From: a virus
Virus record (IMG/VR): IMGVR_UViG_3300045049_000061
Span: 1-37,169 of that record
Reading direction: 5' to 3' (one strand)
Length of the DNA: 37,169 nucleotides
Shown here: one piece after another, positions 1-37,169 of the stretch
How positions within the stretch are numbered: position 1 is the first letter of the stretch
Layout of the letters: every line of letters begins with the position of its first letter
Notes under the pieces: generated by a model
Databases searched by the model: none
What the model was told of the DNA's origin: nothing
The model's input: only the letters and a program-made list of their open reading frames with translations
Position numbers and translations under genes: made by a program

Positions 1-127
1 TGCGCATGTCCTCAGCCAAAAGCCGCGCGGTTGCCGGGATGGCTTGTTGTGGATCATACGGGTTTGAGACGCCAAGCGCTTGCGCCGTCGAAGGCATAAG
101 TTGCCCAAGCCCTGCCGCACCGGTCGA
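1..127. repeat. Circularisation overlap, left copy
   Basis: These 127 bases are identical to 37043-37169. The copy lies inside the transglycosylase gene, and joining the two ends restores one continuous reading frame, so the genome is circular (or circularly permuted) with 37,042 unique bases. A length of exactly 127 is a common largest k-mer of short-read assemblers, so I infer an assembly overlap and not a biological terminal repeat. Confidence 0.95.
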
Positions 128-244
128 TTGGTTATAGGCATTGGGATTCATTGAGCTTTCGGTCTGAATAACCGCCCGCGTCAATCGAGGATCGACGTTA
201 TATTGCTGTGATGCAGCATTAATGATGGCGTTATAGTCCGTCAT
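1..244 (-). CDS. Lytic transglycosylase/ejection protein, N-terminal part (split by window ends)
   Basis: This is the 5' end of the gene that continues at 37042-34464; the joined protein is 940 residues. It starts at ATG 244, whose ATGA overlaps the stop of the upstream 517-residue gene. The N-terminus is a soluble lytic transglycosylase (SLT/goose-lysozyme-like) domain: catalytic Glu is E29 in AVIQTESSMNP, followed by the family motif GLGQLMP at residues 45-51. The inferred job is to ride in the virion, be ejected, and open peptidoglycan so that DNA can cross the periplasm. Its place after two low-complexity virion proteins supports this. Annotators using linear coordinates would miss the catalytic domain start. 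Confidence 0.9.
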   Translation of the reverse strand, partial: MTDYNAIINAASQQYNVDPRLTRAVIQTESSMNPNAYNQSTGAAGLGQLMPSTAQALGVSNPYDPQQAIPATARLLAEDMR

Positions 245-1794
245 AATCCGTCTGGGAGTGCTCCGAGTTGTCTCAATTCCTGACGAGACTGACGCAATGC
301 AGCGGCGCGCTCTTTCGGCAAGCTATCCACGAATTGCTTCTGTTGCGCGGGCGACATGGCTTGCAAACGATAGACGTCCGGGTCGTAGGCTTGATTCCAT
401 GCCTGCTCAAACTTGCCAAGCGAAATCGGCGAATTCCCATTGTTCTGCATCCAAGCCTGATAGGCATTGGCATGCCCAATATCCGAAACACGCTGGCCGA
501 TAAGGCTGGGCGTCAATTCATGAATTGCGGCCGGCGACATGCCACTGTTGGTAATCGAGGCCAATGAAGCCTCAAGCGCGGCATCGGAGCGACCGCCATT
601 ACGCGTCGCAATCTGCTCGCTGTACTTATGGATGATATCCGCATTGACCTTATCGGGGTTATCAGGCGATACTCCGGGTATGATGGAAGCCATGGATTTC
701 CAATAAGCGCCTCGGTCAAAGGCCGCACCCGTCTTGGCTTGTGCCGCAGCCTGGTCGATAGCACGGAAAGCCTGGATATCACGCGGCGCATTGAGGGCTG
801 ATTGCGCCGTATCCTGATAGCGCTGTACATAGCCCTTTACAAGATCCTGCGTGCCAATTGGAAGACTGGGTGCAATACCGCCTTGCGCGCCACTAGGATT
901 GCTGCCATTCGGCGCCTGATAGCCACCAAAGGGATTTTGTCCCGTCGCCGCCTCAAAGGCGCTGCCATAACGTGGATTGCCATTGGCATCAAAGCCCTGC
1001 ACTGGCTGGAAAGTCGCACCAGCCGCCGCCTTGGCGCCGGCCATGCCGCCCTCTACCGCCGCTGCTCCAGGCATCGGAGCGGCGCCTATCACATTACCCT
1101 GCGCATCTGTGACTGGCATGCCCCCTTGCGGAATATTCGGATTGAACATCCGTGTAAAGCCACCTTTACCATCTGGCACAAGCGTCCATCCACCAGGGCG
1201 CGCCTCTGATAGGGCGATATAATTGGCCCTGGCAAGCGCCCCCTGATTAGCCGCCCTAGGGTCCATGCCGCCCTGACGGGCCATGAGCGTTGCATCCGTA
1301 GGCTTATAATTGGGCGCTACAAAATCCTTCATATAGCCAGATGGATCAGACATGTAGGCCATTGCGGCAGCACTCGGTGGCAAGCCAGACGGATTCAAAG
1401 CGGAGCCGCCGCTCTGTTGAGTGGTCGATGTGTTATTACCTTGCTGCATACTTCCTTGCGGTTGCGCATATTGTGCCTGCGGAGCCTGCTGAGGCGCCGC
1501 CTGCCCTCCGCCAAACATGCCCTGCAATCCTTGCCATTGCTCTTGTCCAAGCTGGCGCTGAGCATCCATGGCCTGCTTACCTGCATAACCAGCAAGCAGT
1601 GCTTGACCAATTTTTGCGACGCCAGATAAAGCGCTGGCGCGAGGCACAATCGCCATTTGATTCCATCCCGGCTGACTTGCAGACATAGGCGAAAGAGCCT
1701 GCTCCTGAAGAGCCTGCGCAATAGCCATCTTCCGTTGGGCGTCGTAATAATCGCCCTGGTATTGCGGAAGGATCGGGAAGGGATTGCCAGCCAT
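241..1794 (-). CDS. Putative internal virion/ejection protein, 517 aa
   Basis: I do not recognise a named family. The protein is rich in Gln, Ala, Gly and Pro, with a low-complexity stretch of Q/P/A/G around residues 95-130. The C-terminal third is more ordered and predicted helical. It lies directly upstream of the transglycosylase, sharing an ATGA overlap, and downstream of another Met/Gln/Gly-rich protein. In short-tailed phages this position between tail genes and the muralytic protein usually holds ejection (pilot) proteins such as P22 gp7, gp20 and gp16, or the T7 inner core proteins. Function is inferred from position and composition only. Confidence 0.7.
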   Translation of the reverse strand: MAGNPFPILPQYQGDYYDAQRKMAIAQALQEQALSPMSASQPGWNQMAIVPRASALSGVAKIGQALLAGYAGKQAMDAQRQLGQEQWQGLQGMFGGGQAAPQQAPQAQYAQPQGSMQQGNNTSTTQQSGGSALNPSGLPPSAAAMAYMSDPSGYMKDFVAPNYKPTDATLMARQGGMDPRAANQGALARANYIALSEARPGGWTLVPDGKGGFTRMFNPNIPQGGMPVTDAQGNVIGAAPMPGAAAVEGGMAGAKAAAGATFQPVQGFDANGNPRYGSAFEAATGQNPFGGYQAPNGSNPSGAQGGIAPSLPIGTQDLVKGYVQRYQDTAQSALNAPRDIQAFRAIDQAAAQAKTGAAFDRGAYWKSMASIIPGVSPDNPDKVNADIIHKYSEQIATRNGGRSDAALEASLASITNSGMSPAAIHELTPSLIGQRVSDIGHANAYQAWMQNNGNSPISLGKFEQAWNQAYDPDVYRLQAMSPAQQKQFVDSLPKERAAALRQSRQELRQLGALPDGL

Positions 1795-1795
1795 A

Positions 1796-2140
1796 TCAGG
1801 TATTCCGGCCTACGTTCATGGGTAGCATTTGAGGCGGCTGACGCGAGGCAGCCTGCTGCCCCATATTCATTAGAGACTGGGCCATCATCATCTTTTGTGC
1901 CTGAGATAGCCCCGTACCCGGCTGTCCCGCAGCCTGCGCAGAAATTGCGGGATTCCCTCCCATGCCCGGCTGCTGCAAACCTGAATAAGGATTTTGCATA
2001 TTCGGCCCTCCGGCCATCATGCCGGTCCCCGGCTGCACAGACATACCCTGCCCCGTTGGATTGAGGCCATTACCCCCCATACCCATCGCATTCGGGTTTT
2101 GACCCATCAGGGCTGTCATCATTCCAGGCGGTACAGACAT
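1796..2140 (-). CDS. Met/Gly/Gln/Pro-rich virion-associated protein, 114 aa
   Basis: This is a low-complexity protein dominated by Met, Gly, Pro, Gln and Asn, with runs such as NPNAMGMGGNGLNP, and only the last third looks helical. No domain is recognisable. It sits between the 112-residue hypothetical gene and the 517-residue ejection candidate, one base from the latter, so it is part of the same late operon. It could be an ejection or core protein or a chaperone for one. The unusual composition resembles that of its two large neighbours, which suggests a shared functional module. Confidence 0.6.
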   Translation of the reverse strand: MSVPPGMMTALMGQNPNAMGMGGNGLNPTGQGMSVQPGTGMMAGGPNMQNPYSGLQQPGMGGNPAISAQAAGQPGTGLSQAQKMMMAQSLMNMGQQAASRQPPQMLPMNVGRNT

Positions 2141-2151
2141 ATCAACCTCTC

Positions 2152-2490
2152 TTAATGCACGCTATGCCAAATGATTTCGGCTTTATCCCAATCGCCATCC
2201 CAGCCTTGGGCAACGGCTTCGCCGCGTGCCCAATGCAGGGCTTCTTTCTTATCATGGATCTCCCACGCTGCCGCGCCAACGCAATACATGGCCGACATAC
2301 AGGATGCCCATAGCTGCGGGTCGTTGCTTTCCATAGCCTTGATGAACCATGCCTTCCCGAAAGTAATGGCAAAGCTTGTTCTTTCACGATCATCCGCTAT
2401 TGAGCGAATGACCTTGATTTGGCTGAAGAGCTTTACCCGCTCAGGATGGCGGTTAATGGCTTCTTGAATGACATCGCGAATATCCATCAC
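2152..2490 (-). CDS. Hypothetical protein, 112 aa, in the tail/ejection module
   Basis: The protein is compact, charged and helical, with many Trp and Ala (for example WDGDWDKAEIIWHSVH at the C-terminus). Unlike its neighbours it has normal complexity. It starts as MMDIRDVIQ, overlaps the end of the 294-residue gene by 4 bases, and is therefore co-translated with virion genes. I recognise no family. It may be a small structural or assembly protein. Confidence 0.6.
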   Translation of the reverse strand: MMDIRDVIQEAINRHPERVKLFSQIKVIRSIADDRERTSFAITFGKAWFIKAMESNDPQLWASCMSAMYCVGAAAWEIHDKKEALHWARGEAVAQGWDGDWDKAEIIWHSVH

Positions 2491-3371
2491 ATGAACATCA
2501 TCGCGGCCATGCCGGCGACGCTCCCAAGCATATCGGTGGTGGAGTTAGCTGAGGCGTTCTTGGCATTAGCGGCGTTTACATTACCCTGATAGGAGTTGTA
2601 AATATCGCTACTGATGTCGGTGTTAGCAGCCTGCGGATTGCCGCCTTGATTCCAGAAATTGCCCATTTGGACTGGCATGCCATTAACAGCCTGCCAGATC
2701 TGCAAAGGCTGATCCTGTAATTGCATGTTTTGCTGAAGCTGCTGCGCATTGGCCTGATTCTGGAATTGACCGCCCTGAAGCTGCTGGCCGAAAAGCTGAT
2801 TCTGTAGGGCGTTCCCCGTCTGGACGGCATTATTAGCCGCTTGACTGATAGTGAAATTGTTCTGCCGCGCCTGATTGTTGATGGCATTGTTATAGGCTTC
2901 CGAGCCTTGCGGAAGACCTTCAGCGGCAAGCTGCGACTGCAAAGATTCCTGCTGCTGCTGCATTTGCGGCTGCAGCAATGCCATTTGCTGGTTAAAAGCG
3001 CTACTTTGCGCTTGATTGATCTGATTGGCAAAATCAGTATTGATCGATGATCGAATTCCAGGTAAGCCAGCTGCAACGTCACCGGTAATCGTTGGCGTGG
3101 CTGCCTTTAAAATCTGATTCTCTAGGCCGGTCGAATACGCTTGGCCGCTCTGTTGGTTATTGAGAATCTGCTGCGCAGCAGGATTGAGCGTCTGCGTATT
3201 GGTCCACGTCCCATTATTATTCTGCCAAATGGAGTTACCTTGGGGCGTGTATTGGTTATAGCGCATCAACGCCGCATTGAATTGCGCCGTTTGCTCATTC
3301 TGCCTGGTCTGCGCATCTGCGACCGCATAGGGATCGGGCGCAGCGGGCGCGCTAGTAGACTGCTTGCCCAT
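2487..3371 (-). CDS. Gln/Asn-rich virion protein (ejection or tail-internal), 294 aa
   Basis: The protein is very rich in Gln and Asn, contains long heptad-like helices in the middle (residues about 110-230), and ends in a short hydrophobic Gly/Met-rich tail (DMLGSVAGMAAMMFM) that could insert in a membrane. I chose ATG 3371 because GGAGG sits 6 bases upstream; an ATG at 3377 abuts that site directly and the longer frame from 3413 has no such site. It overlaps the acetyltransferase end by 20 bases. Position after the tail nozzle suggests an ejected or tail-internal protein; this is inference. Confidence 0.7.
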   Translation of the reverse strand: MGKQSTSAPAAPDPYAVADAQTRQNEQTAQFNAALMRYNQYTPQGNSIWQNNNGTWTNTQTLNPAAQQILNNQQSGQAYSTGLENQILKAATPTITGDVAAGLPGIRSSINTDFANQINQAQSSAFNQQMALLQPQMQQQQESLQSQLAAEGLPQGSEAYNNAINNQARQNNFTISQAANNAVQTGNALQNQLFGQQLQGGQFQNQANAQQLQQNMQLQDQPLQIWQAVNGMPVQMGNFWNQGGNPQAANTDISSDIYNSYQGNVNAANAKNASANSTTDMLGSVAGMAAMMFM

Positions 3372-3783
3372 CGCCATCCTCCAACCAGCGGCATTCGCGC
3401 CGCAACATGCCAAAAACCATCAGGTCATCTCCTGGTAAGCCTTCCCGCATGCGACCTTCGGGAACGAAGCCAAGCCGATTAACCAATGTCAGACACTTAC
3501 TGTTTTTAGAACCTACGTAAGCGGTGACTCGTTGGCATTTCAGTTGATTGAAAGGATAGCGAAAGAAAGCCCGTAAAACGGCCGGGGTAGCCCAATAGCC
3601 TGACCCGGCAACATGCATGGCAATGTCATTACCGCTGAAATGGTTATAGACAACGCCACAGAAAATATCGCCTTTCTTGGCCCATCCGATGGCCTGATAT
3701 TCATTCCCTAAATCTCCGAGAATGGGAATTTTACTCTTGACCCATTCTCCAACAATTTCCCTATCAAAAACAAGTGTTTTCAC
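3352..3783 (-). CDS. GNAT-family N-acetyltransferase, 143 aa
   Basis: The fold pattern is that of a GCN5-related acetyltransferase: a central region with GSGYWATPAVLRAFFRYPF, a strand rich in VTAYV, then the typical end NSKCLTLVNRLGFVPEGRMREG, where N/S...L..RLGF..EG is a common GNAT motif. These enzymes transfer acetyl from acetyl-CoA to an amine. Small GNATs are frequent inside podovirus tail modules, but their targets are mostly unknown; modification of a virion or host protein is possible. The gene overlaps the tail nozzle gene by 4 bases. Confidence 0.8.
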   Translation of the reverse strand: MKTLVFDREIVGEWVKSKIPILGDLGNEYQAIGWAKKGDIFCGVVYNHFSGNDIAMHVAGSGYWATPAVLRAFFRYPFNQLKCQRVTAYVGSKNSKCLTLVNRLGFVPEGRMREGLPGDDLMVFGMLRRECRWLEDGDGQAVY

Positions 3784-5348
3784 AGAACGCCGCCCATCTG
3801 ATAGACATAATCAATGGCGATGAGCTGGACATTGGCGACTTTGGAGACGGTTGCCATATTGAGCGATGCGGCATAACCGACGCCTGCCACAGATTCCCAG
3901 GCCAGCCTAATTACGGAGGTCTGACTCCATGGGGATATATTCCATAGGGCTGTGTTCCAGAAAGATTGCCCGGTCTGTGGCGGAAGACTCAGGGAAGAGT
4001 TGACCATAACAGGGCGATAATCCACGCTCAGCGCGACTGATATGCCAATATTGCCGTTTGCTGAAAAGGTGGGGCGGCACATCGTAAACTGCTTATTTTG
4101 GCCTGGAGCATCAAAATAGGAATAGGCTGGTGCAAGGGATGTGGTGATGGCGGCTCCATTATCCGTGCTTCCCGTATCGCACCAGATCACTTTTCCGTTT
4201 GTTCCATACATAAGCTGATCGCCCATCAGGGCAAAGCATGCCGCATTCCAGCCATTGAACACCGTCCATGAGTTGATAATGGTGTTCATGACATACTGAT
4301 ATTGAACCGAATCCTCGCTTTGCGGAACATTAATGATCAACTTATTGCCGATAGGATGAAGTATGACCTGCCAGCCAAAATGGCTGTTATAGCTCTGAAA
4401 ATCAGCCTGAATGGCATTGCGGATCTTTAGCGTAATCTCTGCCTGAGGGCTAGATCGATCGTTCAGCATTTCCTGTGAAAGTGGAATAAGGCCATCTGCA
4501 CACATCACCATGACATCTGTGCCAACGCGCGCCCAGCAGCGGTAACCAACGGGTCGACCCATACGGAAAGTTCCAAGTTGGCTCCATGAGCCGGACTGGC
4601 TTGGGTCATAACCCTGATAAACAATACCCTCACCTTCCGAGGACAGGAAGACCATGTAATCCTGAGGGCCGGTCAGGGTATTCCATGTCCACGGGAAGGC
4701 TGCCACAAGATAGCCGCCCAGCTTAAACAAGCTAGACAGATCAAAGAGCGTCGCAGCCCCGCCCACTGCATTAACCGCCAAATACCAAACATGGAAAGTA
4801 TTTTTAGCGATGAAGTAAAGGCGATTCTTGAAGGACGTGACAGCGATATAGCTTGTGAGGGCATCCGTGGACCCCGTGATGGAGATGGGCGAGCTGGCTG
4901 AGGTGACGGCCTGCCAGGATGTCCCATTATAGAGCTGCGGGACATCTTGCCCATTAACCATGTATAGCCATTGCCCAGCGATATTGCCGAAATTGACATA
5001 TTGCCAGCGATTTGATGTATTGCCCGTTACCACGGGAGCGCCCACCGCGCCCTGCGTCGTGCAGTTGTAAATGTTCCCACCGGATGCGCCAAAGAGCTGT
5101 CTAGATCCTGTCACGGGAGAGTAGACCGCAAGCGTCTCTACCCATGATGGAAGGCCAGTGGCCCAGTTGGTTGAGCCATTTCGAACCATCAATCCCGATG
5201 TGGTAGGAAACCAATTGGAAATCGATATTGCATCAGTAGGTGGCATGGCCGCGATAGAATCGAGTGCATTCAACCCCCCACGCGGCGCAGGGATTGTCTG
5301 CGTCTGCGATATTTGAGTTTTCGTGATGGTGCGATTGGTGCGGGCCAT
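3780..5348 (-). CDS. Tail nozzle/stabilisation protein (P22 gp10-like position), 522 aa
   Basis: The protein is rich in Trp, Gly and Asn with repeating strand-turn units (NRWQYVNFGNIAGQWLY, LQFSPLG-like blocks), as expected for a beta-propeller or beta-rich tail hub. After a short N-terminal arm it has PAPRGGLNALDSIAAMPPTDA followed by SNWFPTTSGLMVRNG, a pattern common to phage stabilisation/nozzle proteins that lock packaged DNA. It directly follows the tail adaptor gene and precedes the GNAT gene. Assignment rests on pattern and order; the exact homologue is not proven. Confidence 0.7.
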   Translation of the reverse strand: MARTNRTITKTQISQTQTIPAPRGGLNALDSIAAMPPTDAISISNWFPTTSGLMVRNGSTNWATGLPSWVETLAVYSPVTGSRQLFGASGGNIYNCTTQGAVGAPVVTGNTSNRWQYVNFGNIAGQWLYMVNGQDVPQLYNGTSWQAVTSASSPISITGSTDALTSYIAVTSFKNRLYFIAKNTFHVWYLAVNAVGGAATLFDLSSLFKLGGYLVAAFPWTWNTLTGPQDYMVFLSSEGEGIVYQGYDPSQSGSWSQLGTFRMGRPVGYRCWARVGTDVMVMCADGLIPLSQEMLNDRSSPQAEITLKIRNAIQADFQSYNSHFGWQVILHPIGNKLIINVPQSEDSVQYQYVMNTIINSWTVFNGWNAACFALMGDQLMYGTNGKVIWCDTGSTDNGAAITTSLAPAYSYFDAPGQNKQFTMCRPTFSANGNIGISVALSVDYRPVMVNSSLSLPPQTGQSFWNTALWNISPWSQTSVIRLAWESVAGVGYAASLNMATVSKVANVQLIAIDYVYQMGGVL

Positions 5349-5350
5349 GG

Positions 5351-6334
5351 CTATGAGCCATATCCGGTATCAGGAACTTGTGCATTCGATATTAGACGAA
5401 TACCGGTATTCTGCGCATTCGTCGGCAAATTGCGTGTACCCGCTTGACGGCTCTTGAAACGCTCAATCGAGCGCTCCCACATCTTGTTCTCATCGCTGTA
5501 ATCCAGCCCCTTTGCCATGCGATAGCGCCAGATCATGCCAAGAATGAACGTATCATCATCCAAAAGATAGGTATCGGTATCAGCCTGCCATAGCGTCTGT
5601 CCAGTGCCTTGTTGGCTTTGACACCAGTTATAGGAGTAATACTCAAAAACAAGCTGATTACTATCGTAAGGAATGGGATCGATATAGAACTGGTTTCCCA
5701 TCAATCGAAAGCGGCGACGAGGGCCAGTCGGTGATATTCCTGACTTGAGCACCTGCCACTCCTGCGGGTCAAGAGGACCTAGCAATTGCCAACGAAAGCC
5801 GCGATCCCATTGCGTCTGCACGATCATATGATCGTAGTCGCTAGGGAGCAGATATGCCTCTTGTCCAATCGCCATACTAGCGCTGCCATTGGTATGCAGC
5901 GCCTGACTCGAAACAACAATCTGTGTATTACTGATTACTTGTGTGACAGTAGTTGGGTAAACGAAATCAGTAGCGTTCGATCCACCAGAATTGGAAATAA
6001 CCCAACCTACTTTCGGCTGGACGGCCGGCGCCTGCGCAAATGTGATTGTACTAGACCCCTGCGCATAACTGACGGTCTGAATGCCAGTGGATTGGACGTT
6101 GAAAAGATACTCGCGGCGTAATACCTCCCACCCATAAGTGCCATTAGACATCTTGTAGGTTTCAAGACCCTCTCGCTGCGCTAGGGCAAGCAGCTGCACA
6201 ACTTGTTGGTCCGTATTGCCGAAGATGTTGTTTGGCTGGAGTAACCCTAATTCACCGCAAGCCTGTTGTATAAGCTGCAATAGCGTGCGCTTGGAAGGAT
6301 TAGGGGCTGTATTAGGCAGGCTAATAATAATCAT
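5351..6334 (-). CDS. Tail adaptor/head completion protein (P22 gp4-like), 327 aa
   Basis: The N-terminus is helical (SKRTLLQLIQQACGELGLLQP, then QVVQLLALAQREGLETYKM), as in gp4-type adaptors that bind below the portal; the middle is beta-rich and the C-terminal 60 residues are again helical. Related proteins in other podoviruses occur immediately upstream of the nozzle gene, as here. It overlaps the fibre-like gene by 4 bases. The likely role is joining portal to nozzle and closing the filled head. Confidence 0.65.
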   Translation of the reverse strand: MIIISLPNTAPNPSKRTLLQLIQQACGELGLLQPNNIFGNTDQQVVQLLALAQREGLETYKMSNGTYGWEVLRREYLFNVQSTGIQTVSYAQGSSTITFAQAPAVQPKVGWVISNSGGSNATDFVYPTTVTQVISNTQIVVSSQALHTNGSASMAIGQEAYLLPSDYDHMIVQTQWDRGFRWQLLGPLDPQEWQVLKSGISPTGPRRRFRLMGNQFYIDPIPYDSNQLVFEYYSYNWCQSQQGTGQTLWQADTDTYLLDDDTFILGMIWRYRMAKGLDYSDENKMWERSIERFKSRQAGTRNLPTNAQNTGIRLISNAQVPDTGYGS

Positions 6335-7332
6335 CGCACACGCCTAGCTCTAATAATGCCGGAAGTTGCAGCCGTACCTGAGGCGAACGTCACGTTAAGG
6401 ATGACATAAACCGTTGTAGTGGCCGTTAAGGATAACCTCTGATGTGGCAATGCCGCGCTATATGCGAGGAAGCCTGTCGATTGTTGAACATTCCAATAAT
6501 AACCGGGAGCTGGCAGACTGCCAGCAGTCGTTGTAATCCCCCCCGTAATATTGGTCATATTGTTAGTGCTTGCTGTTATGACAACGCCACCATCAATATC
6601 CCAATCACCCGCCGTCAACGAAATAGACGTGGGATTGTTATTTACGCCACTCGTTAGGGCTACGCTAGCAAAGCTAGCTGTGACGTACTCACCCCAACTT
6701 CCCGCATTTGCATTGTCATTCGTCGTAGTGCCGGCAATGCCATTAGTTGAACTGGGGGAAAAAAGACCCGTTGATTGCAAGGTCGTAAAATGGCCAGCGG
6801 CTGCCGCCGTGCCACCAATGGCGGGCGGGCTAGCAAAAAGACTAGTGATCCCGGCCCCGCTTACCGTTCCGGAAGCGCTCAATGTCGTGAATGATCCCGA
6901 GCTGGGAGTAGTGCTCCCAATAGGGACATTATCTATGGTGCCGGATTTAAAGGTGACGGCACCCGAGGCAGAAAGATTGGTGAATGCACCCGTGCTTGGG
7001 GTGGTTGATCCTATCGGCGTATTATCGATAGAGCCGCCCGTCACTACTACTGTTTGTCCATTAGCAGGGTCATCCAGAAGAGGGATATCCTGAATGGAAT
7101 ACGTCACAGTTTGGTAGGTGACTTGAAGCGAATAACGACCATTCGCCGCATAAAAGCTAAACCGCCCATTCGGGTCCGTTGTGAGCGGATTAGCCGCTTG
7201 AGTGACGCCATTATCACTATAAATTGTAGCAGTGGCGCCTGAAGGGTAATTCAAAACAGTAACGCTCGCTCCCACGACAGGAACGAGCGTCTGTCCATTT
7301 AGCCCTAAAACGAGATCCGTGTACTTTTGCAC
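6331..7332 (-). CDS. Fibre-like structural protein with beta repeats, 333 aa
   Basis: The first 95 residues look like a carboxypeptidase-regulatory/Ig-like module (VVGASVTVLNYPSGATATIY, TDPNGRFSFYAANGRYSLQV). Two imperfect 25-residue repeats follow (SIDNTPIGSTTPSTGAFTNL and TIDNVPIGSTTPSSGSFTTL), then GHFTTLQSTG. Such repeats are typical of trimeric phage fibre shafts. The C-terminal 110 residues form a separate beta-rich domain, possibly receptor- or carbohydrate-facing. An SD-like GGAGG precedes ATG 7332. It could be a side fibre or a head/tail decoration. Confidence 0.7.
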   Translation of the reverse strand: MQKYTDLVLGLNGQTLVPVVGASVTVLNYPSGATATIYSDNGVTQAANPLTTDPNGRFSFYAANGRYSLQVTYQTVTYSIQDIPLLDDPANGQTVVVTGGSIDNTPIGSTTPSTGAFTNLSASGAVTFKSGTIDNVPIGSTTPSSGSFTTLSASGTVSGAGITSLFASPPAIGGTAAAAGHFTTLQSTGLFSPSSTNGIAGTTTNDNANAGSWGEYVTASFASVALTSGVNNNPTSISLTAGDWDIDGGVVITASTNNMTNITGGITTTAGSLPAPGYYWNVQQSTGFLAYSAALPHQRLSLTATTTVYVILNVTFASGTAATSGIIRARRVR

Positions 7333-7341
7333 GGAGCCTCC

Positions 7342-7719
7342 TTACTTGCTGATCCAGGTCAGACCATCCGTGGAGCAACAAGTGAAATAGGCCAGCGCAT
7401 TAGCGGCGATAGTTGCGGATGATGCATTGTTGATCGTGCCGCCAGTCGGCGGATAGACCGTTAGCGTATTAGCGCCACGGTTCACAATCATGTATTCATC
7501 GCCAAGCGAATTGGTATTCGCGCCACCGGTATTGCCAGGAGGCAAAATAGCACCAGTACTGGCGGCAACGGTGGTGAAATAAGTATTGCAGGCGCCAATG
7601 CTAAAAGCCGTACCGGCATTACTACCAGCAGCCGTCTCGCCATAATCATTGTCACCAATAATGTTAGTGACCTGAAGCGGCGCGAAGCCTGATCCACTCA
7701 GCTTTTTCTGGATGGTCAT
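7342..7719 (-). CDS. Small beta-rich structural protein, 125 aa
   Basis: The sequence is rich in Thr, Ala, Gly and Asn, with pattern GDEYMIVNRGANTLTVYPPTGGTINN that occurs widely in small phage surface proteins with a single beta-sandwich. It lies between the AT-hook-tailed protein (4-base overlap) and the fibre-like gene. I infer a capsid- or tail-exposed accessory subunit. No catalytic motif is visible. Confidence 0.6.
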   Translation of the reverse strand: MTIQKKLSGSGFAPLQVTNIIGDNDYGETAAGSNAGTAFSIGACNTYFTTVAASTGAILPPGNTGGANTNSLGDEYMIVNRGANTLTVYPPTGGTINNASSATIAANALAYFTCCSTDGLTWISK

Positions 7720-8384
7720 ACACTATCCTTACGAGGGCGACCGGGCCGGCGCGGTGTAGGCTCATCTTCCGAATCACCAAGACGCTCAGCCAATTCGCGA
7801 TTCTGATTCATGAGCGCCTCAATCTGCGCCTGAAGCTGCTCAACCTGTTTAGCGAGGCGCGCCTCGCCGGCATGATCCTTAGCACTCTGTAGCCATGCCG
7901 ATGCCTTCTCACGATGGACACGAGCGCCCAGCCAGCTCAAGGCATGATCTGGGAGGACGGCCAACTGCTCGACCGTATGAATATCCATGCGCTTGAACAT
8001 CTGCGCTTCAGATCGGGTAATCGAGGACCACTCTTCGACTGGAAGACCTACAACAGCCTTAGTGGACTGCTGCTGATACGCCTGCCACTGCTGCGGGAAC
8101 CGACGATGATCCGGGGGAACCTGATCATTCGGACCATCAAATTCCAGCTTGGCCGGACGGTCATAGGCCTTGGTGCGGTCTCCAGGGACAAGGATTTTGA
8201 TCCATGGAATGTCTTCATAGACCGAATAACCGGCCTCATCAGACTTGGCGGTGTTGGGCGTAGGGCTGGGAGCCGTATAAAACTCCACCCACAAATTGGC
8301 ATCGGAACCGGTTGGAGCCATGGCGACGGTTTCGCCTCGTGGCATATCAACCTTATGCGCTGCAAAATCCATGAAAGACTCCAA
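7716..8384 (-). CDS. Head-module protein with coiled coil and AT-hook-like tail, 222 aa
   Basis: The N-terminal half is a conserved-looking phage domain of unknown function (WVEFYTAPSPTP, PWIKILVPGDRTKAYDRPAK). A short helical motif (IHTVEQLAVLPDHALSWLGA, residues about 134-153) resembles helix-hairpin-helix/SAM-type helices. A coiled coil follows (about 165-205), and the protein ends with RRPGRPRKDSV, matching the AT-hook core RPGRPRK. The tail could bind packaged DNA or simply be a basic tail contacting DNA inside the head; binding is inferred. It is downstream of the decoration gene across a terminator-like hairpin. Confidence 0.65.
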   Translation of the reverse strand: MESFMDFAAHKVDMPRGETVAMAPTGSDANLWVEFYTAPSPTPNTAKSDEAGYSVYEDIPWIKILVPGDRTKAYDRPAKLEFDGPNDQVPPDHRRFPQQWQAYQQQSTKAVVGLPVEEWSSITRSEAQMFKRMDIHTVEQLAVLPDHALSWLGARVHREKASAWLQSAKDHAGEARLAKQVEQLQAQIEALMNQNRELAERLGDSEDEPTPRRPGRPRKDSV

Positions 8385-8391
8385 GGTAAGA

Positions 8392-8409
8392 GGGGCGCCG
8401 AAGCGCCCC
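8392..8409 (-). terminator. UUCG-loop hairpin, terminator-like, between decoration gene and next gene
   Basis: Read on the minus strand this is a perfect 7-bp GC stem (GGGGCGC / GCGCCCC) closed by the extra-stable TTCG tetraloop, followed by TCTTACCTT. It lies in the 33-base gap after the decoration-gene stop (8418) and before ATG 8384. The short, mixed T tract suggests partial termination or an RNA-stability element that would raise capsid and decoration mRNA over the downstream tail genes. Function is inferred. Confidence 0.7.
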
Positions 8410-8417
8410 GGTTGGGA

Positions 8418-8993
8418 TTACGTAATCGCATCCTGCGCGGTGGGATAATTCATCAGCACCAAGGCCTGCGTACTTGCCAAGGTGACTGCCGAAGCGCCCG
8501 AGCCAATGGTGACACCGTTAGTGGTGGCGAACTGCGCACTCTGCATCTGCTTGGAAGCCACCGCCGTGCCCGAGACAACACCCGAAGCCTGCCAATAAAC
8601 CGGCGCGTTGGCCGTAGGCGTGCCTGAGACGGTCGTGATGGCGGCACCGGCTACCTGGAACCAGCCCCAATTGGACGATGTACCAGACGCTACCGCGACA
8701 CCCAACGGGCGACCCGTGTTAGCCGTGCCGGCCCATGCATTAGCCGTGGTGACGATCTGGCCATTACTCAGGGATTCGGCGAACTCCACCACCGTGCCCG
8801 CAGCAATCGTGCCGCCGAACTTGGCATAAACGAAATCACCGCCACCAAGGTTGACGTCATAGCCACGGATCGAGCCAAAGTACTGCGAATTACGCCCCGC
8901 CGTGCCACCGATACTGAACGGACCCGGGCCAGAGGTATCCACGATACTAAGGTCAACCTCACCCAGAATCGGATCATACGAAACGAAAGACAT
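8418..8993 (-). CDS. Head decoration protein (DUF2190-like), 191 aa
   Basis: The protein is beta-rich, Ala/Gly/Thr-rich, with the pattern GGDFVYAKFGGTIAAGTVVEF followed by GRPLGVAVASGTSSNWGWFQVAG, characteristic of capsid decoration/stabilisation proteins located next to the major capsid gene (DUF2190-type and relatives). It is 11 bases downstream of the capsid gene with a GGAGA Shine-Dalgarno. The expected role is to bind the mature shell at lattice points and stabilise it. Confidence 0.75.
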   Translation of the reverse strand: MSFVSYDPILGEVDLSIVDTSGPGPFSIGGTAGRNSQYFGSIRGYDVNLGGGDFVYAKFGGTIAAGTVVEFAESLSNGQIVTTANAWAGTANTGRPLGVAVASGTSSNWGWFQVAGAAITTVSGTPTANAPVYWQASGVVSGTAVASKQMQSAQFATTNGVTIGSGASAVTLASTQALVLMNYPTAQDAIT

Positions 8994-9004
8994 CTCTGTT
9001 CTCC

Positions 9005-9994
9005 TTATGCGCTCAGAACGGCCTGAAGGCGACGATTCGAGACGGTCATATTGCCGGCAAAGCCAATCAACTTGACCATCGCGTCCTGATTGACCGCATA
9101 ACGGTCATCGCCAAGGGGGCTAAAGAAACGATCCACATGTGGGCGGAAGTAGATGTAATCCGTATTCAGGAAATACATCGTATTGGACGGACACCCGCCG
9201 CCGAAACCACCATCGAGCACCACATCGCCATTCATGTACTTGAGAACCTGGAAACCCGCATCGGCCAGCTTGGCATCGCCAATGCGCTGAATACCCTGCA
9301 GCGATTCCAGATACAGACGATAGTAGTTGTTATCCGCGACCATCATGTCCGGATGGTCAGCGCCGCGAATCATCTGCACCCACACCTGATTCATGTAGGA
9401 CTGGATGTTTGCCGCCGTGGCCGGCGCGCCGCCGTTGGACGAGGCTGAAAAGGCAATATTGCGCCAGAACGAGCCGATCGTGGTTGAGGCATCGATGCCG
9501 CCTACCACGCCGGTCGAGGGGGTCTTACTCACCAGGAGCTGCAAGCCACCAATCTGGCGACCGCCATCCGCTGAACCATCGCTATAGCAGTCCAGTGCGA
9601 TGTTATTGGTGATGGTCTTTTCGGCATTCTTGATGCGCGATTCCAAGAGGTCAATGATGGCTTCTTCGCCGGCGTTCTGGATCATCTCCAAGCCGCTGAT
9701 GGAGACGGCCACGGCCGCCTGGGCATAGTTGTACTCAGCGCCCGTGAAGACATCGGACGGGGAGATGTTCAGCGCTTCATAGCCGCTGTAGCGCTTGAAG
9801 GTACCGTTCTGAGCATATTCCAGCTCCTGAACGATGGTGCGACCGCCAGAGACCGGCTTCACGTTCTCTTTCTCTTTCAGGCGGTACAAAAGGGCATTGT
9901 TCTGCGTGACGTTATCGGCCAACTTGCCCGTGCGATTGCGCAGGGTGGTGGTGACGATTTCGGTCAGGGTGGTACTCGGATTGATGAGTGCCAT
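9005..9994 (-). CDS. Major capsid protein, 329 aa
   Basis: The N-terminus (INPSTTLTEIVTTTLRNRTG, then KENVKPVSGGRTIVQELEY) and the end (DRYAVNQDAMVKLIGFAGNMTVSNRRLQAVL) match a capsid family common in podoviruses of beta- and gammaproteobacteria. The gene lies immediately after the scaffold and before decoration, the usual order. I infer an HK97-like fold from family knowledge; it is not provable by eye. An SD (AGGAG) lies 6-8 bases before ATG 9994. Confidence 0.9.
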   Translation of the reverse strand: MALINPSTTLTEIVTTTLRNRTGKLADNVTQNNALLYRLKEKENVKPVSGGRTIVQELEYAQNGTFKRYSGYEALNISPSDVFTGAEYNYAQAAVAVSISGLEMIQNAGEEAIIDLLESRIKNAEKTITNNIALDCYSDGSADGGRQIGGLQLLVSKTPSTGVVGGIDASTTIGSFWRNIAFSASSNGGAPATAANIQSYMNQVWVQMIRGADHPDMMVADNNYYRLYLESLQGIQRIGDAKLADAGFQVLKYMNGDVVLDGGFGGGCPSNTMYFLNTDYIYFRPHVDRFFSPLGDDRYAVNQDAMVKLIGFAGNMTVSNRRLQAVLSA

Positions 9995-10011
9995 AAGAGG
10001 CTCCTAACGGG

Positions 10012-11022
10012 TTAGCGATCTTTCGAGGCCGCGAAGGCGGCTCGAAGTTCCTCGCGCAATGACCCTTTGGGAGCGGATGGTGTGGCCGATGCAATGCCGG
10101 ACGACGAACCCCGCACGCTGCCAGAGGCATTACGCGCTGCTGTGGCCTTGGCTTTCGCCTCTGCCGCCCGTTTCGCTTCCGCCTCGGCCTGCTGGGCCGC
10201 TAGGAGCGTCGAACGTAGCTCAGGATCAGCCCAAATTGCTTGCTGGTACGCATCCTCCAAGTCATTTGCCTGATTACTTGCCAGAAGCGCGCCCATCCTT
10301 TGGGATACTTTCTGAAAGTGCTCATGACCTGGAGCCGATGCGAATGCCGCTATCTGGCTGTCGATACTGGCCTTTTCTTGCTGCTGTGCCGAGAACGTCT
10401 GCTGCTGTTGCCAATTCCGCAATTCGGCTAGTTGCTGCTGCAAGGCCGCAACTTGCGGATCAACCCAGCCCTGCTGCGTCTCGGCAGGCTGCGAGATATC
10501 AATACCATAGATTTTTGCGGCATTCAACAGAAGATCGCGCTTTTCCTGCGGCGTTCCATATCGAAGCACGAAGTTCTGCTGCAACATGCCCTGGAAAGCC
10601 TGCTGGATAGTCATCCCTTGCGCCTGGATCGAAGGCAGGTAGGGATTGATCAGTTCACGAAGCTGTTTGCCGGTAAGGCGGTCTTCATCCTGCTTGACCA
10701 GGGAGGCACGTGTTTGCTCCTCATGCTCCCGAATATATTTCTTCAGATCAGGCGGAAGCGTATTCCAATGCTTGGCATAATCTTTCTTCCATGACTGCGG
10801 GAAAGGATCCTCCTCGACCTTGGGGACAACCTGCGACTTATCCTCAACCTTATCCACAGGCTCAGACGGCGCTGGATCGGCAGGCGCATCCACAGGATCA
10901 TGGGGAACCTCGTCGGCTTCATGCTTAGCAAAGCGCCCCTGTTCATCGCGCAGGCGCTCCTGTACCGCGCTCATACTCTCAGACAATTCATCTCGCAATG
11001 ACTTTTCGGTCTCGTTGCTCAT
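10012..11022 (-). CDS. Scaffolding protein, 336 aa
   Basis: The composition is that of a head scaffold: acidic, Pro-rich N-terminal third (residues about 30-75), long Gln-rich helices in the middle (ALQQQLAELRNWQQQQTFSAQ), Ala/Lys-rich helix, and a basic C-terminus (KGSLREELRAAFAASKDR) that would bind capsid. It sits directly upstream of the capsid gene. No protease is encoded nearby, so scaffold is probably released intact, as in P22. Confidence 0.85.
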   Translation of the reverse strand: MSNETEKSLRDELSESMSAVQERLRDEQGRFAKHEADEVPHDPVDAPADPAPSEPVDKVEDKSQVVPKVEEDPFPQSWKKDYAKHWNTLPPDLKKYIREHEEQTRASLVKQDEDRLTGKQLRELINPYLPSIQAQGMTIQQAFQGMLQQNFVLRYGTPQEKRDLLLNAAKIYGIDISQPAETQQGWVDPQVAALQQQLAELRNWQQQQTFSAQQQEKASIDSQIAAFASAPGHEHFQKVSQRMGALLASNQANDLEDAYQQAIWADPELRSTLLAAQQAEAEAKRAAEAKAKATAARNASGSVRGSSSGIASATPSAPKGSLREELRAAFAASKDR

Positions 11023-11366
11023 AGGGTCCCCAGGACTTTCTTGGTGGCGTTAATAAGCTCTTTCTTGGAATCGAAATCACCGCGAATTTCACGCGGCTTG
11101 GGCGGATCCGGCATTTCTACATACCCGTTACGCCGCAGGAACTCCCTGTGAGCCTTGCGCGAAGTGATATAGGGCCGTTCGCCCGACTTCTTATCGATGG
11201 CCACCGCCCGATAGGGCTGAATATCCGTGTTCACCATCGTGGCAGATAGAACATTGCGCGTTTGCGCGCCGCAACAAACAGGCAAGTCTTTTTCACGTTC
11301 GGCGATTTTCCGATAGATATCCTGACGTTGGCCGCAGATATCGCATTGAACCTCATACAGAGGCAT
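11019..11366 (-). CDS. FmdB-like zinc-ribbon phage protein, 115 aa
   Basis: The N-terminus MPLYEVQCDICGQRQDIYRK carries a CxxC pair (C8, C11) and a second Cys pair at 31-32, as in FmdB/regulatory zinc-ribbon proteins. The C-terminal half is charged with YITSRKAHREFLRRNGYVE, a common phage version of this family. I chose ATG 11366 because GGAGA lies 5 bases upstream inside the portal gene; the end overlaps scaffold by 4 bases. The role in the head module is unknown. Confidence 0.75.
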   Translation of the reverse strand: MPLYEVQCDICGQRQDIYRKIAEREKDLPVCCGAQTRNVLSATMVNTDIQPYRAVAIDKKSGERPYITSRKAHREFLRRNGYVEMPDPPKPREIRGDFDSKKELINATKKVLGTL

Positions 11367-13746
11367 CGTTGTCTCCATCGGGCTCGGGGCGCTCCATGGT
11401 GTGCGTCATGTCCTGTGCGCCACTGACCATGCCGTGATCACCTTGATTGACGGACGTCTCATGGGCCTGCTGATAAATCAAATCGGCCGTCCCATCGGAT
11501 GGGAATGCCTTGGACCCAATGCGGGCCACGGCAATCGCCTTTTCAGCATCAATGCGCGCGATGGTAATCGCCTTCTCGACCTCCTTGTCGATTTTGTATT
11601 GCGCAATCGCCATTTCGTTCTGCGCCTTGAGCTGGTCTCGGCGCGCCTCAAGCTCATTCTCTTGGGCTGCTTGCTGGGCCTGGGCCTCTTGTTCAGCCTG
11701 GGCAACCTGGATCTGCACTTGTGCTTTGATCTGCTCCAGGCGCTCCTGCACAGCAGCTTTGCCCTGTTCAATCTGCAAGTCTGTTTGTGCGCGAATCTGC
11801 TGAATCTGCTGCTCGCCCTGGACCTTGAGCATCTCGGGATTCTGCTTGGGCGGGGGCGGCTGTTTGGATAGGATATCCAATGTCTGATCAATGATGCCTT
11901 CGAGACTTCGCGCCTGCGGAAAGGAGCGCACCACCCATTTGATGGACTCAATCATCAATGGCACCATAGTCGGGTTGGTTTCACCCGCTTGCACGGCCTG
12001 TTGAATCATCGGCGCCATAACCTTCAGGAATTCAAGGCGCTGCGCCTGCTGGACCTCGTTATCGTCACCAATGGTCGAATCCGTCTCGATATCTAGGCGG
12101 AATTGGCGCATCGCATTGTTGCGCAGCAACGCTTCAACCTCTTCCCACGACGGTTCAGTTAGCAACTTCTGGATGACAGGTGGCAATGGCTCACCCGGAG
12201 CCTTCGCCATGACCATGTAAGCATCTTTTTCGCGTTTACTGAGCAGCTTGATGCCGCATATTTGGGAAAGCGTCGGCCAGGAAATATGGTTCGCAATGAC
12301 CTCGCCCATAAGGCGAATCATGTCACGCATGAAGCGCTGCACTTCGTCTTGCACGGCCCTGAGACGAATAGAACCATACGCACCCTTGATCTTCTCGGCC
12401 GTGGCTGTGGCTCGTGGATCGTTGGCACCCCGGATGATATCAGGCATCCCTGAGACTTCGTACAGATCCGCCTTGATCTTCTCCCTCGCCTCATACATGG
12501 AGGTCAGCGCGGCGACGATATCGCCCAGCGGCCATAGCTCAAAGACGCCTTTGAGGCCACCTTTTTCAGCAAATAGCGCCCATTGCTCGACCGGGATAAG
12601 CTGATTCTCCGTGCCCTCTGAGAGTAGCCGGTCAATGCCTTGCACACCCGAGGCATAAACGCCGCATACTTTAAGCGAGCGGATCACCGAACTAATGCGC
12701 GCCGTAAGTTGATCTAGCTCACGCGCCTGGTCCTGATACTCCGAATAATCGGCGGTAGGCAGAATGGAGTCATTGGCCGTCGTGGCAATAAGCGGCTTTG
12801 GACAAGGGAAGAACTTTTCTAGCTTGAGCGGATCATCACGCCGATCCAGGAAGGACGGCACGGACTTATGGACCCAAACTGCGACTTTCGTGCGCTTGTC
12901 CCACATCTCATAGATGCAGGCTTTCTTCATTTCTTGGGTGATTTTCTCGTCCGCGAGATTCTTGGGCGACCAGTCCAGAGGAATGCGTTTACCTAGCTCA
13001 TCACCGAAGCGCTCAATGCATTCATCGCGGTCCAGAAAGACACGGCGCCAAACGAGATAGACCTCATCCCATGTACGGGCGATGTTATGGCCGAAATCTT
13101 CCCAATGAACGTAATCGCAGGCGACTTCTTCGTATTCGACCTCGACTCTTTCATCTTGATCCAGGTCTGTAGGATCGGACCCTATCATGGAGGTATCACG
13201 CTCCGGCCGATCCGATGCTTCTAATTCATCGGAACTATCGGAAATCTGAGGACCCTCTTCCTTGACTTCCTTGGGACCCGAATCATCAGAGTCGTTGTCC
13301 ACATCTCGGAAGTGGGGCACATAGCGAACCCACATTGTGCCACGCCCGGGCAATAAGCGATCCAGCACGGCACTACGGGCCGAATCGTAGAAGTCTCCAC
13401 AATCCATGAAATACGCAATGGAGCGTTCGAGGATATCGCTAGCCACACGGCCAATAGGGTCGTCATCTTTGAACCTCCGCTCGCATTCAGGCTTGGGGTT
13501 CTTCGCGTAACAGGCTGGAAGCAACGTCTGAATGTTGCTCCATAGAATATTGAACTTGATCTGGTCCTCGTCCGCCTGCCGCCGCTCATCGCGATAACGG
13601 CGAAGGATCTTCTGGCCGCGCGTACGGAACTTTTGCGAGACGCGATCATACGTCTCGATTTCGATAACGTATTTTCTTACGTCATCATTAGCGGCAACCG
13701 GGGCGCCGTCGATAGCTTGGGGTGCGCCATCGGCAAATTCAGCCAT
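11353..13746 (-). CDS. Portal protein, 797 aa
   Basis: The size and position between terminase and scaffold fit a large P22-type portal, the dodecameric ring through which DNA enters and leaves. The N-terminal part holds the conserved clip/stem region (YRDERRQADEDQIKFNILWS, then NIQTLLPACYAKNPKPECER). An unusually long Gln/Ala/Glu-rich coiled coil occupies roughly residues 635-745 and corresponds to the C-terminal helical barrel of P22-like portals. The acidic segment near residues 150-200 (DVDNDSDDSGPKEVKEE) is exposed. The barrel suggests a DNA conduit within the head. Confidence 0.92.
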   Translation of the reverse strand: MAEFADGAPQAIDGAPVAANDDVRKYVIEIETYDRVSQKFRTRGQKILRRYRDERRQADEDQIKFNILWSNIQTLLPACYAKNPKPECERRFKDDDPIGRVASDILERSIAYFMDCGDFYDSARSAVLDRLLPGRGTMWVRYVPHFRDVDNDSDDSGPKEVKEEGPQISDSSDELEASDRPERDTSMIGSDPTDLDQDERVEVEYEEVACDYVHWEDFGHNIARTWDEVYLVWRRVFLDRDECIERFGDELGKRIPLDWSPKNLADEKITQEMKKACIYEMWDKRTKVAVWVHKSVPSFLDRRDDPLKLEKFFPCPKPLIATTANDSILPTADYSEYQDQARELDQLTARISSVIRSLKVCGVYASGVQGIDRLLSEGTENQLIPVEQWALFAEKGGLKGVFELWPLGDIVAALTSMYEAREKIKADLYEVSGMPDIIRGANDPRATATAEKIKGAYGSIRLRAVQDEVQRFMRDMIRLMGEVIANHISWPTLSQICGIKLLSKREKDAYMVMAKAPGEPLPPVIQKLLTEPSWEEVEALLRNNAMRQFRLDIETDSTIGDDNEVQQAQRLEFLKVMAPMIQQAVQAGETNPTMVPLMIESIKWVVRSFPQARSLEGIIDQTLDILSKQPPPPKQNPEMLKVQGEQQIQQIRAQTDLQIEQGKAAVQERLEQIKAQVQIQVAQAEQEAQAQQAAQENELEARRDQLKAQNEMAIAQYKIDKEVEKAITIARIDAEKAIAVARIGSKAFPSDGTADLIYQQAHETSVNQGDHGMVSGAQDMTHTMERPEPDGDNDASV

Positions 13747-13752
13747 ATGCGC

Positions 13753-14265
13753 TTATCCCAAATACTCAAGACGAATATGAACGGCATAGCGCATGACGCC
13801 GGCCGTACCCGAAGCATAATTACTCGTCTGATAAGTGATGTTCGTAGAAGCCTTGGCATAAAAGACTTGAATGCCCTGACCAAAAGCGCCGGGCGCATTG
13901 GCCGTGTTCGTAGATGTCACCGTAGAGGCTAAGAGCGCCACGCCCGAATCGCTATCCGTCCAGCCAATGCCAATATTGGGCAGTGTCGAAGAAGCCGCAT
14001 CCGCCGTCGTCTCCACGGCATAGCAGGTGGCTCGATAGAACCCAGCTCCGCTAGCCGGGACCGCATAAAGCGTTGTCGAGCCAATATTGGCATTCTGATT
14101 GACGAGATTGACCTGCGCGTACTCGGCGGGAACGCCATTCGCGACCGTGGCAACCCCATTGATGCCCGTGATAGGGCCTAATGAGGTATTGCCCGTGCTC
14201 GTCAGCGTCGTGAAAGTCCCGGCCTGACCGCCTGATAGATTGGATGCGGGGGCACGAAGCGTCAT
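13753..14265 (-). CDS. Beta-rich structural protein of the head module, 170 aa
   Basis: The N-terminus contains GGQAGTFTTLTSTGNTSLG, the same G-x-FTTL-x-STG unit seen in the 333-residue fibre-like protein at 6331-7332. The rest is Ala/Thr/Ser/Gly-rich with a beta-sandwich look (GAGFYRATCYAVETTADA, VMRYAVHIRLEYLG). It lies between the 112-residue protein and the portal. It is probably a surface-exposed virion protein; the exact place is unknown. Confidence 0.65.
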   Translation of the reverse strand: MTLRAPASNLSGGQAGTFTTLTSTGNTSLGPITGINGVATVANGVPAEYAQVNLVNQNANIGSTTLYAVPASGAGFYRATCYAVETTADAASSTLPNIGIGWTDSDSGVALLASTVTSTNTANAPGAFGQGIQVFYAKASTNITYQTSNYASGTAGVMRYAVHIRLEYLG

Positions 14266-14266
14266 C

Positions 14267-14605
14267 TCACTGCCCCTCGCCCGGCGTTATATAGACATTC
14301 CCCGTGCCACCACTCGCAGCGCCAATAATGGCGATCGTATCGGTGGGGAAGCCCTTAGAGAAAATCTGAATACTCCCCGGAGGAACCACCAAATCGCCTG
14401 GCGACGCGGGGGCCGGGAAGACTGCCGTCACTGCGCCAGCCGAGGCCAATCCTGTTTTGACCGCCACGGCTACCGTAGACGCGTTGTACACATAGTAGCA
14501 ATTAGCATTTATCCCAGACGTCGCAAAAGTGAGGATCTGACTAGCATTAGTGGGCACAATGGCCTGTGTCGCACCCTGAATGGGACTAAACGGCTGGACA
14601 TTCAT
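14267..14605 (-). CDS. Small structural protein after terL, 112 aa
   Basis: A small beta-rich protein (ANCYYVYNASTVAVAVKTGL; VVPPGSIQIFSKGFPTDTIA) typical of small phage head-surface subunits. It lies between terL (3-base gap) and the 170-residue beta protein. No known catalytic motif is visible. The role is inferred as virion accessory from composition and neighbours only. Confidence 0.6.
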   Translation of the reverse strand: MNVQPFSPIQGATQAIVPTNASQILTFATSGINANCYYVYNASTVAVAVKTGLASAGAVTAVFPAPASPGDLVVPPGSIQIFSKGFPTDTIAIIGAASGGTGNVYITPGEGQ

Positions 14606-14608
14606 AGA

Positions 14609-16081
14609 TCAAATCCGATCAGAAATGATGGGTTTGGGCTGATTTTTGGGCCAAAACACTTCATCAGCCGTCAATTCGTGAAGAAAACGTGGCTTTTGAC
14701 TCGCAACTGACTGTCTCACATACGGACGCGACATGCAAGCATATCGCCACTCATCGGCGGCATGGTCCTCCATGTCCGTATCAATGTCCTCGATCTTCAG
14801 TTTGTCATGCTGAAGTAATGGGATCGTGCGAATGGAGTTCGTGCACGTCTCAAAGCAAAAGAGACGCGGCACACCATCCTCGCCCTCAAGCCGTGCGCGC
14901 ATCTGATCCCATCCACCCATCGCACCAACAGTTGAGACGCGACGATTATCCGCACGCCGGAACCACACCTTGCCACCTGAGCCGACCTGAATACGTTCAG
15001 CGATTGAGGGACCACCATCCTGCGAGAATGCGGCGGGATCGAGTACCGCATCGGCGATCTTGGGATCGAGGCTTTCGAGCCTAGCAATCTCGCGCCCGAC
15101 CTCTTCGGCCGGTAGCTTGAGGCCCACATTCGGCTCATTGATGGGGTCTTTGCAGCCGTACCATTCCCGATAGCGCACCAGGGCACCGCGCGGAATGATC
15201 AGGCCTGATTCGAGCTTATGGTCGTCCGTGACGACCGCCCACCAGCCGAAGCTAAATGGGCGGGCTGAGCCCCAGTCTCCCGACCTGATGCGACTCCATT
15301 CAGGCGGGACGGCAAAGGGCTTGACCACATGCACCCGGCTGTTCCAGCAATCGAAGAAGGCGCCAGCGACGATATTCCAGTCACCCTCTAGCCATGCCTT
15401 ACGTAAGGCTTCATTGCCATTGGTGGCTGCGATGATGCGATTGCGATACGCCGGGTCCTCACGCAGCAGAATGACGTTATCCGCCATGGCCGAGGGCACA
15501 TACATCCGGACGATATGGCTCTCCGGATCCTCATACGGCGTCATGGGCGGCGCTATGTCGATGTATCGTGACTTGACCCAGATGTGACCAACACCGCCAG
15601 GATTACCCGTAAGACGGACTGAGCACGGGACGCCATGCGGGCTGCGCAATGTAGACAGCATCTTGAGAAGTGGCGCAGATGTCGTGTATTCGGTGACTTC
15701 ATCGAAGCTGATCCGGGTGTACTGATGACCGTGATATCGGCCATAGTCTTTCTCGGACTCAATGAATCGCATCTTGACGCTGGCGCCGGAAGGCCAATAC
15801 CAGCAGTTGGAAAAGGGGTAATCCGCACTGGGCTGGGTCTTATAGACAGCCCCCTCAGCCGGAAAGACCTGCATAGCACGGGCTTGAAGTTCCTCAAGCT
15901 CTGGGTAGGTCTTGCGGAACATGATGCCGCGATGGGCCGAGCCATAGCGGAGTGCGCCGTCCTCCTGGTAGCCAATCTGAAAGTCAGACTTGCCCCCGCC
16001 GCGCTCCCCACCATAGAACAGCTCGGGGCACCAATCGGCTTCAAAGGCGGCTAGCTGGTGGCCGGGCTGGGGGAACCACAT
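14609..16081 (-). CDS. terL: Terminase large subunit, 490 aa
   Basis: This is the packaging motor ATPase and headful nuclease. Walker A is GERGGGKS at residues 25-32, unusually near the N-terminus. Walker B and catalytic acid are in ISFDEVTEY (about residues 123-131). The C-terminal RNase H-like nuclease is shown by the motif GDWGSARPFSFGWW. It follows a small terminase subunit and precedes portal, as in P22-like phages. It packages DNA into preformed proheads; combined with a circular map this suggests headful packaging. Confidence 0.95.
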   Translation of the reverse strand: MWFPQPGHQLAAFEADWCPELFYGGERGGGKSDFQIGYQEDGALRYGSAHRGIMFRKTYPELEELQARAMQVFPAEGAVYKTQPSADYPFSNCWYWPSGASVKMRFIESEKDYGRYHGHQYTRISFDEVTEYTTSAPLLKMLSTLRSPHGVPCSVRLTGNPGGVGHIWVKSRYIDIAPPMTPYEDPESHIVRMYVPSAMADNVILLREDPAYRNRIIAATNGNEALRKAWLEGDWNIVAGAFFDCWNSRVHVVKPFAVPPEWSRIRSGDWGSARPFSFGWWAVVTDDHKLESGLIIPRGALVRYREWYGCKDPINEPNVGLKLPAEEVGREIARLESLDPKIADAVLDPAAFSQDGGPSIAERIQVGSGGKVWFRRADNRRVSTVGAMGGWDQMRARLEGEDGVPRLFCFETCTNSIRTIPLLQHDKLKIEDIDTDMEDHAADEWRYACMSRPYVRQSVASQKPRFLHELTADEVFWPKNQPKPIISDRI

Positions 16082-16086
16082 TAAGG

Positions 16087-16289
16087 TCAGATTTTACTGG
16101 AATGTTCTAGCCAATTCACATAGGCATCTTTAGGCATCGATCCCGTCCATATGCCTTGATATCCACGCTGCCAGCATGACCAAATCCCATCATCAATGAG
16201 TCTTAAGTGTGGCTTATCATTTCCCGGCCACCATCCTGTTTTTTTCCTAGGCAAGCCGCAAGAAATGTCCAATTGATTTCTTCAAGCAT
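16087..16289 (-). CDS. Small phage protein probably made by -1 ribosomal frameshift, 67 aa
   Basis: ATG 16289 sits 2 bases after the upstream stop with GGGAAG before it. The zero frame ends after 28 codons at 16203. The -1 frame, entered at an A7 run (16239-16245), continues for 50 more codons to a stop at 16087 and has the recognisable end GIWTGSMPKDAYVNWLEH, a W...TG..P.DAY..W pattern common in small phage proteins. Joined, the protein is MLEEINWTFLAACLGKK followed by TGWWPGNDKPHLRLIDD. A homopolymer indel is the main alternative. The function is unknown; it is a distant paralogue of the gene just upstream. Confidence 0.6.
16209..16245 (-). promoter_or_regulatory. Putative -1 frameshift signal: A7 slippery site plus hairpin
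   Basis: On the minus strand the zero-frame codons read A AAA AAA (16245-16239), a slippery heptamer of the type used by dnaX and insertion sequences. After a 7-base spacer comes a 5-bp stem GTGGC/GCCAC (16231-16227 with 16213-16209). Spacer and order match known -1 signals. The hairpin is short, so efficiency cannot be judged. Confidence 0.5.
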
Positions 16290-16291
16290 GA

Positions 16292-16504
16292 TCACTTCCC
16301 ATTCGCGTGGAAAAAGGATCTGGCCTGAAGGAAGCTCATATAGGCTGCATAGGGAGTTCGTCCAGTCCCCACATAGTCCCAACTATTGTCGTGAGCTATC
16401 CAACGCAGTCCGTTATATACGCGCCTAGCCTCGATTCTTGGGCGGCTATTACGCCTATGCCAGTCCGAGAAACGATTGTCGTGCAGAGATATGCGCTGAT
16501 CCAT
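16292..16504 (-). CDS. Hypothetical protein, 70 aa, paralogue of its downstream neighbour
   Basis: The core RRVYNGLRWIAHDNSWDYVG continues TGRTPYAAYMSFLQA, matching in layout the W...G.TG..P..AY..W end of the next gene (16087-16289). I chose ATG 16504, which overlaps the terS stop as TGATG and has GGGTG 7 bases upstream; a GTG one codon earlier is possible. The position beside both terminase genes is conserved-looking, but no role is known. Confidence 0.6.
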   Translation of the reverse strand: MDQRISLHDNRFSDWHRRNSRPRIEARRVYNGLRWIAHDNSWDYVGTGRTPYAAYMSFLQARSFFHANGK

Positions 16505-16776
16505 CACTTGCCACCCTTATGCAGGGCCAGCCACTCCTCGCGAGTGAGCTGGGGACGGATGCCAACTTCGCCTTTGTGCTCAAGTTCGCCGCTCATCTCA
16601 ACGGCCGTTAAGTCGGGCACTGATTTCCTTAACAAAATTTCCGCTGACTTGATCTGACCAGAGTCAAGCTTCTTCTTCCCTGTCACATTGTCATGCAGGG
16701 CATTGATGAGCATGGAGGCCTGGATCTTGGCCCTTATCTCATCACTATGTTTGGGTCGGAGTGTTCGTGCCGCCAT
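16504..16776 (-). CDS. terS: Terminase small subunit, 90 aa
   Basis: The protein has RPKHSDEIRAKIQASMLINA and SAEILLRKSVPDLTAVEMSG, a pattern seen in small terminase subunits of podoviruses of Burkholderia-like hosts, where the C-terminus recognises the pac site and the helix-rich middle oligomerises. I chose ATG 16776 because the longer frame to 16857 runs back over the end of the upstream gene. It is two small genes upstream of terL. The identification is by pattern and position. Confidence 0.75.
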   Translation of the reverse strand: MAARTLRPKHSDEIRAKIQASMLINALHDNVTGKKKLDSGQIKSAEILLRKSVPDLTAVEMSGELEHKGEVGIRPQLTREEWLALHKGGK

Positions 16777-16816
16777 GACTGTCTCGTTCTGTATGAGAAT
16801 GACAGGTTTACTGTAC

Positions 16817-17053
16817 TTAAAAGTGCATATTGTTTGCAATAACCATGACCGCAGCATGTACCTGATCAGATAGATATCGCTGCCTACTCAGGTATTCGCT
16901 GTACTGAGTTGATTGATCTGTTCGATCCCTCCATGCCTGGAGCTGATTGCGCAAAAGCTGCTCTTCTGCTTGCCTCTGAAACCGATCTCGCGCCACGTTG
17001 TTTAGATATTTCTTGTACTGTGGAGTATATGAATTGCACCGGCACTTAGTCAT
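16817..17053 (-). CDS. Hypothetical helical protein, 78 aa
   Basis: The protein is Gln/Arg/Tyr-rich and largely helical (RDRFQRQAEEQLLRNQLQAW), beginning MTKCRCNS with two Cys. It starts by ATGA overlap with the gene at 17050-17229. It is the last small gene before terS. No family recognised. Confidence 0.55.
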   Translation of the reverse strand: MTKCRCNSYTPQYKKYLNNVARDRFQRQAEEQLLRNQLQAWRDRTDQSTQYSEYLSRQRYLSDQVHAAVMVIANNMHF

Positions 17054-17229
17054 GGCAGCTCCTCAGGCTTCAATTCTACCCATTCCTCACCATCAAATTG
17101 CTCAAAAATAACTGAGCCGCGCGGCGTTCCATGAAACCAAAAACCGCCATGCCAAAGAATTCCCTCCTGATATTCACCGTGAGGTTTTTGAACCCTAATA
17201 CGGATTTGCCCCTTATATGGCTCAGTCAT
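17050..17229 (-). CDS. Hypothetical protein, 59 aa
   Basis: ATG 17229 has a good SD (GAGGG, 5 bases away), and the stop overlaps the next ATG. The short beta-looking sequence has many aromatics (GILWHGGFWFHGTPRGSVIF, then DGEEWVELKPEELP), suggesting an SH3-like small domain. It follows the structured region at 17230-17490 and may be translated from an mRNA carrying that structure in its leader. Function unknown. Confidence 0.6.
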   Translation of the reverse strand: MTEPYKGQIRIRVQKPHGEYQEGILWHGGFWFHGTPRGSVIFEQFDGEEWVELKPEELP

Positions 17230-17236
17230 ATTACCC

Positions 17237-17380
17237 TCACTTAAAGATTAGAGAGATGGTCGGTGCTGATCTCCGGCCTTCCTCCCGCCTGTGGCTGTCC
17301 GCGTTAGCGGCGTACCTGGAACCCTGCAATGCGTCCACTGCTCGGCAGTATAAGGGTTGCGCATCAGCCTGCGCATTCAT
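17237..17380 (-). CDS. Doubtful small ORF inside the structured region, 47 aa
   Basis: ATG 17380 lies at the end of the left arm of a 12-bp inverted repeat, with GAGAG directly before it; the stop TGA is 7 bases before the next gene's ATG, a spacing typical of coupled genes. The sequence (begins MNAQADAQPLYCRAVDAL) is basic and looks unlike a globular protein. The reading frame could be incidental to an RNA structure. Both may be true. Confidence 0.3.
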   Translation of the reverse strand: MNAQADAQPLYCRAVDALQGSRYAANADSHRREEGRRSAPTISLIFK

Positions 17381-17409
17381 CTCTCTAATGCCCTTACGCC
17401 GTGAAGGGC
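17247..17409 (-). ncRNA. Candidate structured RNA or leader, unclassified
   Basis: A perfect 12-bp inverted repeat (ATTAGAGAGATG, arms 17378-17389 and 17247-17258) encloses 119 bases that contain further helices: TGCGCA pairs at 17358-17363/17370-17375, AACCC/GGGTT at 17320-17324/17354-17358 around an ACTGC-TCG-GCAGT hairpin (17337-17349), and CCGC-GTTA-GCGG (17299-17310). A 6-bp hairpin (17390-17395/17404-17409) lies just upstream. The TGCGCA and AACCC/GGGTT helices share one base. This is a multibranched fold read by eye. I cannot match it to a named family. Confidence 0.4.
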
Positions 17410-17490
17410 GGCACGTCTGCTATTCCGCGAGCTTCCCGCAACAAGGAAGTGTAGGGAGGTTGACAAGACCTACTCGCGTATTTTGCGGTG
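17410..17490. other. Remaining non-coding part of the 17230-17490 gap
   Basis: No convincing gene on either strand. On the minus strand two more short stems are visible (GTAGG/CCTAC, and GCGGG/CTCGC with one G-U pair), so the structured tract may extend to the stop of the upstream gene. No clear sigma70 promoter was found. Confidence 0.4.
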
Positions 17491-17682
17491 TTACGGAGGA
17501 CTTAGCGGCCCACTCCATTGCTCCGTGCCGTTAAGCGTCCAATTCTGAACCACGAGGGCGGGCGAAATAGTTGAAGCGCCAAAGCCCATCTGTGAAACCT
17601 GAACAATGGTCGGTACCGTGTTAACGCTGTTCTGCACCCAGTACCAGCCAGCCTCACTCGGGGCGATAGCGCTCAAAGCCAT
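17491..17682 (-). CDS. Hypothetical protein with GWYWVQ motif, 63 aa
   Basis: The protein has a GWYWVQ start region, PTIVQVSQM, PALVVQNWTL and a WSGPLSPP end, a layout seen in many small phage proteins that probably form a compact beta fold. ATG 17682 is one base after the upstream stop. It is followed by the structured region. Function unknown. Confidence 0.6.
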   Translation of the reverse strand: MALSAIAPSEAGWYWVQNSVNTVPTIVQVSQMGFGASTISPALVVQNWTLNGTEQWSGPLSPP

Positions 17683-17683
17683 T

Positions 17684-17896
17684 TCAACCAGCCTCATTCT
17701 CGTTGCCGCCAGCGATAAGCGCGCCCAATTCCTTGCGGGCCTTGACCATATCGGCATGGAAACGCGCCTCGAAGGCGTCTACGGCCTTCTCAGCGGCCTG
17801 GATAGCCTCTTCCACAGGCTTGCCAAGATTGAGCATAGAGGTAAACGCCTTGTCCCACAGATTCATCCGGCCCTGCTCACTCTCATTAGGGGTCAT
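17684..17896 (-). CDS. Hypothetical helical protein, 70 aa
   Basis: The protein is almost fully helical, with Ala/Glu heptads (KPVEEAIQAAEKAVDAFEAR), so probably an oligomeric or coiled-coil protein. It starts by ATGA overlap with the 52-residue gene. The size and helix content resemble small phage regulators or inhibitors, but nothing specific is visible. Confidence 0.6.
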   Translation of the reverse strand: MTPNESEQGRMNLWDKAFTSMLNLGKPVEEAIQAAEKAVDAFEARFHADMVKARKELGALIAGGNENEAG

Positions 17897-18051
17897 TTGA
17901 CCTTCTTCCCATAAGGCGTACGTTCGACGTTGAAGCTACCCGAGCCCTGCGGCTGCTTGGCGCCGCCTTTGGAGCTGGGGGCCGGAGACGGAGGGGTGCG
18001 CTCTGCGACGCGCTCACCGGGACGACCCTGCAACTTACGATCACCTTTCAT
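17893..18051 (-). CDS. Small basic Pro/Gly-rich protein, 52 aa
   Basis: The protein begins MKGDRKLQGRPGERVAERTP and ends with GSGSFNVERTPYGKKVK, is basic, probably disordered, and contains PPSPAPSSKGGAKQPQ. Similar short disordered proteins precede small helical genes in related phages. The stop overlaps the next start (ATGA). Possible nucleic-acid contact; unproven. Confidence 0.6.
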   Translation of the reverse strand: MKGDRKLQGRPGERVAERTPPSPAPSSKGGAKQPQGSGSFNVERTPYGKKVK

Positions 18052-18053
18052 GA

Positions 18054-18320
18054 TTAATCCTCGATCATTCTATGATTTAATTTCTTTAAAATGCGATTAT
18101 AACGACTTCCCGGGAATCTATTAACAATCTGACGGAATTTCCAGCTAATCCATATCCAGACCGACCTCGGAAATGTTATCAAATGAAAGCCCCTTGAATC
18201 GCGAATTCCCCATTTCGGGTTCTTTCCGGTTATCCATACCCAAGCCATCTGCCTAACTGAATCAGGGCATCCGGGGATCATCCAATTCTTATGGTCACTT
18301 ATTTGCAATGGATCGCTCAC
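18054..18320 (-). CDS. Hypothetical Trp-rich basic protein, 88 aa
   Basis: The start is GTG 18320, overlapping the upstream stop as GTGA. The sequence is basic and Trp/Ile-rich (AWVWITGKNPKWGIRDSRGF, SVWIWISWKFRQIVNRF) with one possible amphipathic or membrane-associating segment near residues 50-65. Base composition is slightly AT-richer than its neighbours. No family known. Confidence 0.5.
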   Translation of the reverse strand: MSDPLQISDHKNWMIPGCPDSVRQMAWVWITGKNPKWGIRDSRGFHLITFPRSVWIWISWKFRQIVNRFPGSRYNRILKKLNHRMIED

Positions 18321-18523
18321 TTGTAACCCCCTGAATTGCGGTGATGGGACTTGGCGGGATACCCGCCTGGACGAGACTCGGTTCTATGCTGCGGAAGCTT
18401 GCCGATCTTTCGGCCCTCATCCGCCTTCACGAAATCCTTGCCAACTGAGGGCGATACACCCTTGATCTTGCCTTCAGCGGCGGCATGCATAAAGCGATTT
18501 TGTGCTTGGCTTTTGGATGGCAT
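18317..18523 (-). CDS. Small conserved-type phage protein (MPSKSxAQ), 68 aa
   Basis: The N-terminus MPSKSQAQNRFMHAAAEGKI followed by GVSPSVGKDFVKAD is a widely seen small-phage pattern (DUF3008-like; often annotated hypothetical). The tail is His/Gly/Ser-rich and likely disordered. I chose ATG 18523 over a TTG at 18532. Stop overlaps the next start. Function unknown. Confidence 0.65.
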   Translation of the reverse strand: MPSKSQAQNRFMHAAAEGKIKGVSPSVGKDFVKADEGRKIGKLPQHRTESRPGGYPAKSHHRNSGGYK

Positions 18524-18550
18524 AGCAGTCAACCCTTTGTTTTGTCAACA

Positions 18551-18742
18551 CTAACACGGGTCAGCGCGGCGAGCAATGCCAAAAAGGCGCTTGTCCTGGT
18601 CCTCACCTTCATACCACCCCTCAAGCCAATCCTTCGCTTCTTGCGTCTCATCATGCAATGAGAGAAGGCCATACGGATTCATACAGGCTGGCAAACCGTT
18701 CTGATAAGCCCGATAACCTTCTTTGCGTCGATTTATAGCCAT
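18551..18742 (-). CDS. Rmf/CrpP-like small protein, 63 aa
   Basis: The sequence has a GYRAYQNGLPACMNPYG block followed by an AKDWLEGWYEGE block, which matches the layout of ribosome modulation factor and CrpP relatives (GY.AG......CPY....R..WL.GW.E). Rmf dimerises 70S ribosomes into inactive 100S particles; phage or plasmid relatives of this fold may alter host translation. Conserved Trp and Gly are present, so a fold relationship is plausible while function is not shown. ATG 18742 with GGTGA 7 bases upstream is preferred to GTG 18757. Confidence 0.65.
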   Translation of the reverse strand: MAINRRKEGYRAYQNGLPACMNPYGLLSLHDETQEAKDWLEGWYEGEDQDKRLFGIARRADPC

Positions 18743-18882
18743 GCCGTATTCACCCACTTAGCAAAGTCGCGCCGAAAATTCATCCAGCGCAGTTGCATTC
18801 GACCCCTGAAGCTCAACCGATGACGCATGAACATGGCGCTGCCCATATGGCCGGGAGGATATGAACAAGCATTGTGGACCAT
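18733..18882 (-). CDS. Possible small Arg-rich protein, up to 49 aa
   Basis: An open frame ends at 18733 and overlaps the start of the Rmf-like gene. Starts at 18882, 18846 or 18834 are possible and none has a good SD. The C-terminal part (RGRMQLRWMNFRRDFAKWVN) is basic and amphipathic. It might be a leader or a real peptide; support is weak. Confidence 0.3.
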   Translation of the reverse strand: MVHNACSYPPGHMGSAMFMRHRLSFRGRMQLRWMNFRRDFAKWVNTAWL

Positions 18883-18903
18883 ACCGCATGGAACGTTCTT
18901 GCA

Positions 18904-18936
18904 ACATGCCTCGAATCAAGGGGGTAATTCGATGTT
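18904..18936 (-). other. Intergenic hairpin
   Basis: TCGAAT and ATTCGA (18911-18916, 18927-18932) form a perfect 6-bp stem; beyond a 3-base bulge AACA pairs with TGTT (18902-18905 region and 18933-18936). It lies in the 124-base gap between 18883 and 19006. There is no T tract on either side, so it is more likely an RNA-processing or leader element than a terminator. Confidence 0.35.
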
Positions 18937-19006
18937 ACGCGATGATCGGTGCAGCGCCATGTTCACTTACTTTGTACGCCGACGTCACGCCGAATTCAAG
19001 TGCTTT

Positions 19007-19231
19007 TCACCGCATTTTACGATCAAATTTCCAACCCGTAAGCATCGCGCCCCAAGGCTTAAAAGCGGTCTTCGCATGCGTGACCTTGTAAAGCCTTCCC
19101 GAATTCTTCAGCACCGGCAGATCATCCGGCCAGATCACATAACCCACGCGCACATAGCGCGCATCAGGGCCGGTAATCATGACATCTGAGCCGCCCTGCG
19201 GACCATCAAGCAGTCTTATCGTTTCGTGCAT
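19007..19231 (-). CDS. Hypothetical protein, 74 aa
   Basis: The protein begins MHETIRLLDGPQGGSDVMIT and has RYVRVGYVIWPDDLPVLKNS then GRLYKVTHAKTAFKPWGAML, compact with mixed alpha/beta character. I chose ATG 19231 (GGAAG 8 bases upstream) rather than the in-frame 19273 start. It overlaps the end of the VRR-NUC-like gene by 26 bases. No recognised family. Confidence 0.6.
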   Translation of the reverse strand: MHETIRLLDGPQGGSDVMITGPDARYVRVGYVIWPDDLPVLKNSGRLYKVTHAKTAFKPWGAMLTGWKFDRKMR

Positions 19232-19538
19232 TGGATTGCTTCCGCCAGAACGCCATGAGTGCCACAACGCCATCCACGCTGTCTACGACCCATACGTCCT
19301 CGCCGCGCCATCCTTCGGCGAAGGACTTTTGCGATTTGCTTAGACCTGCGCGCCCATAAGTCGTATGGGGATTCTTGTATTCCACAAGGTGTGTCACGCC
19401 AAGATATCCCACGCAGACGTCAGGCCATCCATCCACGCCGGTCCTAACCATATCCTCAACGCTGGCGCCAAGCCTGCGAAATGCTGCAGATAGTTCGCCA
19501 TGATTGGCATCGCGCTTCTGTTTATAGAAGCGTGTCAT
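19206..19538 (-). CDS. VRR-NUC-type PD-(D/E)xK nuclease-like protein, 110 aa
   Basis: The layout NHGELSAAFRRLGA...GVDGWPDVCV...THLVEYKN...LSKSQKSFAEGWR matches VRR-NUC/Holliday-junction resolvase-like small nucleases: E15, the PD pair at 39-40, and E53-x-K55. VRR-NUC proteins are structure-specific nucleases, often with phage recombination genes. Here it could resolve or trim intermediates for the RecT/NinB/Ref set encoded on the other strand. ATG 19538 overlaps the upstream stop (ATGA). Confidence 0.8.
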   Translation of the reverse strand: MTRFYKQKRDANHGELSAAFRRLGASVEDMVRTGVDGWPDVCVGYLGVTHLVEYKNPHTTYGRAGLSKSQKSFAEGWRGEDVWVVDSVDGVVALMAFWRKQSNARNDKTA

Positions 19539-19753
19539 GGGCGCTTCTCTAGGGAGTCGGCGAAGTAAATTCCAGTATCTGAGTAACCCGCATATACGCA
19601 AAACCCTGATTCCGATCTCCAATATTCAACATCTTCACCTTTGTATTCAAACATCGCTAGTTCTGGCATATTTTTGAACCAATGCCAAAAGCCTGTTTGG
19701 TCCTTAGCAAGCCATTCAGCACCGTCTGGTGCACTATCCCATGATGGTTTCAT
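19535..19753 (-). CDS. Small SWDxAP-family protein, copy 2, 72 aa
   Basis: It begins KPSWDSAPDGAEWLAKDQTG and FWHWFKNMP, the same pattern as the gene at 21562-21747. These small proteins have a W-rich N-terminal domain seen across many phages, of unknown role. The C-terminal half (EYWRSESGFCVYAGYS) is beta-like. It overlaps genes on both sides by 4 bases. Confidence 0.65.
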   Translation of the reverse strand: MKPSWDSAPDGAEWLAKDQTGFWHWFKNMPELAMFEYKGEDVEYWRSESGFCVYAGYSDTGIYFADSLEKRP

Positions 19754-20040
19754 GTCTCAATCTCCTCGTGACGTATGATCGCATCAGGCTCTATTGGAGG
19801 CTTGAGCTTACGAAGCTGGATGTCCTGCGCCAGCGCACCCATGCCATCTGAGAACTGGATGACGTAATCCACTTTGCGCGATGTCACACGTGGACCATTG
19901 CTGAAGATCATCAACTGACCTTCATTCCATGGCCCTACGCAAATAACGGTGCATTCTTGATCGACGTAGGATGTAGTAGAGCCTCCGCTTGAAATGGAGT
20001 AGATCGCGATTTCGCCTACAACGAAGCGTAAGCTGTTCAT
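19750..20040 (-). CDS. Hypothetical phage protein, 96 aa
   Basis: A beta-rich small domain (RFVVGEIAIYSI, YVDQECTVICVGPW, VDYVIQFSDG) ends with LRKLKPPIEPDAIIRHEEIE. This combination, a barrel followed by a LRK.KPP tail, is common in small early phage proteins of unknown function. Start ATG 20040. It may be an SH3-like adaptor; inference only. Confidence 0.6.
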   Translation of the reverse strand: MNSLRFVVGEIAIYSISSGGSTTSYVDQECTVICVGPWNEGQLMIFSNGPRVTSRKVDYVIQFSDGMGALAQDIQLRKLKPPIEPDAIIRHEEIET

Positions 20041-20042
20041 AG

Positions 20043-20606
20043 CTATAGTCCATTTCGACGTGCAACGAACTGCCTAAGTGCTGCCTTCATACCAGAAACT
20101 TGATAATCATCAGGAGCCAAGTGCCTTGGGGTATGCATCGCTCCATACATGGCATGACATGCCAAACGTGCTTCATCATCCGTTGGCATATCCAATTTCG
20201 CGCGCGCGACTGGGACGTCAAGCGGTTTTGCTTGTTCTGCCAACTTGCGCTGACCTTCTTCCGTCTGTACTCCTTGTCCTGCCGCTTGGCCAACTGCGCC
20301 ACTATTCGCGCTGGATTCTATTACGCCCCGATCAAACTGCTGCGGCGAAACGTACTCGGTTTTGTACATACCGACTCCGCCTAGCACTGCATCACGAACA
20401 GCCTTCTGCACCACGTCCCTATTAGATCCATCCGCCCTCTCGTAGCACTCCTGGCAGATAGCTACATGATTGCCGTAGTAATGCAATGGTGCAGGATGAA
20501 TGCTCGCAGGGAACGGTTGCAGTGCTTGTTCTATTGTAGTTGGAGCATGCATCCATTTCCTGCACGACGGACACTCAACGTAATTGGCTTTGTTCACGAT
20601 TGGCAT
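20043..20606 (-). CDS. Zinc-binding-type hypothetical protein, 187 aa
   Basis: CPSC at residues 12-15 and CQEC at 52-55 suggest a treble-clef or zinc-ribbon N-terminal domain. A low-complexity linker follows (SSANSGAVGQAAGQGVQTEEG), then a compact C-terminal helical module (ARLACHAMYGAMHTPRHLAP). AGGAG lies 8 bases before ATG 20606, inside the upstream gene. It may be a regulator; unproven. Confidence 0.65.
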   Translation of the reverse strand: MPIVNKANYVECPSCRKWMHAPTTIEQALQPFPASIHPAPLHYYGNHVAICQECYERADGSNRDVVQKAVRDAVLGGVGMYKTEYVSPQQFDRGVIESSANSGAVGQAAGQGVQTEEGQRKLAEQAKPLDVPVARAKLDMPTDDEARLACHAMYGAMHTPRHLAPDDYQVSGMKAALRQFVARRNGL

Positions 20607-20893
20607 TGGTTGAACTCCTGTTTAATGGCCTCAATATCCGCCTCGATATACGAACCCTTCGCGGCAGACGTATAAATGCCTATGATTAGACTGGGTTTAC
20701 TATTCTGGATGCGTTGCGCGGCCGGCCTGTCAATATCAGATGCATAAATGTCGCCGAACTCGCACCATGCTAGGACAACATTGTCCTTACTACTCGTGAC
20801 GCGACGTCGAATACGCTTAGCAAGAACTACCGCATCATCATTAATCGTTCCAACAGGAATGCTCATACCAGATCTTCCCGCAAATCGGCTCAT
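20594..20893 (-). CDS. Hypothetical protein, 99 aa
   Basis: The protein has an alternating alpha/beta look (DDAVVLAKRIRRRVTSSKDN, VVLAWCEFGDIYASDI, KPSLIIGIYTSAAKG). It starts by ATGA overlap with the winged-helix gene, suggesting joint expression. No family recognised. Confidence 0.55.
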   Translation of the reverse strand: MSRFAGRSGMSIPVGTINDDAVVLAKRIRRRVTSSKDNVVLAWCEFGDIYASDIDRPAAQRIQNSKPSLIIGIYTSAAKGSYIEADIEAIKQEFNQCQS

Positions 20894-21312
20894 ATCTTCA
20901 TCTCCGAAGCCATTTTAATGCCTTTTTTTGTGAGCCCATAAATGTAATGGGAGGCCCCCGCTTTAGCCTTTTCTCGATGGACAATTTCTACTAACCCCTC
21001 ATCGCGACCAAGTCTCATGGCCTCGCTTACACAATTTGTTGTAGCACTAAGGCATCTTGCCAATTGCTGCGTAGACATGCGCCCCAGAGATAGCGCTTTA
21101 ATGGCCCTTATTCGCATAGGGACGGGCGATCTTGAATCTTGCTCGCTACATACCACCCTTCGCTGCTTAGCATCTAGTGACACATAAAGAGCAGCCATCC
21201 AGCGCCTCGCGACCTCTTTCGAGATATTAAATCTCACTACTACCTTTGCCGGCGTCAGATCGCGCTGATCGCAGGCCCAGTTCACGAATTCAATAAGGGC
21301 AGAGGGAGTCAT
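20890..21312 (-). CDS. Winged-helix DNA-binding protein, 140 aa
   Basis: Two helix-turn-helix-like segments are visible: residues 20-45 (LTPAKVVVRFNISKEVARRW) and a better winged-helix at about 66-130 (MSTQQLARCLSATTNCVSEA, GLVEIVHRE, a wing, then YGLTKKG). The layout is that of MarR/replication-initiator-like phage proteins. It is the best candidate for a transcription regulator or an origin-binding protein in a genome with no other replication gene. No metal or catalytic motif. Confidence 0.7.
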   Translation of the reverse strand: MTPSALIEFVNWACDQRDLTPAKVVVRFNISKEVARRWMAALYVSLDAKQRRVVCSEQDSRSPVPMRIRAIKALSLGRMSTQQLARCLSATTNCVSEAMRLGRDEGLVEIVHREKAKAGASHYIYGLTKKGIKMASEMKI

Positions 21313-21569
21313 TCTTGTGCCGATAAGACAGGTAGGCCGTGATAGGTAACTTGGCTTATGTTTATAGCACCTTCACTCTGGCGTAAAATCAAATCAGCTA
21401 AAGATTGATAGTCCTTTCGCGCCAGCCTCACGCATGGAGGAGTACGGTTAGCCTTAGCCATGTAATCACGCATCTCGCGCCATTTCCTTAAAAGTTCCCT
21501 CTGACTTTTGCTTTTGGTCAGGCGATACGCGGACAAATTGAAGCTATGAATAACCGGCTTACTAGCCAT
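21309..21569 (-). CDS. Hypothetical basic protein, 86 aa
   Basis: GGAGG lies 7 bases before ATG 21569, which fixes the start; the upstream extension to 21758 is in the frame opposite the SWDxAP gene. The sequence is basic and helical (SKSQRELLRKWREMRDYMAK), with a C-terminal part (CVRLARKDYQSLADLILRQ). It is directly upstream of and coupled to the winged-helix gene and may act with it. Confidence 0.6.
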   Translation of the reverse strand: MASKPVIHSFNLSAYRLTKSKSQRELLRKWREMRDYMAKANRTPPCVRLARKDYQSLADLILRQSEGAINISQVTYHGLPVLSAQE

Positions 21570-21747
21570 CACGTACCTCCAAGGACAGAGTCCAGCCGAT
21601 TGCGATTGCTGGACAGTTTCTACCGCTGGTCGGCATCCACATGCTTTCACGACGAACAGGGCGATGCTCCCAATACCAAACCGCACCATCGCTGTCCTTC
21701 GTTCGATATCTCGCCCAGTTAGGAGCATCATCCCAAGAATCAGACAT
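21562..21747 (-). CDS. Small SWDxAP-family protein, copy 1, 61 aa
   Basis: The N-terminus MSDSWDDAPNWARYRTKDSD then GAVWYWEHRP is the widespread W.DAP.WA...D..G.WYW pattern of small phage proteins of unknown function. A second copy is at 19535-19753. TGAGG lies 5 bases upstream of ATG 21747. The last codons overlap the next gene by 8 bases. Confidence 0.7.
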   Translation of the reverse strand: MSDSWDDAPNWARYRTKDSDGAVWYWEHRPVRRESMWMPTSGRNCPAIAIGWTLSLEVRDG

Positions 21748-21754
21748 GTTAGCC

Positions 21755-21868
21755 TCAAAAATTTAACGGATCATTGAAATCATCGAAATCGGATGGATCG
21801 AACTTGCCGAAGTCGTCTTGATCCTCGTCCTCGGTTAGAGGGATAGGTAGGCGTGGATTAGCGCGCAT
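21755..21868 (-). CDS. Small very acidic protein, 37 aa
   Basis: The product begins MRANPRLPIPLTEDEDQDDF and continues with Asp/Phe-rich repeats (PSDFDDFNDPLNF). ATG 21868 overlaps the end of the upstream gene. The very acidic, Phe-spaced character resembles short linear peptides used by phages to block host enzymes or mimic DNA; this is speculation. Confidence 0.5.
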   Translation of the reverse strand: MRANPRLPIPLTEDEDQDDFGKFDPSDFDDFNDPLNF

Positions 21869-22064
21869 AGGAGACACCCTTTTGAATATACGGAATCTTC
21901 AGTGGCCCAAAGAAATGCCCTCCATTCTTCTCTGCGAGAACCTTTTCCGGATTATCGATCATCCAGGCATTGCATGAAACGTGAAGATAACGCTCGCGCT
22001 TCTTTAGGAACCTGCCGAGTGATTGACCTTCGTTATTTGGATGCCTTAGGCGTGACTTACTCAT
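21858..22064 (-). CDS. Hypothetical basic protein, 68 aa
   Basis: Begins MSKSRLRHPNNEGQSLGRFL, basic N-terminus, then CNAWMIDNPEKVLAEKNGGH. No family recognised. It lies after the two-TM membrane gene (7-base gap) and before the acidic 37-residue gene. Confidence 0.55.
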   Translation of the reverse strand: MSKSRLRHPNNEGQSLGRFLKKRERYLHVSCNAWMIDNPEKVLAEKNGGHFFGPLKIPYIQKGVSYAR

Positions 22065-22071
22065 GATATTC

Positions 22072-22461
22072 TCACTTGACTAGATGATCGGCGTATTCGA
22101 GAAGGAAGAGCTTAGGGGCGATGGCGGCCTGGATGCCATCCAGAATACATCTCAAGAGTCTGGTAAAGATGAGGAAAGAAACTAACGCAGTAGGAATTAC
22201 TAAGAAAACAGAAGCACCTATCCTGTCTTGTCCGCCCCGAGCATCCATGACCCATTTATAATGGCGCGGGATGAATTTCACCCATGCCACTATCAGAATA
22301 ATGGCTGCAATCAGCGTCAGGACGCCCTGAGCCATGGTCCACAACAGAAGCTGCCTGAGAACGTCAGGGATCTGGCCTGCAAGCCATTGACCACCTTGGT
22401 GCGCTGCGGTAATAGCCTGCTTCAGGATTTCGGCTATTTGCTTTTGGAGTTCTTCGTTCAT
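22072..22461 (-). CDS. Two-TM membrane protein, 129 aa
   Basis: An amphipathic helical N-terminus (NEELQKQIAEILKQAITAAH) is followed by two hydrophobic segments at about residues 40-60 (MAQGVLTLIAAIILIVAWV) and 80-100 (GASVFLVIPTALVSFLIFT). ATG 22461 overlaps the stop of the 56-residue gene. A two-TM protein in the early region is a candidate for superinfection exclusion or membrane remodelling; it is remote from the lysis cassette, so a holin role is less likely. Confidence 0.65.
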   Translation of the reverse strand: MNEELQKQIAEILKQAITAAHQGGQWLAGQIPDVLRQLLLWTMAQGVLTLIAAIILIVAWVKFIPRHYKWVMDARGGQDRIGASVFLVIPTALVSFLIFTRLLRCILDGIQAAIAPKLFLLEYADHLVK

Positions 22462-22628
22462 GAGCGGGTTCTCCCATACTTCCAGTAGACATAAAAGCCG
22501 GAACCTAACCACATGGCATGATATGGACTCCATAGCTCAACTCTTTTACTTACTGCTTTCACATATAGCCATATGTCACATGTTACAAACAGCGTCCATA
22601 TGCATGAAATAACTAGTAGATTGATCAT
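22458..22628 (-). CDS. Small single-TM protein, 56 aa
   Basis: Residues about 2-24 are hydrophobic (LLVISCIWTLFVTCDIWLYV), followed by a positively charged, aromatic tail (HAMWLGSGFYVYWKYG). The stop overlaps the start of the next membrane gene (ATGA), which suggests they work together. Function unknown. Confidence 0.5.
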   Translation of the reverse strand: MINLLVISCIWTLFVTCDIWLYVKAVSKRVELWSPYHAMWLGSGFYVYWKYGRTRS

Positions 22629-22646
22629 AGATATCTAAATCCTTAG

Positions 22647-23201
22647 TTAGCCTTTGATTGGTTGGTCTTGAAAGCGCCAATCTGTTTGGTCCCATGCGCC
22701 CTTTCCGATGTTGCATGCGGCACACAAAATTTGCAGATTGTCCAGATTTAGCTCAAGTTCTGGATATTTTGATCGTGGCCTTATGTGGTCCACATGCAAA
22801 ACCACTCCATCATCCCTTGACGCACCACAACACTGGCATCGCTGCCCGTATGCAGCAAAAGCCCGATATCTAAGCTCCTTCCACTGACGACTATCATAAA
22901 AATTCGGGTCCTTTGGCTCGCTGACTTTTATGAATGTCTGTTCCTTGGATGATTCATAACCTCTCGACTTCTTTACCTTTGCAAGAAGTACATTTTTACC
23001 AAGATCTGACATCAAATCCTGGAAACGCCTTAGAAGAACTTGACGGCGACCGGTGTATTCCCATCCATACTTTTCACAAACCATTCGAGCCAAATCAGTT
23101 GCTTTCTTTTTCCCAGGCTGGAATCCCATATCTCGTGAAACAGCAGCAAATAAAAAACTCCATTTAACTCGCTTACCATCTAGAACTATTGCCTTTTTCA
23201 C
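22647..23201 (-). CDS. HNH endonuclease, 184 aa
   Basis: The C-terminal half is a canonical HNH: CxxC at 122-125, H136-x-D138-H139 in LHVDHIRPRSK, N155, and CxxC at 160-163 (ILCAACN). The N-terminal 90 residues look helical and DNA-binding. GTG 23201 with GGAGG 8 bases upstream. Free-standing HNH nucleases are common in phages as homing enzymes; it lies far from terL, so a role in cos cleavage is unlikely. Confidence 0.85.
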   Translation of the reverse strand: MKKAIVLDGKRVKWSFLFAAVSRDMGFQPGKKKATDLARMVCEKYGWEYTGRRQVLLRRFQDLMSDLGKNVLLAKVKKSRGYESSKEQTFIKVSEPKDPNFYDSRQWKELRYRAFAAYGQRCQCCGASRDDGVVLHVDHIRPRSKYPELELNLDNLQILCAACNIGKGAWDQTDWRFQDQPIKG

Positions 23202-23259
23202 ATTTAAAACCTCCGCAGTTGTCTCAAGGAGAGTCTTTGGGACACCCTCTTGGCCGATC

Positions 23260-23646
23260 TTAGGTTTTAGACTTCATCTCTACTGCCATCACCGGGAGAA
23301 CTCCTGTAAGCCCGGCCGCCCCATCGTGTCCGCTTGAGATGTGTTTGCCCTTTCGGCTACCTTTCGCCCCGACTCTCACTAGGGCGGAAATGAAGTCTTT
23401 TGAAGCATCTTCTGTTCTGGGTGCGCCCGAATTCCGGCCATACGCTAACGTGCCCTGACGGCTCGCAGTAAAGGACGCTTGACACAATGGAAAGGAGCTG
23501 GGAAGATAGGGACGCACAACATGTGCCTCCAAATCCATCCGATCTGCCGAATCGATGGTCATGCGCCCGAGTGTTAACCGCACTGCGGGCGTTTTCTTTT
23601 TACGCCGATGTGTAGAGCGAGTCAAGGGCACGTGAAAGCTATCCAT
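23260..23646 (-). CDS. Hypothetical basic protein, 128 aa
   Basis: An open frame from ATG 23646 begins with basic SHRRKKK-like sequence (STHRRKKKTPAVRLTLGRM) and ends with a Gly/Ser/Lys-rich part (RVGAKGSRKGKHISSGHDGA). It may be a real basic protein or a frame over a structured RNA; many short stems occur at 23230-23410. It follows the small TM gene by an overlap. Confidence 0.4.
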   Translation of the reverse strand: MDSFHVPLTRSTHRRKKKTPAVRLTLGRMTIDSADRMDLEAHVVRPYLPSSFPLCQASFTASRQGTLAYGRNSGAPRTEDASKDFISALVRVGAKGSRKGKHISSGHDGAAGLTGVLPVMAVEMKSKT

Positions 23647-23755
23647 GACGTTTACCCTTCTCAAACGCATCTGAGACAGCAATCATGATAAAGAACGTCG
23701 CCCATATGGGGTGACCGCTCCATGCGCATAGAATGGCTAGGATGATCCAGATCAT
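23639..23755 (-). CDS. Small TM peptide, 38 aa
   Basis: Begins MIWIILAILCAWSGHPIWAT and is hydrophobic for residues 1-30, ending with KGKRHG. Its ATG overlaps the stop of the cassette protein (ATGA), and its end overlaps the start of the next gene. A typical tiny phage membrane protein; function unknown. Confidence 0.5.
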   Translation of the reverse strand: MIWIILAILCAWSGHPIWATFFIMIAVSDAFEKGKRHG

Positions 23756-24198
23756 GGCTGCCCGTCTCCTTTCTCCGACAGCGCGGCGATGAGCATTGCC
23801 TTAGCCTCTGGAATGGCGCGAGGCCAATTCTTGTTATAGCGCTCAAACTCTTCAAGGCTGGAGCACTTACGCGCCTCTTGCGCATAAATGTACTTTGCTA
23901 GGCGCTCCACCATCTCATCCGTTACCTCCACGCGGGGATGGGGTGGGTTGCGCGGCACACCGGCGTGTCGGCACGCGACCGGCCTGTATCTCCAAAGCCA
24001 GTCGAAAGCTTTTTTCGGGATTGATACCATTTCCGACGCCTCACCCTCGCGCTGCGCGGCTAGGTGGGCGTCGATGGCGTCGGCTGCCGAACCGTATGCT
24101 TCGCGTAGAGGTGGGATAAGGTCATGCTGTTTCTCCAACCTACGCATCCAATCCCGCACGTCCTCCAACGTCATCGCTTTCTTCGTCGTGTCGGTCAT
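23752..24198 (-). CDS. Mosaic cassette protein, leftward copy, 148 aa
   Basis: Protein blocks in order: MTDTTKKAMT (1-10), AIDAHLAAQREGE, PPHPRVEVTDEMV, and a terminal AALSEKG. The same blocks occur in the 360-residue protein on the other strand (28415-29497) and the DNA under them is nearly identical. Between blocks the sequences are unrelated. ATG 24198 overlaps the HTH stop (ATGA). This family of shuffled early proteins is widespread in phages; its biochemical role is not known. Confidence 0.75.
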   Translation of the reverse strand: MTDTTKKAMTLEDVRDWMRRLEKQHDLIPPLREAYGSAADAIDAHLAAQREGEASEMVSIPKKAFDWLWRYRPVACRHAGVPRNPPHPRVEVTDEMVERLAKYIYAQEARKCSSLEEFERYNKNWPRAIPEAKAMLIAALSEKGDGQP

Positions 24199-24199
24199 G
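23768..24199 (-). repeat. Cassette repeat blocks, leftward arm (inverted relative to 28414-29487)
   Basis: Four blocks here match the plus-strand gene in inverted orientation: 24170-24199 (30/30 with 28414-28443), 24040-24078 (38/39 with 28601-28639), 23907-23946 (39/40 with 28985-29024) and 23768-23787 (18/20 with 29468-29487). Counts are by eye. Confidence 0.85.
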
Positions 24200-24407
24200 G
24201 CTTTTTCCTCCCATGGCGAGCGCATTTCTTGTGCAAGGCCACGATCTTTAAGGCAACCGTCCCCCCCGGCTCCTTGATGCGGCCGGATTCGATATCATGC
24301 GCCGTGCCTTGGCTAATCCCCAGCATTTCACCAATCTCACGGTATGTTAGGCCGGACTCATGGATATCCTCCATCATGCTCGACCAGGAAATAGTCCCTA
24401 TATTCAT
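24195..24407 (-). CDS. XRE/Cro-like HTH protein, 70 aa
   Basis: Residues 20-41 form a clear helix-turn-helix (LTYREIGEMLGISQGTAHDI followed by ES). The rest is a short basic tail (CARHGRKKP). It is the first gene leftward of the divergent promoters, the usual place of a Cro-like repressor that senses its own operators between 24408 and 24532. Without a CI-type partner or integrase, it may simply control early expression. Confidence 0.75.
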   Translation of the reverse strand: MNIGTISWSSMMEDIHESGLTYREIGEMLGISQGTAHDIESGRIKEPGGTVALKIVALHKKCARHGRKKP

Positions 24408-24434
24408 AGCGTCTCTCTTCGGCAGTTCATGGAT

Positions 24435-24463
24435 ACGATATCCCGAAAATAAATGTTCGTCAA
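24435..24463 (-). promoter_or_regulatory. Leftward sigma70 promoter
   Basis: Minus strand: -35 TTGACG (24463-24458), 17-base spacer, -10 TATCGT (24440-24435). It would drive the HTH gene starting at 24407 and the whole leftward operon. Found by eye; 4 of 6 match at -10. Confidence 0.55.
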
Positions 24464-24482
24464 GTCGAAATTAGTGCTTGAC
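24456..24482. promoter_or_regulatory. Possible operator between the two -35 boxes
   Basis: GTCAAG (24459-24464) and CTTGAC (24477-24482) form an inverted repeat with a 12-base gap, and TTCG-TCAAGT-CGAA (24456-24469) is a smaller palindrome. The -35 boxes themselves contribute to the symmetry, so an operator for the 70-residue HTH protein is likely but not certain. Confidence 0.4.
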
Positions 24483-24507
24483 ACGGAAGTTCGGGGTGAC
24501 GTACAGT
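24478..24507 (+). promoter_or_regulatory. Rightward sigma70 promoter
   Basis: Plus strand: perfect -35 TTGACA (24478-24483), 18-base spacer, -10 TACAGT (24502-24507). It lies 25 bases before the 49-residue ORF at 24533 and should drive the rightward early operon. Confidence 0.65.
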
Positions 24508-24532
24508 TAATCCAACGAAACAGGAAAACGCC

Positions 24533-24682
24533 ATGAACACGAACGAATCTATCCGCCCGATCCGCTACGACCTGATCGACACCAAGACCAATGGCATCGT
24601 CAAGTCTTACGCCAATCGTGATGCAGCAATGCGCGCAGCCGATAAGAAAGACGCGCGGCCAACATTGAGGAAACAAACATGA
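24533..24682 (+). CDS. Small protein at the head of the rightward operon, 49 aa
   Basis: The sequence begins MNTNESIRPIRYDLIDTKTN and has YANRDAAMRAADKKD, a short beta/alpha peptide of a type seen in many phages (RYDLID.KTN.V..Y..R..A.RAADKKD). The stop overlaps the next ATG (ATGA). AGGA precedes the start. It was too short for simple ORF callers. Confidence 0.6.
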   Translation: MNTNESIRPIRYDLIDTKTNGIVKSYANRDAAMRAADKKDARPTLRKQT

Positions 24683-25416
24683 ACGATTTCGCTGTCTCTG
24701 AATCACTGGCCCGCAAAGTGCTGGAAACAGTTGACGCTGGATTGAGTCACGGACTGGGCGAACCCGTGCCGGGGAAAATGTGCGTAGAGGCCGCTGTGTG
24801 CTACGCCATGGGCCTTCCGCATTCTGATCGTCCAACATGCGTCGGCGAAGCCGTTCGCCGCTTCAAAATTAGGCTAAATGACTCTAGCTGGTCATCCAGA
24901 ACCGCTCGCGCTAACGGGATGCGAAAACTGGCAATCGCGCAGCTAGGTAGTAACTCGATCAACCAAAGGGCATTTGCCCGCATCGTTACAGAGCAAACAA
25001 TCCGCCAGATTATTCCCATCGCGCTTCGTTCTGCGGCCAAGTGTGTTCCTAGCCATGCCGAAGCGCTGGAGAGAGCAGCTAAATGGTGCGAGCAGGAAGG
25101 GACCGAAGAGGCGACAAGAAATGCTCGTGATGTAGCAAGAGATGCCGACGACGCCGCCGCCGCCGCATGCGCAGCCACATCCGCCGCCGCGCGCGCAGTC
25201 GCATTCGCCGATGAAGCCACAACCAAAGCCAAAGCCGGATGCGACGCCGCCGCCGCCGACGCAGTCGCCGAGGCCGCATCCTTGTCGGCCGACGCCGCAT
25301 GCGCATCCCGCGATGACGTTCTCAATAAGACCGCCGAAATCGCCTTGCAGGCGCTTATCGAACTCAATTCACCGGGTTGTGAGTACTTGTTTTTGACTGA
25401 TGTTAAAGTCGCCTAA
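24679..25416 (+). CDS. Conserved phage protein (LETVDAGL) with Ala-rich tail, 245 aa
   Basis: The N-terminal 140 residues follow a pattern common in phage and prophage proteins: LETVDAGLSHGLGEPVPGKM, CVEAAVCYAMGLPH, RFKIRLNDSSWSS and KLAIAQLGS. Function unknown. Residues about 150-215 are Ala/Asp repeats encoded by GCC/GAC triplets (25140-25310), likely expandable by slippage. The last part returns to normal complexity (EIALQALIELNSPGC). It is co-translated with the 49-residue gene. Confidence 0.75.
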   Translation: MNDFAVSESLARKVLETVDAGLSHGLGEPVPGKMCVEAAVCYAMGLPHSDRPTCVGEAVRRFKIRLNDSSWSSRTARANGMRKLAIAQLGSNSINQRAFARIVTEQTIRQIIPIALRSAAKCVPSHAEALERAAKWCEQEGTEEATRNARDVARDADDAAAAACAATSAAARAVAFADEATTKAKAGCDAAAADAVAEAASLSADAACASRDDVLNKTAEIALQALIELNSPGCEYLFLTDVKVA

Positions 25417-25446
25417 CCATCCACGGCCAGCATTGAGGAAATGAAG

Positions 25447-25638
25447 ATGAACCGTTATGCACAACAAGCCGTTACACCACTGCTTTCCGATTCGGAAAAC
25501 GCCATTCTGCAATTGCTTGCTAACGACGCCGACCGCTCGGTTGTCATCGAGGCATGCGAGCGCTTGAAAGAGCGCACCGCAGGACGTGACGTGTCGGTTC
25601 TTCGCGAAGTGCTAGGAATCCTTCGCCATTGGGACTGA
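25447..25638 (+). CDS. Hypothetical helical protein, 63 aa
   Basis: I chose ATG 25447 because GAGG lies 8 bases upstream; an ATG two codons earlier (25441) is closer. The sequence is helical and charged (SENAILQLLANDADRSVVIE, ACERLKERTAGRDVSVLREV). It resembles small phage regulators, but nothing specific is visible. Confidence 0.55.
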   Translation: MNRYAQQAVTPLLSDSENAILQLLANDADRSVVIEACERLKERTAGRDVSVLREVLGILRHWD

Positions 25639-25647
25639 CCGCCAGCC

Positions 25648-25674
25648 CATGCCTTTGCCATCGGCGAGGGCATG
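25648..25674 (+). other. Hairpin in the 25639-25712 gap
   Basis: CATGCC (25648-25653) pairs with GGCATG (25669-25674) and encloses GCC-ATC-GGC. It lies in the leader of the gene starting at 25713 and could tune its translation or stabilise mRNA. No T tract, so it is not a canonical terminator. Confidence 0.35.
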
Positions 25675-25712
25675 CACGGGCGATCCGTCTCGAAGCGCAA
25701 CCGAGAGATACC

Positions 25713-26120
25713 ATGAGCAATGAACACGTACATCCGACCATGCAGCAAGCACTTGGTACCTTGGCCGGGGCTTGTGCAGCTCACAACGCATCGAAAGCAG
25801 TCAGCGCATTGGACCAGGCGCGCGAGATCATCGCTACTGACAAGAAGCGCATCCGGGAGCTTGAATCAGCGAACGCCAATCTTCGTGCGCACGTGCGGCA
25901 TCTCAACTCGATCATCGACGACATAGCACCTACTGACTACGCAATGGTTTTGGAAGGCGACATCGAAGAGACGCCTATTCCGCAGGAAGTGATGATTCCT
26001 TCGATGATCGATCTTATGCGCGACATCGATGTGCGGCTGAAACTCGAAAAGATCGTGGAGCGCAAGTACATGCAGTACGTGCGGCGCTTGAACGATGATG
26101 CGAAAAGGGGAGAAGAGTGA
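25713..26120 (+). CDS. Coiled-coil protein, 135 aa
   Basis: The central part (KAVSALDQAREIIATDKKRI, RELESANANLRAHVRHLNSI) is a strong coiled coil. The C-terminus is helical and charged. The in-frame extension to 25629 has no SD. It ends as TGATG into the next gene. Function unknown. Confidence 0.6.
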   Translation: MSNEHVHPTMQQALGTLAGACAAHNASKAVSALDQAREIIATDKKRIRELESANANLRAHVRHLNSIIDDIAPTDYAMVLEGDIEETPIPQEVMIPSMIDLMRDIDVRLKLEKIVERKYMQYVRRLNDDAKRGEE

Positions 26121-26293
26121 TGCCTAATTGGTATGAACGGGCCGAACAAGAGCTTGAGCGCGATTTGGAAGAAGGTCGCATGACACTTAAGGAATTCAAC
26201 AAGGCCATGCGTGAATTACGCATGGAACTTGAAGAGAGTGCTGCACGCGCTTCTCAGGAAGCCTATGACAGGGAGATGGATCGTGGTTGGTAA
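26120..26293 (+). CDS. Small acidic helical protein, 57 aa
   Basis: The sequence begins MPNWYERAEQELERDLEEGR, continues with MTLKEFNKAMRELRMELEES and ends in MDRGW, fully helical, coupled by TGATG. Similar short proteins occur in early operons of Gram-negative phages, without known function. Confidence 0.55.
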   Translation: MPNWYERAEQELERDLEEGRMTLKEFNKAMRELRMELEESAARASQEAYDREMDRGW

Positions 26294-26411
26294 TCTTCGT
26301 CACTATCTCAACCGCATGACCGTCACAGATCGCGGCGAGCAGATCGCCATATTCACAGTTGGAGTGATCGTCGGCATTGGTCTGTGCATTTGCTTGCTTC
26401 TTATACCATGA
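26283..26411 (+). CDS. Small TM protein with GTG start, 42 aa
   Basis: GTG 26283 has GGGAG 7 bases upstream; no SD precedes the inner ATG (26316). After a basic N-terminus (GNLRHYLNRMTVTDRGEQI) there is a single TM (IFTVGVIVGIGLCICLLLIP). The stop overlaps the next ATG (ATGA). Confidence 0.5.
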   Translation: MVGNLRHYLNRMTVTDRGEQIAIFTVGVIVGIGLCICLLLIP

Positions 26412-26644
26412 AGATTAATGCAAATCCTCCTTACGACAAAGAAGGTAGTTACCAAGCTGCAGAGGTACGCTGGTATAGAAAGCACGGAAACTTTCAAGAA
26501 CGCATTCGTATTGATGGGCATGGATTCCCATACGTGGTAGGAGATCAGTTTTGGAACTGCGTTCGAACGACGGAATACATAGAAAGGGATATGCGAAAAG
26601 CATTGGGAATTGTTAATTACTCCTATCCATTTCTATCGAAATGA
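26408..26644 (+). CDS. Hypothetical protein, 78 aa
   Basis: Begins MKINANPPYDKEGSYQAAEV, with many aromatic residues (RIDGHGFPYVVGDQFWNCVR). It is a small alpha/beta protein with no recognised family, coupled by ATGA overlaps to both neighbours. Confidence 0.55.
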   Translation: MKINANPPYDKEGSYQAAEVRWYRKHGNFQERIRIDGHGFPYVVGDQFWNCVRTTEYIERDMRKALGIVNYSYPFLSK

Positions 26645-26745
26645 ACACTAAGCCGCCGAGCAGTTGGCCGTTCTGGCGCTTCATCATGGCCTGCATTGTG
26701 CTGGAAGTGTCATTTACAGCTCTTTTACATTGGTTCCTTCATTGA
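26641..26745 (+). CDS. Very small TM peptide, 34 aa
   Basis: MNTKPPSSWPFWRFIMACIV then LEVSFTALLHWFLH: one hydrophobic helix from about residue 10. ATGA overlap with the upstream gene. Likely a real coupled micro-protein, function unknown. Confidence 0.45.
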   Translation: MNTKPPSSWPFWRFIMACIVLEVSFTALLHWFLH

Positions 26746-26759
26746 TCTCGGGATGTGAG

Positions 26760-26915
26760 ATGGACATGTGCGATCTTAGCGACGACGAACTAATCAAGCA
26801 TCTCGAAGAACTTTTGAGGGCGAGGCGCGAAAAGGTGCATAACAATGGCCCTGCCCGCTGGATGGCAACTGAGTGGAGGCATGCACGTGAGCAACAACAA
26901 TCTAGCAACGATTGA
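26760..26915 (+). CDS. Small helical protein before bet, 51 aa
   Basis: MDMCDLSDDELIKHLEELLR then ARREKVHNNGPARWMATEWR, helical, charged. It overlaps the annealase start by 29 bases. An ATG two codons later is possible. Function unknown. Confidence 0.5.
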   Translation: MDMCDLSDDELIKHLEELLRARREKVHNNGPARWMATEWRHAREQQQSSND

Positions 26916-27726
26916 ACAGGCCGGGGTTCTGGCTGCGATGGCATTGCATTACGGTATGAACAAGGATGCCTTTGTTCAGACAATTAAGAAAACCGTCATG
27001 CCAAGCAACATTGATGTATCCAATGAGCAATTAGCCGCGTTCTGTCTTGTCGCCAAACAATACAATCTAAATCCGTTCACCAAGGAAATATTCGCTTTTC
27101 CTAGTCGAGGCGGCATTCAGCCTGTTGTATCCATTGACGGATGGATGAAGCTCATCAATTCACATCCAGAATTTGATGGCATGGCTTTTGAAGATCGTTT
27201 GGATGATGAAAGTCGTCTAGTCTCAGTGACATGCAAGATGTATCGTAAGAATCGCACGCATCCCGTTGAGGTGACTGAGTACATGTCGGAATGCCGTCGT
27301 GGCACAGATACATGGAAGCAATGGCCAGCACGCATGCTTCGCCATAAAGCTGCCATCCAGGCGGCGCGTTATGCCTTTAGCTTCGCCGGTATCGTTGAGC
27401 CTGACGAGGCTGAGCGTGCTAACGATATTCATGCTGAACAGCGCATTCCTGATGTCTTGATTGAGGATGAGCGAAAAAAACGCTGCGACGATGCGTATGA
27501 GCAATATAAGGAATCAGTTGATCTCATAAAGAGAAAAATAAGGGAATGGGATGAGGCTCAGGTTGAAGACTGTCTGTATATTGTGGATGAAACGTGGGAT
27601 GGCATCCCCATTAGTGGTCAGCAGGATCTTTGGCTTGCTCCGACAAAGGGAGGCATATTTACGACGCATGAGAGAGACGTCATACGGACTAAGCTTCCCA
27701 GGCATGATGAAGACTCTTCAGAATGA
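26887..27726 (+). CDS. bet: RecT/Bet-family single-strand annealing protein, 279 aa
   Basis: Strong match in pattern to phage recombination protein Bet: SNNNLATIEQAGVLAAMA, LVAKQYNLNPFTKEIFAFP, GGIQPVVSIDGWMKLINSHP, then WPARMLRHKAAIQAARYAFSF and GIVEPDEAER. It anneals complementary single strands and drives exonuclease-dependent recombination. GTG 26887 has GGAGG 7 bases before it and gives the N-terminus typical of the family; an ATG two codons earlier is too close. The C-terminus is variable and helical. Notably, no Exo partner is encoded next to it. Confidence 0.93.
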   Translation: MSNNNLATIEQAGVLAAMALHYGMNKDAFVQTIKKTVMPSNIDVSNEQLAAFCLVAKQYNLNPFTKEIFAFPSRGGIQPVVSIDGWMKLINSHPEFDGMAFEDRLDDESRLVSVTCKMYRKNRTHPVEVTEYMSECRRGTDTWKQWPARMLRHKAAIQAARYAFSFAGIVEPDEAERANDIHAEQRIPDVLIEDERKKRCDDAYEQYKESVDLIKRKIREWDEAQVEDCLYIVDETWDGIPISGQQDLWLAPTKGGIFTTHERDVIRTKLPRHDEDSSE

Positions 27727-28118
27727 ACGCCTGGGAAGAACGTGGTTCAGAACCGATGACGCGCGCGCAGCAGAAATTGCTGAATGCCGCGTGTGGCGAT
27801 CTTGAGCAGATCAATTGGCATGGATTTCGCTTCTCAAAAGAGGATTGGCGACACTTCCTATCTGGCGTAATTCTTGGCTGCAGGATTGTGCCTAGCGTCG
27901 ATATGGGCGAAGGCCCTCCCGGCTTCATTCATATGTCCAGATCTAGCCTTGAGCTAACAAAGAGCAATGCTACAGATGCAATCACCATGGCTTTCTACAT
28001 AGGCGACGATCCGGCATCGCAAAACCTCACATGTAAGCCGGTAGAATGGTGCCATAAGGTCAAGCTTGCGCGAGGGATCAGTGAATCAGATGACGAATTG
28101 GCGGAGCGCTACAAGTGA
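27723..28118 (+). CDS. ninB: NinB-like recombination protein, 131 aa
   Basis: The region DLEQINWHGFRFSKEDWRHF, then LSGVILGCRIVPSV...PGFIHMSRSS, follows the layout of lambda NinB (Orf family), which binds single-stranded DNA and SSB and can replace RecFOR in loading recombinases. ATG 27723 overlaps the bet stop (ATGA); an inner ATG at 27756 is also possible. Between an annealase and a Ref-like nuclease it forms a recombination cassette. Confidence 0.8.
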   Translation: MNAWEERGSEPMTRAQQKLLNAACGDLEQINWHGFRFSKEDWRHFLSGVILGCRIVPSVDMGEGPPGFIHMSRSSLELTKSNATDAITMAFYIGDDPASQNLTCKPVEWCHKVKLARGISESDDELAERYK

Positions 28119-28387
28119 CCACGGAAGTTGAGAAGGCATATATGGATCGCGTAGCCAAGCTCCCCTGCGCTATCTGTGGCGCTTACGGCGTCCAGCTACA
28201 TCATGCCAGGGAAGGACAGGGCTTGTCACAACGCGCCGAGAACTGGCTAGTTATACCGCTATGTGAGGCTTGCCATACTGGTCCTCGCGGTATCCATGGC
28301 GACAGGTCGATGTGGAAGATAAAGAAGTGGGACGAGATGGATGCACTCGCGGATACCATCAAGTCTGTATGGATAAACAAGGGTTAA
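28115..28387 (+). CDS. Ref-like RecA-dependent nuclease, 90 aa
   Basis: CAIC at 18-21, LHHAREGQG at 28-36, LCEAC at 49-53 and GPRGIHGDR at 56-64 match the Ref family of phage P1 (RecA-dependent nuclease, an HNH-like zinc fold). It is shorter than P1 Ref and lacks its long basic N-terminus. Ref cuts DNA where RecA pairs a strand and stimulates recombination. GTG 28115 overlaps the ninB stop (GTGA). Confidence 0.85.
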   Translation: MTTEVEKAYMDRVAKLPCAICGAYGVQLHHAREGQGLSQRAENWLVIPLCEACHTGPRGIHGDRSMWKIKKWDEMDALADTIKSVWINKG

Positions 28388-28413
28388 AGCCGAATTGGCT
28401 AGGAGACATGCGG

Positions 28414-28443
28414 CATGACCGACACGACGAAGAAAGCGATGAC
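28414..28443 (+). repeat. Cassette block 1 (30 bp)
   Basis: Encodes the start MTDTTKKAMT of the 360-residue protein and is identical to minus-strand 24170-24199, which encodes the start of the 148-residue protein. Confidence 0.9.
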
Positions 28444-29497
28444 TGAGGACTTGTGCCACCTCATCTACGTGCAACTGCAATTCGATTGGCGAGGCGAAAC
28501 CGATCTGCCGGCGGATTTCATGCAACGCTTAGATGCTCGTGGCTGGATCGCTGAGGGCGAAAATAACGGCGAGTTCTACATTACCGATGAGGGCGAGGAA
28601 GCCATCGACGCCCACCTATCCGCGCAGCGCGAGGGTGAGATCGTCGTTACTAAAGACGACGCCGGCCAGATCGTTGCCGTCACCCGACAGGATGAAGAGA
28701 GGCGCATCCTTTCTGTTGTTGCGGAGAATGCGCCGCGCGCCATCACCCTAAGCGAAGCCCTGAATACTCTCTCAGACTTCGCTGCTAACGGCGGTACATT
28801 GCATGGTGATTATGCCTATGAGCTGCATGCGGCGGTGGATAAGATGGCGCAGCGCGAGGGTGAGGCGGTGGCATTCACATCTATTGACGATCTGGAACGA
28901 CTGCACGATGACGGCGGCGGCATTGGACGTGTCGAGGTAAATTCTCGCGCGACGGCACATCGAAACGTTCCTCTCTACATCTCACCACCCCATCCCCGCG
29001 TGGAGGTGACGGATGAGATGGTGGATCGTGCGATGACGGCTTACGAAGAATTTCTATGTAATGGCGACGAAGCAGATTATGAAGCCATGCGCGCCGCGAT
29101 CCAGGCGGCTATAAACGGCAATGCGTTCTTTGACTCAAACATTGAGGAGCGCATGCATGAAGATGCCAAGAACGCATGCCATCACTGTGGCGAAAGTGGT
29201 CACAAGGATGACGCAAAGCCACGGGCAGAGCCTTATGCGTACATATACGAATACGATACTTACGCCGGCGTTCATCGCGAATTTTCACCGCTTACATGGA
29301 ATGGATTGAAGGCGGTTAGAACTGTTCCTGTCTACACCGCTCAGCCCTCTCCCCTCGTGGATGTGACGGATGAGATGATTCACTTTCTGCAAAAATGGTC
29401 TGCCGATGGCTGCCTTCAAACTTTTGAGGATAGACAGCGTTTTAGAAAAGAGTGCGCCGCCCTCGAAGCCGTGCTATCGGAGAAAGGTCATGTGTGA
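28415..29497 (+). CDS. Mosaic cassette protein, rightward copy, 360 aa
   Basis: Blocks in order: MTDTTKKAMT, AIDAHLSAQREGE, AQREGEAVAF, PPHPRVEVTDEMV, a CxxC/H motif (CHHCGESGH), a second unit ending SPLVDVTDEMI, and VLSEKGHV. Two units of about 80 residues each run from an AV/AY segment through VP(L/V)Y to V(E/D)VTDEM. The unrelated stretches between blocks show cassette exchange. SD AGGAGA is 8 bases from ATG 28415. The function is unknown; such mosaic proteins sit next to recombination genes in many phages. Confidence 0.75.
   Translation: MTDTTKKAMTEDLCHLIYVQLQFDWRGETDLPADFMQRLDARGWIAEGENNGEFYITDEGEEAIDAHLSAQREGEIVVTKDDAGQIVAVTRQDEERRILSVVAENAPRAITLSEALNTLSDFAANGGTLHGDYAYELHAAVDKMAQREGEAVAFTSIDDLERLHDDGGGIGRVEVNSRATAHRNVPLYISPPHPRVEVTDEMVDRAMTAYEEFLCNGDEADYEAMRAAIQAAINGNAFFDSNIEERMHEDAKNACHHCGESGHKDDAKPRAEPYAYIYEYDTYAGVHREFSPLTWNGLKAVRTVPVYTAQPSPLVDVTDEMIHFLQKWSADGCLQTFEDRQRFRKECAALEAVLSEKGHV
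28601..28639 (+). repeat. Cassette block 2 (39 bp), plus a partial copy at 28847-28864
   Basis: Matches minus-strand 24040-24078 at 38 of 39 positions; its last 18 bases recur exactly at 28847-28864 in the same gene. Confidence 0.85.
28985..29024 (+). repeat. Cassette block 3 (40 bp), with a diverged copy at 29351-29377
   Basis: Matches minus-strand 23907-23946 at 39 of 40 positions; 29351-29377 matches its second part at 25 of 27. All encode VTDEM. Confidence 0.85.
29468..29487 (+). repeat. Cassette block 4 (20 bp)
   Basis: Matches minus-strand 23768-23787 at 18 of 20 positions; encodes the terminal LSEKG of both mosaic proteins. Confidence 0.65.
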
Positions 29498-29798
29498 TTA
29501 TCAGGGTTATGAATTTGGTGCCGGCCGCTATCCAGATTCCGTCTGCATAGATGGGCGTTTGTTTGATGCCGATAACTGTGATGGCGATGGCAACCTCTAT
29601 GAGCCCATGGACCATCTGCCTTGCCCGATGTGCCATCCGCTTGAAGCGATCGAATATTGGTTCGACTACAACGGCGGCGAAGATGAGCCTAACGCGCTGC
29701 GATGCGCCTTAAGCCTCGTGAACGATATACGCAAGAACAGAGGCATTACCGTTCGCATTAAACAAACTCAGGTCAAATATTTGCTGGGAAATACTTAA
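29490..29798 (+). CDS. Hypothetical protein with CPMC motif, 102 aa
   Basis: ATG 29490 overlaps the end of the mosaic gene by 8 bases and has AAAGG upstream. The sequence begins MCDYQGYEFGAGRYPDSVCI, contains a CPMC pair near residues 49-52 and acidic DNCDGDGN, so a metal-binding fold is plausible. The rest is helical. No family known. Confidence 0.6.
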   Translation: MCDYQGYEFGAGRYPDSVCIDGRLFDADNCDGDGNLYEPMDHLPCPMCHPLEAIEYWFDYNGGEDEPNALRCALSLVNDIRKNRGITVRIKQTQVKYLLGNT

Positions 29799-29835
29799 TC
29801 AAGAACGCACATCGTAAAAACAGGAAGGTGAGTCT

Positions 29836-30135
29836 ATGAAGCACACCCCCGAAGCACTGAAAGACCTTGCTTGGAGACTTAAGCACTCCATCGGCGGTCG
29901 TTATAAAGACGAAGCCGCTAACGTGCTCCGCGATATCGCAGATGAGATGGAGGCAACGAACTATCCGGAAATTCCGGAAGGTTGGAAGTTGGTGCCGGTT
30001 GAGCCAACCGATAAAATGCTCAATCATTTCAGCGGTACTAATTTCCGAGATCTAAATCCGAGCAAAATGGCTGAGGAAATCGCTGCCTATTCCAGAATGC
30101 TCGCCGCCGCGCCGTCGCCGAAGGGAAATAAATGA
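29836..30135 (+). CDS. Small cassette-family protein, 99 aa
   Basis: It has a helical N-terminus, then PEIPEGWKLVPVEPTDKMLN and a terminal EIAAYSRMLAAAPSPKG, the PEGW.LVPVEPT.EM pattern found in many phage early proteins. VEPTDKM and the end resemble VEVTDEM...AMLIAALSEKG of the mosaic proteins, so it is a third, shorter member. SD GGAAGG precedes ATG 29836. Confidence 0.7.
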   Translation: MKHTPEALKDLAWRLKHSIGGRYKDEAANVLRDIADEMEATNYPEIPEGWKLVPVEPTDKMLNHFSGTNFRDLNPSKMAEEIAAYSRMLAAAPSPKGNK

Positions 30136-30177
30136 AATATCTTTATATGTGAAACGATAACCTCAAAGGAGGTTTAT

Positions 30178-30861
30178 ATGCGTAAGTGGATATGCGCGCT
30201 TGCATGCGCGCCTTTCGCTGTATGTGCACATGACATCCATCCCGAAATTGGCATCGGCTTCAATCATTATGCTCCTCAATCGGATGGGGTATGGTATCAG
30301 TTAGGGATGCCTCATAAACTTAATCTTCAAGGTCATGCCTATACGATAGGCCTTACCGGATCTATATGGCGTGAATATCCATATGGGATCGACTGGCACA
30401 TCGATTATGTAAATCTAGGCCATATAAGATCCACGTGCCTATGCACTCCATTAGACTCAAATTATGACACACGAACTCATTCATTAGTACCTCATCCAAT
30501 CCCGATGCCTAATGCTGAGTATGATGGGGTGGGTGGTGCACAAGGGGTGAAGTTCTCGGCTAATGGTTATCGATTCTTCGGCGGATGGAAGATGGGGATA
30601 ATTTCCGGTCTTTTCCCTTATCGCCCTCAATGGCGTGAAAGCGTTTATGGATGGGCGCTCTCTTATGATCAACCAAGAATAGACGGAATCCATCGAACGC
30701 CATTAACGTGGCGTCTCGGGGAGATGGTAGGGATTTCTATGCAGCACGGCGCCATACTCCTATCCATGGAGCATTATTGGTTGCCTACTCAATTCGATGA
30801 TAAGCATGTGCCCGCACTCTGGACGCAGGCTGATATGTTTATGGTCAGCTATCAGTTTTGA
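30178..30861 (+). CDS. Secreted outer-membrane beta-barrel-like protein, 227 aa
   Basis: A Sec signal peptide is clear (MRKWICALACAPFAVCA, cleavage before HD). The mature part is Trp/Tyr/Gly-rich with alternating strands (EIGIGFNHYAP, VWYQLGMPHK, YTIGLTGSIW) and ends in Phe after alternating hydrophobics (MFMVSYQF), the C-terminal signature used by Bam for outer-membrane barrels. It is the last gene of the rightward operon with strong AAAGGAGG upstream. Such phage proteins can block receptors or change the surface (lambda Lom as a precedent), which remains inference. Confidence 0.7.
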   Translation: MRKWICALACAPFAVCAHDIHPEIGIGFNHYAPQSDGVWYQLGMPHKLNLQGHAYTIGLTGSIWREYPYGIDWHIDYVNLGHIRSTCLCTPLDSNYDTRTHSLVPHPIPMPNAEYDGVGGAQGVKFSANGYRFFGGWKMGIISGLFPYRPQWRESVYGWALSYDQPRIDGIHRTPLTWRLGEMVGISMQHGAILLSMEHYWLPTQFDDKHVPALWTQADMFMVSYQF

Positions 30862-31315
30862 TTATTGGGTCATGCTCTTCCTGATATGGTCTCTTATCCA
30901 AATCAGGAGGAATGGATTTGCCACCCTTATCATATCTTGCCTGCTTGATAGGCGTCCTTAGTGCCTTGGTATAAGCATCCCATGAAAATCCGTCAGCTTC
31001 CACCGCCGCCTTCTCCGCTCCCGTAGCGAAGGTATGGGCCACTGTATACGGAAGTCCCAGCTCATCCATGAGGCATTTTTCTACGGTCTCATGGATGAGC
31101 AGATAACGCCATGGCTGCATAACCTTCCCGTCAAGACTAAGGCGATCCGGGAAGGTGGAATTGATGTAAACACGTGGATGATTCCAGTCCTTGGAATAAC
31201 CGCCAAGATAAGGAACCCAGTATTGATGGTTAATATCAATCTTTGAGGCTAGCGCCTTGATGGCTTCGTCAATATCCGTCCTAGAAATGGCCTTGTCAGG
31301 AATGCCAGTACTCAT
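30845..31315 (-). CDS. Putative zincin-like phage protein (HETVE), 156 aa
   Basis: YLLIHETVEKCLMDELGLPY at residues 71-90 contains HExxE, with H94 or E101 as possible further ligands; the layout IHE.VE...M.ELG..Y..AH..A...E is seen in several phage hypothetical proteins. A metalloprotease role is possible but the motif is HExxE and not HExxH, so activity is uncertain. ATG 31315 overlaps the Rz1 stop (ATGA). It converges with the beta-barrel gene, sharing 17 bases. Confidence 0.55.
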   Translation of the reverse strand: MSTGIPDKAISRTDIDEAIKALASKIDINHQYWVPYLGGYSKDWNHPRVYINSTFPDRLSLDGKVMQPWRYLLIHETVEKCLMDELGLPYTVAHTFATGAEKAAVEADGFSWDAYTKALRTPIKQARYDKGGKSIPPDLDKRPYQEEHDPIIKTDS

Positions 31316-31509
31316 GGCTTCTTCCATCCACATTTGGACTGCCCATAGAGATCATGGGCCAATATCTCTTTAGCCGTGGCATCTGTCAGGACATCCCCTT
31401 GATGAACAAGAATGGCCTTAAAGCCTGGACAAGGTTCAACCTTTGGGCATCCAGTCACGCAGCTCGCCAGCAGCGGAAGAAGGATCAGCGGTAATAACTG
31501 ATTGCGCAT
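31312..31509 (-). CDS. Rz1: Outer-membrane spanin lipoprotein (Rz1-like), 65 aa
   Basis: An N-terminal hydrophobic segment ends in a lipobox LLAS-C with the acceptor C17, after which comes a short periplasmic domain. The gene begins inside Rz in a different frame and ends beyond it, the classical overlapping arrangement. It would fuse outer and inner membranes at lysis with the i-spanin. GGAGC precedes ATG 31509. Confidence 0.85.
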   Translation of the reverse strand: MRNQLLPLILLPLLASCVTGCPKVEPCPGFKAILVHQGDVLTDATAKEILAHDLYGQSKCGWKKP

Positions 31510-31768
31510 TGAATGGCTCCTGCGGCCCCACAGGCGGCGGCACAGTGACTTTAGGTAGCGGAAGGCTATTAACCTTGGCGTCGATGGTTTGACGCAAATT
31601 TAGATCGTTTTTAGTAGCCTGTAGAGTCGCCTCGGCATCTTCCTCGCGAGCCTCAGATTTTCCCTCTGACCGACCTTTAAGGAGCGCCAAGATATAGGCG
31701 CTCCCAAAGGCGACAATAACGGCTATGATCACGCCAACCCATTCCTTTATTTTGCTAAAAATGAACAT
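31436..31768 (-). CDS. Rz: Inner-membrane spanin (Rz-like), 110 aa
   Basis: An N-terminal TM (WVGVIIAVIVAFGSAYILAL) is followed by a charged helical/coiled-coil region (GRSEGKSEAREEDAEATLQA) and a Pro-rich tail. Partner of the lipoprotein in the overlapping frame. AAGGAGG is well placed upstream of ATG 31768. Confidence 0.85.
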   Translation of the reverse strand: MFIFSKIKEWVGVIIAVIVAFGSAYILALLKGRSEGKSEAREEDAEATLQATKNDLNLRQTIDAKVNSLPLPKVTVPPPVGPQEPFNAQSVITADPSSAAGELRDWMPKG

Positions 31769-31777
31769 GATACCTCC

Positions 31778-31894
31778 TTAATGAGGTGGAGGGGTAATGA
31801 TGATGATTGTATAAGGATCACTCACCGTTTGAAGATAGGCGGCAGCCTCATCAAGCGATGAGAATGTCTTTACATCGTGCACCGTATCGCTCAT
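31778..31894 (-). CDS. Small protein in the lysis cassette, 38 aa
   Basis: MSDTVHDVKTFSSLDEAAAY then LQTVSDPYTIIIITPPPH. ATG 31894 overlaps the stop of the upstream membrane gene (ATGA), and its end carries the SD of Rz. A short alpha/beta peptide; function unknown. Too short for common ORF callers. Confidence 0.55.
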   Translation of the reverse strand: MSDTVHDVKTFSSLDEAAAYLQTVSDPYTIIIITPPPH

Positions 31895-32196
31895 TTTGTA
31901 TCCTTTGGTTTCAGTTGAGGGGCAATGACGTATATTGCATTTAGATAATCCTGCATACGATCCATGCGCTGCTGCATGCTAAAATAGGCCATGCTCCCTA
32001 AAATGCTGGCCGCAATGCTTATTGCTAGCATAACAGCACAGCACACGCTGGCAATATAAACGCCAATGCCGCCTGCATGGACGTTTATATGAGCTTCGCT
32101 ACTTCCAGACCCAGACTGCAATTTCTTGCTCACTTCGCCAAGCTTATCGACGGCCCTGGCAAGGCGCTCTACTTCTTCCCCTGTAAGATGGTCCAT
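31891..32196 (-). CDS. Membrane protein of the lysis cassette, 101 aa
   Basis: The N-terminal coil (LTGEEVERLARAVDKLGEVS) leads into one long hydrophobic segment (IYIASVCCAVMLAISIAASI-like, residues about 46-72), then a short charged tail. ATG 32196 has GAGG 5 bases away; the longer frame from 32226 does not. It may act as antiholin or a holin partner. No holin family is certain. Confidence 0.55.
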   Translation of the reverse strand: MDHLTGEEVERLARAVDKLGEVSKKLQSGSGSSEAHINVHAGGIGVYIASVCCAVMLAISIAASILGSMAYFSMQQRMDRMQDYLNAIYVIAPQLKPKDTK

Positions 32197-32203
32197 ATCA
32201 TCC

Positions 32204-32488
32204 TCAGCCCGGCTTAATGAAGGCAAGTACGCTATCTAGACGGCGGTGAACTTCTTTGACGCTATCTTTAACCTCATCCACAGCAGATCTTACAGTTGCT
32301 AAGATTTTTTCCAGATCGTCCTTGTTATGAAAGCTAGTGAGCATCTGTTCCTTGAATGCATCGTGATCTTTACGCATAGCTTTGGCGTCGCTGCGAATAT
32401 CACGAATAATCGCCCCCATAAGAGCAACTACAATCGATAGCGCCGCCACAGCAAGCCATTGCCATACATCAGGAGGCATATTGTTCAT
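32204..32488 (-). CDS. Holin-like or XhlA-like protein, 94 aa
   Basis: One N-terminal TM (WQWLAVAALSIVVALMGAII), then a charged coiled coil (DDLEKILATVRSAVDEVKDS). The layout resembles XhlA/holin accessory proteins in which a coil contacts endolysin or holin. It overlaps the 84-residue holin candidate (ATGA). Confidence 0.6.
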   Translation of the reverse strand: MNNMPPDVWQWLAVAALSIVVALMGAIIRDIRSDAKAMRKDHDAFKEQMLTSFHNKDDLEKILATVRSAVDEVKDSVKEVHRRLDSVLAFIKPG

Positions 32489-32739
32489 GGCGGATTCCTG
32501 CGTTGCTGAATCAATCGCCCGATCATACCGGCCACTAGCGTAACCTGGGCAATATGATGCGCTTCGCCATTGGAGATGTAAGCCTTTAAACTATCGGGTA
32601 GATCAATCCATCCGTGTTGCAATGCGTCTGGAATTTCCAAAATAATACCCGAAACCGCGCTAAACCATAGTGACAACATTTTCCAGGCATGACGCCACTC
32701 CGGAATAAGCCATCGTTCTGTAAATGTCTTAATACTCAT
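32485..32739 (-). CDS. Holin candidate, 84 aa
   Basis: Two hydrophobic segments, about residues 20-38 (MLSLWFSAVSGIILEI) and 62-76 (AQVTLVAGMIGRLI), on a short protein starting by ATGA overlap with the endolysin stop. RHAWKMLSLWFSAVSGI is a pattern of phage holins with WRHAW N-termini. It would time lysis by forming pores or depolarising the membrane. Confidence 0.7.
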   Translation of the reverse strand: MSIKTFTERWLIPEWRHAWKMLSLWFSAVSGIILEIPDALQHGWIDLPDSLKAYISNGEAHHIAQVTLVAGMIGRLIQQRRNPP

Positions 32740-33182
32740 GGATCGCCTCCAAGAAACACGCGCCTCTCTTCATCTCTTCGATTTACAAGACCTGATAACA
32801 CATGCCCATTTGCTATATTCCATAGCGGGAACTGGTCAGCCGCGCCATGAATATCGCCGGCATTCCATAGTCGAAGCAACGTACTCCCAAGGAATGCATG
32901 AATACCCTCGTTGTATGCGAATGATAAACATGCACCTATCTGATTTGGCGTAGAACCCTCCGGAATCTTCCATTGAAATGCGTTAGCCAGGTCATTGAGG
33001 CGCCTAGCCAAATCAGTATCGGCTTGTTCCTGCGTCCATACTGTATCTTTGGTAATTAATGGGCCCGTTGCTCCATAGCCAATAGTCCATGGATCTGCAC
33101 CTGTAGCCGGGTCTGGATAAGCCTCCAAAGAGCATCCCTCGAACTTCTTGATTAGGCATGAAGCTATATCGATCGCATTCAT
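32736..33182 (-). CDS. Endolysin, T4-lysozyme type (GH24), 148 aa
   Basis: The catalytic triad is recognisable: E15 in KKFEGC, D24 in AYPDP and T33 in PWTIGYG, with the family end SGLVNRRDEERRVFLGG. It hydrolyses the beta-1,4 bond between MurNAc and GlcNAc. No signal peptide or SAR is visible, so release needs a holin; genes for it follow directly. Confidence 0.92.
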   Translation of the reverse strand: MNAIDIASCLIKKFEGCSLEAYPDPATGADPWTIGYGATGPLITKDTVWTQEQADTDLARRLNDLANAFQWKIPEGSTPNQIGACLSFAYNEGIHAFLGSTLLRLWNAGDIHGAADQFPLWNIANGHVLSGLVNRRDEERRVFLGGDP

Positions 33183-33183
33183 A

Positions 33184-33633
33184 TCATGGACCCGAGTAAG
33201 TGAGATCGATACTCACGGAGTTTGAGGTTGTAACGACATTTCCACTTACGGAATCGGTGACTGTGCAGGTAGCTGACCCTGTTGATTCAATATTAACGTT
33301 ATTGACAGAAGCGCTAAAAACAGTCGTTGCCGCCGTTGGCGAGACGGCAGAAATAGTATTCCCAGAACTTGTTGTCACATTCCAATGATAAGTGTAGCTG
33401 CCAGAGCCATTTACAGCAGTAGTGGTGCATGAGCTACTCAGACATGTTCCTGCCGTAGTTCGCGTACCATTAACGCTAGTAGGACTAAGTGATGCTTGCA
33501 AAAATCCAAATATTGACCATGATGAACCTGTCCAACGCTGACCCTGCGCAATCGCTTGCCAAACAGAGCCTGTCCATCGCCTAAAAATGGTTATAGGTGT
33601 CCAGCTTGATCCTGTCCATCGCGAAAAAGTCAT
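33184..33633 (-). CDS. Tail fibre-associated protein with RWTGSSW repeats, 149 aa
   Basis: Three tandem repeats start it: FSRWTGSSWTPIT, FRRWTGSVWQAIA, GQRWTGSSWSIFG. After that comes an Ig-like/beta-rich domain (ASLSPTSVNGTRTTAG...). Arrays of this type occur at fibre tips or in tail-associated proteins. The gene begins 3 bases after the fibre stop. Role inferred: part of receptor recognition. Confidence 0.65.
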   Translation of the reverse strand: MTFSRWTGSSWTPITIFRRWTGSVWQAIAQGQRWTGSSWSIFGFLQASLSPTSVNGTRTTAGTCLSSSCTTTAVNGSGSYTYHWNVTTSSGNTISAVSPTAATTVFSASVNNVNIESTGSATCTVTDSVSGNVVTTSNSVSIDLTYSGP

Positions 33634-33636
33634 ATA

Positions 33637-34464
33637 TCACCAAAACCAAAGATCGCCAGTTGCGATGGCTGTCGGCTGGGATGATTGTACGAAAACATGT
33701 GGCTGCGTAATACCTCCATATGAATACGATCCGTTTGCATTAAGTGTTCCGGCGACGCTTACCGATGAAGAGAAACCCCATGTATTGGAAGACGTACAGG
33801 TAAGAGATGGCACTTGATATCCAAAACCCATTGCATAGTTGGCATTCCCGGCTCCATCACTAAACTGAATGACGCCATGGACAGTATTGTCAACTTTGCT
33901 ATAAATTTGCTTATAAGCAGATGTCCAACCCGTTCCATTGCTTGAACGAGTTGCTTGATAAATGATTTGGTCGCTGTTTGCATCGCTAAAATTAAACGAT
34001 CCCATAACCAAAAAGTTGCCGGAAGACGTTCCAAGTGAACCAGCATTTACGGTAAAACTGCCGCTAAGCGTGCCGCCCGAAAGGGGCAGATAACTGGTTA
34101 ACGCCGTATTGACAAATTGGGTGCTGGCAACTTGCTGCGTATTAGTTCCAGGCGATGCAGTAGGCACTAATGGAATGCCGGTGAAATTAGGCGATGCTAA
34201 AGGGGCAAATCCAGCAATCTGCCCCATGGTCGCATAGTCCGTTGGCGCGACGCCATTAGAGGCGCCTGTATGACGAAAGCCGTTCATTGGCAGATTCGCC
34301 GTAGGAATGCCCTGACCGTCGCGTGTCAGGCAATTATTTAGCCCGTTACTGACAATGTCATTTGTATCCGCATCCATGCGTGATGCAGTGATAGGAATGC
34401 TGTTCGCAGCATCATTGATCCACGAATAGCCGCGCGTGAAAATGCCTGATCCGTTCCAGCCCAT
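33637..34464 (-). CDS. Tail fibre protein, 275 aa
   Basis: The middle has the fibre hallmarks YLPLSGGTLSGSFTVNAG and AGFAPLASPNFTGIPLVPTA; the C-terminus ends in SSQPTAIATGDLWFW. The N-terminus (RGYSWINDAANSIPITASRM) is like virion-anchoring domains of other phage fibres. Start ATG 34464 overlaps the transglycosylase stop (TAATG). It likely sets host range together with the downstream 149-residue gene. Confidence 0.8.
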   Translation of the reverse strand: MGWNGSGIFTRGYSWINDAANSIPITASRMDADTNDIVSNGLNNCLTRDGQGIPTANLPMNGFRHTGASNGVAPTDYATMGQIAGFAPLASPNFTGIPLVPTASPGTNTQQVASTQFVNTALTSYLPLSGGTLSGSFTVNAGSLGTSSGNFLVMGSFNFSDANSDQIIYQATRSSNGTGWTSAYKQIYSKVDNTVHGVIQFSDGAGNANYAMGFGYQVPSLTCTSSNTWGFSSSVSVAGTLNANGSYSYGGITQPHVFVQSSQPTAIATGDLWFW

Positions 34465-37169
34465 TAGGGACCTCCTGCTGGTTGCAATGCGCCACCAAGG
34501 AGCGCCGGATTGCCCATAAGACGCTTCGCAAGAAGATCACGCAATTGGCGTTGCTGATCTTTTGTCGTGGCCTGCGACATGGCCTGTACCGGCCTAGCCG
34601 CCAATCCCGCCTGCTGCGCCTGCGCAGCCTGCACGGCTCTATCTTTTGCCTGTGCGCCAAGTTCCTGCATGGCATGCCCCACAACCGGGATTTTCCCAAC
34701 ACCCCACGATAAACCCTTTCCAAGCCATCCGGGAGGATTAGGTAGCGCCGATAAATAATCCAGCATGTTAATGCCCTGAGAAGCCGTTCCTGATGGGTTA
34801 TAGGGATTTCTCACGGGCGGTGAAGTCGTCAGATCCAAGGCGCCACGCCGAAGCGCCCCAAGATAATTCTGTTGCTCCGGAGTAAATAGCACATCCATCT
34901 TCTTTTGACCGATCTTATCGAGTTGCTGCGCGAAGCCTGTTCCGCTAAATGCGCCAGCGCCCTTTTCTCCCGGCACGCGCGATGTAGCATTGGATACCGC
35001 ATTTTGAACAACTGTAGAGCGAAGACGGTTGAGGATGGCCTGCCCCTCGTCGCCGCCAAGATTCAACTGATTGACCAATTGTGATAATTGATCGGCATTG
35101 CCCTTATTGAATACATACCTATTCAATAGAGCATCTACCGGCATAGATGGATCACCACCGGGTTTGTTTGCAAGAATATTGGCGATACCCGTTTGGTTCT
35201 CAAAGAAGGCCGATCGCTGCTGACGCAAGGCGCGCGCCTCCTTATAGATGTTTCCAGACCCAGAGGCGTCCTGTGCTTGGTCGATGGCATTTTTAAGCTT
35301 ATTGACCAGCGGGTAATTGTCCGGCGTGGACACATCATTTAGGAACTGGCGGAATCGCTCACTATCGCTAAACGTCATGCCTTTTGGCACATCGTTTTCT
35401 GTCAAAACAGGATTGCCAGATGCATCCACCATAAGCGGCTTGCCTGCGGCCTGCGGAGCACCGCCCGCAAACTCCTGCAAACGTCCACGGATACCATTAA
35501 GAAGACTCATGCCATCGCTTCTGGCAAGAAACTGCGAGCGATTGGATTGCAGCGCTTGAACGACTGGATTAATGCTTACTTGCGGTGCGTTCTTGGCTGC
35601 TGCGTCCGCCTGTTGGTAAAGATTCTGGATGCGCTGATTGAAGGACTGCAACTGTCCTTGCAGATGATTGCGAATGGCCGAACCTACTTCATAGGCATCC
35701 GTAGGTTGCGCGCCCATCTGACCGGAAGCTTGATTGGCGGCACCAAGAAGCTGCTCGTTCTTAGCTAGATCAGCTTCGCGCAGAGGAGACCCAATCTTCA
35801 CATTCTGAGCCAAGTTTCTCTCAGTAGCCGCATCCGCATACTGCCTCGTCACGTCAGCGAGCGTATAGTTCTTGATGCCAAGCGACTCAAACGTCAAAAC
35901 GCGTGCTTGCTGCTCAGGCGTAAGGTTCTTAAGTGGTCCAGTCGTCAGCAGATCCTTGACCGATGGAGGCAATGCATTTTGATCAATCGATACCTTTCCT
36001 TGAGCATCCGTTTTAATAGCATTCATGATGGGCGCGGTGGCTTGCTCAGCCGTCTGCGATACTTCCTGCGCAGCCATCGGGGCCGTCTTACCGACAATCG
36101 CCCGTGCTATAGGTGCGCTTATGGCTTTAGCCAGTCCAGAAGCAACGGGCGGAAGCACAGCACCAAGCACAGCACCGGCACCCACCTGAGCACCGAAAGG
36201 AGCTTGAGACTGATTAGAAGCCAGCGCAGCCGACGTGCCTCCGGTAATGGCATTTTGGGCAAGACGTCCCAGCCGTGAAGCAGCAAGATCACTGCCGAGA
36301 GCCGGAGCTGCTTCTTCGAGTGCTCTTGTTGGCAATGCTGCGGCGGCGCGCTCCAATCCGCCTTGAACACCTCCGGCACCAATGACTTGTCCGTAAAGAC
36401 GACCCCAGTCAACGCCTGTATTTTGGCCCAAGGCCTGCTGACGCGCTTGATCATATAGCTGATTTTCTCGTTCAGAGGCGCGCATCATCGTTCCGACATC
36501 TTCATCAGAAACAAGACCGAACCTGTTTCCCACCAATCCAGCGAGCTTGGTTAATGAATTGGCCGTATCCACCGCGCCCTGTCCAATACCGGCTAGCCCG
36601 CGCCCCAAGAAGCCATGCTGCGCCAGCGCGCCTAAAGTGGAACCTGCGCCCGTGACGTCACCCCAAAGCTTCTGAGACTTCGTCCGCTCCTCTGGAGTCA
36701 TTTGCGCTTCAATGGCCTGTTGCTGCCCCTGAATATCGCCAATCTGCCACGGTGTTCCACGTGGAACATTCTTCATAGGCGCAGACTGCCCGCTCGCATG
36801 CTGCGCTAAAAGCGCATCGAGCGGATCACTTGCGCTGGCCGGCAAAGGTGGCGCCTGCTGCCCGCTCGACGCCTGTCCTGCCTTTGCCGCCAGCATTTGG
36901 TCTAGCGGATCGTTCTGATTCATGGCCTGACCTTGGAATGCCTGCCCAACCTTCTGCACATAAGCCTGTGTCTTTGGTCCCCAGTTTTGGGGATTGGTGC
37001 CGCCGTGATATGCCTCCACCGCTTGCATAGGATTGCCATACCTGCGCATGTCCTCAGCCAAAAGCCGCGCGGTTGCCGGGATGGCTTGTTGTGGATCATA
37101 CGGGTTTGAGACGCCAAGCGCTTGCGCCGTCGAAGGCATAAGTTGCCCAAGCCCTGCCGCACCGGTCGA
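34464..37169 (-). CDS. Lytic transglycosylase/ejection protein, main part (940 aa when joined)
   Basis: The frame runs open to the window end and joins base 244-1 of the left end; residues from MPSTAQALGV on are shown here. The SLT domain (E29, GLGQLMP and the terminal AVEAYHGG) lies at the N-terminus. The following 700 residues are Ala/Gln/Leu-rich, mostly helical, with hydrophobic segments (GGTSAALASNQSQAPFGAQV, AVLGAVLPPVASGLAKAI) that may cross the membrane, as in giant ejection proteins. A coil at about 470-560. It is the likely peptidoglycan-breaching pilot. Confidence 0.9.
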   Translation of the reverse strand, partial: STGAAGLGQLMPSTAQALGVSNPYDPQQAIPATARLLAEDMRRYGNPMQAVEAYHGGTNPQNWGPKTQAYVQKVGQAFQGQAMNQNDPLDQMLAAKAGQASSGQQAPPLPASASDPLDALLAQHASGQSAPMKNVPRGTPWQIGDIQGQQQAIEAQMTPEERTKSQKLWGDVTGAGSTLGALAQHGFLGRGLAGIGQGAVDTANSLTKLAGLVGNRFGLVSDEDVGTMMRASERENQLYDQARQQALGQNTGVDWGRLYGQVIGAGGVQGGLERAAAALPTRALEEAAPALGSDLAASRLGRLAQNAITGGTSAALASNQSQAPFGAQVGAGAVLGAVLPPVASGLAKAISAPIARAIVGKTAPMAAQEVSQTAEQATAPIMNAIKTDAQGKVSIDQNALPPSVKDLLTTGPLKNLTPEQQARVLTFESLGIKNYTLADVTRQYADAATERNLAQNVKIGSPLREADLAKNEQLLGAANQASGQMGAQPTDAYEVGSAIRNHLQGQLQSFNQRIQNLYQQADAAAKNAPQVSINPVVQALQSNRSQFLARSDGMSLLNGIRGRLQEFAGGAPQAAGKPLMVDASGNPVLTENDVPKGMTFSDSERFRQFLNDVSTPDNYPLVNKLKNAIDQAQDASGSGNIYKEARALRQQRSAFFENQTGIANILANKPGGDPSMPVDALLNRYVFNKGNADQLSQLVNQLNLGGDEGQAILNRLRSTVVQNAVSNATSRVPGEKGAGAFSGTGFAQQLDKIGQKKMDVLFTPEQQNYLGALRRGALDLTTSPPVRNPYNPSGTASQGINMLDYLSALPNPPGWLGKGLSWGVGKIPVVGHAMQELGAQAKDRAVQAAQAQQAGLAARPVQAMSQATTKDQQRQLRDLLAKRLMGNPALLGGALQPAGGP
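37043..37169. repeat. Circularisation overlap, right copy
   Basis: Identical to 1-127; see the left copy. The bases between 127 and 37043 are unique, so total unique length is 37,042. Confidence 0.95.

Follow-up and report, generated by a model that had tools for sequence, protein, structure and literature searches.

Lambdoid phages carry short conserved DNA sequences at gene borders, known as boundary or linker sequences, that act as exchange points. At the level of the protein, phages show domain mosaicism, in which two proteins have near-identical fragments from recent exchange and are unrelated over the rest of their length (Smug et al. 2023, PMC10684548). The emphasis of that survey is on tail, lysis and other core functions, and its authors expect unseen mosaicism in proteins of unknown function. 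Recombination across an early region has been studied in the engineered lambda PL-inversion assay, in which inverted repeats flanking the early promoter region are recombined by Red, RecT/RecE or Erf/Exo; for the Rad52-like phage recombinases short or diverged homologies suffice (PMC2327257; PMC3945230). Finally, the Ea22 or exo-xis genes of lambda and its relatives are described, in the sections cited, as encoding multi-domain early accessory proteins whose domains are gained and lost (PMC8614690).

The window analyzed here, the whole 37,169-nt stretch of IMG/VR virus record IMGVR_UViG_3300045049_000061, is a variant of this already known mosaicism. Two cassette genes, on opposite arms of the early region, have four short blocks (B1 to B4) in common and so resemble the pairs of Smug et al., with near-identical fragments inside otherwise unrelated proteins; a term search of that text found no description of early genes built from several blocks on two opposed operons, nor of an inversion (PMC10684548). 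The repeats of the lambda assay are artificial inserts of 800 bp; those of the window occur naturally, as blocks of 20-44 nt within coding sequence, and at the same time mark the limits of protein modules. Two of them, B1 and B4, resemble the lambdoid boundary sequences; B2 and B3, unlike these, lie inside the genes, so that parts of proteins are exchanged as well as whole genes. As early accessory proteins with domains gained and lost, the Ea22 or exo-xis products are similar to those of the window, but block order and inverted pairing were not found described in the cited sections (PMC8614690). One module, VTKNxxGxIVxVTRQD, is present both in the right-arm gene of the window and in ORF32, one of the mosaic hypothetical proteins of Pseudomonas phages (vB_PaeP_Tr60_Ab31), which lies near a single-stranded DNA-binding protein gene and an HNH gene and pieces of which recur in 83 phage records; the blocks of ORF32 differ from those of the window.

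The window ends in a 127-nt direct terminal repeat and is therefore very likely a phage genome that is complete and was assembled as a circle. Between the arms, as measured from the start-codon blocks (24200-28413), lies a divergent early region (Table 1). Two diverging promoter-like sites were found in it versus 0.7 expected, both being consensus matches only. The RecT/Bet protein encoded there scores above the family cut-offs (PF03837, 92.3 bits versus 24; TIGR01913, 77.7 versus 76.95). There is a seam after the right cassette gene, where relatives carry different genes. A motif similar to that of the PVEPT gene further downstream was found within a cassette gene of one relative, G010.

Table 1. 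Early-region features and block positions in the window
Feature	Position	Strand	Evidence or remark
Left-arm cassette gene, 148 aa	23752-24198	-	ORF and block structure
Block B4, left copy, AALSEKG	23768-23787	-	18/20 with 29468-29487
Block B3, left copy, PPHPRVEVTDEMVE	23903-23946	-	42/44 with 28985-29028
Block B2, left copy, DAIDAHLAAQREGE	24040-24081	-	40/42 with 28598-28639
Block B1, left copy, start codon, MTDTTKKAMT	24170-24199	-	30/30 with 28414-28443
HTH (Cro/repressor-like), first gene of leftward operon	24195-24407	-	PF01381 2e-6, phrog_6223 1e-11
Leftward promoter-like site	24435-24463	-	Consensus match only
Rightward promoter-like site, TTGACA-18-TACAGT	24478-24507	+	Consensus match only
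RecT/Bet single-strand annealing protein, between arms	26845-27726	+	PF03837 4e-26, phrog_252 4e-70, TIGR01913 1e-21
DUF968/HNH-like nuclease gene, directly 5' of right cassette gene	28115-28387	+	PF06147 2.7e-7
Block B1, right copy	28414-28443	+	Identity starts one base 5' of ATG
Right-arm cassette gene, 360 aa	28415-29497	+	ORF and block structure
Block B2, right copy, EAIDAHLSAQREGE	28598-28639	+	Repeat search and alignment
Block B2', short internal copy, AQREGEA	28847-28864	+	18/18 with 28622-28639
Block B3, right copy	28985-29028	+	Repeat search and alignment
Block B3', internal diverged copy, PSPLVDVTDEM	29345-29377	+	Within repeat D2, 76%
Block B4, right copy	29468-29487	+	Followed by start codon of next gene
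Downstream gene, start codon overlaps end of right cassette gene	29490-29798	+	
PVEPT gene (GWKLVPVEPT...AAAPSPKG), right-arm mosaic gene	29836-30135	+	phrog_12449 2e-8, phrog_5913 2e-7

The left-arm gene has the order B1 - module - B2 - module - B3 - module - B4, and the right-arm gene the order B1 - module - B2 - module - B2' - module - B3 - modules - B3' - module - B4. A repeat search of the window placed the four block pairs in inverted orientation. The two genes share an exact run of up to 30 nt; among 269 random pairs of same-size stretches of the window, the longest such run averaged 9.4 nt and reached at most 15. The stretches between the blocks are unrelated in the two genes (alignment z -1.0 to 1.7 versus shuffled sequence). 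An initial annotation had reported inverted blocks matching at 30/30, 38/39, 39/40 and 18/20 positions and smaller internal copies in the longer gene; we found the same blocks with slightly different ends, and the internal copies are present as B2' and as a repeat in which 28951-29020 and 29308-29377 are 76% alike.

Are the blocks joined differently in related phages? Alternative block junctions were found in at least five relatives among the IMG/VR contigs compared (G001, G002 and G004 to G010, with G007 and G008 being 60-kb phages), and recombinant genes occur in G001, G004, G002, G005 and G010. In one G001 gene (25685-26350) the first module of the window's left gene (96.9% over nt 1-159) is followed, with the junction in B2, by a right-gene module (94.4%); a second gene (25203-25688) has, between other ends, the right-gene module found in G004, here at 97.1%. 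The G004 gene consists of a left-gene module of the window (94.0%) and then another right-gene module (95.0%), B2 being the junction site in the G001 and G004 genes. B2' is the left edge of a module common to the window, G001 (97%) and G004 (95%). A G002 gene has a G006 module (83.7%) joined at B3 to a window module (88.5%), and G005 and G010 have a common 189-nt last module despite few other matches between them. Junctions were observed at B1, B2, B2' and B3. By the definition of a mosaic protein pair (PMC10684548), both the window's left gene and its G001 counterpart (96.9% over 159 nt, unrelated beyond) and the G005 and G010 genes (96.8% over 189 nt) qualify. In G007 and G008 the flanks align at 77-80%, and within the cassette gene only the blocks align.

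These recombinant genes bear out the block-level part of the active shuffling that the initial annotation had proposed, and they exclude the opposite case of plain duplication with no alternative junctions. Activity within a single phage fared less well: mean block identity is 0.85-0.91 within genomes versus 0.81-0.89 between them, and since the blocks are about equally alike in both comparisons, the exchange observed is mostly between phages. Concerted evolution within one genome was also considered, and finds no clear support in these values.

It had further been suggested that recombination at the inverted blocks could flip the segment containing the early promoters. As an evolutionary event, inversion of this segment between cassette genes on opposite arms is supported by relative G005. 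Most of its structural proteins are 95-99% identical to their counterparts in G001 and G004, and their orientation relative to the early segment is reversed. When G005 is compared with G009, 30277-36028 and 203-625 align in minus and 1617-28847 in plus orientation. The switch intervals on both sides (28847-30277 and 625-1617) each hold a cassette gene, together with other small genes. Relative to G001, G004 and G009, G005 thus has a reversed segment with repeats at both junctions, as in inversion by homologous recombination, and we infer this mechanism for the rearrangement. The support comes from one contig, a linear metagenome assembly that ends in or near the annealase gene and in which each junction is contiguous by itself. 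The longest exact inverted run between the arms is 30 nt in the window, 34 in G005, 37 in G009 and 17 in G006; the left arm of G001 and that of G004 lack a cassette gene. With one event among six comparable genomes, the inversion is not a demonstrated switch. When the open-licence literature was searched for phages whose early region inverts naturally through coding repeats, nothing but the engineered lambda assay came up.

The likely recombinase is a single-strand annealing protein of the phage itself. A RecT/Bet protein is encoded between the arms of the window, and ERF or RecT is present in three relatives; a YqaJ exonuclease was found only in G004. The reported minimum homology is 23-27 bp for Red-beta and 31-34 bp for RecA (PMC3945230), and exact inverted runs of 30-37 nt exceed the Red-beta value. 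Could host RecA rather than an annealase be mainly responsible? The runs in G005 and G009 are at or above the RecA range, and the RecT and ERF models recognized no annealase in G007, G008, G009 and G010, four phages with complete early regions. However, the longest run in the window is below the RecA range and above that of Red-beta, and in the lambda inversion assay RecA was outperformed 20- to 100-fold by RecT, ERF and Red (PMC3945230). We consider RecA an unlikely main route.

A somewhat less probable explanation is that protein-level selection maintains the blocks, as domain linkers or for a common partner, with modules changing by illegitimate recombination anywhere and only in-frame, intact-linker products surviving. 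The blocks are indeed conserved in amino acid sequence, and a modest-confidence model places parts of them in unstructured stretches that link helices; such selection would likewise concentrate the surviving boundaries at linkers. Protein constraint alone, however, gives no reason to expect the same synonymous codons in phages that are otherwise unrelated, and between phage groups the frequency of the same codon for the same amino acid in the blocks is 0.78-0.96, more than twice the expected 0.32-0.39. The ends of long matches also coincide with blocks: 24 of the 29 internal ends are inside them versus 14.8 +/- 2.7 (maximum 23) in 2000 trials of random placement. Selection on the protein can act alongside recombination at the blocks.

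The remaining alternatives have little to recommend them. HNH or DUF968 genes are close to both arms (22647-23201 and the nuclease gene of Table 1, whose protein is 96-97% identical to its G001 and G006 counterparts), so that cutting near the blocks followed by repair could copy modules by gene conversion; neither a cut site nor a homing pattern came to light, and we rate this very improbable. More improbable still is simple duplication, in which an ancestral gene was copied inverted to the other arm and both copies diverged, leaving the blocks as the conserved remainder. Block order and frame are equal in the two genes and the internal copies of the longer one show that duplication occurs, but the modules are unrelated rather than diverged, the blocks keep synonymous codons, and modules 94-97% identical to those of both genes are combined differently elsewhere among the phages; the unrelated modules and recombinant genes effectively rule duplication out. 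A shufflon-like system, with the blocks as sites at which a dedicated invertase flips the segment, would fit their inverted placement on both arms and the natural inversion in G005 but is hardly credible, because neither a serine (PF00239) nor a tyrosine (PF00589) recombinase was found in the window or five relatives (0/6; the same models matched in 10 and 14 of 14 control genomes, respectively) and because several unlike blocks (B1, B2, B2', B3) act as junctions rather than one short crossover site.

What the cassette proteins do is suggested by a single family member. Residues 10-68 of the G008 cassette protein, between B1 and B3, match the Lar restriction alleviation family (PF14354, 32.7 bits versus 28.6). 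This Lar-type domain is the one recognizable module in the family, which makes counter-defence the best guess for function, and we weakly infer it as a prediction; the module was not found in the window, whose own cassette proteins had no usable match and no functional family in Pfam, PHROGs or NCBIfam, and the Ead/Ea22 Pfam profile matched neither of them at E up to 0.1. No close relative of them, except for one module, was found in the phage collection, and scans of genome contigs for host or prophage copies found nothing. AlphaFold gave a modest all-helical model of the 148-aa protein (pLDDT 67) and a poor one of the 360-aa protein, run without an alignment (pLDDT 49). The cassette proteins are probably early accessory effectors.

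Recombination at the blocks, the reading we prefer, would make the left and right genes members of one modular early phage gene family with the scheme B1 (start codon) - module - B2 - module - B3 - module - B4 (stop and next gene's start codon). The blocks are short, in one reading frame and near-identical in DNA among phages that otherwise share little. Homologous or homeologous recombination at them swaps modules, whole genes and neighboring genes with the frame kept, both between phages and between the two arms, as the recombinant genes show. Since family members are oppositely oriented on two early operons, such recombination can also invert the divergent segment with its regulatory and recombination genes. 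This account as a whole, with an annealase as the likely enzyme and inversion of the early segment as one outcome, we hold to be quite probable, and the blocks appear to be sites where phages trade parts and rearrange early genes.

Phage early regions contain many unnamed proteins, and their fast turnover is usually ascribed to unspecified mosaicism. In the present case the sequences themselves show the points of exchange, with four short blocks conserved in both DNA and protein, recombinant genes containing the junctions, and a relative whose early segment is inverted between two such genes. Two questions thus become testable: do phages preserve short stretches of DNA within genes as points of exchange, and can a natural early region be rearranged by an annealase via coding repeats of about 30 nt? 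To judge from the Lar module, the traded functions may be counter-defence. A bolder and doubtful extension is that the block format is an evolved exchange platform that gives phages a shared pool of counter-defence modules along with two inversion isomers of the early region. If so, phages of one community would keep the DNA identity of the blocks because it gives access to the module pool. The isomers would arise from the placement of the genes on opposite arms, and each would have a different early operon pointing to the late genes.

Four DNA blocks (B1-B4) in inverted orientation are common to the left and right cassette genes of the window (see table), and the long right gene also has shorter internal copies of them. 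The longest exact run between the two genes is 30 nt, as against at most 15 nt in random pairs of equal size, and the stretches between the blocks (modules) align no better than shuffled sequence. The initial annotation had pointed to just such inverted blocks separated by unrelated sequence, and these figures bear it out. The start codon of the following gene (window 29490) comes directly after B4. At the B1 and B4 seams the neighbours vary both upstream and downstream: the gene after B4 differs among the window, G001, G004 and G005, and the match between the O-like genes of G005 and G009 (91.5%) extends 13 nt into the cassette gene. (The names O-like and DUF2815-like were given by reading the sequences rather than by family search.)

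Features of the window, blocks shared by its two cassette genes, and relatives with cassette-type genes
Feature	Position or IMG/VR record	Orientation	Block identity	Remark
Left cassette gene	23752-24198	leftward operon
HTH gene, Cro/repressor-like	24195-24407	leftward		first gene of operon
Leader copies	24656-24684; 25424-25452
Alanine-rich protein gene	24679-25416
RecT/Bet annealase	26845-27726	rightward operon
Right cassette gene	28415-29497	rightward operon
PVEPT gene	29836-30135	plus		right-arm mosaic gene
Direct terminal repeat	1-127; 37043-37169			127 nt
B1			30/30	begins at start codon of cassette gene
B2			40/42	inside the genes
B3			42/44	inside the genes
B4			18/20	at gene end
G001	3300044740_000006
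G002	3300044684_000016
G004	3300044693_000047
G005	3300044684_000094
G006	3300044694_000027
G007	3300044719_000075			60-kb phage
G008	3300045744_000002			60-kb phage
G009	3300044719_000053
G010	3300044656_000109
G011	3300044684_000125

Scans of IMG/VR gave a small set of phages with cassette-type genes; no match was found in the bacterial genomes scanned. G006 is a close relative, colinear with the window across most of the genome. G001, G004 and G005 form a separate close group: identity among their structural proteins is mostly 95-99%, but outside the early region their DNA barely matches the window. G007 and G008 match each other genome-wide and the window in the cassette gene only, and the matches of G010 to the window are confined to cassette genes. 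Short-period tandem repeats precede a conserved MSNEHV gene in G005 (34521-34762) and G001 (21446-21670), and similar repeats lie near 30.7-31.3 kb in G004.

The cassette genes follow a common plan, MTDTTKKAMT - module - DAIDAHLxAQREGE - module - YTAPPHPRVEVTDEM - module - MRAALEAALSEKG, certain blocks being missing or altered in some members of the family. Do modules pass from gene to gene? Different combinations of the same modules recur across the relatives. The G001 gene at 25685-26350 has a window left-gene module first (nt 1-159, 96.9%) and a right-gene module after it (94.4%), joined within B2; the G004 gene has the same left-gene module (94.0%) and then another right-gene module (95.0%), which is found between different ends in G001 25203-25688 (97.1%). 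A G002 fragment combines a G006 module and a window module, joined at B3. G005 and G010, which otherwise have only a few short matches, are 96.8% identical over a last module of 189 nt. When genes were painted in 40-nt windows, the source switched at blocks. Internal ends of long matches fell in blocks in 24 of 29 cases (random placement 14.8 +/- 2.7, maximum 23, 2000 trials), and three of the five exceptions lay where contig G011 ends or in G004-G011 matches starting there. Because coverage by other genes had served to define the blocks, the test demonstrates block-delimited modules but not, by itself, recombination within blocks. In between-group comparisons the same amino acid had the same codon in 78-96% of cases, with 32-39% expected from codon use. 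Plain duplication cannot produce recombinant modules, match ends at blocks and such codon identity, and was rejected. The proposed block-level shuffling is upheld by the recombinant joins in G001, G004 and G002 and by the source changes at blocks. Block identity is not clearly higher within genomes than between them, so the exchange seen is that within a shared phage pool; exchange inside a single genome is possible. Modules can also switch arm: G001 and G004 carry the window left-gene module in genes of their right arm.

It had further been suggested that the inverted blocks could flip the early segment. In G005 this segment is oriented opposite to that of G001 and G004, despite the near-identity of their structural proteins. 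Relative to G009, G005 matches on the minus strand at 30277-36028 and 203-625 and on the plus strand at 1617-28847; the switch intervals (28847-30277 and 625-1617) contain its cassette genes (29608-30289 and 725-1261) and also other small genes. The gene order of G009 is O-like / cassette / MSRRF-MPIVNK-terminase side and DUF2815-like / cassette / PVEPT-lysis side, and G005 has the reciprocal joins. Exact inverted runs measure 37 nt between two of the G009 cassettes, and 34 nt in G005, 30 nt in the window and 17 nt in G006 between the cassettes of the two arms. G005 stands alone in its orientation, the window, G001, G004, G006 and G009 all having the other, and is therefore probably derived. 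The flip is seen as one natural inversion in a single linear assembled contig. The O-like-side cassette gene of G005 (29608-30289, locus L074) has an in-frame stop codon at B3.

Which enzyme would act at the blocks? Published work puts the shortest exact pairing at 23-27 bp for Red-beta and at 31-34 bp for RecA (PMC3945230). In an engineered lambda construct, a promoter segment flanked by inverted repeats of 800 bp is flipped by Red, RecT/RecE or Erf/Exo 20- to 100-fold better than by RecA (PMC3945230), and Red joins 22%-diverged sequences well (PMC2327257). The annealase genes of the window (RecT/Bet), G004 (RecT), G001 and G006 (both ERF) all occupy the stretch that separates the regulatory region from the right arm; that of G005 is interrupted where the contig ends. 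Searches of the window and five relatives turned up no serine or tyrosine recombinase, which argues against a dedicated invertase. Given the published pairing lengths and assays, the position of the annealase genes and the negative recombinase searches, an annealase would be the likeliest enzyme for exchange and inversion at the blocks. RecA ranks below it: the inverted runs of G005 and G009 are long enough for RecA, and RecT/ERF was not recognised in G009, but RecA was much the poorer enzyme in the lambda assay. The phage's own annealase, which the initial annotation named as the probable enzyme, would be the RecT/Bet protein of the window, with RecA still a candidate.

The direct terminal repeat makes it very likely that the window (37,169 bases) is a whole phage genome, assembled as a circle. 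G008 likewise has a direct terminal repeat, and that of G004 (60 nt) lies inside its cassette gene; in all three such a repeat is the mark that assembly leaves on a circular or circularly permuted genome. No integrase or resolvase was found in the window, despite the Cro/repressor-like gene and divergent early region; the layout looks lambdoid, yet the lifestyle may be virulent. The alanine-rich protein has no family match; its gene contains many near-repeats of 12-30 nt and is 95% identical at the DNA level in G001. A leader (CGGCCARCATTGAGGAA...ATGAAC) stands directly before gene starts in two window copies, 86% alike, and recurs in the early regions of G001, G005, G006 and G009 (96-100% over 26-31 nt); it is possibly a further exchange seam.

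Neither window cassette protein matches any functional family. In G008 the B1-B3 module matches the Lar restriction-alleviation domain profile above the curated cut-off. Lar is also found at the start of the G005 PVEPT gene, and a DUF551 protein follows the cassette in G005. Tentatively, and on the strength of one module (Lar), the family could comprise early accessory effectors, counter-defence being the role of some. The 148-aa left protein is predicted, with modest confidence, to be helical; B1 and the first part of B3 fall in unstructured stretches, and B2 passes from a helix into one. Cultured Pseudomonas and Stenotrophomonas phages also carry one right-gene module, in hypothetical proteins that are themselves mosaic. 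Among mosaic hypothetical proteins, ORF32 of Pseudomonas phage Tr60_Ab31 (HG798806.1 27230-28642, locus L116) has pieces matching 83 phage records, with identities of up to 100%, and would let the block-shuffling question be put to a cultured phage.

Block-delimited gene shuffling, with one natural case of early-segment inversion, is real and well supported. What is new relative to known phage mosaicism is the placing of the exchange points within genes, their conservation as DNA between phages that are otherwise unrelated, and their pairing of genes on two opposed operons.
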